From: Bifidobacterium amazonense
Lineage (GTDB): Bacteria > Actinomycetota > Actinomycetes > Actinomycetales > Bifidobacteriaceae
Assembly (NCBI RefSeq): GCF_018555435.2
Contig: NZ_JAFEJT020000021.1
Coordinates: forward strand, 1-47,995
Reading direction: 5' to 3'
Length of the DNA stretch: 47,995 nt
The translations under genes and the position numbers were made by a program. A model generated the notes under the pieces. The model was not told the origin of the DNA, searched no databases, and worked only from the letters and a program-made list of their open reading frames with translations. Shown here piece after piece: positions 1 through 47,995 of this stretch. The stretch's first letter is position 1; each line of letters opens with the position of its first letter.

Positions 1-2768
1 CGGCCCATGAGCTCGTAGGCGCGGGCGTAGTTGCCGGTCAGGTTGAGCACGGTCAGGTATTCGATGGTCAGGTCGTCGCGTTCGGCCACCACGTCGAGGT
101 GCTTCTCGAACTCGGCGAGGCGCTGGGCGTACGTCCAGCCGATCTTGCGGTGCAGCTGGTCGGCTTCGAGGAAGACGCGCGCGTCCGTCTCGTCGAGCTC
201 GTACGCCCGCTCGATCTCATGCCGGGCCGACTGGATCGCCGCCGCGTCGCCGCGCTTGTTGTAGTAGGCGAGCGCGAGGTTGCGGTGCACGGTCGGGAAG
301 CCCGGGTCGAGGTCGCGCGACCGCTTCCACAGCGCGATCGCACGTTCGGCGAGCGTCTTGTCGTAGTACAGGCAGCCGAGATAGTACGGGGCCTTGGCTC
401 CGTTCACGACGTCGATCGCGGCTTCGAGCGGCGCGATGTCCTCGAGCTTGTTCGGGAAGCAGTAGTCGCTCGGCGCGGCTTCGGCGGCCTCGAACGCGGC
501 CTTCGCCTCCGCGTCGCGGCCGAGCCGCGCGAGATAGTAGCCCTCGTAGTACCGGACCATCGGCTTGGTCCGGTCGGCCTCACCGAGCAGCGCCAGAGCC
601 TCGTCGTACGCGCCGAAGAACGCGTAGTCGCGTGCGGCCTGCAGGTAGTTTTCGTGGAAGCCGCGCATGAGGCCCTTGAGTTCGGCCGGGTCGGCGCCGG
701 CGAGCACGAGCTCGTTGCCGGAGACGAAGTCGAATTCGTCGACCGTGAGGTTTTCGGCGAGCGCGACCGCCGCGTCGGCGTCGCGGCCGAGTCTGCGCAG
801 CACGTAGGCGCGCAGCGCGCGGGCCTTGATGTTCATCGTGTTGCGGGTGAGCGCCTGTTCGACGTAGTCGAGCGCGTCCGTGAAGTCGCCGCGGCGTGCG
901 GCGATGGCGGCCATGCAGAAGAACGCGCGCTCCTTCTGCGTGTCGTCCCACGTGGCCTTGTAGAACATGTCGAACGCGTCGTCGTCGCGGCCCTGGTAGA
1001 GCAGGTCGAGGCCGAGGTTGTAGTGAGGCTCGCTGTCGTAGGGCTGCGTATTGTGCTTGGTCAGGCGTTTGATCGCGTTGCGGAAGTACCGTTCGGCGCC
1101 CGTGAAGTCGCCGCGACGCAGCAGCAGCCGGCCGTACGCGTTGTTGATGCGCGCGTCGAGCGGATCGCGCTTGAGCCCTTCGAGATAGTACGGGTCGGGC
1201 AGGTAGGTGGCGTGACGGTACTGTTCGAGGTGCGTGCCGGCGAGGAGCAGCTCCTCGTTGGTGGCGATGTCGGCGGGTTCGTCGGCGGCGCGTGCCGGTT
1301 CGGGCAGCTTCTCGATCGTGACGGGCTTCGGCGTGTAGTCGATGAGCACGGTGCCGTCGGCGGCGGCGACGGTCGCGGTGATGTCGGTCGGCTTCGCGTC
1401 ACCGGTCTCGAATTCGGCGCGCACGATGTCGTTCGGGCTGATCGTACCTTCGTACGCGTAGAGCACGGCGCCGGTGCGCTTGTCGGTGACGGTGACGGTC
1501 GCATGCTCGTATACGCCGGTCGCGTACGCGGTGACGCGGCCCTGTCCGGCCGCGAGCCCCTGCGCTTCGATGCCTTCGGTCTCGCCGGCCGAGCCGAACG
1601 TGTCCTCGGGGCCGATCTCGAGGTTCACGGCCGCGTTGATGGACGCGTTCTTGACCTGGCCCACGCCCTTGTACGGCATGAAGTACTGGGTGAACGTCTT
1701 GCCCTCGTACGGCTTGAGCCAGGTGAAGTCGGGCTGGTTGTCGGTGAACACGCCGGTCATGAGCTCGACGTACGGGCCGTTGGCGTCGGTGAGGTTGCGG
1801 TCCCATGCGCGGCCGAAGTCGCCGTTGCCCCACGTCCACTGCTTCTTGCCGGGGCTGACGTGGTGGTCGGCCACGTGCAGGATGCCCGCGCCGACGCCGA
1901 AGTCGTAGCCGCCGACGAAGTTGTAGTCGGAGTGCGCGGCCATGTAGCTGGTCGGCACGGGCACGTTCTTGTAGCGGCCGATGTCGACGCCTTCGGAGTA
2001 GTCGTGCTTGTAGTAGGTGCCGGTGGCGATCGGATAGCGGGAGACGTCGCGCTTGCCGTGGTCCATGACGGCGGTCACGTCCGGCGGCATCACGGTCTTG
2101 GTGTGCTCGTTGACCGGCACGGCCGGGTTGGCCCACCACAGGAAAGTCTGCGGCAGCGCGGTGCCGTTGTACAGCTGCGCGGTGATCTCGATGTACGCCT
2201 TGCCCGGATGCAGCGCGATCTTGGTGACGACCTGCGTGCCGTACATCTGGTCGGTGTCGTGGCACAGCACGGCCTTGCCGCCGTCGGGCAGGTCCTCGAC
2301 CTTGTAGTCGACCGGCAGGTACGTGGTGGGGCGGTGGTGCTGCGGCCAGTTGAATTCGATGCCGCCGGAGATCCACGGGCCGGTGAGTCCCACGAGCGCG
2401 GGCTTGATCACGTCGTTGCGATAGACGAAGTCGTAGCCGTTGGTCTTGTCCTTCGCGTACTGGATGCGGCCGCCGAGTTCGGGCAGCACGGTCACTTCGA
2501 GATACTCGTTGTCGATGATGACCGCGCGGTAGTCCTTGTCGCGCTTCTCGTCGCTGATCGTTTCGATGACCGGGTACGGATAGACGCGGCCCGAGCTGCC
2601 CTGATAGACGCGCTTTTCGATGAACTCGGGATTCTTGTCCGCGGTTCCGATCTCGTACGTGGGGATGGTGATGACGGTGTCCCTGATGGTCACCGCGTGC
2701 GCCGCGGCTGCCGTCGCGTTGGTTGCGGGGTTGACTGCGATTGTTGCGGTTGTTGCGGTTGCCGACAT
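1..2768 (-). CDS. DUF5107 / TPR-repeat protein, C-terminus beyond the left edge
   Basis: About 922 codons are visible with no stop before the left edge, so the gene is partial at its 3' end. The ATG at 2768 is chosen because AAGGAG lies 7 nt upstream. After an Ala/Thr-rich N-terminus, residues 90-380 look like a galactose-mutarotase-type beta-sandwich: 'LPELGGRI' at 95-102 and 'ISGGIEFNWPQHHRPTTY' at 133-150 are typical of DUF5107 proteins. From about residue 480 onward the protein is helical, with TPR-like repeats of 34 residues such as 'PHYNLGLDLLYQGRDDDAF'. No signal peptide is seen, so it is probably cytosolic. DUF5107/TPR proteins recur beside glycoside hydrolase genes, and here an alpha-galactosidase and an AraC regulator are adjacent; a role in oligosaccharide handling is inferred. 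The biochemical activity is not known to me. Confidence 0.8.
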   Translation of the reverse strand, partial: MSATATTATIAVNPATNATAAAAHAVTIRDTVITIPTYEIGTADKNPEFIEKRVYQGSSGRVYPYPVIETISDEKRDKDYRAVIIDNEYLEVTVLPELGGRIQYAKDKTNGYDFVYRNDVIKPALVGLTGPWISGGIEFNWPQHHRPTTYLPVDYKVEDLPDGGKAVLCHDTDQMYGTQVVTKIALHPGKAYIEITAQLYNGTALPQTFLWWANPAVPVNEHTKTVMPPDVTAVMDHGKRDVSRYPIATGTYYKHDYSEGVDIGRYKNVPVPTSYMAAHSDYNFVGGYDFGVGAGILHVADHHVSPGKKQWTWGNGDFGRAWDRNLTDANGPYVELMTGVFTDNQPDFTWLKPYEGKTFTQYFMPYKGVGQVKNASINAAVNLEIGPEDTFGSAGETEGIEAQGLAAGQGRVTAYATGVYEHATVTVTDKRTGAVLYAYEGTISPNDIVRAEFETGDAKPTDITATVAAADGTVLIDYTPKPVTIEKLPEPARAADEPADIATNEELLLAGTHLEQYRHATYLPDPYYLEGLKRDPLDARINNAYGRLLLRRGDFTGAERYFRNAIKRLTKHNTQPYDSEPHYNLGLDLLYQGRDDDAFDMFYKATWDDTQKERAFFCMAAIAARRGDFTDALDYVEQALTRNTMNIKARALRAYVLRRLGRDADAAVALAENLTVDEFDFVSGNELVLAGADPAELKGLMRGFHENYLQAARDYAFFGAYDEALALLGEADRTKPMVRYYEGYYLARLGRDAEAKAAFEAAEAAPSDYCFPNKLEDIAPLEAAIDVVNGAKAPYYLGCLYYDKTLAERAIALWKRSRDLDPGFPTVHRNLALAYYNKRGDAAAIQSARHEIERAYELDETDARVFLEADQLHRKIGWTYAQRLAEFEKHLDVVAERDDLTIEYLTVLNLTGNYARAYELMG

Positions 2769-3018
2769 GGTGAGCTCCTTCGTTGGAACCTGCGCGGCCG
2801 TATGGCCGCCGCTCGTAATGTATTGATTACTTGCCTATAGTCTAAAACGGCTATACATGGCTCTTTTCCGGTTTTCCTGCCATTACATATATAAAAATTG
2901 CCCCAATCCATCCGAGTGGCGAGGATGCCGAATCATTGCCGTGCATGTAGGATAATTGCCATATGATGCACCGTCGCATGGCGCGCGGTCGCGCACGCCC
3001 AAGGAAGGGGGTTTCGCC
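2769..3018. promoter_or_regulatory. Divergent promoter region with ATTGCC direct repeats
   Basis: This AT-richer 250-bp gap separates the DUF5107 gene (minus) from the AraC-type regulator (plus). ATTGCC occurs three times in the same orientation, at 2897-2902, 2935-2940 and 2955-2960. The last two are 20 bp apart and share a longer pattern, ATTGCC followed closely by ATG. Direct half-sites about two helical turns apart are what AraC-family dimers commonly bind, so self-regulation and control of the divergent gene are plausible. No experimental support; promoter elements were not assigned with confidence. Confidence 0.4.
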
Positions 3019-3882
3019 ATGAAGCCAGCGGAACACAGCATTCTCGACGAAGGCTCGGATTTCTACATCTACACGCCGAGCAAAACCGCGCTGCACACGT
3101 TCTTCTACCCGCTGCGCGTCGGATCGTTCCGCTACGAGCAGGGCTACCGGCAGGAGCGCAGCTCGTTCGACAGCTTCCTGCTCATGGCCATCCGCCGCGG
3201 CGCGTTCTCCGTCTCCACCGAACAGGGCGAGCAACGCGCGGGCGCGGGAAGCTTCGCGCTCGTCGACTGCTATGCGCACCATTCCTACCGAGCCCTCGAG
3301 GACAGCGAGGTGTTGTGGCTGCATTTCGACGGGCCGCAGGCGCGTGCCTATTTCGAACTCATCAACGGCAAGCTCGGCACCGTGTTCTCATTGCGCGACC
3401 CGAGCTACGCCCTGACCCGACTGTCGGGCATCTTCACCACGTTCCACACGCAGCAGCGCGTGTCCGAACCAAAAATGGCGAAGCACATCACCGACATCCT
3501 CACCGAATTCGCGGTGGCCGCCTCCGACAGCACGCCGTCGCCGCAACGCCAGCCGCACATCATCGAAAACGTGCTCTCGTACATCGCGAACCATCTGAGC
3601 GAGCCGCTGCCGATCGACGAACTGGCCGCACAGGCGTATATGAGCGAATATCATTTCATCCGCGTGTTCAAAAAGGAGACCGGCTACACGCCGCACGCGT
3701 ACATCATCGACGCGCGCATGCACGCCGCCAGATACCTGCTGCTCAACTCGGACGTCACGCTCAGGCAGCTGTGCGACGAATGCGGCTTCACCGACCCGAG
3801 CGCGTTCTGCGCCGCCTTCAAACGCAAGACCGGCGTCTCCCCCATCGAATTCCGCAAACGCGGCGCGGCGCTCGCCTCGTAG
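3019..3882 (+). CDS. AraC-family transcriptional regulator
   Basis: The protein has 287 residues from the ATG at 3019, which follows the strong purine-rich RBS AAGGAAGGGGG at 3001-3011; an upstream in-frame TTG at 2956 lacks one. The N-terminal 150 residues fit an AraC-type cupin sensor domain ('FSVSTEQGEQRAGAGSFALV'). The C-terminal 100 residues contain two helix-turn-helix units: 'PIDELAAQAYMSEYHFIRVF' and, about 50 residues later, 'RQLCDECGFTDPSAFCAAF', with the family end motif 'TGVSPIEFRK'. It is encoded between two minus-strand sugar genes, the DUF5107 protein and the GH36 alpha-galactosidase, so an alpha-galactoside or related sugar is the likely effector (inference). Family assignment is secure; the ligand is unknown. 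Confidence 0.92.
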   Translation: MKPAEHSILDEGSDFYIYTPSKTALHTFFYPLRVGSFRYEQGYRQERSSFDSFLLMAIRRGAFSVSTEQGEQRAGAGSFALVDCYAHHSYRALEDSEVLWLHFDGPQARAYFELINGKLGTVFSLRDPSYALTRLSGIFTTFHTQQRVSEPKMAKHITDILTEFAVAASDSTPSPQRQPHIIENVLSYIANHLSEPLPIDELAAQAYMSEYHFIRVFKKETGYTPHAYIIDARMHAARYLLLNSDVTLRQLCDECGFTDPSAFCAAFKRKTGVSPIEFRKRGAALAS

Positions 3883-3927
3883 GATCCCCGTAGGACCGCA
3901 AGGCGAGGAGCCGCGCCGCCGCAAGGG

Positions 3928-6159
3928 TCACACGCGGTCGACGAGGTAGACGCGCGCGGCGAAGTCCGGGCCGAGATCGGTGTCGTCGATGCCGATGTGC
4001 ATGAGTTCGCCGCCTGAACGCACCGCGTCGAACTTGCCGTCGGAGGAGACGACGTGATAGCGCGCGCCCTCGTCAAGACCGCGCATGTACAGGCGCGACT
4101 TGGGCCGGTTCGGCACTCCGAGGATCACGTAGTCGCCGACGATCGCGTGCGCGCGGTCGGCCGACACGCTCATCCACGCGGCCTGACGGTGGTCGTAGGG
4201 CGCGCGCAGACGGTACAGGTCGCCGTTGTGCAGCAGCGACGCGTGCCGCTTGAAGAACGCGACCTGTCCGGCGATCTCGTCGAGATCGGCCGCGGGCACG
4301 CTGGTCAGGTCCATCTCATAGCCGAACGTGCCGAACATGGCCACCGCGGCGCGCGTGGCGAGCGATTCGGAGCGGCCGGTCTGGTGGTTCGGCGTGATGG
4401 AGACGTGCGCGCCCATCGTCGCGACCGGGAAGAAGTAGCTGGTGCCGTACTGGATCGACAGGCGTTCGATCGCGTCGGTGTCGTCGCTGGTCCACGCCTG
4501 CGGCGAGTACGCGAGGATGCCGTAGTCGAAGCGGGAGCCGCCGGACGCGCAGCCTTCGATGATCAGGTCGGGGAACGCGGCGAACAGGCGCTCGTAGAGC
4601 GCGTACACGCCGAGGATGTAGCGGTGCATGATCTCGCCCTGATGCTCGGCGCCGCGCGTCGCGTCGAACGCCTCGGAGATGAAGCGGTTCATGTCCCACT
4701 TGATGTAGGCCACGTTCGCGGTCGACAGGATCGCGTGCATCTGGTCGTAGATGTTGTCGACCACGGCCGGGTTGGCGAAGTTGAGCACGTACTGGTTGCG
4801 GTAGACGGACTGGCCGCGGCCGGGCGTGGCGATGATCCAGTCGGGGTGGGCGCGGTACAGGTCGGAGTCCTTGTTGGTCATTTCCGGCTCGAACCACAGG
4901 CCGAAGTCCATGCCGATCTCGTTGATCTTGCGCGCGATGCCGGCGATGCCCTCGGGCAGTCGGTCCGGGTTGGCGACCCAGTCGCCGAGGCCTGCGCGGT
5001 CGCTGGTTCGCGCGCCGAACCAGCCGTCGTCGAGCACGAACAGTTCGATGCCGGCGGCCTTGGCGAGCCGGGCGAGTTCGAGCAGCTTGTCCTCGGTGAA
5101 GTCGAAGTACGTGGCCTCCCAGTTGTTGATGAGCACCGGGCGCTCGCGGCGCGCCCACGCGGGGCGCTGCAGATGGTCGAGCACGATGCGGTGGAAGGTC
5201 TGGCTGAGCGCGTTCAGGCCGCGGTCGGTGTGGCCGAGCAATGCCTCGGGCGTGGCGAATTCGTCGCCGGGGCCGAGCGCCCAGCTGAAGCCGAGCGGGT
5301 TGATGCCGAGCTGCAGTCGGGTCGCGCCGTACGTGTCGACTTCGGCGTGCAGGTCGAAGTTGCCGGAGTAGACGAACGCGAGTCCGAACGCCTCGCCCGC
5401 GTCCTCGGTGGTCGCCGGTCGCGCGAAGAGCGCGTTGGGGCTGAAGTACGGGCCGCTTGCGCCGCGCAGCGATTCGATCTGCTGGATGCCGGGGTGCAGC
5501 GGCTGCGTGTGCGGCTCGCGTTCGCGCGCCCACGCGCCGGTGAATTCGGTCATCGTGTAGTCGCTGTCGGGCAGGTCGAGGCTGAGGCTGGCCGCGCGTT
5601 CCAGCGTGAGCTGCTGTTCGCCGTCGTTGCGGATGACGGCGCTGCGTGCGATGACCGGCTCGTCGCGGAAGATCGTGTACCGGAGCGTCACGGTGAGCCC
5701 GATCAGCTCGTCCTTGAGTTCGACGGACAGTGTTTCGGCCTCGTCGTCGGCCGCGTACGTGGACGGCATGCCGGGCAGGGCCGGCTTGCCTGCGGTGATC
5801 GAGTGGCTCACGTAGCGCAGGTCAGTGACGTGCGATCCGTTGGGCTGCGCGACTTCGATGGCGGGATGACGATAGTCGCCGCGGCCGAATTCGGGGTAGG
5901 CGAAGCGCTCGTGTTCGGCGTAGCGCGACGCGCCCTCCTCAACGGTGGACGACTGGACGCGGAAGCGGTCGTCGACGAGGTAGCCGAAGTCGCCGGCCGC
6001 AGGCACGGCGGCTCCGGTGTACAGGTTGACGAGCTTGCCTTCGAGCACGCCGAGGATGACGCTGATCCGTCCGTTGTGCAGGTGGAACTGGATGGGCGCC
6101 TGGCTCTTGGGGTCGGCGTTGACGGTGATGAGGTTGCGGAACGACTGGGGTTCAGACAT
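3928..6159 (-). CDS. Alpha-galactosidase, glycoside hydrolase family 36
   Basis: The 743-residue protein starts at the ATG at 6159 (MSEPQS), preceded by AGGAG; a longer GTG-initiated form from 6213 is less likely. It has the GH36 layout: N-terminal beta-sandwich to about residue 330, catalytic TIM barrel at about 330-640, and C-terminal beta domain. The nucleophile is Asp489 in 'KWDMNR' and the acid/base is Asp559 in 'WTSDDTD'; 'EGCASGGSRFD' at about 535-545 is the substrate-binding signature. Such retaining enzymes release galactose from raffinose, stachyose and melibiose. No signal peptide is present, so the enzyme is intracellular and needs imported oligosaccharides; no transporter is in this window. 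A LacI-type palindrome overlaps its promoter region. The length matches bifidobacterial GH36 enzymes. Confidence 0.95.
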   Translation of the reverse strand: MSEPQSFRNLITVNADPKSQAPIQFHLHNGRISVILGVLEGKLVNLYTGAAVPAAGDFGYLVDDRFRVQSSTVEEGASRYAEHERFAYPEFGRGDYRHPAIEVAQPNGSHVTDLRYVSHSITAGKPALPGMPSTYAADDEAETLSVELKDELIGLTVTLRYTIFRDEPVIARSAVIRNDGEQQLTLERAASLSLDLPDSDYTMTEFTGAWAREREPHTQPLHPGIQQIESLRGASGPYFSPNALFARPATTEDAGEAFGLAFVYSGNFDLHAEVDTYGATRLQLGINPLGFSWALGPGDEFATPEALLGHTDRGLNALSQTFHRIVLDHLQRPAWARRERPVLINNWEATYFDFTEDKLLELARLAKAAGIELFVLDDGWFGARTSDRAGLGDWVANPDRLPEGIAGIARKINEIGMDFGLWFEPEMTNKDSDLYRAHPDWIIATPGRGQSVYRNQYVLNFANPAVVDNIYDQMHAILSTANVAYIKWDMNRFISEAFDATRGAEHQGEIMHRYILGVYALYERLFAAFPDLIIEGCASGGSRFDYGILAYSPQAWTSDDTDAIERLSIQYGTSYFFPVATMGAHVSITPNHQTGRSESLATRAAVAMFGTFGYEMDLTSVPAADLDEIAGQVAFFKRHASLLHNGDLYRLRAPYDHRQAAWMSVSADRAHAIVGDYVILGVPNRPKSRLYMRGLDEGARYHVVSSDGKFDAVRSGGELMHIGIDDTDLGPDFAARVYLVDRV

Positions 6160-6211
6160 GGCTTCGATGCTCCTGCCGTGTGGGTGTGTGTTGGTGTTCG
6201 TTTCCCCATCC

Positions 6212-6244
6212 ACTGTAGGACCACCCCAAGAGTTAACGATAACT
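6212..6244 (-). promoter_or_regulatory. Alpha-galactosidase promoter with LacI-type operator-like palindrome
   Basis: AGTTAACGATAACT at 6231-6244 is a 14-bp palindrome around a central CG with only one symmetric mismatch pair, the usual shape of a LacI-family operator. Reading on the minus strand, a -10-like TACAGT lies at 6212-6217, which places the palindrome over the expected -35 position, so binding should block initiation. The cognate regulator is not in the window; the neighbouring AraC protein would not be expected to bind this kind of site. Confidence 0.5.
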
Positions 6245-6306
6245 TTCCAGACTTTGGCGTACCAGCGCGATCAGTATCCACCCTTCGTACGTCAGCGTGG
6301 GAACGA

Positions 6307-7791
6307 TCACATGTCCCGATGCGCCGCCGCGATCGCGTCGAGACGGGCGCGGAAGCGCGGCCAGTCGGTCTTCATCGCGGTAAGCAGCTTGCGGTCCGGC
6401 ACCTCGTCGATCGGGATCCACTCGATCTCCATGCTTTCGTCGTCGTTCGCACGCGGCTCGACCGTGTGCCCCGGCTTCTCGAACGCGAACACCGTGGTGT
6501 ACGCCCACGTGCCGTGGTCCTCACGATAGGAGCCGACCACCTCGATGTCCTCCGGGGTGATGTTCGCCTCCTCGTAGGACTCGCGCAACGCGCCCTCGAT
6601 CGGCGACTCGCCGTCCGCGGTCGCGCCTCCCGGAATGCCCCACGTGCCGCCCTCGGCGCTCCACGCGGCGCGGTGCTGCATCACCACGTCGGTCACGTTG
6701 CCGGCCGCGTCGCGCCGGGCCAGCAGCACGCCGGACGCGCCGTTCGTGCCCCAATGCCGGCGCCCGCACGCGCAGTCGATCCAGCCGTCGCCCGGCTGGT
6801 GCACGTTCTCCTTCGGCGGGGTCAGGCCGCGCGGATCGGCCTTGTCGGACGGGAACAGCTCGCCGCGCTCCACGTTCCACAGATCGGTCCACTCCACGCC
6901 GAGCTCGCCGGTCAGCCGGCGCAGCAGCGGCAGGCTGATGCCGATGATGCCGTGCGGGTCGCCTTCGATCGAGTCGATGAACGCGCCGCCGAAACCCTCC
7001 AGCGTGAACGATCCGGCCACTTCGAGCGGCTCGCCGGTCGCCAGATACCGTTCGATGTCCAGGTCGGAATAGTCGCAGAAATGAATCTTCGCGTAGCTCG
7101 TGCCACGCACCGCGCGACCGGACGCGAAGTCGATCAGGCAGTGGCCGGTCCACAGCTCGCCGGTCCGCCCGCGCATCGCACGCAGCCGTTCGCGCGCCAC
7201 ATCGACGCTGTGCGGCTTGCCGTAGCATTCGCCGTCGAACAGGAACATCGAATCGCAGCCGACGATCAGCGGGCCGACCTCCGCCCGCGTCAGTCCCGGC
7301 TGCATCGCGACGACGTTCGAGATCGGCTCGGTCACGGTCGGCACGTCCACGCTGGAGAAGTCGCGCGTCGTCGCGTCGGCGTCGTCGCCGGCCGCCGACC
7401 TGCCCATCGCGGGCGTGCCGGCCGCGGCCACGGCTCCCGGCACGTCGTCGACATGCACGGATCCCACGGACGAACCGTCGCGGTCCGTTTCCCGCGCAAG
7501 CTGTGCGGACTGCAGCGGATACGCGATCACGCGCTCGCCGGTCGCCGCCTCGGCCGCGTCGGCCACGTTGCGATACGCCTGATACACGGCGTGCGCCTTG
7601 GCCGCGGCGAGGATGAGCACACGCTTGTCGACGGTGAGCGTCTCGACGTCGACGCCCTCCTCGCGCGCGGCGGCGGCCAGCGCGGCCGGTTCGTCGACGT
7701 GCGAGACGCGGATGGTCGGACAGATGCCGGCCGAATACAGCACGTCGCGACGCGGCTTCGACTTGGATGCGAGAATCAGCGGAATGGACAT
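6307..7791 (-). CDS. Maf-Nudix fusion: nucleotide pyrophosphatase plus Nudix hydrolase
   Basis: The protein has 494 residues from the ATG at 7791 (MSIPLILASKS). The N-terminal half is a Maf/YhdE-type nucleotide pyrophosphatase: 'ILASKSKPRRDVL' near the start, 'VGCDSMFLFDGECYGKP' in the middle and 'SIEGDPHGIIG' near residue 275. Residues 90-175 form a long low-complexity insertion between Maf motifs. The C-terminal half, from about residue 335, is a Nudix domain with the box 'GGATADGESPIEGALRESYE' continuing into EANI, matching GX5EX7REUXEEXGU. A short CxC-H motif ('DCACGRRHWG') precedes it. Both halves hydrolyse nucleoside triphosphates or diphosphate-linked compounds, so a joint house-cleaning role is likely. 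It lies 106 nt downstream of thrB. Confidence 0.9.
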   Translation of the reverse strand: MSIPLILASKSKPRRDVLYSAGICPTIRVSHVDEPAALAAAAREEGVDVETLTVDKRVLILAAAKAHAVYQAYRNVADAAEAATGERVIAYPLQSAQLARETDRDGSSVGSVHVDDVPGAVAAAGTPAMGRSAAGDDADATTRDFSSVDVPTVTEPISNVVAMQPGLTRAEVGPLIVGCDSMFLFDGECYGKPHSVDVARERLRAMRGRTGELWTGHCLIDFASGRAVRGTSYAKIHFCDYSDLDIERYLATGEPLEVAGSFTLEGFGGAFIDSIEGDPHGIIGISLPLLRRLTGELGVEWTDLWNVERGELFPSDKADPRGLTPPKENVHQPGDGWIDCACGRRHWGTNGASGVLLARRDAAGNVTDVVMQHRAAWSAEGGTWGIPGGATADGESPIEGALRESYEEANITPEDIEVVGSYREDHGTWAYTTVFAFEKPGHTVEPRANDDESMEIEWIPIDEVPDRKLLTAMKTDWPRFRARLDAIAAAHRDM

Positions 7792-7897
7792 GACCGGCCT
7801 CACTTTTCGCTCGACAATGCTCGAAATGCTCAGACCGGGGCGCGGCCCGCGACAACGGACCGCACCCCGGGTTCTCCAGCCATGCTACCGCACGCGA

Positions 7898-8896
7898 TTA
7901 CTTACGTTCGATTTCCACACCCTTGGCATTGACGGTCGGGTGCAGCACGCGCCAATGACCGTCGGACAGACGGTCGCCCGCCACCTCCTCGACGGCCGCC
8001 GCCTCGTCGCCGTAGTGCAGCACGAGCACGCACGGGCCGGCGCCGGAGACCATGGCCGCGTAGCCGCGGGCGCGCAGGGCCTTGATGAGCTCCCACGAGG
8101 GGGCCATGAGATCCTTGCGGTACGGCTGGTGCAGCCGGTCCTGAGTGGCAGCGAACAGCAGCGCATTCGGATCGGAGGATGCGGCGAGCGCCCCCGGGTT
8201 CATCGCGGCGGCCATGAGCGCCACGCGCGAGACGTTGAACACGGCGTCCTTGTACGGCACGTGGGAGGGCAGCGCCTCGCGGGCCTTCTCGGTGCTCAGC
8301 TCATAGTCGGGCACGAACACGGAGGTGCGGATCTTCGGGTCGACGCGGTACTTGACGGTGTGGAAGCCGCCGTGCAGCGGCTCGCCGCCCGGAATCGGGA
8401 TGGAGCCGACGCCTTCGGCGGTGTCGAAGTTCCACGAGACGGTCATGCCGCCGTACACGGCCGGCGCGACGTTGTCCGGGTGGCCTTCGATCGCGGCCGC
8501 GAGCTCGAAGACGGCGTCGCGGTTGAGGTCGTCGTCGTGCGCGAACGCGGCCGCCGCGGCGATGCCGGCGACGATCGCCTCGGCCGACGAGCCCATGCCG
8601 CGCGCCTGCGGGATGTTGTTGTGCGCCTCGAGGATGAAGCCCACGCGGCCCAGGCCGAACGTCTGGCAGGCGCGGCGGAAGGTGGAGACCACCAGGTGCG
8701 TCTCGTCGCGCGGCAGTGTGTCCTCGCCCTCGCCGTAGATGAGCACCTGCGCGGCGCGGTTCGACGGGTCGGCGCTCAGCGTGAACGTGAGCTCGTCGTG
8801 ATAGTCGAGCGCAAGGCCGACCGTGTCGAAGCCGGAGCCCAGATTGGCGCTCGTGGCCGGCACGCTGACCTTGACCTGTCTGCAGATCGGTTCCAT
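7898..8896 (-). CDS. thrB: Homoserine kinase
   Basis: This 332-residue GHMP-family kinase phosphorylates L-homoserine with ATP, the committed step towards threonine. The start is the ATG at 8896 (MEPICRQ) with AGGGG about 5 nt upstream. Motif 1 'VPATSANLGSGFD', motif 2 'IPQARGMGSSAEAIVAGI' (phosphate-binding loop) and motif 3 'VSGAGPCVLVL' are all intact. It lies 95 nt downstream of hom on the same strand, so the two probably form a hom-thrB operon for threonine synthesis from aspartate semialdehyde. The protein is soluble and of normal length. Confidence 0.96.
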   Translation of the reverse strand: MEPICRQVKVSVPATSANLGSGFDTVGLALDYHDELTFTLSADPSNRAAQVLIYGEGEDTLPRDETHLVVSTFRRACQTFGLGRVGFILEAHNNIPQARGMGSSAEAIVAGIAAAAAFAHDDDLNRDAVFELAAAIEGHPDNVAPAVYGGMTVSWNFDTAEGVGSIPIPGGEPLHGGFHTVKYRVDPKIRTSVFVPDYELSTEKAREALPSHVPYKDAVFNVSRVALMAAAMNPGALAASSDPNALLFAATQDRLHQPYRKDLMAPSWELIKALRARGYAAMVSGAGPCVLVLHYGDEAAAVEEVAGDRLSDGHWRVLHPTVNAKGVEIERK

Positions 8897-8991
8897 ATGT
8901 CCCCCTATGAACACTGAACGGAGCGTCGCGCGACGGCCGCGTCAGCCGCGGCGACGGCATCGTGCAACGCTCCCGAAAGCGAAGGTTTCCG

Positions 8992-10305
8992 TCAGTCGAG
9001 CACGCGCAGGATCGACGGTTCGCCGGTCACGCAGTCGAGCTTGCGCACGGCCTCGACGGTCTTGCGCAGCGTGACCTCGTCGGTCTGGTGCGTGACGATG
9101 CGCAGCTGCTGGATCTCGCCGTCGTAGCCCGGGTCGTTGAGCGTGGGCTTGAGGTCCTGGTTCACGCCGTTGATGGAGACGCCGTTGTCGGCGAACTCCT
9201 TGGCGATGGCGGCCAGCACGCCCGGCTTGTCGTGGATGAGGAAGCGCACGGCGAACGCGGCGCGGCTCGCCTCGATCGGTGCCTTGGGCAGGTCGTTGTA
9301 CATCGGGATGGTCGGGCCGGTGCAGCCCTGCGCGATGTGGCGTGCCTCAGTCACGACGTCGCCGACGACGGCGGAGGCGGTCGGCGCGCCGCCTGCGCCG
9401 CGGCCATAGAACATGAGGTCGTCGGCGGCCTCGGCCTTGACGAAGATCGCGTTGAACGAGCCGTGCACGGAAGCCAGCGGGTGCGTTTCGGGGATGAGCG
9501 CCGGGTAGACGCGTGCGGAGACGCCCGCCTCGCCGTTCTCGACGACGGCGAGCAGCTTGATGACCTTGTGCTCGGCGGTCGCGGCGGCGATGTCGTCGGC
9601 GGTGATCTTGGTGATGCCCTCGACCGACACGTCGTCAATGGTCACGTTGGTGTGGAAGCCGAGCGTGGCCATGATGGCGGCCTTGTTCGCCGCGTCGTGG
9701 CCCTCGATGTCGCCGGTCGGGTCGGCCTCGGCGTAGCCCTTGGCCTGGGCGTCCTTGAGCACGTCGTCGAACTGGAGACCCTTGGTGGTCATCTCGTCGA
9801 GAATGTAGTTGGTGGTGCCGTTGACGATGCCGAGCATGCTCGTCACCTTGTCGCCGGCGAGCGACTCGCGCAACGGCAGCAGGAACGGGATCGCGCCGCC
9901 CACGGCCGCTTCGAAGTAGATGTCGACGCCCTTGGCGGCGGCCGCGTTGTAGATCTCGGGGCCGTACTTGGCCAGCAGCGCCTTGTTGGCGGTCACGACG
10001 GACGCGCCGGATTCGATCGCGGCCATCACGAACGTGCGGGCCACGCCGGTGCCGCCGATGAGCTCGATGACGATGTCGGCGTTGGTGGCGACCTTCATCG
10101 TGTCGGTGGTCAGCAGCGACTTGTCGATCCACGGATAGTTCACCTCATCCGGGTCGAGGCAGGCAACGCCGACCAGCTCGATCGGCCGGCCGATGCGGGC
10201 GGCCAGCTCGTCCTTCTGCTCGACGAGCAGACGCGCGGTCTGCGATCCTACGGTTCCCGCGCCCAGAAGTCCCACGCGGATGGGGGTTTCGTTCAGCTGT
10301 GCCAC
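8992..10305 (-). CDS. hom: Homoserine dehydrogenase
   Basis: The 437-residue protein reduces aspartate semialdehyde to homoserine with NAD(P)H, at the branch leading to threonine and methionine. A GTG at 10305 is chosen because AGGAC lies just upstream; an in-frame GTG at 10335 is possible. The N-terminal Rossmann motif is 'VGLLGAGTVG'; 'GIVNGTTNYILDEM' is the homoserine dehydrogenase signature; and the last 90 residues ('VRFLIHDKPGVLAAIAKEFA') are an ACT domain, expected to mediate threonine feedback. Homoserine from here feeds ThrB downstream and MetA at 33157. It is separated from lysA and argS by an oppositely oriented PTS locus. Confidence 0.96.
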   Translation of the reverse strand: MAQLNETPIRVGLLGAGTVGSQTARLLVEQKDELAARIGRPIELVGVACLDPDEVNYPWIDKSLLTTDTMKVATNADIVIELIGGTGVARTFVMAAIESGASVVTANKALLAKYGPEIYNAAAAKGVDIYFEAAVGGAIPFLLPLRESLAGDKVTSMLGIVNGTTNYILDEMTTKGLQFDDVLKDAQAKGYAEADPTGDIEGHDAANKAAIMATLGFHTNVTIDDVSVEGITKITADDIAAATAEHKVIKLLAVVENGEAGVSARVYPALIPETHPLASVHGSFNAIFVKAEAADDLMFYGRGAGGAPTASAVVGDVVTEARHIAQGCTGPTIPMYNDLPKAPIEASRAAFAVRFLIHDKPGVLAAIAKEFADNGVSINGVNQDLKPTLNDPGYDGEIQQLRIVTHQTDEVTLRKTVEAVRKLDCVTGEPSILRVLD

Positions 10306-10710
10306 TGGCGTCCTTTCCCTTGCAACGTCACTCACGCCGCCCCAACGGAACGGCCGGCGATCACAATTCCTCCACTATCCTACGGTTGCAATCCGACACG
10401 CCGGGACGTAAGTTCCTTAACAAACATGCGTCGACGCACCGCGAACCGTCGTCACTAATCGCCAGTAGCGCTTAGCGGCGACGGCAAACGTTGCTGCAAG
10501 ACCCCTGCCGTAAAGAAACTTAACAAAATGGTCGTAAACGGCGTCGCCGGTGACGTAGACTAGCGGTTAGAGCGATAAGCCGTCCGGAGATTCCGGGGTT
10601 TCCGCCAAGGATGGCGGAAACGCGATCGATGACGAAAGCCGGCTCATACAGAAAGAAGAAACCCGTCGCTCAACATGACCCTGCATCGTCGCAGAGGGAG
10701 GATGGAAGAA
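10306..10710 (+). promoter_or_regulatory. hom/PTS divergent intergenic region with a hairpin leader
   Basis: This 405-bp gap holds no convincing gene. CTTAACAAA occurs twice in the same orientation (10416-10424 and 10519-10527), each preceded by GTAA, and may be a regulator or promoter site. A -10-like TAGACT is at 10558-10563. Downstream, 10598-10606 and 10613-10621 pair as a perfect 9-bp hairpin (GTTTCCGCC with GGCGGAAAC) and a smaller CCGGA/TCCGG hairpin precedes it. Tandem hairpins in a PTS leader could be an antiterminator target, but no antiterminator gene is visible here. The RBS GGGAGG sits 9 nt before the EIICB ATG. Confidence 0.4.
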
Positions 10711-12282
10711 ATGAAAGCGTATATCCAGCGTCTAGGACGCGCGCTTATGCTGCCGGTGGCCTGCCTGCCGGCCGCCGCGCTGTTCCTTGGTCTCGGCTAC
10801 TGGATCGACCCGAGCGGTTGGGGTGGCAACAACGTCATCTCCGCCTACCTGTGCAAGACCGGCGGCGCGATCCTCGACAACCTCGGCCTGCTGTTCGCCG
10901 TCGGCGTCGCCATCGGCATGGCGCGCAACAAGGACGGCGCCTCGGCCCTCTCGGGCCTGGTCGGCTTCCTGACTGTCACCACGATCATGGGCTCGGCCTC
11001 GATGTTCCTCGGCTTCGACTCCGATCCCGCGGTCATCGCCACCGAGCATCCGGCGTTCGCCCCCGGTGCCATCGGCAACAAGAACGTGTTCTTCGGCATC
11101 ATGGTCGGCTGCATCGCCGGCGCGCTGTACAACAAGTTCCATCAGGTGAAACTGCCCGACTTCCTCGCGTTCTTCTCCGGCCGCCGCTGCGTGCCGATCC
11201 TGACCGCCGCCCTCATGTCGGTGATCTCTCTGGCCCTGCTGTTCATCTGGCCGGTCATCTACAACGGCCTGGTCGCCTTCGGTGAGGGCATCATGGGCAT
11301 GGGTGCCGTCGGCGCCGCCATCTACGCGTTCTTCAACCGCCTGCTCATCCCGACCGGCCTGCACCACGCGCTCAACAACGTGTTCTGGTTCAACCTCGCC
11401 GGCATCGACGACATCACCAAGTTCTGGACCGGCGTCGGCGGCCTGAACGGCGACGTCGCGGCCGTGACCGCAACCGGCGGCTTCCACCCGTTCGGCGTGT
11501 ACGTCACCGGCATGTACCAGGCCGGCTTCTTCCCGATCATGATGTTCGGCCTGCCGGCAGGCGCGTTCGCCATCTGGAAGAACGCCAAGCCCGAGAACAA
11601 GAAGGCCGTCGGCTCCCTCATGCTCGCCGGCGCGCTGGCCGCGTTCCTGACCGGCGTCACCGAGCCGCTCGAGTTCTCCTTCATGTTCGCCGCCTTCCCG
11701 CTGTACGTGGTGCACGCGCTGCTCACCGCCCTGTCGGTGTTCATCGCCGCCGCGTTCCAGTGGATCGCCGGCTTCAACTTCTCCGCAGGCTTCATCGACT
11801 GGTTCCTCTCGCTCAACGTGCCCCGCGCGCACATGCCGTTCATGCTCATCGTGCAGGGTCTCGTGTTCGCGGTCATCTACTACTTCGTGTTCGACTTCAT
11901 GATCCGCAAGTTCAACATGAAGACCCCGGGCCGCGGCGATGACGAGATCGAGGACGCGACCGCCGACACCGATTCGTCCGCCGTCCCGGCCTCCACCGGC
12001 GACAAGTACGAGGTCATGGCAGCCAAGCTGTACGCGGCCCTCGGCGGCAAGGCCAACGTGGTCGAGATCGAGAACTGCACGACCCGTCTGCGCATGGGCG
12101 TTCGCGACACCGCGAAGGTCGACCTCGACGCGATCAAGAAGGCCGGCGTGCCGGGCGTGAAGGTGCTCGACTCGAAGAACATCCAGGTCATCGTCGGCAC
12201 GCAGGTGCAGGCCGTGGCGGATGCCATGGAGGTGTTGCACGGCGCCCCGGTGATCACGGGAGGCTCGGCCCCAAAAGCGTGA
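10711..12282 (+). CDS. PTS glucose/N-acetylglucosamine-family transporter, EIICB
   Basis: The 523-residue membrane protein starts at the ATG at 10711 behind GGGAGG. Residues 1-400 form the EIIC channel with about ten hydrophobic segments and the sugar-site stretch 'IPTGLHHALNNVFWFN'; 'GVTEPLEFSFMF' is the conserved TEP/LEF loop. After an acidic linker, residues about 435-515 are the EIIB domain with the phospho-accepting cysteine at about 456 in 'ENCTTRLRMGV'. The pair imports and phosphorylates a hexose, glucose or GlcNAc by family. EIIA is encoded by the overlapping next gene in the -1 frame. A slippery heptamer three codons before this stop may let some ribosomes make a fused EIICBA. Substrate is inferred, not shown. 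Confidence 0.93.
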   Translation: MKAYIQRLGRALMLPVACLPAAALFLGLGYWIDPSGWGGNNVISAYLCKTGGAILDNLGLLFAVGVAIGMARNKDGASALSGLVGFLTVTTIMGSASMFLGFDSDPAVIATEHPAFAPGAIGNKNVFFGIMVGCIAGALYNKFHQVKLPDFLAFFSGRRCVPILTAALMSVISLALLFIWPVIYNGLVAFGEGIMGMGAVGAAIYAFFNRLLIPTGLHHALNNVFWFNLAGIDDITKFWTGVGGLNGDVAAVTATGGFHPFGVYVTGMYQAGFFPIMMFGLPAGAFAIWKNAKPENKKAVGSLMLAGALAAFLTGVTEPLEFSFMFAAFPLYVVHALLTALSVFIAAAFQWIAGFNFSAGFIDWFLSLNVPRAHMPFMLIVQGLVFAVIYYFVFDFMIRKFNMKTPGRGDDEIEDATADTDSSAVPASTGDKYEVMAAKLYAALGGKANVVEIENCTTRLRMGVRDTAKVDLDAIKKAGVPGVKVLDSKNIQVIVGTQVQAVADAMEVLHGAPVITGGSAPKA

Positions 12283-12302
12283 CGGCGGTTCCCGCCGCCG
12301 TT
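12258..12302 (+). other. Candidate programmed -1 frameshift site joining EIICB to EIIA
   Basis: In the EIICB frame the sequence reads GCC CCA AAA GCG TGA. Bases 12270-12276 are C CCA AAA, a canonical X XXY YYZ slippery heptamer. A slip of -1 continues as AGC GTG ACG straight into the EIIA frame. GGGAGG, resembling a Shine-Dalgarno stimulator, lies at 12258-12263. Five nt after the heptamer, 12282-12288 pairs with 12295-12301 as a 7-bp GC-rich stem with loop TTCCCG. Slippery site, upstream SD-like element and downstream hairpin are the parts of dnaX-type frameshifting. Plain translational coupling through the GTGA overlap, or an ancestral frameshift, are the alternatives. Confidence 0.55.
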
Positions 12303-12791
12303 CCGCAACCCGCCAAGGCCGCTCCGGCCGCGGCGCCCGCAGGCAGCAGCATCCTGGCTCCCGTCGACGGCTCGATCAAGGCGATCGAGGATGTCCCCGA
12401 CGAGACGTTCGCCGCGAAGATCCTCGGTGACGGATTCGCCGTGGTGCCGGCCTCGGCCACGGTCGTGGCCCCGGTCTCCGGCACGGTGACCACCGTGGCC
12501 AACGCGCGCCACGCCGTGGGCATCACCACCGACTCCGGCGTGGAGGTGCTCGTGCACATCGGCGTCGACACGGTCCAGATGGGCGGGGAGCCGTTCACCG
12601 TGCGCGTCGCCGTCGGACAGAAGGTCGCCGCCGGCACCCCGATCATCGACGTGGACTGGGACGCCATCAAGGCCGCCGGCAAGCCCACCGACGTGATCGT
12701 GGTGTTCACCAACCCGGCGCTCATCAAGGATCTGTCGATCACCGCCCACGGCGCAGTGGCCGCCGGCACCCCGATCGGCACCCTCGCCTGA
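12279..12791 (+). CDS. PTS glucose-type EIIA
   Basis: The 170-residue protein belongs to the Crr/EIIA-Glc family and passes phosphate from HPr to EIIB. The phosphorylated histidine is His93 in 'VLVHIGVDTVQMGG', with the paired active-site His78 in 'NARHAVGI'. The first 23 residues are an Ala/Pro-rich stretch typical of linkers between fused PTS domains. A GTG at 12279 would overlap the EIICB stop as GTGA. The only purine-rich stretch upstream is 15 nt away, too far for an efficient RBS, so expression may depend on coupling or on -1 frameshifting from EIICB. A strong terminator follows 34 nt after the stop. Confidence 0.92.
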   Translation: MTAVPAAVPQPAKAAPAAAPAGSSILAPVDGSIKAIEDVPDETFAAKILGDGFAVVPASATVVAPVSGTVTTVANARHAVGITTDSGVEVLVHIGVDTVQMGGEPFTVRVAVGQKVAAGTPIIDVDWDAIKAAGKPTDVIVVFTNPALIKDLSITAHGAVAAGTPIGTLA

Positions 12792-12824
12792 TCCGCCCCG
12801 CGACCCATAACTGAATCACCCAAC

Positions 12825-12865
12825 AGTAAGGGGCCCTTCCGGTTCATCCGGAAGGGCCCCTTACT
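12825..12865. terminator. Strong bidirectional terminator between PTS and lysA
   Basis: Bases 12825-12842 pair perfectly with 12848-12865, an 18-bp GC-rich stem with loop TTCAT. It lies between the convergent EIIA (plus) and lysA (minus) genes and can serve both. Confidence 0.85.
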
Positions 12866-12914
12866 ATTCCTATACGTCACGCCGCCGCGGCATCGCGCGC
12901 AGCGCGATTCCGTA

Positions 12915-14537
12915 TCAGCCGAGATCCCAGCCCAGCAGGTCGTCGATCGTCTGGCGGCGGATCATCACGTGCGCACCGGCCTCGCTCACGGCCACAACGG
13001 CCGGGATGAGCGCCTGGTTGTAGTTGCTCGCCATCGTGCGCCCGTACGCGCCGGTCACCGGCACGGCGAGCACGTCGCCGCGCTGCAAGTCGGCGGGCAG
13101 ACGGTCCTCGTGGATGATGATGTCGCCGGACTCGCAGTGCATGCCGACCACACGCACCAGCATCGACTCGTCCGAACCGTGCCGGTTCGCGAGCCGCACC
13201 GTGTAGTCCGCGCCGTACAGCGCCGGACGGATGTTGTCGGACATGCCGCCGTCCACCGACACGTACACGCGCTCGGCGATCGGATTGCCATCGCAATCGG
13301 TCGGCTGGTGGCCTTCCGCGTCCGCGCTGAGCAGCACGTGCTTGATCGTGCCGACGCGGTACAGCGTGACGCCGGCGGGCGCGACGATCCAGCGTCCCGG
13401 CTCGAACGAGATCGCCGGCGCGGGCATACCGAGCGCGCGGTTGATCGACGTGACCGCATCGGCCAGGCGGCCGAGCTCCACATCGATGTCCATCGAATCC
13501 TCGCCGTCCGTGTACGCGACGGAATAACCGCCGCCGAGGTCGACCTCGGGCAGCGTGAACGCGTCGGTCGCGTAGAAGGTCTTGCGCAGCAGCATCATGC
13601 GCTTGGCGGCCTGAATGAACGCGTCCGCGTCGTGGATGTTCGAGCCGATGTGCGAGTGCACGCCGACCAGCTCGAGCACATCCTGATGCTTCTGGATCTC
13701 CTTGAGCACGGCGAGCGCCGGACCGTCGGCCACGGCCGTCATCGCGGCGGCGAGCGCACGGTCGGACTCCGAGACCTCCTCGCCGTGCAGGTCGTACGGA
13801 TACTTGATGTCGTAGCGCAGCGTACGCGCCGGCTTGGCGGCCGTCTCGGTCGCGTTACCGCCGTCTGCGGCGACTTCGCCGACGCGCGCGTTGGTCGCGG
13901 CCGGGGTCACGCCGGTCAGGTCGTCGAGGATCGACAGCACGCTCGTGTCCGCGCCGGCCGGCAGCAGCGGCACGCCGAACTTCTGGTCCTCGTGCGCGGT
14001 GGAGATGTACTCGTGGCCGCCGGCGTGGATGCCGGACGTGACGCGCAGCATGACGCGTGCGCGCTTGCCGAGACGCTTCGCAATTTCGGCGATGCGGGCC
14101 GGCTCGTCGGGCGAGTCGATCACGATCTTCGCGAAGCCCTGTTCGATCGCGAGCTCGATCTCCGCATCGGACTTGTTGTTGCCGTGCAGCACGAGACGGC
14201 GGCCGGGAGCGCCCGCGGCGAGTGCGATGCGCATCTCGCCCATCGTGCAGGTGTCGACGTACATGCCCGCCGCGAGCACGAGGCGCACGATCTCCTTGGA
14301 CAGGAACGCCTTGCCGGCGAAGCTGACGTGCGTGGTCGAGTTGTTGAACGCGTGCGCCGCGGCGGCGACGAAATGCTTCGCGCGCGCGGCGACCTCGTCG
14401 GTGTCGATCAGGTACAGCGGCGAGCCGAACTCGTCGAGCAGCGACTCGGCGGTGCGCCCGTGGAACGTGATCGCGCCGGTTGCGGGGTCGATGGCCGTGG
14501 CGGCAGGCCAAATCGAGGTGATTGCCATATCGATCAC
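12915..14537 (-). CDS. lysA: Diaminopimelate decarboxylase
   Basis: The 540-residue PLP enzyme converts meso-diaminopimelate to lysine, the last step of the pathway. A GTG at 14537 overlaps the argS stop as GTGA and has GGAG 5 nt upstream; an ATG at 14528 is the alternative. The PLP lysine is about Lys76 in 'VSFAGKAFLS'; 'GVHSHIGS', 'DLGGGYSVAY' and 'EPGRWIVAPAG' are group IV decarboxylase motifs; 'MHCESGDII' contributes the active-site cysteine. It is longer than the usual 420-450 residues owing to an insertion at about residues 190-260. It forms an argS-lysA operon by overlap and ends facing the PTS genes. Confidence 0.95.
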   Translation of the reverse strand: MIDMAITSIWPAATAIDPATGAITFHGRTAESLLDEFGSPLYLIDTDEVAARAKHFVAAAAHAFNNSTTHVSFAGKAFLSKEIVRLVLAAGMYVDTCTMGEMRIALAAGAPGRRLVLHGNNKSDAEIELAIEQGFAKIVIDSPDEPARIAEIAKRLGKRARVMLRVTSGIHAGGHEYISTAHEDQKFGVPLLPAGADTSVLSILDDLTGVTPAATNARVGEVAADGGNATETAAKPARTLRYDIKYPYDLHGEEVSESDRALAAAMTAVADGPALAVLKEIQKHQDVLELVGVHSHIGSNIHDADAFIQAAKRMMLLRKTFYATDAFTLPEVDLGGGYSVAYTDGEDSMDIDVELGRLADAVTSINRALGMPAPAISFEPGRWIVAPAGVTLYRVGTIKHVLLSADAEGHQPTDCDGNPIAERVYVSVDGGMSDNIRPALYGADYTVRLANRHGSDESMLVRVVGMHCESGDIIIHEDRLPADLQRGDVLAVPVTGAYGRTMASNYNQALIPAVVAVSEAGAHVMIRRQTIDDLLGWDLG

Positions 14538-16351
14538 ATCTTCTCCGGAGCGGTGACGCCGAGCAGGTCGAGGCCTGCGGCGATCACGAGGCGCACGGCG
14601 TCGTTGAGCTTGAGACGCGCGGCGGCGCGAGCCGGTTCCGGGGCCTTGGCGATGCGCAGCGCCTCGCGCTCGGCCTCATCACCGCGCTCCTCCGGGTCGG
14701 TGAGCTCCATCGGCACGACGCGTTCCACGTTGTACCACTTGTGGTACGCGGCGGCGAGATCCTCGAGGTAATGAGCCACGCGGTGCGGGGCGCGCGCGTC
14801 GCCGGCGAGGGCGAGCAGCGCCGGCCACTGGGCGAGCGCGGCGAGCACCTCACCGTCCGCCTCGGTGTCGAGCAGCGCAAGATCGGCGCCCTCGTAGGTG
14901 ATGCCGGCGGCGGCCGCGTTGCGGTCCACGTTGCAGGAGCGCGCGTGCGCGTACTGCACGTAGTACACCGGGTTGTCGTTGGAGTGCGAGGCGAGCAGGT
15001 TGAGGTCGATGTCGACCGGCGAGTTGTAGTCGGTGCGCGCGAGCGAATAACGCGACGCGTCCACGCCGATCGCCTCGACGAGATCGTCGATGGTGACGAC
15101 GTTGCCGGCGCGCTTCGACATACGCACGGCCTTGCCATCCTTGAGGACGTTCACGAGCTGGCCGATCAGAATCTGCATGTTCTCGCCCGGCTTGTCGCCG
15201 AACGCGGCGCACATGGCCATCATGCGGCCGATGTAGCCGTGGTGGTCGGCGCCGAGCATGTAGATCGCCACGTCGGCCGGATCGGTCGCGCGGTGACGCT
15301 TGTTCCAGTAGTACGCGATGTCGGCCGCGAAGTACGCAAACTCGCCGTTCGACTTCAAAATCACGCGGTCCTTGTCGTCGCCGTGCTTGGTCGACTCGAA
15401 CCAGGTCGCGCCGTCCTTCTCGTAGATGTCGCCGCGCTCGCGCAGCACCTCGATCGCGCGGTCCACCTCGCCGTCGGTGTACAGGCTGTTCTCGTGGAAC
15501 CACACGTCGAAGTTCACGCGGAACTCCTTCATCGACTTGCGGATCTCGTCGAACATCATCGGCACGGCGCGCTTGCGGAACTCCTCGCGCTGTTCGGAAT
15601 CGCCTTCGCCGAGCGGGTTGCCGTCCTTGTCAAGGCCGCCGTCGACGCGCGGCAGGGCGAGCACGTCCACGCCGTCGGCTTCGGCCTCGGCGATCACGCG
15701 GTCGGCGATCTCGTTGATGTAGGCGCCCTTGTAGCCGTCGATCGGCGTCTCCTCGCCGTGCGCGGCGGCGACGAGCGACTTGGCGAAGCGGTTGATCTGC
15801 TCGCCGTGGTCGTTGAAGTAGTATTCGCGCACGACCTTCGCGCCGTTCGCCTCGAGCACGCGGGCCATCGAGTCACCGGTGGCGGCCCAGCGGGTGCCGC
15901 CGATGTGGATCGGGCCGGTCGGGTTCGCGGAGACGAATTCGAGGTTGAGTGTCTTGCCGGCCAGATGCGTGTTGCGGCCGAACGTGGAGACGCCGGATTC
16001 GGCGTCGGCCGGCGCGGCGAGCACCTGGTCGACCACGGCCGCGGCGGACGCGGAGTCGAGCGTGATGTTGATGAAGCCGGGGCCGGCCACCTCGACGGAC
16101 TTGACGCCGTCCGCGGCGGTCAGATCGGCGGCGAACAGCTCGGCCAGATCGTGGGGCTTCATGCCGGCCTTCTTGGCCAGCTGCATGGCCGCGTTCGAGG
16201 CCCAGTCGCCGTGCGCGCGATCCTTCGGACGCATGACGGTGAGCTTCTCGACGGGCGGGATGAGATCGTCGGTGAGGTTGCCGGCCTTGCCGGACGCAAC
16301 CAGTTCATGGGCAATATGCGAAATCAGTTCGCTCAGGGCTTCAGGACTCAT
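14534..16351 (-). CDS. argS: Arginyl-tRNA synthetase
   Basis: The 605-residue class I synthetase starts at the ATG at 16351 (MSPEALSEL), since upstream in-frame sequence is not ArgRS-like. It has an N-terminal additional domain to about residue 110, the HIGH-type motif in 'SANPTGPIHIGG', the KMSK-type motif in 'AVRMSKRAGN', and an all-helical anticodon-binding domain with C-terminal 'AAGLDLLGVTAPEKM'. It charges tRNA-Arg; one tRNA-Arg gene lies at 19105-19180. Its stop overlaps the lysA start by 4 nt, so the genes are probably co-transcribed and translationally coupled. Confidence 0.97.
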   Translation of the reverse strand: MSPEALSELISHIAHELVASGKAGNLTDDLIPPVEKLTVMRPKDRAHGDWASNAAMQLAKKAGMKPHDLAELFAADLTAADGVKSVEVAGPGFINITLDSASAAAVVDQVLAAPADAESGVSTFGRNTHLAGKTLNLEFVSANPTGPIHIGGTRWAATGDSMARVLEANGAKVVREYYFNDHGEQINRFAKSLVAAAHGEETPIDGYKGAYINEIADRVIAEAEADGVDVLALPRVDGGLDKDGNPLGEGDSEQREEFRKRAVPMMFDEIRKSMKEFRVNFDVWFHENSLYTDGEVDRAIEVLRERGDIYEKDGATWFESTKHGDDKDRVILKSNGEFAYFAADIAYYWNKRHRATDPADVAIYMLGADHHGYIGRMMAMCAAFGDKPGENMQILIGQLVNVLKDGKAVRMSKRAGNVVTIDDLVEAIGVDASRYSLARTDYNSPVDIDLNLLASHSNDNPVYYVQYAHARSCNVDRNAAAAGITYEGADLALLDTEADGEVLAALAQWPALLALAGDARAPHRVAHYLEDLAAAYHKWYNVERVVPMELTDPEERGDEAEREALRIAKAPEPARAAARLKLNDAVRLVIAAGLDLLGVTAPEKM

Positions 16352-16556
16352 TCTCCCCAGTCTACCGGCCCGTCTGACAGCCTTGATCCCGTTGCGCTCG
16401 TCTTCTTTTCCAGCGCGCATGAAGCCGGCGGAGCCTCGGCGTCCTGCAATTATGGACGGGCTTCGCCCGCGCTTTGCTGGCTCGCCTGTCGGCTCGCACA
16501 TCGCCTACAAACGCCTCCGGCGTTTGCTTCACGTCGATGTCCTCACTGAGGGAGCG

Positions 16557-17642
16557 TCACGCCAGCGCGTATTCGTCGGCGGCGCGACGCAGCTGTTCGA
16601 CGTCCTCGCCGAGGAATCCGGCCGCGCCCTGTCGTATCAGCGAGCGTGCGGTGCGCGCGTCGTTGACGGCTCCCACGTAGACGGGCACGTCGTGCCGTTT
16701 CGCCTCGCGCAGGAACGTGCGCGTCGCCTCGCGGGCGCGTACGACGACGAAGTCCATCGGCAGTTCGCGCCCGTCCCAGTCGCCGCCGCGCACGACGTCG
16801 CCCTGCGTGCCGTTCGTCGTGCCATTGTCCGCGCCGCTGCCCGACCCGCCGCGCGGCACGTTGCGGTCGGTCGTGCCGCCGTTCTCTCCCGCACCGTCGC
16901 CGTGCCTGCCGCCGGACCGTCCGCGGCCGGACTTGCCGCTGCCGCGGGCCAGCCGGTCGAGCAGCCGCGTACGCCAGTCGCGGATGTCCCAGCCGGTCAG
17001 CTGCGGCTCGCCGCTCGCGCATAGGCCGATCCGCCAGTTCGGTTCGCGCTGTTTGAAGACGACGATCGCCTCCCGACTCGTGGACATGATCATGAGATTG
17101 TTGGTGAACCGCGCGGTTTCGACCGAGCGGATGACCGTGTCCGCGACGGCGCGCGCGTGCCGGTCGTCGGTTTTGACGTGCAGCAGCAGGCCGAGATGTC
17201 CACGCGTGCGCTGGGCCGTGCGCAATGCCTGGACCAGCGTGGGGATGCGATAGTTCTGTCCGTTCTGCCGCATGGTCATGCGTTGCAGCTGACGCAGCGG
17301 CGTACGCGAGACGAGCACGTTGCGCCCGGCGGCACTGAGCCGTCCGGTCGCGCGATCGTGGAAGACGACGGGCTCGCCATCGGACGTGAGCCGTATGTCG
17401 ATTTCCGCATAGTCCGCGCCGATCCGGTCGGCGCCACGGATGGCGGCGAGTGAGTTTTCGGGAGCGGCCGCGTCGCCGCGATGCGCGATGACGGCCGGGG
17501 CGATGCCGTTCGTGCCGGAATGCGCGATGCCGACCAGATGTCCGAAGCCGACGGCCACGTCGCACACCAGCATCACGGCGACCAGCACGACGGCAACGAC
17601 GGCGAATACGCCGCGTCGTCCGCCCACGTTCAACCTGCGCAT
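16557..17642 (-). CDS. Membrane-anchored glycerophosphodiester phosphodiesterase
   Basis: The protein has about 361 residues from the ATG at 17642 (MRRLNVGG); an ATG at 17669 is possible. One hydrophobic segment near residues 12-33 suggests an N-terminal membrane anchor with the enzyme outside. The GDPD catalytic motifs are 'VIAHRGDAAAPENSLAAI' and 'EIDIRLTSDGEPVVFHD', with the metal and catalytic His/Arg/Glu/Asp residues present. The family hydrolyses glycerophosphodiesters to glycerol-3-phosphate and an alcohol, possibly from lipids or teichoic acids. A Gly/Arg/Asn-rich low-complexity insertion of about 55 residues splits the C-terminal part of the barrel, which is unusual. It ends 205 nt after (plus-coordinate) the argS start. 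Confidence 0.88.
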   Translation of the reverse strand: MRRLNVGGRRGVFAVVAVVLVAVMLVCDVAVGFGHLVGIAHSGTNGIAPAVIAHRGDAAAPENSLAAIRGADRIGADYAEIDIRLTSDGEPVVFHDRATGRLSAAGRNVLVSRTPLRQLQRMTMRQNGQNYRIPTLVQALRTAQRTRGHLGLLLHVKTDDRHARAVADTVIRSVETARFTNNLMIMSTSREAIVVFKQREPNWRIGLCASGEPQLTGWDIRDWRTRLLDRLARGSGKSGRGRSGGRHGDGAGENGGTTDRNVPRGGSGSGADNGTTNGTQGDVVRGGDWDGRELPMDFVVVRAREATRTFLREAKRHDVPVYVGAVNDARTARSLIRQGAAGFLGEDVEQLRRAADEYALA

Positions 17643-18036
17643 CACTCCCCTGCCTTCCCGTCCGATCATCGTCCGCCGGCGATCGTGTTCCGCCGACGAT
17701 TATGTGCGTCTGCAGCACGCCGCGCAAGTAGCGGACGGCAAGCGACGCATACGATAAATGCCGCCTCCGATCCCTGCCTGGAAACGACCGAGAGGAACCG
17801 AAGACGGCATTCAGCGTACGCGGCCCGCAATGCGGCGGCCATCAGCCGCGGGAATGATGATGCGCGATCGTGCCACAGCACGACAGTGCAGGTTTACGAC
17901 ATGATAGTGCGGGTTTCCCGCCGATCATCGCCAGAACTTTGCATCATCCTTTCGATGAGAGTCAGCCTGCACAATATGGTCGAGGCTCAGAAGCCCAACT
18001 TCCAACGGGCAACAGGCCAGAACGGACCGGCCGGCG
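17643..18036. other. Gene-free intergenic stretch
   Basis: No convincing gene is seen in these 394 bases. Two imperfect direct repeats, GACAGTGCAGGTTT (17882-17895) and GATAGTGCGGGTTT (17903-17916), are 21 bp apart and could be regulatory half-sites. A small hairpin, GCGGG with CCCGC, overlaps the second copy. Confidence 0.4.
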
Positions 18037-18426
18037 TCACAGCACGGCGATGGCGTCGATCTCGACAAGCGCGCCCTTCGGGATGTCGTTGCCGCCGAAC
18101 GCGCAGCGGGCCGGCTTGACGGAGCCGATGAACACCTCGGCGTAGCGGGCGTCGACCTCCTTGAAGTCCTCGACGTTCTTGAGGTAGATCGTGGCGCGGC
18201 ACACGTGCTCGATGCCGGTGCCGGCCGCGTCGAGAATGCACTTGATGTTCTTGAGGGCCTGCGCGGCCTGCTCGCCCGCGGTCGGGCCGGCCAGCTCGCC
18301 GGTGGCCGGGTCGATGCCCAGCTGGCCGGAAACGAACACGAACCCGTTGGCCTTGACCGCCTGGCTGTACGCGCCCAGCGCCGCCGGCGCCTCGGAGGTG
18401 GCCACCGCTTCCATCTTCTCGCTCAT
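18037..18426 (-). CDS. ridA: RidA family reactive-intermediate deaminase
   Basis: The 129-residue protein starts at the ATG at 18426 (MSEKMEA) with AGGAG 8 nt upstream. It has the YjgF/YER057c/UK114 signature: 'AAGTGIEHVCRATIYLKN', the catalytic-site arginine in 'CRATIYL', and 'GALVEIDAIAVL' at the C-terminus. RidA proteins are cytosolic trimers that hydrolyse reactive enamine/imine intermediates made by PLP enzymes such as threonine dehydratase. It appears monocistronic. A 17-bp palindrome lies just upstream of the RBS and may be an operator. Confidence 0.94.
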   Translation of the reverse strand: MSEKMEAVATSEAPAALGAYSQAVKANGFVFVSGQLGIDPATGELAGPTAGEQAAQALKNIKCILDAAGTGIEHVCRATIYLKNVEDFKEVDARYAEVFIGSVKPARCAFGGNDIPKGALVEIDAIAVL

Positions 18427-18448
18427 GATGCTGCTCCTTTGACAAATC

Positions 18449-18465
18449 ATATACAAGTCGTATAT
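18449..18465. promoter_or_regulatory. Palindrome upstream of ridA (ATATAC-5-GTATAT)
   Basis: ATATACAAGTCGTATAT at 18449-18465 is an inverted repeat with two perfect 6-bp arms and a 5-nt spacer, in otherwise GC-rich DNA. It sits 24-40 nt upstream of the ridA ATG, where a GntR- or TetR-type operator overlapping the promoter would be expected. No regulator gene is adjacent. Confidence 0.45.
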
Positions 18466-18715
18466 TCGCCGTTCGCATCGGTCGCCGCCGCTCGCGGCCG
18501 CGCCGATCCCACGCGAAGCCCGCGCTTGGCTTCAATATAGTCCCCTCGCACCGGCTCCCGACAACCGGTGTCCGCATGCGGGAACAGGCACTATAACCAC
18601 GGGGCAAAGCTTCCTGTCGTCCGACTGTTGCCGACGGAGAATCGTCTCTTCGCGTTTCTGACACATATGGGTCACATATGGGTCTAGTCAGTGTCCACAA
18701 GGTGCCGGGCGACAA

Positions 18716-18980
18716 CGAATGTGGGGAAACCGGCAGCATGAACGGACCCCGACAGGACGGCGGATGCCGGTCGTTTCCGAAAGTGGGGAAACAGGCAGCA
18801 CCAGTACCGCTCGTGACGAGCGTTCATGCTGCCGATATCCCCACATTCGACATAACGATCCGAATGTGGGGAAACCGGCAGCTTATACGAGACCGGAAAC
18901 CGGCGTGTCGCGTCGCTTCTTCCCCACTTTCGGATATGGGCGCACGCAAACGTTCCGATTTCCCCACATTCGAACGATCA
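18716..18980. repeat. Cluster of six inverted/direct copies of a CGAAnGTGGGGA repeat
   Basis: The core CGAA(T/A)GTGGGGA occurs six times. Forward copies start near 18716, 18778 and 18861 and continue as AAC(C/A)GGCAGC. Reverse-complement copies end near 18849, 18933 and 18976. Opposed copies can pair: 18783-18799 with about 18828-18845, enclosing a smaller GCTCG/CGAGC hairpin, and 18860-18873 with about 18919-18933. There is no protein-coding gene in the 678-bp gap between ridA and tRNA-Arg. The arrangement looks like REP/BIME-type palindromic units or a structured RNA; function is unknown. Confidence 0.7.
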
Positions 18981-19065
18981 CCACCGGTCTCCACCACCGG
19001 TTCCCGTCGTGTTGAGTCCGAACGGATAGGTCCGAGCGGATAGGCTGAAGAAACCGCCTGAGATG

Positions 19066-19101
19066 AAAAACAGCCCGCTTCCTCAAACGGGGAAACGGGC
19101 T
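19066..19101 (-). terminator. tRNA-Arg terminator
   Basis: Bases 19072-19082 pair with 19091-19101 (11 bp with one G-U) and on the minus strand a run of five T follows at 19070-19066. It lies 3 nt past the tRNA-Arg CCA end. Confidence 0.85.
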
Positions 19102-19104
19102 TGA

Positions 19105-19180
19105 TGGTGGGCCCAAAGGGGATCGAACCCTCGACCTTCTGTTCCGGAGACAGACGCTCTATCCACTGAGCTACGGACCC
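19105..19180 (-). tRNA. tRNA-Arg (anticodon CCG)
   Basis: A 76-nt cloverleaf on the minus strand. The acceptor stem begins GGGTCCG and ends TGGGCCC-A, with a U-G wobble. The anticodon loop is CTCCGGA, giving CCG, which reads the CGG arginine codon. The T-arm contains GGTTCGATCCC. The 3' CCA is encoded. A terminator follows directly. Confidence 0.96.
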
Positions 19181-19255
19181 AAGCACGCCACTACTTTACA
19201 CGCCGCCTTGACCGAATGCACGCGCACCACGCCGAAACATGCCTACACTGGTTTC

Positions 19256-19882
19256 ATGGACGAGAATATGAACGATTTCGAGTACGAACGGCGGTTCTTC
19301 TGCCGTTCGCTGCCGCCGGAGGCCGATGACGGCGACGCCCCTGCGCTGATCGTGCAGAGCTACTACGTTCATGACGACAACTACGCGCTGCGCGTGCGGC
19401 TGACGACCCGCGCCGTGCGTGTGACGATGACGCCCGATCTCGACCCGCTCGCCGTACTCGACCTGTACCGCGACGATTTCCGCGAAGCGTACGTGACGGT
19501 CAAGGGACCGTCCGTGGGCGGCACGCGTTACGAGGCCGAACGCGAGATCGACTCGCGCATCGCGGCCGAGCTCATCAAGCGCGGCGGGGCGCCGATCATC
19601 AAGAACCGCTATTCGGTGTGGCTGGGCGAGGACGGCTGGAGCATCGACGTGTTCGGCGGGCCGAACGCGCCGCTCGTGGTCGCCTCGGCGCAGCGGTCCA
19701 CGCCGGTGACGAACCTCGTCATTCCGAAGTTCTGCGTGACCGAGATCACCGACCAGCCGCGCTTCAGCAACGATGGTCTCGCCGCCCGCCCGTTCGGCGG
19801 CTGGCAGGCCGACTTCGAGCGCGAACTCGCCGAGGAGGGCCCGCAATTCCAGCAGTTATTCGGCCGCAACCGCATGGCGTGA
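19256..19882 (+). CDS. CYTH domain protein
   Basis: The protein has 208 residues from the ATG at 19256 (MDENMND). A -10-like TACACT at 19244-19249 ends 6 nt before the ATG and no RBS is present, so the mRNA is probably leaderless. 'FEYERRFFC' near residue 8 is the CYTH ExExK-type motif, with Arg in place of the lysine. Later charged strands, 'ALRVRLT', 'AYVTVKGP' and 'YEAEREID', fit the triphosphate-binding tunnel. CYTH enzymes include inorganic triphosphatases, thiamine triphosphatases and class IV adenylate cyclases; actinobacterial stand-alone members are most often triphosphatases. The substrate cannot be assigned. It converges on the next gene with only 16 nt between the stops. Confidence 0.85.
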   Translation: MDENMNDFEYERRFFCRSLPPEADDGDAPALIVQSYYVHDDNYALRVRLTTRAVRVTMTPDLDPLAVLDLYRDDFREAYVTVKGPSVGGTRYEAEREIDSRIAAELIKRGGAPIIKNRYSVWLGEDGWSIDVFGGPNAPLVVASAQRSTPVTNLVIPKFCVTEITDQPRFSNDGLAARPFGGWQADFERELAEEGPQFQQLFGRNRMA

Positions 19883-19898
19883 CACGGGAGCGTCGAGC

Positions 19899-20870
19899 TC
19901 AGTACATGAGCGTGGCCAGGCGGCGACGGGCGCGCTTGAGCCGCTCGTCGGCCGGATCGGGGATCAGGAAGTACTCGAGCAGACGCTTGCGCACCGGCTC
20001 GAGCTCGTCCGTGTGGCCGGCCGCCAGATAGTCGAGCAGACGGTCGAACGCGTCGGCGATCTGCCCGCCGATCATGTCCACGTCGGCCACGGCCAGCTGC
20101 GCGTCGACGTCGTCGGGATGCGCGGCCGCGGCGGCACGCACCTCGCGCACGTCGGCATTCGCGGAACGGGCGAGCAGCAGCGCCTTGGCGCGTTCGCGTG
20201 CGGCGACCTTGTCGTTCGGATCGGATTCGAGCACCTTCTCGTACGCGACGGCCGCACCGGCGTAGTCGCCGGCCTGCGCGAGCTGGTGCGCCTCGGCATG
20301 CTCCGGCGGGATCTGCTCGGCGGGCGCCGCACCCGAACCGGCACCCGCGGCACCGTCGGCGGACGGATCGCCGGAATACGGCGCGGTGCCGGTCACGCCG
20401 GCCTGCTGCGCGGCCTGGATGAGCTTCGGCAGTACCTGATCGGTGATCTGCTTGAGCTCCTCGTCGGACGGCAGTCCTTCAAGGATCGGCATCGGACGGC
20501 CGCCGATCAGCGCGAACAGCGCCGGCGCGCCCTGCACCTGGAACGCCTGCGCGATGGACGGGCTGGACGCGATATCGATACGGCTCAGCTGGATCTGGCC
20601 GTTGAGCTTGTTGACCGCGTCGCCGAGCGCGCGGGCCATGGGGAACAGGCGGTCGTCGGTGGGCACCCACAGCAGCAGCAGGATCGGGAACGTGGCCGAG
20701 GTCTGCACCATCGCCTGGAACGTGTTCTCGGTGGTGTCGATCACGTAGCCGCCGGCCGCGGGCGCGCCGCCCGCCTGCCCCGGCTCGGCCTTCACCTGAT
20801 GCTTCAGCGCCTCCAGGTCCACGGCCCCCGCGAGGGACACACCGGGATGGAACTCCTGCTGATCTGCCAT
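19899..20870 (-). CDS. Thioredoxin-fold/TPR co-chaperone-like protein (YbbN/CnoX type)
   Basis: The 323-residue protein starts at the ATG at 20870 with GGAGG 5 nt upstream. Residues about 45-160 are a thioredoxin fold: 'FPILLLLWVPTDDRL' sits where the active-site CxxC would be, followed by 'RIDIASSPSIAQAFQVQGAP' with the cis-Pro region. The redox cysteines are absent. A Gly/Ala-rich linker follows, then from about residue 200 TPR-like helices as in YbbN/CnoX ('AHQLAQAGDYAGAAVAYEKV'). CnoX proteins hold unfolding clients for GroEL or DnaK; that role is inferred. It overlaps nothing and is transcribed away from the lipoprotein terminator. Confidence 0.87.
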   Translation of the reverse strand: MADQQEFHPGVSLAGAVDLEALKHQVKAEPGQAGGAPAAGGYVIDTTENTFQAMVQTSATFPILLLLWVPTDDRLFPMARALGDAVNKLNGQIQLSRIDIASSPSIAQAFQVQGAPALFALIGGRPMPILEGLPSDEELKQITDQVLPKLIQAAQQAGVTGTAPYSGDPSADGAAGAGSGAAPAEQIPPEHAEAHQLAQAGDYAGAAVAYEKVLESDPNDKVAARERAKALLLARSANADVREVRAAAAAHPDDVDAQLAVADVDMIGGQIADAFDRLLDYLAAGHTDELEPVRKRLLEYFLIPDPADERLKRARRRLATLMY

Positions 20871-20890
20871 ATCTACCTCCATGATTCAAC

Positions 20891-20928
20891 GAAAAACGGC
20901 ACTGGAACTCACTATAGTTCCAGTGCCG
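20891..20928 (-). terminator. Terminator of the lipoprotein operon
   Basis: Bases 20897-20909 pair perfectly with 20916-20928 (13 bp, loop of 6). On the minus strand the stem is followed by five T at 20896-20892, giving a classic Rho-independent terminator after the lipoprotein gene that ends at 20991. Confidence 0.9.
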
Positions 20929-20990
20929 TCTTCCACGCATGCCGCCCTGCCGATTCAGCCCGGCGACGCAAAGACCGATGCAAAGACCGC

Positions 20991-21995
20991 CTACTGCGCC
21001 TCGACCTTGACGACCTCACGGTCCGCGCCCACCGCGGTGACCTGCTTGCCCGAGTTCGCCTCCGGCACGTACATGGCCACCACGAACACGTAGGTCGCCT
21101 TGAGCGTGCTGGTGGCCTTGGCGTTGCCGAATAGCGCGTTCTCCTGGTCGTTCGCGGGCAGCGATTCACGTCCCTCGCCGGCCTGGCGCGTCCATTCGAG
21201 GTTGATCTGCGCGACCACCAGGTCGCCGCCGTCGGATGATCGCATCACCTGGATCGCGCCGGGTTCGGCGGTGAAGGTCTGCTGCTGGGTGCCCTTGTTG
21301 CTGGAGATGCCCTGCTGCACCTGTTCGGTGGTGCTGGCGAGCGTCTGGCGCAGTTCGTCGTCGGCGAAGCTGGAGGCGAACTGGCTGGAGTCGCCGTTGG
21401 TGAGCACGTCGGCGTAGCGTTCGACGGCCTGTTCGGGCGTCATGATGAGCCCGGCGTCCTTCGCGGTGCCCATTTTCGCGCCGATGTCCGGCACGGCGAA
21501 GCTTGGCAGCTTGGTGCCTTGGAACAGTCGCGCCACGCCCCACAGCTTGTAGTTCTGGCGGGCCGAGTCCTGCGTGAGGACGAGCAGTCGCTTGGACTGC
21601 TGGTCGTCGGTGGTGGTGGTGATGCTGTACACGGTGCGCGGCCAGCCTGAATCGGTGGGGATGACGGTCTGCACGATGTCGTTCGGGATCGTCGCGTAGC
21701 GCGAGATCGAGCCGGTTTTCTTCGCGATCGCGATGCGCGCGCTGTGGATGGCCAGCTGCGGGCCGGTCATGCGTGCGGACAGTCCGCTCGCGTCCTTCGC
21801 GTCGTTGGCGTCGCCCAGCGCGATGAGGATCTGCTCGCGGATGTGCTTCTCCTGCGCCTCGCTCAGGTCCGGTGTGGCCTTGGACGACGTGTCCGCGGCC
21901 GTCGGCTGCGGCACCTGCCCTTCGCATGCGGCGAGCGAGACGGTGAGCATGAGGGCGAGCACGGCCGTCACGGCGTTCCTGATTCGCTTCGTCAC
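20991..21995 (-). CDS. Lipoprotein of unknown function (DUF8094-like)
   Basis: The 334-residue protein starts at a GTG at 21995 that overlaps the upstream stop (GTGA) with AAGGAGG 7 nt before it. Residues 1-24 are a lipoprotein signal peptide with lipobox 'LAAC'; the cysteine would be lipidated and the protein held on the outer face of the membrane. The rest is a secreted alpha/beta protein with no motif I can assign to an enzyme. The name DUF8094 rests on recall of similar bifidobacterial proteins. It is translationally coupled to the bitopic membrane protein upstream, so the two probably act together at the cell envelope. Confidence 0.78.
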   Translation of the reverse strand: MTKRIRNAVTAVLALMLTVSLAACEGQVPQPTAADTSSKATPDLSEAQEKHIREQILIALGDANDAKDASGLSARMTGPQLAIHSARIAIAKKTGSISRYATIPNDIVQTVIPTDSGWPRTVYSITTTTDDQQSKRLLVLTQDSARQNYKLWGVARLFQGTKLPSFAVPDIGAKMGTAKDAGLIMTPEQAVERYADVLTNGDSSQFASSFADDELRQTLASTTEQVQQGISSNKGTQQQTFTAEPGAIQVMRSSDGGDLVVAQINLEWTRQAGEGRESLPANDQENALFGNAKATSTLKATYVFVVAMYVPEANSGKQVTAVGADREVVKVEAQ

Positions 21996-23455
21996 TGCCG
22001 TTCCTCCTTCTCGCCGTCGGCGTCCGACCCGGTGGTTTCCTGCGCAAGTCTGGCGAAGTACGCCTGCAATTCCTCGCTGCTGATCACGGACGTGACCTCG
22101 TTGTTGGCCTCGTCGGCGGCATGCCCGGATCCGGACGCGCGGTGACGTCTTCTGCGCGGCAGCGACGGCTGCACGACCGGCGGCTCCTCGTTCGTCGACT
22201 GTGCGACGCGTGCGTGCGCGCCCCGCGGTTCGGCGACCGGCTCGTCGGTCGTATCGGTAACAGGACCGGCAACCGGCCCGGAGGATGGTTCACGGTCCGG
22301 CTCAGCGGCCGCCGTAACGGTCGTGTCCGCAGCCGGTTCGTCGGCCGCCGTACGGTCGTCGGTCGCGACGTCCACGTCGAATCGTAGCGCCGACGCCGGC
22401 TGCGCGGCCGGCGCGAACCGGTCGTGCGACGATCCGCCGTCCGCACGCGCGACGTCCGGAACCTGCACGTCCGACTGTTCCGCACGTTCGGCCTGTTCGT
22501 TGCGCGCGGCCTGATCGGCGACCAGATTGCGCGACGACGGGTCGATGATCGTCGGCTGCGCGACGTCGTCATGCGAGCCACCGGACGTCACGATCGCGGT
22601 CTCGTCCATATCCGAACGCGACCGTCCGCCGGCGTGACGGCGACGGCTGCCCCGCGGACGACGCGACGGCATGACCCGCGCGAGGCTGCCGGAAATGGCC
22701 TGCGCGACGGTCACCTCCTCCTGCACCAGCCTGCTTTCGATCACCCGCTTGCGGCGCTTGTGCGGCGGCATCGCGAACAGCGAGGCGGTGAGCACGGCCA
22801 TCAGCGCGAGCAGACCGCCGGCGAAATAGAACGGCATGGCGAAGTCTGGCAGCGTCTCGCGCACCCAGTGCAGCGAGACCGTGGCCTGCCCCGATTCGCC
22901 CAGGTCGACGAGCGCGATGCTGTCGGACGTGTCGCTGACCGTCGTCTTCAGCGTCGCCTTGCCGCTGCCGCACACGACGTGCGTCCACATGTCGGAGTCG
23001 CGGAACGCCACGTCCTGCGACTGGTCGTCGGCCGAGGCGCTCTGCTTGGCACTGGACACCTCCGTGGACAGCGTGGTCCAGTCGGACAGTCCGGTCACGC
23101 GCGCGTACGATTCGCCGTTGATCCAGCCGTTGACGTCCTTGCTGGAGCCGAGCGCGACGCACACGTCGCTGCCGCCGGACGTGGTGACGGTAAGCGTGGA
23201 TGCGTCGTCGACCAACGGCAGCACGCCGGGATCGGTGGCGATATAGCGCACGCCGTTCACCGTGCCGGTCGCGGTGATCTCGCTGCTGGGCTTCCAGACC
23301 GTCGCGTTGAACAGTCCCAACACGATGCAGGTCACTGCCAGCAGGCCGAAAATCGGGGTCACGAGGCCGCGCATGATCCACGCGCGGCGGGAGGGGGACA
23401 TCCCCTCATCGTCGTTCGCATGTTCTTGTCGAGATTCTTGTTCGTTCGCAGTCAT
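21992..23455 (-). CDS. Two-helix membrane protein with long cytosolic tail
   Basis: The protein has 487 residues from the ATG at 23455, with a -10-like TAGAAT at 23465-23470 only 9 nt before it, so a leaderless transcript is likely. A hydrophobic helix lies at about residues 29-50, then an extracytoplasmic domain of about 160 residues containing two cysteines ('SDVCVALGS', 'THVVCGSGK'), then a second helix ('FYFAGGLLALMAVLTASLFA'). The remaining 250 residues are a basic then acidic low-complexity tail ending in 'ISSEELQAYFARLAQE'. I do not recognise a family. Its stop overlaps the lipoprotein start. It diverges from the FKBP gene, with 90 bp between the starts. Confidence 0.75.
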   Translation of the reverse strand: MTANEQESRQEHANDDEGMSPSRRAWIMRGLVTPIFGLLAVTCIVLGLFNATVWKPSSEITATGTVNGVRYIATDPGVLPLVDDASTLTVTTSGGSDVCVALGSSKDVNGWINGESYARVTGLSDWTTLSTEVSSAKQSASADDQSQDVAFRDSDMWTHVVCGSGKATLKTTVSDTSDSIALVDLGESGQATVSLHWVRETLPDFAMPFYFAGGLLALMAVLTASLFAMPPHKRRKRVIESRLVQEEVTVAQAISGSLARVMPSRRPRGSRRRHAGGRSRSDMDETAIVTSGGSHDDVAQPTIIDPSSRNLVADQAARNEQAERAEQSDVQVPDVARADGGSSHDRFAPAAQPASALRFDVDVATDDRTAADEPAADTTVTAAAEPDREPSSGPVAGPVTDTTDEPVAEPRGAHARVAQSTNEEPPVVQPSLPRRRRHRASGSGHAADEANNEVTSVISSEELQAYFARLAQETTGSDADGEKEERQ

Positions 23456-23464
23456 ATCCACACC

Positions 23465-23538
23465 ATTCTACAATCCCGCCCGTGAAGACCTTGGGAATGC
23501 GGCCGAACGCGCGGCAGATCAAGGTTGGGCGCTAGGGT
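23465..23538. promoter_or_regulatory. Divergent leaderless promoters
   Basis: On the minus strand TAGAAT (23465-23470) precedes the membrane-protein ATG by 9 nt. On the plus strand TAGGGT (23533-23538) precedes the FKBP ATG at 23546 by 7 nt. Neither gene has a Shine-Dalgarno sequence. A -10 box 6-9 nt from the start codon is the hallmark of leaderless mRNAs in actinobacteria. No clear -35 is seen. Confidence 0.55.
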
Positions 23539-23545
23539 GGTGCCT

Positions 23546-24574
23546 ATGCGCAATACGACAACATCCAAGCATTTCCGCAACGTTCTGGCCGGCGTGTGCG
23601 CGCTGGGCCTGTGCCTGGCGTTCGGCGCGTGCGGCTCCTCCGACTCGGCGTCCAAGGACGCGTCCGGCTCCTCCTCGTCGTCCTCATCGTCCGATTCGTC
23701 CAAGGACTCGTCGTCGTCCACGTCGTCCGGCGACACGTCCTCACTCAAGGACCTCGACCAGATCACCGGCGTCACGGCCACCGGCGAGCTCGGCAAGAAG
23801 CCGACGATCAAGCTGGCGACCACGCCGATGACCGTCGCGAACAACTCGTACGCGGTGCTGCAGGAAGGCAACGGCAAGGCCGTCGAGGCCGACGACCGCG
23901 TGTGCGTGCAGGGCATCGCGATCAACGTCAAGGACGGCTCCGAACTCATGAGCACGTGGGAGAAGAACACGCCCGACTGCTCGTGGGACATGACCAGCTC
24001 GAACCTGGCCGCGGCGTACAAGGAGCTGTTCCTCAAGCAGAAGATCAACTCGACGGTCGCGTTCGGCGTGAACGATTCGAACTCGTCCGGCACGTCGTAC
24101 ATCATGGCGCTCACGATCGTCTCCACGTCGAAGGACTACACGAAGGCCACCGGCGACGAGGTCGCCGACGTGCCCTCCGATCTGCCGAAGGTGACGCGTG
24201 CCAAGGACGGCAAGCCGTCGATCGACATGAACGGGTACAAGGGCAACGGCGACAAGCTGCTCGCGCAGACGCTCATCAAGGGCTCCGGCACGAAGCTGAC
24301 CGACTCGATGACCGCGAAGGTCAAGTACACCGGCTGGCTGCTCGACGGCACGCAGTTCGACTCCTCGTGGGACAAGGACACGACGTTCGACGCGGATCTG
24401 TCCGAGAGCGGCCAGATCATCCAGGGCTGGAAGGACGGCCTGATCGGCCAGACGGTCGGCTCGCAGGTGCTGCTCGTGATCCCACCGGACCTCGGCTACG
24501 GCTCGAACGCGACCGGTTCGATCCCGGCGAACTCGACGCTCGTCTTCGTGATCGACATTCTCGCCGCATACTGA
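23546..24574 (+). CDS. FKBP-type peptidyl-prolyl isomerase, lipoprotein
   Basis: The 342-residue protein starts at the ATG at 23546, judged by the -10 box 7 nt upstream. Residues 1-29 form a lipoprotein signal peptide with lipobox 'AFGAC'. A Ser/Asp/Lys-rich linker of about 35 residues follows, suited to spanning the cell wall. The C-terminal 95 residues are a FKBP domain with 'VKYTGWLLDGTQFDSSW', 'IIQGWKDGLIGQTVGS' and 'VIPPDLGYG', keeping the usual Tyr, Phe/Trp and Asp active-site positions. The middle region resembles a degenerate second FKBP domain. It should help fold secreted proteins. A strong terminator follows. Confidence 0.93.
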   Translation: MRNTTTSKHFRNVLAGVCALGLCLAFGACGSSDSASKDASGSSSSSSSSDSSKDSSSSTSSGDTSSLKDLDQITGVTATGELGKKPTIKLATTPMTVANNSYAVLQEGNGKAVEADDRVCVQGIAINVKDGSELMSTWEKNTPDCSWDMTSSNLAAAYKELFLKQKINSTVAFGVNDSNSSGTSYIMALTIVSTSKDYTKATGDEVADVPSDLPKVTRAKDGKPSIDMNGYKGNGDKLLAQTLIKGSGTKLTDSMTAKVKYTGWLLDGTQFDSSWDKDTTFDADLSESGQIIQGWKDGLIGQTVGSQVLLVIPPDLGYGSNATGSIPANSTLVFVIDILAAY

Positions 24575-24602
24575 TCCCGCGGATTGTGCACGAGACCGCA
24601 CA

Positions 24603-24648
24603 CGAAAAAGGGGTTCCCGCTCATTGACGAGCGGGAACCCCTTTTTCG
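24603..24648. terminator. Bidirectional terminator between FKBP and nucS
   Basis: Bases 24603-24622 pair perfectly with 24629-24648, a 20-bp stem with loop ATTGAC. A-runs on the left and T-runs on the right make it functional for both the plus-strand FKBP gene and the minus-strand nucS gene that converge here. Confidence 0.93.
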
Positions 24649-24662
24649 ATCTGGATCTCATC

Positions 24663-25424
24663 CTAGAACAGGCGCAGCGAGTCGTCCTCGACGCCGCGCA
24701 TCTCGTCGTAGTCGAGGATCAGGCATTCGAATCCGCGGTCCTCGGCCAGCACGCGCGCCTGCGGCGTGATGGTCTGCGCGGCGAAGATGCCGCGCACCGG
24801 CGCCAGGAGCGGGTCGCGATTGAGCAGCTCACAGTAGCGCGTCAGCTGCTCCACGCCGTCGATGCCGCCGTGCCGCTTGATTTCGATCGCCACGTGCACG
24901 CCGTCCGCGTCGGTGGCCATGATGTCGACCGGCCCGATCGCGGTCGGGTATTCGCGCCGCACCAGCCGCGCGCCGTCGCCGATGCGCGTGATCTGCTGCG
25001 CGAGATAGCGCTGCAGATGATCCTCGACGCCGTCCTTGACCAGGCCCGGATCCTCGCCGAGATCATACGATTCGTCCGTATAGATGCGGTACAGCGAAAC
25101 CTCGAGGATGTCGCTCGACTTGTCCGCGGACACGCGCAGCAGCTTGATCGGCGTGAGTTCGGACGCGTCGCGACCGACGACCGACGTGTCCGTGGTCGTC
25201 GTATCGTCCGTCTCCGTGCCGTCGTCCGTCACGGCCGTGTCCGGCACGATCTCGCGGATCGTGCACGGAGCGGCCATCCAGTTGAGCGGCTTGTACGAGC
25301 AGAGCTCGGAGAAGATCAGCAGGCTGTTGTCGGCCTTGATCAGCAGCACGCGCTTGGCCGGCGGCAGCGAGGCGGTCAGACGGCCGGAATACTCGGCGGA
25401 ACAGTCAGCAACAATAATTCGCAC
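24663..25424 (-). CDS. nucS: Endonuclease NucS/EndoMS, mismatch-specific
   Basis: The 253-residue protein starts at a GTG at 25424 (V/M-RIIVADCSAEYSG), with a -10-like TACAGT at 25433-25438 8 nt upstream, suggesting a leaderless mRNA. The C-terminal RecB-like nuclease domain has 'GPVDIMATDADGVHVAIEIK' with the Asp and Glu-x-Lys catalytic residues, followed by 'GVEQLTRYCELL' with the conserved Gln and Tyr. NucS replaces MutS/MutL mismatch repair in many actinobacteria, cutting both strands at mismatches. A Thr/Asp-rich insertion at about residues 70-90 is unusual but lies between domains. It sits just downstream of the ATP synthase operon. Confidence 0.93.
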   Translation of the reverse strand: MRIIVADCSAEYSGRLTASLPPAKRVLLIKADNSLLIFSELCSYKPLNWMAAPCTIREIVPDTAVTDDGTETDDTTTTDTSVVGRDASELTPIKLLRVSADKSSDILEVSLYRIYTDESYDLGEDPGLVKDGVEDHLQRYLAQQITRIGDGARLVRREYPTAIGPVDIMATDADGVHVAIEIKRHGGIDGVEQLTRYCELLNRDPLLAPVRGIFAAQTITPQARVLAEDRGFECLILDYDEMRGVEDDSLRLF

Positions 25425-25449
25425 GTCGCAACACTGTACCATGCCCCGC

Positions 25450-25498
25450 GTGGCGGTTTTCTCTCGCTGACGTAGGTTCAGCGAGAGAAAACCGCCAC
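25450..25498. repeat. Perfect 21-bp inverted repeat (hairpin 1 of 2)
   Basis: Bases 25450-25470 pair perfectly with 25478-25498, loop CGTAGGT. It begins GTGGCGG and has no clear poly-T tract, so it is not a standard terminator. It stands next to a second, similar hairpin. Confidence 0.85.
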
Positions 25499-25511
25499 TA
25501 CAAACCCGACG

Positions 25512-25559
25512 TGGCAGAAATCGCTCACTGGGGTATGTGCCAGTGAGCGATTTCTGCCA
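25512..25559. repeat. Perfect 20-bp inverted repeat (hairpin 2 of 2)
   Basis: Bases 25512-25531 pair perfectly with 25540-25559, loop of 8. Its outer end TGGCAG and an inner TCGCT echo hairpin 1 (TGGCGG, TCGCT), 13 bp away, suggesting two members of one palindromic repeat family. Confidence 0.85.
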
Positions 25560-25583
25560 TGCACAGCATCCCGCACAATACGA

Positions 25584-25622
25584 CGGAAGCCTCCCCGCGC
25601 GGGATGCGTGGGGAGGCTTCCG
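25584..25622 (-). terminator. ATP synthase operon terminator
   Basis: Bases 25584-25596 pair with 25610-25622 (13 bp, loop of 13), 28 nt past the atpC stop. The following minus-strand sequence is only weakly T-rich, so termination may be partial; the two hairpins beyond may assist. Confidence 0.6.
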
Positions 25623-25650
25623 TTACGACAATGCGCGAGAACCGAACCGG

Positions 25651-25958
25651 TTACTCGGCGTCGGCGTCCGTACCGGCGGTGCGGACCACGTCGCGGCCGC
25701 GTTCGACCGCGACGGTGAGCTTGTTCGAGTCGAAGGAGATGAATCCGTCAGTGACCTCGAACACGTGGCGTTCGCCGGCCGGGTCGACCACGGTGAGCGA
25801 ACCGCCCTTGATGACGGTCAGCACCGGCTCGTGATCGGCCAGAATGCCCATCTCGCCTTCGGAGGCGGGGATGGTCACCGACGTCGCCTCGCCGTGCCAC
25901 ACCGGGTGGTCAGCGGCGACGATATTCACCTGCATCAAGGTCTTTGAGGATCCAGCCA

Positions 25959-25959
<1 letters not shown>
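25651..25959 (-). CDS. atpC: ATP synthase F1 epsilon subunit
   Basis: The 102-residue protein starts at the ATG at 25959 that shares one base with the atpD stop (TGATG). The N-terminal beta-sandwich is recognisable from 'VNIVAADHPVWHGEATSVTI' and 'GEMGILADHEPVL'. The C-terminal helical hairpin of E. coli epsilon is missing, as is usual in bifidobacteria. Epsilon is part of the central rotor stalk and tunes ATPase activity. It is the last gene of the operon. Confidence 0.95.
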
Positions 25960-28377
<2,418 letters not shown>

Positions 28378-28380
28378 GGG

Positions 28381-30060
<1,680 letters not shown>

Positions 30061-30163
30061 GATCACTCCTTGTTGTTATTGGTAAATCTTTGGGATCCCG
30101 TGGCGTCGCGGCGTGCCGGTTGGCTTGCCGTTCGCTGCGGCTGCGGCCGCGGGATATATGCCG

Positions 30164-30991
30164 TCAGGCGCTGGCCTGGACGGTGCGGTTCAGATGCTGG
30201 AGCTGGGCGACCACCGTGTTGTCGGTGACCTCGTCGCCCACCTGGATGCGCATGCCGCCGATCACGGACGGATCGACGACGGAGTTGATGTGCACCGGTC
30301 GGCCGACCTTCTTCGTGTAGATCGCGGTGAGCTTCTTGATCTGCTCGAGCTTGAGCGGGGTGGCGGTGGTCACGGTGACCATCGACTCGCCCATGTGGCG
30401 CGAGAACTTGTTGATCAGCCACTGGATGGTCTGCAGGTAGCGGCGGTTGCGCAGGTTGCAGGTCGCGTGTTCGGCGAGGCGCTTGGTGACCTTGTTGAGG
30501 TCGCTGGAGCCGATCAGGCTGTTGAGCAGCTTGGTGCGGGCCTCGGCGGGCGCGCTGTCGTCCGACAGTTCGGAGCGCAGGACCGGCATGCCGAGCAGCG
30601 CCGAATGCAGTTCGGCCAGCTCGATCGAGACCTGGAGCGTGGCGCCGGTGGCGTCCGCGTAGTACATCATGCCGTCCACGCCGAAGTCCTCCACGGCGTT
30701 GGCGATGTCGGACACGCGGCTCCAACGGCGACCGACCAGATCGGTCATGATCTCCATCGTCATCGGGTGCGCCTGACCACCGATCAGGGTGTTCAGTACG
30801 GCGACCTTGTCCGCCACCGGGCGCGACGGGTCGGTGAGCGCGCGTTCAAGCTGGACGTTGTGATCGAGCACGTTGGTGATCGAGAACAGCTCGTTCCCGA
30901 TGCGCCACGCATCCTCGCCCGTTTCGCGCAGCTTGGGTGCCAGCGAGTCACGAGAGACGCGATCTGCGATGCGCGATGCTTCTCCTCGCAT
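30164..30991 (-). CDS. atpH: ATP synthase F1 delta subunit
   Basis: The 275-residue stator protein starts at the ATG at 30991 (MRGEASRIADR) with a good purine-rich RBS (GGGAGG). It is longer than the E. coli protein of 177 residues, as is common in actinobacteria. The C-terminal OSCP/delta signature is 'VGRPVHINSVVDPSVIGGMR'. Delta joins the top of F1 to the b-subunit stator. It lies 62 nt after atpF and 103 nt before atpA. Confidence 0.95.
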   Translation of the reverse strand: MRGEASRIADRVSRDSLAPKLRETGEDAWRIGNELFSITNVLDHNVQLERALTDPSRPVADKVAVLNTLIGGQAHPMTMEIMTDLVGRRWSRVSDIANAVEDFGVDGMMYYADATGATLQVSIELAELHSALLGMPVLRSELSDDSAPAEARTKLLNSLIGSSDLNKVTKRLAEHATCNLRNRRYLQTIQWLINKFSRHMGESMVTVTTATPLKLEQIKKLTAIYTKKVGRPVHINSVVDPSVIGGMRIQVGDEVTDNTVVAQLQHLNRTVQASA

Positions 30992-31053
30992 TGGTCACCT
31001 CCCTTTCCTTGACGTTTGCGTTGCTGTGTGACTGGTGTGACGAACGGTCACGG

Positions 31054-31578
31054 TCACTTCTTGTCGGAGTCCATCTCGTCGAGCATGTTGTCGATCATGC
31101 TCGACTGCACGTCCGCGTCCTCGAGCTTGGAGCCGAGGATCTTGCCCGCGAGGGCAGCGGCGAGCGTGCCGACTTCGCCCTTGAGACTGACCATCGCCTG
31201 ACGGTGCTGCGACTCGATGGAGCGCTGCGCGTTGGCGGTGATCTGCGCCGCGTCGGATTCGGCGCGGGAGCGGGCGTCGGCGATGATGTGCGAGGCTTCG
31301 GCGCGGGCGTCGTCACGGATCTTGGAGGCTTCGACGCGGGCGTTGCTCAGCTGGGCCTCGTACTTGGCCTTCGCTTCGTCAGCGTCCTTCTTGGCCTGTT
31401 CGGCCTTGGCGATGTTGCCTTCGATCTTTGCCGCACGCTCGTCGAAGATCGCATTGAACTTCGGCATGAAGAACTTGTAGAAGAACAGCGCAACGATGAC
31501 AAGGATGATCAGGGACCACACAATGTCATAGACCTCGGGGATGAACAGATCGATTCCGCCTTCTGCCAGTGTCATCAT
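31054..31578 (-). CDS. atpF: ATP synthase F0 b subunit
   Basis: The 174-residue protein starts at ATG-ATG at 31578 with AGGAGG 5 nt upstream. One N-terminal membrane helix ('SLIILVIVALFFYKFF') is followed by a long charged coiled coil rich in Ala, Glu and Lys, ending 'MLDEMDSDKK'. A b-dimer forms the peripheral stalk. Position between atpE and atpH is standard. Confidence 0.96.
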   Translation of the reverse strand: MMTLAEGGIDLFIPEVYDIVWSLIILVIVALFFYKFFMPKFNAIFDERAAKIEGNIAKAEQAKKDADEAKAKYEAQLSNARVEASKIRDDARAEASHIIADARSRAESDAAQITANAQRSIESQHRQAMVSLKGEVGTLAAALAGKILGSKLEDADVQSSMIDNMLDEMDSDKK

Positions 31579-31636
31579 GAAGCCCTCCTTTCATTGTTGG
31601 ACATGGATCGTTGTTTCGTACGTCGTGCGACCGCTA

Positions 31637-31876
<240 letters not shown>

Positions 31877-31993
31877 CTAACGTACGAGGTGACGTTATAA
31901 ATCTTGGGTTCCCGCCTGCATCCCGTGTGGCTGCGGTTTGTTGTGCCGTCGTGCCGCGGAACGTGGGGGATTGCCCGGAAGAACCCGCTGGGG

Positions 31994-32806
31994 TCACTCC
32001 TCCGGGAAGCTCAGGTTGATGTACACGGTCGACAGGATCGCGAACACGTACGCCTGGAGGAACGCGACGAACGCCTCGAAGCAGGTCATCGCGAAGCCGC
32101 CCGCGAACCACAGCGCGCCCACCGGGACGCCCTGCAGCTTGTTGACCGCGTCGACCAGCCAGTACTGCGCGAACGCAAGGCAGGTGGCGACCATGAGGTG
32201 GCCGGAGACCATGTTCGCGAAGAGTCGGATCGTCAGCGAGGCCGGACGGATGATGAGCAGCTCGAGGATGTTGATCGGCGCGAGCAGGATGTAGACCGGC
32301 CACGGCACGCCCGGCGTGAACAGCTCGTGGCGCAGGTAGTGGCCGAGGCCCTGCGAGCGGGCGGCGGCGATCCAGTACTGGACCATGGTCCACAGCGCGA
32401 ACACCAGCGGCATGACGACGGTCGCGTTGGCGGCCATGTTCATGCCCGGCACGATGCCGCACAGGTTGAATACGAAGATCGTGAAGAACAGCGTGGTGAT
32501 CATCGGCACGTAGCGCTTGCCACGCGTCTCGCCCATGATGTCGTAGACGATCTTGTCACGCACGAAGTCGAGGCCCATCTCGACGACGCCCTGCCAGCGG
32601 CCGGGGATCAGCTTGGCTCGGCTGGCGGTCACGCCAAGCACGGCCAGCAGCACGATCGTGGCGACGATACGGATAAGAATGATGCGGTTGATCGCGAACG
32701 GGGTGCCCTGGAACAGGATCTCCGGGGGAAGAAAGTCATCGACCGACGGAAGATGCGCGCCCGTCTCGGCCGCCAACAGCAAACCGGTGCCGAATGAACC
32801 GACCAT
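31994..32806 (-). CDS. atpB: ATP synthase F0 a subunit
   Basis: The 270-residue membrane protein starts at the ATG at 32806. It has five or six hydrophobic helices. The essential stator arginine lies in 'LTIRLFANMVSGHL', the a-subunit signature. It forms the proton half-channels against the c ring. It is the first gene of the operon; no atpI gene precedes it, and a 350-bp gap with candidate control sites lies upstream. Confidence 0.96.
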   Translation of the reverse strand: MVGSFGTGLLLAAETGAHLPSVDDFLPPEILFQGTPFAINRIILIRIVATIVLLAVLGVTASRAKLIPGRWQGVVEMGLDFVRDKIVYDIMGETRGKRYVPMITTLFFTIFVFNLCGIVPGMNMAANATVVMPLVFALWTMVQYWIAAARSQGLGHYLRHELFTPGVPWPVYILLAPINILELLIIRPASLTIRLFANMVSGHLMVATCLAFAQYWLVDAVNKLQGVPVGALWFAGGFAMTCFEAFVAFLQAYVFAILSTVYINLSFPEE

Positions 32807-33123
32807 ATCACGCCTCCTGCTTCTTGTTTCCGGTGTCAGTTTAGTCCAAGGGGCAGGGCGAATGTGACGCTGCGGTTACTTCTTCCTCCCCCGTTCAGGG
32901 TCTGCGCAGCGCGGCTTGGAGTCGACGTTGTGCATTCGACTCCGAATGGCTGAAGAGTGATTATTGGCCCGTGTTCGGACAAATCGGCAAACCGGCGCAA
33001 AACCGCCACTTCTTCGGCGTTTCGTATGCGTGGGATTACTAGACGCCCGCCTAGCATATGTCTTGTTAGCGCTCACGGTGATATCCGGGATGCGGCTGTT
33101 CCCAGGTTCACTTCTTGACCATA
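32807..33123 (-). promoter_or_regulatory. ATP synthase operon leader and operator-like palindrome
   Basis: This gap of about 350 bp before atpB encodes no convincing protein. TGTTAGCGCTCACG at 33064-33077 is a 14-bp LacI/GalR-type palindrome centred on AGCGCT. In the leader, 32918-32925 pairs with 32936-32943 as an 8-bp stem with a 10-nt loop. A -10-like TATGCT on the minus strand lies next to the palindrome (about 33050-33055). Together they suggest that a sugar-responsive LacI-family protein touches transcription of the operon; this is inference. Confidence 0.4.
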
Positions 33124-33148
33124 ACCCCGTCCACGTTGTGGACGGGGT
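33124..33148 (-). terminator. metA terminator (probable)
   Basis: Bases 33124-33134 pair perfectly with 33138-33148 (11 bp, loop GTT), 9 nt past the metA stop. The minus-strand T tract is poor, so it may also act as a boundary hairpin. Confidence 0.55.
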
Positions 33149-33156
33149 CTTGTTCG

Positions 33157-34191
33157 TCAGCCGGCGATCACACCGTAGCCGTCGTGCACGAACGGCGCAA
33201 AACCATCCTTGCGCGGGCTTCCCGGTTCATGACGGATCGAACGGTCCGTGCCGAGCCGCTTCTCACGACGCAGCTGCGGGACTTCGGTCAGGTCGTAGGG
33301 CGTGGTCTGATACACCCAGTTCAGCCAGTTGCGCCACAGCAGGTTGCCGTGCGCACGCCAGCTGAACAGCGGTTCGAGCGACGGATCGTCGTGCGGGAAA
33401 TAGTTCTGCGGGAACGGCACGTTCGTCATGTCCTTCTTCATGTCGCGCTCGTACTCCTCGGCGAGCGTGTACTTGCCGTACTCCCAGTGGCCGAGCGCGA
33501 ACACCTCGGAGAAGTCGCGCGCGGCGATCAGGCCGGGGCCGGACTGCGGGCCCCAGGTGAGCACCTGCAGGTCGGGGTTGGCGGCCACGTCGTCCTCGTT
33601 CACGCCGGCCAGACGCGAATGTGGCTGCAGCGCGATCTCATCGAAGCCGTTCGTCAGGAAGCAGTACTCGTCCTGCAGATACTGCGGGAACACGCCGAAG
33701 ACCTTCTGCGGATAGTCGACCTTGCGCACGCCGTAGCGGTAGTTGAGCGCGCCCATCGCGCCCCAGCACAGGTACATGGTCGAGAAGACGTGCGTCGAGG
33801 CCCAGTCGAGGATGCGCTTGAACTCGCCCCAGTAGTCGACCTCCTCGAACGGCATGTGCTCGACGGGCGCGCCGGTGACGACGAAGCCGTCGTAGTAGTT
33901 GTCCTCGAACGCGTCGAGTGTCTCGTAGAACTTGAGCAGATGGTCGGCGGAGACATGCGTGGCCTCGTGCGTGGAGGTCTTCATGAAGTCGATCTCGACC
34001 TGCAGCGGGCTTTTCGAGATCAGGCGCAGCAGCTGCGTCTCCGTCTCGATCTTCTTGGGCATGAGGTTCAGGATCACCAGTTTGAGCGGACGCACGCGCT
34101 GGCGCTCCGCTTCGGGCTTCTCAAGCGCGAAGATGCGCTCCGAATCGAGGATGGCACGGGCCGGCAGGCCACTGGGGATCTTGATAGGCAT
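33157..34191 (-). CDS. metA: Homoserine O-acyltransferase MetA, predicted acetyl-CoA specific
   Basis: The 344-residue protein activates homoserine for methionine synthesis. The catalytic cysteine is Cys142 in 'YLCWGAMGAL'; 'GHWEYGKYTL' carries the His-x-Glu of the triad. Residue 111, in 'VTGAPVEHMPFEEVDYW', is glutamate. In this family Glu111 selects acetyl-CoA and Gly111 selects succinyl-CoA, so the enzyme is probably a homoserine O-acetyltransferase despite its usual 'succinyltransferase' label. Its substrate comes from Hom (8992-10305). It lies just upstream of the ATP synthase operon, but a hairpin separates them. Confidence 0.96.
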   Translation of the reverse strand: MPIKIPSGLPARAILDSERIFALEKPEAERQRVRPLKLVILNLMPKKIETETQLLRLISKSPLQVEIDFMKTSTHEATHVSADHLLKFYETLDAFEDNYYDGFVVTGAPVEHMPFEEVDYWGEFKRILDWASTHVFSTMYLCWGAMGALNYRYGVRKVDYPQKVFGVFPQYLQDEYCFLTNGFDEIALQPHSRLAGVNEDDVAANPDLQVLTWGPQSGPGLIAARDFSEVFALGHWEYGKYTLAEEYERDMKKDMTNVPFPQNYFPHDDPSLEPLFSWRAHGNLLWRNWLNWVYQTTPYDLTEVPQLRREKRLGTDRSIRHEPGSPRKDGFAPFVHDGYGVIAG

Positions 34192-34370
34192 GGTTCCTAT
34201 TATGACAAGGCGCGTGACCTATCCGGTCGTTTGCGCATTCGCGCACGCCGGAACAGGCGCAATCGGGTCCGACGCCGACCGTTTCGGCATGCGAGAGCAA
34301 CCGCACGACGACCGTGCGACAACCGTGCACCGACCGCACGCCAATGACCCATCCGGTGCGACACGCCGAT

Positions 34371-34398
34371 TTGACATATACCCATTCACCGGTAAATT
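34371..34398 (+). promoter_or_regulatory. tRNA-fMet promoter
   Basis: A consensus -35 TTGACA at 34371-34376 and a -10-like TAAATT at 34393-34398, 16 bp apart, precede the tRNA gene by 28 nt. Confidence 0.75.
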
Positions 34399-34426
34399 AG
34401 ATTGAGCTGTCTGAATGACAAGCCGT

Positions 34427-34500
34427 CGCGGGGTGGAGCAGCTCGGTAGCTCGCTGGGCTCATAACCCAGAGGTCCTAGGTTCAAATCCTAGCCCCGCTA
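34427..34500 (+). tRNA. Initiator tRNA-fMet (CAT), prophage attachment site
   Basis: A 74-nt cloverleaf without encoded CCA. The anticodon loop is CTCATAA. Initiator features are three consecutive G-C pairs in the anticodon stem (GGG with CCC) and an unpaired first base, C1 opposite U72. The T-arm is CTAGG-TTCAAAT-CCTAG. The phage integrase gene begins 101 nt downstream, so the tRNA 3' half is the likely attB/attL core and the insertion leaves the tRNA intact. Confidence 0.95.
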
Positions 34501-34510
34501 CTAACAGCGG

Positions 34511-34543
34511 AAGGCCGTCAACGTAATCGTTGGCGGCCTTTTT
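34511..34543 (+). terminator. Terminator after tRNA-fMet
   Basis: Bases 34511-34523 pair with 34528-34540 (13 bp with one G-U, loop TAAT), running into a T tract to 34543. It isolates the tRNA from the phage integrase. It lies past the att core and so may be supplied by the phage. Confidence 0.9.
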
Positions 34544-34601
34544 CGTATCCCCGGCGTTCCCCTCCCGGCTACCCTTCCACAGCGATTGACGATGGCGTGA
34601 C

Positions 34602-35426
34602 ATGGCTACTAAACAACCGGCGCCGCAATGGCGCGAATCGATAGACAAATGGCTGGCCTCACTGAGGGCGGCCGGCTACTCCGAACAGACGCTCAAGACG
34701 CGCCGCTACCAGATACAGGCCCTCAGCCTCGGCCTCGGCGGCAGCCCCTTGGACGTGACCGTCGAGGACATCGTCGAGTGGTACGCGGACCACGACTGGA
34801 AGCCCGAGACGCGCAAGAGCTCGCGGAACGCTGCCGTGTCGTACTTTCGATGGCTCAAGCACTCGGGACGGCGCCCAGACGACCCCTCCGAGGGGCTTCC
34901 CAGCGTGAAGCGACCGCAGGCGCACCCCAGACCATGCCCGGACAGGGTCATTCTGGCCGCTCTGGGCCGCGCAACCGAGTCGGAACGGCTGATGATACGT
35001 CTCGGCGCGGAAGCGGGCCTCAGAAGGGCCGAAATAGCGTGCGTAAGCTCCGACGACGTCATGGACGACCTTCACGGCAAGAGCCTCATAGTCCGAGGCA
35101 AGGGCGACAAGCAACGCATAGTCCCATTGTCCGACGATCTCGCCGCCGAGATACTGAAGCACAGGGGGTATCTCTTCCCCGGCCGTTGGGAGCCGCACTG
35201 CGAGCAGTCCTACATAGGCAAGCACGTCGGCGCGCTCCTAGGGGGCGGGTGGACGACGCACAGCCTGCGGCACCGGTACGCGACGATGACCTATCAGGCC
35301 ACGGCCGACATCTTCCTCGTGTCGAAGCTCTTGGGGCATGAGAGCGTGGAGACGACGCAGCGCTACGTCGCGCTGCCGGACTCGCGGCTGAGGGTCGCCG
35401 TGGACGCCGTCGCCTTGGGCGCTTAG
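34602..35426 (+). CDS. int: Phage integrase, tyrosine recombinase
   Basis: The 274-residue protein has an N-terminal SAM-like core-binding domain ('ESIDKWLASLRAAGYSEQTL') and a C-terminal catalytic domain. Active-site residues are visible: Arg141 in 'EAGLRRAEIA', Lys170 in 'GKGDKQRIVPL', His220 and Arg223 in 'HSLRHRYAT', His246 in 'LLGHES' and the nucleophile Tyr255 in 'TTQRYV'. It catalyses site-specific integration at the adjacent tRNA-fMet gene. The ATG at 34602 has no evident RBS. It is shorter than lambda-type integrases and lacks an arm-binding domain, resembling XerC/D-like phage integrases. It faces the lysis genes, with a terminator between them. Confidence 0.95.
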   Translation: MATKQPAPQWRESIDKWLASLRAAGYSEQTLKTRRYQIQALSLGLGGSPLDVTVEDIVEWYADHDWKPETRKSSRNAAVSYFRWLKHSGRRPDDPSEGLPSVKRPQAHPRPCPDRVILAALGRATESERLMIRLGAEAGLRRAEIACVSSDDVMDDLHGKSLIVRGKGDKQRIVPLSDDLAAEILKHRGYLFPGRWEPHCEQSYIGKHVGALLGGGWTTHSLRHRYATMTYQATADIFLVSKLLGHESVETTQRYVALPDSRLRVAVDAVALGA

Positions 35427-35587
35427 GTGCCATGTCCGGGCCGCAACCGTCTTGGCTACCGGCAAGCCCGCTCTTTCGGCTCACGCCTTTGCGACGTCCG
35501 CCGCTCCTAGGCTGCGACTTCGTGCCGCCGGTTCGATCGCACCGGCCCGTGGGGCTCCATGGCACGTCCCATTGTGCCACAAACGCG

Positions 35588-35616
35588 AAAAAGCCCCCAC
35601 CCTATGGGGGTGGGGG
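35588..35616 (-). terminator. Terminator at the end of the late/lysis transcript
   Basis: Bases 35594-35602 pair with 35608-35616 (9 bp GC stem, loop of 5) and a run of five T follows on the minus strand. It lies 8 nt after the holin stop and ends the late transcript. Confidence 0.88.
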
Positions 35617-35623
35617 TGGTTTG

Positions 35624-35893
35624 TCAGGCCTCGGGCTTGTCCGGGGCCTTGGCGGTGCGCGCGGCGGCCAGTTGGGCCTTTACCGCGCTGGCGCCGATCA
35701 CGGCGCCGATGAGGGTGCCGCTGGCGTTGAGCGTGATGATGATCTGGTTGGAGTACGGCAGGCCCCACGCGGGGCCGACGGTGCCGATGAAGGTGCTTAC
35801 TGCTGGCAGGACGAGCAGGCCGACCCATTTGAGCACGTCATAGACCTTGTTGGGGATGAGCCACTGGGGCACGTTGTCCTCGTTCATCTCCAT
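35624..35893 (-). CDS. Phage holin (Hol44-like)
   Basis: The 89-residue protein has a short charged N-terminus and two hydrophobic segments, 'VGLLVLPAVSTFIGTVGPAW' and 'IITLNASGTLIGAVIGA', then a charged Ala/Lys-rich C-terminal tail. Size, topology and position right after the endolysin fit the Hol44 holin family, which makes membrane holes that release or activate the lysin. The start at 35893 has AAAGGATAT upstream. Confidence 0.85.
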   Translation of the reverse strand: MEMNEDNVPQWLIPNKVYDVLKWVGLLVLPAVSTFIGTVGPAWGLPYSNQIIITLNASGTLIGAVIGASAVKAQLAAARTAKAPDKPEA

Positions 35894-35899
35894 ATCCTT

Positions 35900-37159
35900 T
35901 CACCAGTAGAGGGTTTCGCCGACGTAGATCAGGTTGGGGTTACCGGACCGGTAGCCTCTGATCTGCGAGACGCTGACGCCGTTGGCGGCCGCGATCGTGC
36001 CCAGTGTCTCCCCTGCCCTGACGGTGTGGCGTCGCGTGGTGGACGTGGTGGTCTTGGACGCGCCGCGGTAGGTGACGGTCTGGCCGGGGTAGATGCGGTT
36101 GATGTTGCCGCTGGGCACGCTCCACGCGGTGACCGGGTAGAGGCCGGTGCGCTGGGCGATCGCGCTCATGGTGTCGCCGGCGCGGACGGTCACGCTCGTC
36201 GAGCCGGACGAGCCGGACGACGTGGAACCGCTGGAGGCTAGGAGCTGGTTGACGCGGGCCTGTACCTCGTCGAAGCGGCTGCCGAGCAGCGTCTTGCGCT
36301 GTGGCATGTTGCCGTATTCGCCGCGGATGACGGCGCGGGCGAGGGTGTCCGTGTCGCCGGTCGGGGTCGAGGGCTTGGGTTCCGACGGGGTGACGGTCGG
36401 CGGGGTGACGGGCTTGGTGTCGGCCTGTCCGGCGTACTTGGCCCATGTGACAGCGTCGCCGTAGAACCAGTTGACGTCCACAGCCTGACCGACGCCGGCG
36501 ACGTTGCCGCTGCTGGAGTACTGCCATGCGGCGGCGAAGCTCCACGGGCTGACGTTGTAGGGCACGTTGCCGGGGTTGCGCAGGCGGTCGCCGGTGTAGC
36601 CTCTCGGGTAGCCGGCGACCCACAGGCCGTAGTCGGCCGAGGCGACGGCCCTCCAGTCGCCGGACTGGACGACCGACGCGCTCATGTAGATCATGGGCTT
36701 CACGCCCCACGCGGAGGCGACGCGGTCGAGCCATCGCTTGGCCCACCATGTCTGCGTGTTCCACTTGCCGCCCGGCTCCCAGTCGAGCACGGGGATGACG
36801 CCCTGATTCACATAGCCCTTGGTCTGACTGATGAACCAGTCGGCTTCCTTCTCCGGGCTGTTGCCGAGGTCGGGGCGGGCGAAGTGGTAGACGCCGCGGC
36901 GGATGCCGGCGTTGGCGAAGCCGGTCATGGAGCAGTCGGCGGACTTGTCGGTGTAGCCGGCGCCCTCGGTGACCTTGACGAACGCGAACGACGTGCCCGC
37001 GGCCTTCGCGGATTGGGCGCGGCTGGTGTTGACGCAGCCCTGCCAGTTGGACACGTCCACGCCGCTGTCGGCGGTCGCGATCGCCGGGGTCGCGAGCATG
37101 ATCGTGGCGCAGCATGCCGCGGTGAGCTTGGCGATGGGGTTGCCTTTGTTGTGGTTCAA
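35900..37159 (-). CDS. Endolysin: GH25 muramidase with CW_7-like and two LysM domains
   Basis: A TTG at 37159 with AGGAAGG about 8 nt upstream is chosen; an ATG at 37216, overlapping the previous stop, lacks an RBS. The product has 419 residues. Residues 1-30 are a signal peptide ('IAKLTAACCATIMLATPAIA'), so export may be Sec-dependent. The GH25 domain follows, with 'GVDVSNWQG' and 'IPVLDWEPGGKW' holding the catalytic Asp and Glu. Next comes a cell-wall-binding CW_7-like motif ('DTLARAVIRGEYGN'), a Ser/Gly linker, and two LysM repeats ('TVRAGDTMSAIAQRTGLYP' and 'HTVRAGETLGTIAAANGVS'). It cleaves the glycan strands of peptidoglycan at lysis. Confidence 0.95.
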   Translation of the reverse strand: MNHNKGNPIAKLTAACCATIMLATPAIATADSGVDVSNWQGCVNTSRAQSAKAAGTSFAFVKVTEGAGYTDKSADCSMTGFANAGIRRGVYHFARPDLGNSPEKEADWFISQTKGYVNQGVIPVLDWEPGGKWNTQTWWAKRWLDRVASAWGVKPMIYMSASVVQSGDWRAVASADYGLWVAGYPRGYTGDRLRNPGNVPYNVSPWSFAAAWQYSSSGNVAGVGQAVDVNWFYGDAVTWAKYAGQADTKPVTPPTVTPSEPKPSTPTGDTDTLARAVIRGEYGNMPQRKTLLGSRFDEVQARVNQLLASSGSTSSGSSGSTSVTVRAGDTMSAIAQRTGLYPVTAWSVPSGNINRIYPGQTVTYRGASKTTTSTTRRHTVRAGETLGTIAAANGVSVSQIRGYRSGNPNLIYVGETLYW

Positions 37160-37181
37160 AGGGGTTTCCTTCCTACTAAGT

Positions 37182-37204
37182 GAGCCCGCCGGTTTGGCGG
37201 GCTC
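37182..37204 (-). other. 9-bp hairpin between the small membrane gene and the endolysin
   Basis: GAGCCCGCC (37182-37190) pairs perfectly with GGCGGGCTC (37196-37204), loop of 5, just upstream of the TTG start. There is no T tract. It could slow the message or limit ribosome entry at the endolysin start, and it supports the downstream start choice because coding through it would be needed otherwise. Confidence 0.6.
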
Positions 37205-37212
37205 GGGTCTCT

Positions 37213-37521
37213 TCATTCGTTGCTCGCGGGGATTTTCGCGTGTTGGATGTAGTCGTTCATGGCGGTGCCGGTGCCGTTGCCGCCGAGGGCGGCGTAGGCG
37301 TCGTAGATCTGTTCGGCGGTGTGCTTGTCGTCGATCGGGCAGGCGCCGCGGGCGACGGTTTCCTGCTGTATCTGCTGCAATTCCCGGAACAGCAGGATGC
37401 GGATGCCGTCGCGCATGGGATTATGCGAGTCGACTTTGTTCAGCAGCCACGGGATGAAGGCGCCGAAGCCGCCGGAACCGATGATGGCGACGACGACGGT
37501 GATGGTGGAGGGGTCTGACAT
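37213..37521 (-). CDS. Small phage membrane protein, possibly a second holin
   Basis: The 102-residue protein starts at the ATG at 37521 with AGGAAA upstream. Its first 25 residues are one hydrophobic helix ('ITVVVAIIGSGGFGAFIPWL'); the rest is soluble and helical ('ILLFRELQQIQQETV'). Its start lies inside the 3' end of the RT gene, an 82-nt overlap, and it is next to the endolysin. Single-helix proteins in lysis cassettes can be holins, antiholins or spanin-like factors; I do not recognise a specific family. Confidence 0.7.
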   Translation of the reverse strand: MSDPSTITVVVAIIGSGGFGAFIPWLLNKVDSHNPMRDGIRILLFRELQQIQQETVARGACPIDDKHTAEQIYDAYAALGGNGTGTAMNDYIQHAKIPASNE

Positions 37522-38651
37522 GGGTTTCCTTTCTCGATTCGGTCGCAGAGCTCCAGATAGAGCGCGTCCATCGATCGTTGTGAGCGGCGGGCGTCGAGAT
37601 GGTCCAGCGAACCGCGCCATGAGGCGTAGGAGCTGCGGAAGGTGACCATGCTCATGCGCCCCTCCATGACTTGGCGGGCGAGTTTCTTGAGCTTGCGGCG
37701 TTCCCTGACGATGGCCTTGCGCGAGGGCCTGACGACGATGCGCCCGGTGTCGGTGATCGTCCACTTCTTCTTGAGCCATGTGAAGCCGTGGCCGAGTTTG
37801 ACGATCTTGGTCTTGCGGGGGTTGATGCGGATGCCGAGTCGCAGGGCTTCGGCCTCGATGTGCGTTAGGGCGCGTTCGAGGCGTGGTTTGTCGTGGTCGA
37901 TCACATACGTGTCGTCCATGTACCGGCCGCAGGCTTCGCAGCCGGATTGCTGTTCGAGCCAATGGTCGAGCCGGTTGGGATAGGCCACGGCGAACACCTG
38001 CGAGGGTTCCGAGCCGAGGCCGAGGCCGTGGGTGCCGTCCTCGCGGTCGACGAGCTGGGTGATGAGGCGCATGGTGCGCGGGTCCGTGATGTACGTCGAG
38101 GCTTGTCGGATGACGCCCTCATGGGGTATCGAACCGAAGTAGTCACTGAAGTCGACTAGGAGTATCCAGCCGTCCCGCCCGTGTTTCCGGTAGTGGCGGA
38201 CGAGCTGGCGTTTGAGCCGGTCCATCGCGTACTTGGTGCCCCTGCCCTTCATGTTCGCCGAGTTGCCGGCCGTGAAGGACGGGCTGTAGACGGGGCGGAT
38301 GAGCTGGGTGGTGAGGGCCTTCTGGACGACCTTCTCGGGGAACTTGGCGGCTTGGATGTGCCGGAGCTTGCCGCGTTCCATGAGGTCGAACCTGCGGAGC
38401 GGCATGGTGACGTCCTCCACTGCGGCGAGCTTGTCGCGGGTCGCCAGAAGCTGGCGCATGAGGTGGGTTTCGTAGGCCTGCGTGCCGGTCTTCCATCGGA
38501 CGCCCTTGGCCGCGTCGTGCGCGGCTCGATGGAGGACGTTGAGGTCGAGGATGCGGTCATACGAGTGCTCCGCCCGTCGGGCTTCGCGATGGGCTTGGCG
38601 TTTGGCGTCGCGACGGCGTCGTCTCGCCTCGCGCCGGTCCTGATTGGACAT
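37440..38651 (-). CDS. DGR reverse transcriptase
   Basis: The 403-residue protein starts at the ATG at 38651 (MSNQDRREARR) with AGGAAA upstream. A very basic N-terminus (residues 1-27) is followed by the RT palm and fingers. 'LLVDFSDYFGSIP' at 164-176 has the first catalytic Asp; 'LGSEPSQ' at 212-218 matches the DGR-type (I/V/L)GxxxSQ motif that replaces QGxxxSP of group II intron RTs; 'YMDD' at 244-247 is the catalytic box; 'INPRKTKIVKLG' is RT motif D/E. With Avd it would copy the template-repeat RNA into cDNA while misincorporating at adenines. The last 27 residues are a Pro/Ser-rich tail overlapping the next gene. It is downstream of the template repeat, as usual for DGRs. Confidence 0.95.
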   Translation of the reverse strand: MSNQDRREARRRRRDAKRQAHREARRAEHSYDRILDLNVLHRAAHDAAKGVRWKTGTQAYETHLMRQLLATRDKLAAVEDVTMPLRRFDLMERGKLRHIQAAKFPEKVVQKALTTQLIRPVYSPSFTAGNSANMKGRGTKYAMDRLKRQLVRHYRKHGRDGWILLVDFSDYFGSIPHEGVIRQASTYITDPRTMRLITQLVDREDGTHGLGLGSEPSQVFAVAYPNRLDHWLEQQSGCEACGRYMDDTYVIDHDKPRLERALTHIEAEALRLGIRINPRKTKIVKLGHGFTWLKKKWTITDTGRIVVRPSRKAIVRERRKLKKLARQVMEGRMSMVTFRSSYASWRGSLDHLDARRSQRSMDALYLELCDRIEKGNPCQTPPPSPSSSPSSVPAASAPSSRGC

Positions 38652-38915
38652 ATATGGGCTTTCCTGAAATGGGGGCACCCGGCGCCACCTCTGTGCGCCG
38701 TCGGGGTCAGGTGGCGTAGGCGCGTGGGCATGGAGCCGGTTCGACGGCGAGCGGCAGTGTCCGGCCATGCACGACAGCGGGTTGCCCCGCGCCGTCCGGG
38801 TGCTTGTTCACGCTCGGCCCCATAGGGGCTTCGCGATGGTTGACGGCCCCTTCAACAAAGAATCCCGCTGCGTTCGCTTTCGCTACTTGGACTGGGGCCG
38901 ACCGGGGTCGGTTGG
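38652..38915 (-). other. Template repeat to RT spacer
   Basis: These 264 bases between template repeat and RT gene have no credible ORF. In Bordetella phage BPP-1 the equivalent spacer is part of the DGR RNA that primes and positions cDNA synthesis, so a structured RNA is expected here. Just past the template, CCGACC pairs with GGTCGG across 2 nt (about 38899-38912). Confidence 0.55.
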
Positions 38916-39026
38916 TGAATCAGGGCAGGGCAGCGCCGTTCGTGTTGTTGGCGTTGTTGTTGTTCGCGGTGCCGTCCGTGTTGACGTTGGGCACGTTGTT
39001 CGTGTTGCCGGAGTTGGCAGAACGTT
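38916..39026 (-). repeat. DGR template repeat (TR)
   Basis: This 111-bp non-coding repeat aligns without gaps to the variable repeat (offset 632 bp). All 15 differences fall at adenines of the coding (minus) strand; none of the other 76 positions differ. Read in the frame of the target gene it contains 13 AAC codons, the template codon favoured by DGRs because NNC never gives a stop. The 3' end on the coding strand is an adenine-free stretch of 17 nt ending CCCTG, acting like the initiation-of-mutagenic-homing site. Confidence 0.96.
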
Positions 39027-39044
39027 ACTGGCCGTCAACCAAGA

Positions 39045-39473
39045 TCATGAGGGGAGGAAGCCCTTGTCGCGCGCGGTCTTCCTGTCCGCGGCCATGCGGT
39101 TGCGGAGCAGCAGTTTCTCGCGTTCGAGACGGCCGATGGCGTGGTCGAACCTGTTGAGGTCGGCGTTGTCCCAGATCGCTTTTATCAGGGCCATGTCGTC
39201 CTCCAGCACGTCGCACCAGCCGACGGCGTCCATGAGATGCCGGCGTCGCAGCTCGTAGGCCTGCCGGTCGGTCGGGTAGACGTCGCGGGCGTGGATGACC
39301 GATCGGACGAGCGCGTGCGCGTCCTTCACCGTAGGCAGTGCCAAGGTGAAGCGCATGCTCTTGGGCACGATCTTCTCGCTGCCCATGAGGCGGATGATCT
39401 CGACGCGGATGTCCGTGGCGAGCACCTGCCATTCGAGTGGGCTTGTCTTGCGTTTGCCGACCGGCACGCTCAT
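39045..39473 (-). CDS. avd: Avd-like accessory variability determinant
   Basis: The 142-residue basic helical protein starts at the ATG at 39473 with GGAGG 8 nt upstream. Four amphipathic helices are apparent: 'LEWQVLATDIRVEIIRLMGS', 'AHALVRSVIHARDVY', 'RRRHLMDAVGWCDVLEDDM' and 'HAIGRLEREKLLLRNRMAAD'. This is the four-helix-bundle (S23-like) architecture of Avd, which forms a pentamer that binds the RT and template RNA. It lies between target gene and template repeat, its usual place. Identity rests on fold, size, charge and position; sequence similarity to Bordetella Avd is not something I could measure. Confidence 0.85.
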   Translation of the reverse strand: MSVPVGKRKTSPLEWQVLATDIRVEIIRLMGSEKIVPKSMRFTLALPTVKDAHALVRSVIHARDVYPTDRQAYELRRRHLMDAVGWCDVLEDDMALIKAIWDNADLNRFDHAIGRLEREKLLLRNRMAADRKTARDKGFLPS

Positions 39474-39494
39474 AGGGGTTTCCTCCAGTGGATG

Positions 39495-39516
39495 GCCCCG
39501 CGCTAGGGCGCGGGGC
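39495..39516 (-). other. GC-rich hairpin between target gene and avd
   Basis: GCCCCGCGC (39495-39503) pairs perfectly with GCGCGGGGC (39508-39516), loop of 4. It follows the DGR recognition hairpin by 5 nt and could be an attenuator reducing avd/RT expression below that of the structural gene. No T tract follows. Confidence 0.55.
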
Positions 39517-39521
39517 GTGGA

Positions 39522-39543
39522 CGGCTAACCTGTCGGTTAGCCG
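39522..39543 (-). promoter_or_regulatory. DGR target-recognition hairpin with GACA loop
   Basis: On the coding strand CGGCTAACC, loop GACA, GGTTAGCCG forms a perfect 9-bp stem starting 4 nt after the variable repeat. In BPP-1 a hairpin/cruciform with an 8-bp stem and a GRNA tetraloop 4 bp past VR is required for efficient mutagenic retrohoming; GACA fits GRNA. The target gene's TAA stop lies inside the stem (39537-39539). No such hairpin follows the template repeat, matching its role in marking the recipient. Confidence 0.85.
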
Positions 39544-40907
39544 AGGTTGAAGCAGGGCAGGGCAGCGCCGTACGCGATGTTGGCGTAGTTGACGTTCGCG
39601 GTGCCGTCCGTGTAGACGATGGGCACGTAGTTCGTGCGGCCGGAGCCGGCAGAACGTAGCCAGTACCAGTTATTGGCGCCGGTGCGCTTGCGGTTGGCGT
39701 CGCTACGGGATAGGACGACGTAGGCGTTGTTCGGCGGGGTGCCGCCCGCGGTCTCGGCCGAGTAGTTCTTCTTGCCGAACGCTTCCCATTCGCTGGGCGG
39801 GAAGACCTTGGACACGACGCCGCTGCGCTGGCCGCTGTAGTTGGTGAACGGCACCTTGAGGCCCACGATGCTGTTCTTGACCGCGGTGGGCAGGCTGTTG
39901 TAGAAGGTGCCTTCCATCCACTTCTTGAGGTCGGAATTACCCCAGTCGTTGGAGTTGCTGGAGGCGTAGGCCATCGCGGTCGGGAAGAGCTTGTCCGGCA
40001 CGAACGTGAAGTGGTGTTTGCCGTTGGTCGCGTCGCCGCTGATGTAGTACTGATCGCGGCCGTTGCACACGTACTTGTACGTGGTGCCGCCGGCGGTGAC
40101 GTTGAAGTAGTCGCCGGGGATGATCGCGTTGATGTTCGCGTCGCCGGCCTTGGCGATGGCGGCGACCATTTCGGCGGGCGTGGCCTTGCCGGTGTCGTCG
40201 AACGGGGTCCAGCCCTCCAAGAGCTCGACGCCGGCCTTGATTTCCTTGCCGACGTAGGTGCCTGCCTTGGCCTTGGCGAGGTTGTCGGTGTAGTACTTGA
40301 CCTTCTCGTCGTCGGTGGGGCCGGTCTGGATGGACGTGACGGCGACGGTGGCCTTGACGGTCGGGTCGCTCTTGGAAGCGCCCGTGATGGTCGCCTCGCC
40401 GCCCTTGAGGTAGCTGATCGTGTACGTGGTGCCGGACTTGAGAGCCACACTGGCGATCGTCGGGGCGCTGGAGGTGACGACGAGGGTCTTGTCGGTCGCG
40501 TTCGTCGGCGCGACAGTGAAGGTGACATCGACGGACGTCTTGGTGTCGCCTTGGACGGTGGGCTTGTCGACGGTGATCGCGGTGACGGGGACGCGCACGG
40601 TGATGGTGAGCTTGGCCGTCGCGGCGGGGTTGCTCTTGGAGGTCACGGTGACGATGGCGGTGCCGCCGTCCGTGCCTTCCTTGGCGGCCACGGTGTACGT
40701 GTTGCCGGCGCCCTTGGTGAGGGTGACGAGGTCGGGCTTGTCGACGGCGACGGTGAACCGCTTGTTGCTGGCGGTGTCCGGGGCGATGGTGACGGTGAAG
40801 TCGGTCGATTCGCCGGTCTTCAGTGTGGCGGCGGTCTTGCTTAGGGTGACGCCGGTGACTGGTACGGCGGGTTTGAACGAGCCGTAGAGGGTTTGGATGA
40901 CTACCAT
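39537..40907 (-). CDS. DGR target: tail protein with Big2 domains and a variable C-type-lectin-like tip
   Basis: The 456-residue protein starts at the ATG at 40907, overlapping the previous stop (TGATG). A short N-terminal anchor is followed by two Big2-type immunoglobulin-like domains (about 15-105 and 106-195; 'VTGVTLSKTAATL', 'VTAITVDKPTV'). Residues about 215-456 resemble the DUF6273/formylglycine-enzyme-type C-type lectin fold used by DGR targets ('WGNSDLKKWMEGTFYNSL', 'NNWYWLRSAGS'). The last 40 residues are the variable repeat; diversified positions are 417, 421, 424, 427, 430, 432, 439, 441, 444, 445, 446 and 452. By position behind Tal and BppU it is a receptor-binding or adhesin tip. 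Binding partner unknown. Confidence 0.93.
   Translation of the reverse strand: MVVIQTLYGSFKPAVPVTGVTLSKTAATLKTGESTDFTVTIAPDTASNKRFTVAVDKPDLVTLTKGAGNTYTVAAKEGTDGGTAIVTVTSKSNPAATAKLTITVRVPVTAITVDKPTVQGDTKTSVDVTFTVAPTNATDKTLVVTSSAPTIASVALKSGTTYTISYLKGGEATITGASKSDPTVKATVAVTSIQTGPTDDEKVKYYTDNLAKAKAGTYVGKEIKAGVELLEGWTPFDDTGKATPAEMVAAIAKAGDANINAIIPGDYFNVTAGGTTYKYVCNGRDQYYISGDATNGKHHFTFVPDKLFPTAMAYASSNSNDWGNSDLKKWMEGTFYNSLPTAVKNSIVGLKVPFTNYSGQRSGVVSKVFPPSEWEAFGKKNYSAETAGGTPPNNAYVVLSRSDANRKRTGANNWYWLRSAGSGRTNYVPIVYTDGTANVNYANIAYGAALPCFNLG
39548..39658 (-). repeat. DGR variable repeat (VR)
   Basis: The 3' end of the target gene, encoding residues 417-454. Compared with the template, nine of thirteen AAC codons have changed: two by double substitutions to GGC and CGC, one to GTC, two to ATC and four to TAC. 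One ACG became GCG, and two edge adenines also changed. The outcome is Gly, Arg, Val, Ile, Tyr and Ala at predicted ligand-contact sites, with no stop codon introduced. The number of changes shows that at least one round of mutagenic homing has taken place. Confidence 0.96.
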
Positions 40908-42790
40908 CAGTTCTCCTTCATGGTTGCGATGCGGATGGTGATTGGTCCGTCGGGTTCGTTGGTGCAGATCATGCGCAGCGAGCCGTCGGGGACGTCGGGG
41001 TTGTCGGTGTGGTCCTGAATGACGGGGTTGGCGTTGATGTAGGTCTCGACGTTGTCCACGCTGGTGGTGGCCGGGCTGACGAGGTTCACGGCCTGTAGGC
41101 CTTGGATGGCTTTGGTGGCGGTGAGGTTGTCGTCGAAGTCGGCGACGGCGAAGGTGGCGTTGATGATGTGGGCGCCGCCGAGGGCGGTGAGTTTGTTGTC
41201 CACGATTTTGACGGTGGTGTCGTCCACTTGGACGCCGATGCCGTCGGCGGACACGTTCACAGCCTTGCCGGGGGCCGGTTTGGCGGTGACGACGCCGTCG
41301 GTGACGGTGATGCCGTTGCCGGCGGTGACGGTGGCGTTCGAGCCGTCGGCGCCGCGGGGGATGCCGAAGTCGAAGGTGACGTCGCCGTTGCCGTCGGTGG
41401 TGCCGGTGACGGTGACCTTGCTTCCGGGGTCGAGGGTGGTGACGGTGCCGATCTTGACGAGGGGCGTGTGGCCGTCCGCGCCTTCGAGGTTGCTCATGAC
41501 GAACTTGAGGGTGCGGTCGGTGGGTGTGCCGCCGGCTTCGACGTGGACGTCCGGGGTTCCGGTGCCGGGTGTGTATTCGAGGGTGATCGATGAGATGGCG
41601 GCGGTGTTCTCGCCTCGTTCGCCCTGCGGGATGTCGAACGTGGCGTGGTAGGTGTTGCCGGTCTTGGTCAGGGCCACATTGGCCTTGGTGCCGGGCGCGA
41701 CGGTGTTGGTTTGGTCGACGACGAGGCCGAAGCCGTCCACGGCGGCCTTCGCTTCGGCGGCGCTTGCTGCGGCGGCGTCCTGCGATGCCTTGGCGGCGGT
41801 CTTGGATGCGGTGGCGCTGTCGGCGGCTTGGGTCGCGGTGGTGGCCGAGCTGGCGGCGTCGGTCGCGGATTCCTCGGCCTGATCGGCGTAGCGGCCGGCC
41901 TGTGCGTCGCTGGCGGCCGCCTGTGCGGCGGATTCGGTCGCCGCGGTCTCGCTGGCCTTGGCGTTCGTCTCGGAGGTCTTGGCCGCGGTCTCGCTCGTCT
42001 TGGCGTTGGTCTCGGAGACCTTGGCCGCCGCCGCGGAAGCCGCTGCGGCGTCCTCGCTCGCCTTGGCGGCGTTCTGCGAGGCGAGGGCCGCGGCGGCCGA
42101 GTCGGCCGCGTTGCTTGCGCTGGTGGCGACTGCGGCTTCCGAGGCCTTGGCGTTGGTCTCGCTCGTCTTGGCCGCGTCCTGCGAGGCCTTGGCGGCGTTC
42201 TGCGAGGCGAGGGCCGCGGCGGCGCTTGCTGCGGCCTCTTCCTTGCTGGTGCCGATGTCGGCGAGGTGCTGGGCGGCCAGTTTCTCGCTGTCGGCGGCGT
42301 TCGCGGCGGATACCTCGGCCTGATCTCGCGCGGCCTCGGCTCGGCGCACGGCTTCCTCGAACTCGCCGGCGGCGTCGCCCGAGGTGACCTTGAGGACGCC
42401 GGACTCGACGTAGAGCGTGAAGGGGCGGGTGACGACGGTGCTTTCGTTGGCCTTGCCATCATTCTGGGTGAACTGGAGGCCGAGCGTCTTCTTGCCGACC
42501 GATTGGATGGCGCTGGATGGGATGGGCGCCTCGAAGGTCGCGGTGGCCGCCCCGGCGACGGGGGTCATGGTGATGCGGTCGCCGAACACCTTCGGGTTGT
42601 CCGGTTCGGGGTCGTAGAGCAGTCGGGCGGTGATGCCCTCGGGGTCGACGTCCTTGCCGCCGTTGGTGAGGACGGCGCGGACGACTCGCCCGTTGCGGTC
42701 GCCGGTCACGGCCGCGATCTGCGGCATGTAGTCGGACGCGGTGTCGCAGCGCAGCGTGATGGCCTTGTAGTCGTTGAGCTTGTCTGCCAT
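40907..42790 (-). CDS. BppU-type baseplate/fibre protein with Ala-rich coiled coil
   Basis: The 627-residue protein starts at the ATG at 42790 behind AAAGGAAAA. Residues 1-130 fit the BppU N-terminal domain of baseplate upper proteins ('ITLRCDTASDYMPQIAAVTG', 'GLQFTQNDGK'). Residues about 140-345 are an Ala/Ser/Glu/Lys-rich repeat, with units such as 'AKASETAATES' and 'AALASQNAAKASQDAAKTSE', predicted to be a long trimeric coiled coil. The C-terminal 280 residues are beta-rich with Gly/Asp turns ('IPQGERGENT', 'IPRGADGSNAT'). It probably links the tail tip to the variable protein encoded next. Its stop shares a base with that gene's start. Confidence 0.85.
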   Translation of the reverse strand: MADKLNDYKAITLRCDTASDYMPQIAAVTGDRNGRVVRAVLTNGGKDVDPEGITARLLYDPEPDNPKVFGDRITMTPVAGAATATFEAPIPSSAIQSVGKKTLGLQFTQNDGKANESTVVTRPFTLYVESGVLKVTSGDAAGEFEEAVRRAEAARDQAEVSAANAADSEKLAAQHLADIGTSKEEAAASAAAALASQNAAKASQDAAKTSETNAKASEAAVATSASNAADSAAAALASQNAAKASEDAAAASAAAAKVSETNAKTSETAAKTSETNAKASETAATESAAQAAASDAQAGRYADQAEESATDAASSATTATQAADSATASKTAAKASQDAAAASAAEAKAAVDGFGLVVDQTNTVAPGTKANVALTKTGNTYHATFDIPQGERGENTAAISSITLEYTPGTGTPDVHVEAGGTPTDRTLKFVMSNLEGADGHTPLVKIGTVTTLDPGSKVTVTGTTDGNGDVTFDFGIPRGADGSNATVTAGNGITVTDGVVTAKPAPGKAVNVSADGIGVQVDDTTVKIVDNKLTALGGAHIINATFAVADFDDNLTATKAIQGLQAVNLVSPATTSVDNVETYINANPVIQDHTDNPDVPDGSLRMICTNEPDGPITIRIATMKEN

Positions 42791-42800
42791 TGGTTTTCCT

Positions 42801-45341
42801 TTACTTCAGGGACAACGACGCCGATGGGACGGGGATGTCCATTTGGTCGTAGTCGGCTTGGGTCCACACCTTCTGTTCGCTCTCGTATTGGTCGAGCAAC
42901 GTCTTGGCCCCGGCGGTGTCGCCGTCCACGAGCAGCCTGAGCACGTCATGGAGCTTGCCGAGCGGGATTTCCTCGATGCCGGCCGGCATGCTCGTGTAGG
43001 CGTCGGGGCTGTCGAGGTCGAGCCCGTCGTCGGCGAGCGCCATGAGGAGTGTGTCGAGGACGTTGGTGCTGGCGGTTGATGCGCTGGCGGCTTTGGTGAC
43101 GGTGCCGACGCCGTCGGCGCTGACCATGACGTGGTAGTTGCTGTAGACGATGGCGCTGTAGTTGTTGGTGACGTCGATGCGGGCGTTGTGGCTTGGGGTG
43201 AGGAGTTGGATGCTGTTGTCGGTGGCGTAGACGTGGTATCCGTGGTTGCCTATTTCGATGCCTCTGACGTTGGCCCATCCTGAGTCGCTGGCGACGAGGT
43301 AGCTGTTGCCGGTGAGCAGCATGTAGCATGCGCTGGGGCTGATGCCGATGCACGGGTAGTCGTCGCCGCTGGCGGTGTGGATGACGGTGCTGCCGCTTTG
43401 CCCCTGCGGGTCGTTGCCGACTTCGAGGAACGGCTGGTTTCCGAGGGCGCTGGCGCGGAAGAGGCTTGAGTAGCTGGTGCTTCCGGCGATGGTGAAGAGT
43501 TCTCGGCCGCTGGAGACGAGTTTCATGGCGTTGCTGCCGCCTACGGTGAGGTAGTTGTTGTCGTCGGGGCCGATGGTGTTGCCTCTGAGGCTGACGTTGC
43601 CGTTGTAGTCGGTCATGGTGCCGGCGTCTCCGCCGCTGCCGGTGACGTGGAAGCCGCTGGCGTCGATGGTGGTGGTGGTCCATTTGCCGTCGACGTAGCC
43701 GCTGATGCGGATGGTGCCGTCGGTGATCTGGATGCCGCCGCCGCTCGTGAGGTCCCATGTGTTGCCGGCGCCGTCGGTGATGCGGCCTCGTTTGAGGATG
43801 ACTTCGCCGGTGTTGAGGTTGATGCTGACGGTGTTGGCGTTGTTGTGGATGATGCCGCTGGTGAAGTTGATTTCGCCGGTGTCCAGATTGAAGTAGCTGC
43901 TGCCGCCTTGGATGATGCCGGTGACGATGGTGTCGGCGACGAGGCCGGCGCCGGTGCCCATCGTTCTCCAGTTCCATGTGCCGTCCGACTTGCGGCTGTT
44001 GGCGATGCGGAAGTAGCCGCCGCCGATCTGGATTGCCATCGTGGCGTCGCGGTCGCTGCCGTCGGCTCGGAGGGGCTTGTCGTAGACGATGATGCCCTCG
44101 TTGGGTTTCAGGTACGTGTAGCCGCCGGTCTGGTTCATTTTGCCGTTGAGGCCGTTGATGACGCCGTCCAAGTAGGGGCCGGTGAGGTTGGCGGCGTCGT
44201 CCCAGACGCCCGAATGGGACCATAGTTGCTGCACGGTGTTCTGGACCTGTTTGTTGGTCTTCGTGAAGCTGGGGGTCACGTTGCCGAAGGTCAGGGTGGT
44301 GCCGCTGGCGGACTCCAATAGGTCTTCCTCGATCTTGAGGACGCGGGCGGAGAGGCGCAGCGGGGTCGGGAAGAGCCGGTCGACGACTTGGATGGTGTCG
44401 CCGATGCCGATGCCCTTGACGCCCTGACCGGCCTGCTCCAATTGAATGCTGTTGATCTCGTAGGTGACCGACGGGGTGCTCCACTTGGTGAGCTGGGCCT
44501 TGCCCAAGCGCAACAGCGTGGCGGGGTCGTCGGAGTCGTATTCGATGAAGCCCTCGGAGGGGAGGATTTCACCGTTAGGCCCGGGACGCCCGTAGAGCTT
44601 CAGCAGGGCGGGGTCGGTGACGTCGATGTACTTCTTCCCACCGTTGACCGAATCGATGGAGACCTTGTCGTCGCTGGTGTTGCCGTCCGCGCCGATCTTG
44701 CTCTTGCCGTACACGTACAGGCGGGTTATCGGACGGCGGCTGTCGGTGGCTACCCTGACGCCGGTCAGGTCGCGCCCCCATTCGATGCGCCGGCCGAGCT
44801 CGTCGCCGGTCGAGGCCAGAAGGTTCACGGTCCGGTTCACGATGCGCGTGCCGGTCTCGTCCGGCTCGCAGGTTTCCTCGATCTCCAGATCGTAGGTGTT
44901 GGCGATCTGCTGGAGCATGTCGAGGGCGTTGGTCTGCGAGATGTCGAGGTCGGCGGTGTTCACGCCGTTGGATTCGACCTTGCCGACCTTGAAGCGGGTT
45001 TGGTTGAGGCAGTACGCGAGCGCGCCCTGTGCTCCCCCGTTGAGCTTGTACCGGTCGATGCCCTTGAGGGATAGTTCGTTGAGGATGGTGGGGGCGGTGA
45101 CTTGCCAGTATGGTTTTCCGGCCGTGTCGTGGACTTGTTCGGGCACGCTTACGCTGTGCTCGCGCCAGATGCCGCTCTTGTCCCGGTAGGCGATGATGTC
45201 GCCCTGATCGACCGGGGTGCCGGTGGTGATGGTGAGGGTGTTGGTGCCGTCGGTGCCGAGCTCGCGCGACGCCTTGACGACGTCGTGGAGTTGGCCGTCG
45301 GCGATGGGCTGGCCCCATCGGTCCATGTGGAGGAAACGCAT
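42801..45341 (-). CDS. Tail-associated lysin/tip protein (Tal, prophage endopeptidase tail family)
   Basis: The 846-residue protein starts at the ATG at 45341 with AAGGA upstream. The N-terminal 350 residues ('RFLHMDRWGQPIADGQLHDV', 'NALDMLQQIANTYDLEIEET', 'GKAQLTKWSTPSVTYEINS') match the gp27-like hub domain of Tal/prophage tail endopeptidase proteins. The remainder is beta-rich and repetitive, as in tail fibres ('TDGTIRISGYVDGKWTTT'). The last 60 residues are helical. Tal sits at the tail tip under Dit and carries the host-recognition apparatus. No peptidase motif was confirmed. Confidence 0.88.
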   Translation of the reverse strand: MRFLHMDRWGQPIADGQLHDVVKASRELGTDGTNTLTITTGTPVDQGDIIAYRDKSGIWREHSVSVPEQVHDTAGKPYWQVTAPTILNELSLKGIDRYKLNGGAQGALAYCLNQTRFKVGKVESNGVNTADLDISQTNALDMLQQIANTYDLEIEETCEPDETGTRIVNRTVNLLASTGDELGRRIEWGRDLTGVRVATDSRRPITRLYVYGKSKIGADGNTSDDKVSIDSVNGGKKYIDVTDPALLKLYGRPGPNGEILPSEGFIEYDSDDPATLLRLGKAQLTKWSTPSVTYEINSIQLEQAGQGVKGIGIGDTIQVVDRLFPTPLRLSARVLKIEEDLLESASGTTLTFGNVTPSFTKTNKQVQNTVQQLWSHSGVWDDAANLTGPYLDGVINGLNGKMNQTGGYTYLKPNEGIIVYDKPLRADGSDRDATMAIQIGGGYFRIANSRKSDGTWNWRTMGTGAGLVADTIVTGIIQGGSSYFNLDTGEINFTSGIIHNNANTVSINLNTGEVILKRGRITDGAGNTWDLTSGGGIQITDGTIRISGYVDGKWTTTTIDASGFHVTGSGGDAGTMTDYNGNVSLRGNTIGPDDNNYLTVGGSNAMKLVSSGRELFTIAGSTSYSSLFRASALGNQPFLEVGNDPQGQSGSTVIHTASGDDYPCIGISPSACYMLLTGNSYLVASDSGWANVRGIEIGNHGYHVYATDNSIQLLTPSHNARIDVTNNYSAIVYSNYHVMVSADGVGTVTKAASASTASTNVLDTLLMALADDGLDLDSPDAYTSMPAGIEEIPLGKLHDVLRLLVDGDTAGAKTLLDQYESEQKVWTQADYDQMDIPVPSASLSLK

Positions 45342-45350
45342 GGCAGTTCC

Positions 45351-46130
45351 TTAGATGAAGTAGAGGGGTTCGTATTCAATCCAGCCGTCGCACCCGGTGA
45401 GGGTGATGGTGGTCTGGGGGCTGGCGAGTTCGGGATAGTCGCTGTCCAAGGTCGGGGCGAGGGGCGTGCCGTCGAGCGTGGCGGTGCCCTGTTCGCTGTC
45501 GACGGCGAGCGCCCGGCCTGCCGCGAACGCGGTTTCCTGCGTGAAGCGCAGCGTGTTCGCCCCGTCGTTGACGCTGATCTCGGTGACGTTCTTGGTGGTC
45601 AGGTCGAGGGTGGGCATGGCGAGCCGGTTGCCCTTGATGCCGAGCTGGTTACGGCCCTCGTTGAGCGCGAGGCGTTCGCGGGGGCCGTGTTGGACGCTGT
45701 CGTCGGCGGACAGGGTGAGCGTGGTTCCGGTGCAGAGGTAGCGCATGCCTGGCAGTATGACGTCCTTCCATTCGCCGATCTGGAGGGTTCCGCGGTATTC
45801 GCCGTCCCACATGCGCTGCCACCAGATGCTCGTGCGCATGCCTTGGTATTCGCCGAGGCGTTGGCGGAGCTTGCGTTGGTCGAGTTCGTCGGCGGTCATG
45901 ACGATGTCCACGGTGATGTCGCGGCCCTTGTCGTCGTAGGCCCGGCCTTTGCGGTCTCTCAGGGTTTGGTCCAAGAGGCCGTGTCGGCCGGGTATCGACG
46001 TGCGGGTGAGCCGTGGTTCGGCGGCTTCGACGGTGATGCCGTCGGGGCCGATGAAGCAGCTCCAGTAGGACAGGGGGTGTCCGCCGAGCAGTAGGCTGTC
46101 GTCTCCGGGGCGGTAGTTGAAGCGGCTCAC
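45351..46130 (-). CDS. Distal tail protein (Dit)
   Basis: The 259-residue protein starts at a GTG at 46130 overlapping the tape-measure stop (GTGA). The N-terminal 130 residues resemble the Dit ring domain ('VEAAEPRLTRTSIPGRHGLL', 'DITVDIVMTADELDQRKL', 'MWDGEYRGTLQIGEW'); the C-terminal part is a galectin-like beta domain. A Dit hexamer joins the tail tube to Tal. Gene order tape measure - Dit - Tal is diagnostic of siphovirus tails. Confidence 0.9.
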   Translation of the reverse strand: MSRFNYRPGDDSLLLGGHPLSYWSCFIGPDGITVEAAEPRLTRTSIPGRHGLLDQTLRDRKGRAYDDKGRDITVDIVMTADELDQRKLRQRLGEYQGMRTSIWWQRMWDGEYRGTLQIGEWKDVILPGMRYLCTGTTLTLSADDSVQHGPRERLALNEGRNQLGIKGNRLAMPTLDLTTKNVTEISVNDGANTLRFTQETAFAAGRALAVDSEQGTATLDGTPLAPTLDSDYPELASPQTTITLTGCDGWIEYEPLYFI

Positions 46131-47995
46131 AGTAGGGTCTCCATTTCCTGTAGTTCGCCGATGCGACGGTTGAACGCGGGCGCGAGGGCGAGCGCCGCCT
46201 CGCGTTCGTTGGTGTAGGTGATCACGAGCGGCAGCTTGCTCAATGCGGTGGTGAACGCGGCCTCAAGGTCGGCCTGTTGGCTTTCCTGCGGCGATGCCTG
46301 AACGTAGGCCGTGGCCGGAGTGTGTTGTGCGTATCCGGGCGGTGTGATGTCGGCTTCGAGCGGGTTGACGCTCGGCATCATGCCTTCGGCCGCGGTCTGA
46401 ACGGTCGGGGCCATGTCAGCGAGGGCGTTGACCATACCCTGTCCGCTCATTTCGCCCACATAGTAGAACGCGGTGGACGGCGAGTGGATGCCGAGGAAGC
46501 TCTTGGCCGCGTCGAGCGCAGACGAGGCCATGTTCTTCACGGTGTTCACGACGTTGCCGATCATGCCCTTGATGCCGTTGATGAGGCCTTGGACGATGTT
46601 GCGGCCGGCGTTGAGCAGCCATGAGCCGGCGCCGGAGAACACACCTTGGATGCTGGACGGGATGGACTTGACGACGCCGAGCATGTTGCTGCCGGCGCTC
46701 TTGACAGCGCTGACCATGCCGTTCCATGCGTTCTGCACGGTGGTCTTGACGGCGTTCCACGCGGCGGTCCACATGCTCTTGATGCCGTTCATGACGCCGT
46801 CGATGGTGCTCTTGACACCGTTGGCGGCGCTGGTGACGAGGCTCTTGATGGCGTCCCACACGCTCTGCGCGACACTCTTGATGGCGTTCCAGATGGAGTC
46901 CCACACGCCCTTGATGGCGTTGAGCGCGTTGCTGATCGCGCTCTTGACGCCGTCGACGGCCGAGCCGATGAGCGATTTGATCGCGTCCCATATGGTCTGC
47001 GCCACGGCCTTGACCGCGTTCCATACGCTGCTCCACACGGTCTGGATGACGTTGAGGCCGGCCTGTAGGGCCGCCTGCAACGTGTTCCAAATGCCGGTGA
47101 AGTAGCTGGATATGGCCTGCCAGATGCCGGAGAACACCTGTTGGATACCCTGCCATGCCATGCTCCAGTCGCCGGAGAACACGCCGGTGAGGAACGTGAT
47201 GACGCCTTGAAGCACGGTGATGACGCCTTGGATGACGCCGCTGATGGTCGTGACCATCGGCACGACGACGCTCACGATGCCTTGGATGATGCTCGTGACG
47301 ATCGGCAGCAGGGCCGTGATCACGTTCACGATGGTCGTGATGACCGGCACGAGCATGCTGACGAGCGTGGTCACGATCATCGCGATGATCGGCACGAGCA
47401 TGGTGATGGCCGTCACGATGGCGGTGATGACCGGCATGAGCGCGCTCACGACGGTGGTCACGAGCTGCACGATGACCGGCACCAATGCGGTGATGGCCGT
47501 CACGATGGTCGAGATGACCGGCATGAGCGCCGACACGAGGGTCGTGACGACCTGCATGATGGGCGGCACGAGCTGCACGACGGCCGAGATGATCTGCACG
47601 ACCGCGGGCAGCAGCGACGCCAGAGCGCTCACGATCTGGCCGATGACCGGCACCAATGCGCTCACGAGCGTGGTCACGATCTGCATGACCGCGGGCAGCA
47701 GTTGCACGACGGCCGAGATGATCTGGCCTATGACCGGAACGAGCGCACTGACGAGCGTGGTCACGATCTGCATGATGGGCGGCACGAGCTGGGCCAGCAT
47801 GCCGACGATGCTCGCTCCCAAAGGCACGAGGCTCGCCACGAGCTGGGCCAGCATGGGCGCGATCTGGGCCGCGGCCTGCGCGATCGTGTCCATGAGCAGG
47901 CGGATTGACGGCGCGCTCTGCTGCCCGACGGCCACGAGCGCTTCTCCGAGCTGGGCGAACGCCTGCGAGAGGGCAGGCAGTTGCGCGACGATCGG
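46127..47995 (-). CDS. Tape measure protein, N-terminus beyond the right edge
   Basis: At least 622 residues are visible; the frame stays open through the right edge, so the gene is partial at its 5' end. It is strongly hydrophobic and helical. The first 200 visible residues are tandem repeats of about 11-22 residues of the type 'VTTLVSALVPVIGQIVSA', which also gives strong DNA repetition at about 47210-47830. The middle holds 'WNAIKSVAQSVWDAIKSL'-type repeats. The C-terminal 'AKSFLGIHSPSTAFYYVGE' is a common tape-measure motif. The protein sets tail length and is ejected with the DNA. Confidence 0.95.
   Translation of the reverse strand, partial: PIVAQLPALSQAFAQLGEALVAVGQQSAPSIRLLMDTIAQAAAQIAPMLAQLVASLVPLGASIVGMLAQLVPPIMQIVTTLVSALVPVIGQIISAVVQLLPAVMQIVTTLVSALVPVIGQIVSALASLLPAVVQIISAVVQLVPPIMQVVTTLVSALMPVISTIVTAITALVPVIVQLVTTVVSALMPVITAIVTAITMLVPIIAMIVTTLVSMLVPVITTIVNVITALLPIVTSIIQGIVSVVVPMVTTISGVIQGVITVLQGVITFLTGVFSGDWSMAWQGIQQVFSGIWQAISSYFTGIWNTLQAALQAGLNVIQTVWSSVWNAVKAVAQTIWDAIKSLIGSAVDGVKSAISNALNAIKGVWDSIWNAIKSVAQSVWDAIKSLVTSAANGVKSTIDGVMNGIKSMWTAAWNAVKTTVQNAWNGMVSAVKSAGSNMLGVVKSIPSSIQGVFSGAGSWLLNAGRNIVQGLINGIKGMIGNVVNTVKNMASSALDAAKSFLGIHSPSTAFYYVGEMSGQGMVNALADMAPTVQTAAEGMMPSVNPLEADITPPGYAQHTPATAYVQASPQESQQADLEAAFTTALSKLPLVITYTNEREAALALAPAFNRRIGELQEMETLL

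Follow-up and report, generated by a model that had tools for sequence, protein, structure and literature searches.

The window, i.e., the whole stretch of 47,995 nucleotides of Bifidobacterium amazonense DNA that was analysed, includes the tail region of a prophage, in which a complete diversity-generating retroelement (DGR) with open reading frames occupies positions 37440–40907 of the reverse strand. The element and its neighbours are as follows:

34602–35426, forward strand: phage integrase, adjoining a tRNA-Met (34427–34501)
35900–37216, reverse strand: GH25 endolysin with LysM and CW_7
37440–38651, reverse strand: DGR-type reverse transcriptase (RT), 403 aa, with a YMDD motif
38655–38900, reverse strand: RT-2 RNA (RF03077), the structured TR-RT spacer (46.6 bits; cut-off 40)
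38872–38887, reverse strand: hairpin module AGUA-[GC GAAA GC]-GAA, within the 5' portion of the spacer
38916–39025, reverse strand: TR, 110 nt; 14 of its 34 adenines are replaced in VR
39045–39473, reverse strand: Avd-like protein, 142 aa, a predicted four-helix bundle
39522–39543, reverse strand: stem-loop (GACA loop on a perfect stem of 9 bp) immediately on the 3' side of VR, overlapping the stop codon of the target
39548–39657, reverse strand: VR, 110 nt, the last codons of the target
39537–40907, reverse strand: DGR target gene, 456 aa, an Ig-like Big_2 part followed by a C-terminal DUF6273 that holds VR
40907–42790, reverse strand: tail protein encoded immediately upstream of the target gene; its BppU_N match does not reach the Pfam cut-off
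42801–45341, reverse strand: prophage tail endopeptidase / tail spike protein

The first-pass annotation described all parts of a DGR as present, intact, in canonical order and on one strand. This description stands, with frames that are open and with Avd recognised from its position and predicted fold. The order of the parts (target gene, VR, stem-loop, Avd, TR, RT) is that of BPP-1 (mtd-avd-TR-brt), which also shares the arrangement on one strand, the Avd fold and the presence of a structured spacer between TR and RT. The two systems differ in that the BPP-1 spacer belongs to the Rfam family Phage_DGR and not to RT-2, in that the BPP-1 target is annotated as Mtd whereas that of the window combines Big_2 with DUF6273, and in the placement of their RTs, which occupy separate regions among the DGR-side RTs of the tree.

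TR and VR align without gaps over 110 nt, and all 14 mismatches fall among the 34 adenines of TR, with none elsewhere (hypergeometric P = 7.6e-9 for this restriction). VR spans codons 417–454 of the 456-codon target, i.e., the 3' end of the ORF. The GC-rich 3' block (IMH), GCGCTGCCCTGCCCTG, is identical in both repeats and is followed by TGA in TR and by TGC in VR. The stem-loop begins 4 nt past the end of VR; in BPP-1, a stem of 8 bp with the loop GAAA is found at the same 4-nt offset. In Bifidobacterium santillanense an identical TR is accompanied by another VR, and 14 of the 15 VR differences between the two relatives lie at TR adenines, as had been foreseen for variation restricted to the template adenines. 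The same TR with different VRs provides a natural two-allele test in public genomes, one that bears indirectly on RT-dependent diversification in cells. A decayed DGR, in which the parts are left while mutagenic homing has been lost, would be compatible with the single VR of the genome (no second one was found in it besides 39548–39657). The open reading frames, the retained catalytic YMDD and the presence of an identical TR in two genomes despite VR differences at adenines argue against such decay, which we regard as improbable. The cassette probably still rewrites the end of the tail protein gene.

Within the target, DUF6273 has been described as a DGR target domain with a C-terminal VR (available part of PMC11792537), and no lectin chain that would indicate a C-type lectin fold occurs among the matches listed. 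The target is presumably a receptor-binding protein. The predicted fold of the Avd-like protein matches BPP-1 Avd. By sequence, the ORF has no match in Pfam, NCBIfam or PADLOC and matches only an unnamed PHROG, and the search against PDB returned nothing better than an E value of 1.3; its identification as Avd is supported by position and by the fold as modelled.

The ORF listed by the program for the RT starts at position 38768. Since the ATG at 38651 is preceded by AGGAAAG (38659–38665), which resembles a ribosome-binding site, the start was placed there. The best match of this protein by sequence among solved structures is 8ub7, titled DGR ribonucleoprotein reverse transcriptase. If the enzyme belonged to a group II intron, a retron or a defence system, the repeats would be incidental; in favour of this one could cite its matches to 48 PADLOC models, for which no cut-offs exist, and sub-threshold matches to NCBIfam TIGR04416 and to models of retrons and Drt. 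A tree of 38 RTs, however, places the 32 DGR-side RTs on one side of a branch (96/94) that separates them from three group II intron, two retron and one DRT sequences; five of these six outgroup labels were checked, the group II label of L059 having been assigned in this analysis where the record shows no gene, and the tree leaves out L014, L015, L043 and L056, for which the script found no RT ORF, together with L004 and L006. The clustering with group II introns or retrons that the first-pass annotation had named as its refutation was not seen, and its assignment to the DGR class is upheld by this position in the tree and by the 14/14 adenine mismatches. Together with the predicted Avd fold, these results make a non-DGR origin of the RT extremely improbable.

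The segment between TR and RT matches the RT-2 model over its full length (positions 1–222 of 222), starting at most 16 nt from the 3' end of TR and ending 4 nt before the start codon of RT. This identity of the spacer had been missed by the earlier annotation. In an Rfam scan of positions 38400–39700 with E values up to 0.1, no match to RF03022 (Phage_DGR) was obtained, and RT-2 was the only family in the spacer; a mir-1990 match at 39149–39211 scored far too low for its cut-off and was discarded. The RT-2 fold covaries strongly, with changes on both sides in 22 of 32 pairs of a sequence-only alignment, from which the RNA structure tested was itself derived. Comparison with slid and shuffled controls rules out a signal that arises by chance or from coding; for further pair types, the weakest of the measures, the observed value was attained in 8 of 500 shuffles.

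An RNA-first survey, started from the RT-2 core sequence alone and with the outgroup RTs in competition, returned at least 120 viral loci. Among the 120 listed, an adenine-restricted TR/VR pair lay beside the core in 90 and a DGR-type RT just downstream of it in 113. Of the seven loci without an RT, six are close to the end of a contig, as are the majority of those without a TR/VR pair; L149 lacks both features. The full RT-2 model was run on 17 of these 120 loci, L149 not being one of them, and all 17 were positive. Based on these counts and on the covarying fold, we conclude that RT-2 is the spacer segment of the DGR template RNA in this group of RTs, the counterpart of the BPP-1 spacer. Among the papers listed by the literature searches, none was found that reports RT-2 as a DGR RNA, which does not establish priority. 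The RT-n motifs were reportedly defined in a NAR paper of 2017. RT-2 is among the families with refined structure in the Rfam 15 paper, in which the term "DGR" is absent.

The RNA might also be regarded, in a real DGR, as merely a structured 5' leader that controls translation or transcription of the RT gene and takes no part in recruiting the enzyme to its template. Its end in the window, 4 nt short of the start codon of RT, suits such a leader, as does the definition of the RT-2 family, which we take to be its position upstream of RT genes. On the other hand, RT-2 also begins next to the 3' end of TR, and the order TR, RT-2, RT is constant in the loci that have all three. Moreover, BPP-1 has at this place a structured spacer, a DGR RNA that recruits bRT-Avd (available part of PMC12875486). 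We assign the leader-only alternative a low probability. A leader role and an RT-recruiting role are compatible with each other. In toto, a complete DGR in a prophage tail region, with an RT-2 spacer predicted to recruit RT and Avd, is very probably the best joint explanation of the locus.

By analogy with BPP-1, RT-2 would serve in docking and priming. The avd-TR-spacer transcript would fold, and its RT-2 spacer would bind both RT and Avd; cDNA synthesis could then start at the TR 3' end, primed by an adenosine inside the spacer, with RT misincorporating opposite template adenines. The cDNA would take the place of VR as far as the GC-rich 3' block, with the stem-loop possibly assisting. The expected products would be C-terminal DUF6273 variants of the tail-tip protein, leading to altered phage binding. 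RT-2, a family for which we found no stated role, would thereby gain a function, the recruitment and priming of the DGR RT across a considerable set of phage RTs, and would offer a second, different-looking RNA to set against the BPP-1 spacer as well as a sequence handle for DGR discovery.

Under a strict rule, the AGUA hairpin module is present in 16 of 32 spacers, and it was found in 37 of the 80 RNA-first loci covered (out of the 120), as against 4.7 expected from mononucleotide shuffles. These counts make it common, not universal, under the rules used. BPP-1 has AUUA where AGUA stands in the module. We tentatively suggest, as an idea with somewhat less than an even chance of being correct, that RT-2 and RT-14 are both RT-recruiting DGR spacers sharing with the Phage_DGR RNA of BPP-1 an AGUA-hairpin-GAA (bulged-G-like) docking module, next to TR in RT-2 and next to the RT gene in the other two. 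It could be a common signature for finding DGRs from RNA alone, even where no Avd or VR is recognisable.

The DGR itself belongs to a known class, and a precedent in the genus is likely: prophages of B. breve and B. longum were noted in 2021 to carry likely DGRs, with the RT gene beside a tail gene (available part of PMC8705816, in which the word "Avd" is absent). This agrees with the earlier statement that DGRs had been reported in Bifidobacterium, and the suggestion that the element may be undescribed holds only in part; the cassette adds a well-formed DGR to those of Bifidobacterium prophages. The IMG/VR loci L004–L010 were taken for the B. breve / B. longum kind. They have an RT-2 spacer, as in the window. 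Their RTs are 47–48% identical to that of the window, and their TRs differ greatly. No inverted VRs were found in these loci. A strict TR/VR finder returned nothing in L004, L006, L008 and L009, and a looser one gave VRs in L008 and L009, each with seven A mismatches and two others. L004 and L006 lack upstream room for a VR.

In hosts other than Bifidobacterium, the DGRs of Faecalibacterium phage Pioen and Roseburia phage Shimadzu combine TR/VR with RT-2 spacers of 175.1 and 144.9 bits, and their RTs are 32.7% and 45.5% identical to the RT of the window, respectively. The Pioen target is also a DUF6273 protein (available part of PMC11792537).

The first-pass annotation had claimed a complete diversity-generating retroelement (DGR), and this holds: target gene, variable repeat (VR), stem-loop, Avd-like gene, template repeat (TR), spacer and reverse transcriptase (RT) gene are all present, on the minus strand.

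Parts of the DGR cassette
from 40907 downward, minus strand: tail-protein target gene, with the VR as its 3' end (ORF and repeat analysis)
39657-39548, minus strand: VR (110-nt alignment with TR)
39543-39522, minus strand: stem-loop
39473-39045, minus strand: Avd-like gene
39025-38916, minus strand: TR (110-nt alignment with VR)
38900-38655, minus strand: spacer, RT-2 RNA (Rfam, RF03077)
down to 37440, minus strand: RT gene, at the far end of the cassette

Over 110 nt, TR and VR have 14 mismatches, and all 14 lie at TR adenines (34 adenines in TR; P = 7.6e-9 for 14 randomly placed mismatches all falling at adenines). Comparison with the sequence of the Bordetella phage BPP-1 element revealed the same layout, and the window DGR is a further example of an already known class. 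Neighbouring genes encode a tail endopeptidase, a tail protein that matches BppU below threshold, an endolysin, and an integrase next to tRNA-Met, and this places the cassette in the tail-lysis region of a prophage. The integrase gene starts 101 nt past the tRNA-Met (34427-34602), which is likely the attachment site. The contig end falls within a large repeat-rich ORF (46127-47995) that may be the tape-measure gene, and we took it as a candidate. The TR carries TGA at 38920, a stop in the VR frame, where the VR has TGC (Cys) at 39552; this same A/C difference is also found in most of the relatives compared.

Profile libraries returned RT matches for the window RT, none with a DGR label, and the closest solved structure by sequence is 8ub7 (E value 2.6e-14), titled as a DGR ribonucleoprotein reverse transcriptase. 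Clustering with group II introns or retrons was checked in a tree of 38 RTs, comprising three group II intron, two retron and one DRT sequence and 32 DGR-side RTs, i.e., loci recovered via RT or RT-2 similarity, plus BPP-1. A branch with support of 96/94 puts all 32 on one side, and the window RT is nested among them, its neighbours being Bifidobacterium santillanense, locus L036, and the IMG/VR loci L005 and L007-L010. Among the outgroups, L058 and L060 scored above the group II cut-off, L050 and L052 above the retron St85 cut-off, and L055 matched AbiP2 of the DRT set; the group II label of L059 is our own assignment.

The spacer matches RT-2 RNA at 46.6 bits (cut-off 40), beginning 16 nt past the TR and stopping just ahead of the RT start. 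RT-2 RNA occurs at this position in other DGRs. Matches were found in 3 of 112 same-genus genomes, all three with TR/VR (one showing a single non-A change), and in 6 of 396 phylum genomes in a stricter run, which the window's own copy escaped; all seven phylum matches have an A-only TR/VR, the TR ending no more than 14 nt from the RT-2 start. RT-2 was also present in 7 of 13 RT-similar loci (TR/VR in five, two truncated by a contig end) and in 2 of 12 phage records, those of Faecalibacterium phage Pioen and Roseburia phage Shimadzu, both with TR/VR. Together, these family-directed surveys gave TR/VR in 17 of 19 RT-2 loci, the remaining two being cut by contig ends. A second, very different RT in the same genus (genome G053, loci L021 and L057) accompanies a 102-nt repeat pair with 13 A and no other mismatches; no RT-2 match was found there with Rfam.

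The RNA is conserved as a fold. In 16 of the 17 complete RT-2 spacers (L035 was left out), aligned by sequence only, the consensus has 32 pairs, and compensatory changes occur in 22. Paired cells reached 91.2%, against 71.8% in shuffled and at most 46.6% in slid alignments, and double-change cells numbered 108, where shuffling gave 39.2 +/- 5.0 and sliding no more than 21. Since one change on the RT tree explains the 17 RT-2 rows, although on a weak branch (81/84), RNA and RT travel together.

A search starting from a 17-letter RT-2 core pattern gave at least 120 viral loci; the figures that follow concern the 120 matches listed. A strict TR/VR rule was passed by 90 (1385 A and 21 other mismatches), and looser pairs were found in six more (A/other mismatches: L063, 19/4; L082, 10/5; L117, 12/3; L118, 8/13; L156, 4/3; L166, 13/5). 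TR/VR was not found in 24. Upstream sequence is limited to 1,300 nt or less in 21 of these; the others are L091 (4,120 nt), L149 (5,297 nt) and L179 (1,750 nt). In 113, a DGR-type RT is found no more than 700 nt downstream; outgroup queries (group II, retron, DRT) scored higher in none of them. No such RT was found downstream in seven, six of which have at most 226 nt there. L149 yielded neither TR/VR nor RT despite 5,297 nt upstream and 7,240 nt downstream, and is therefore a counter-example or a chance pattern match. The full Rfam model confirmed RT-2 in all 17 loci submitted. The viral contig L091 carries two RT-2 RNAs 2.6 kb apart (1409-1640 and 4015-4244); a search for TR/VR at the second found none.

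The RT-n motifs were presumably defined in one earlier paper. No paper in the literature searched was found to identify the DGR spacer as RT-2, and since that defining paper lies outside it, we claim no priority. Other DGR spacers have families of their own, Phage_DGR (RF03022; 104.7 bits) in BPP-1 and RT-14 (RF02921; 70.4 bits), another RT-n family, at 3813-3956 in Bacillus phage BalMu-1. Each of the three families has, in its consensus line, an AGUA, a short hairpin and a GAA. RT-2 carries this element at its 5' end, Phage_DGR and RT-14 at the 3' end; AGUA/GAA may resemble the bulged-G (sarcin-ricin) motif. From its position and the elements around it, RT-2 corresponds to the BPP-1 spacer, which recruits bRT-Avd and primes cDNA from an internal adenine (PMC12875486). 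By analogy, RT-2 would bind the RT machinery and prime cDNA. Activity of RT-2 DGRs is reported for Pioen from read variation, and, as cited in the same paper, for Shimadzu (PMC11792537).

The B. santillanense record has a TR identical to that of the window over 110 nt, and between this TR and its VR there are differences at 18 adenines and one C. The two VRs differ at 15 sites, 14 of them at TR adenines; outside the VR, the target genes differ at 60 of 1261 nt. Codon differences comprise 11 nonsynonymous and one synonymous within the VR, and 20 and 27, respectively, outside it. The invariant TR and the adenine-placed VR differences match the prediction of adenine mutagenesis from a fixed template.

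In the related prophage loci L008 and L009, the TRs (6620-6731 and 6617-6728) differ at six sites; at every one of these, one TR carries A, and the L008 TR has the letter of its own VR at five of the six. Self-homing or VR-to-TR conversion may have altered the template itself. P0004, a metagenomic relative of Avd, has an Asn-rich C-terminal tail, as if the frame continued into a TR.
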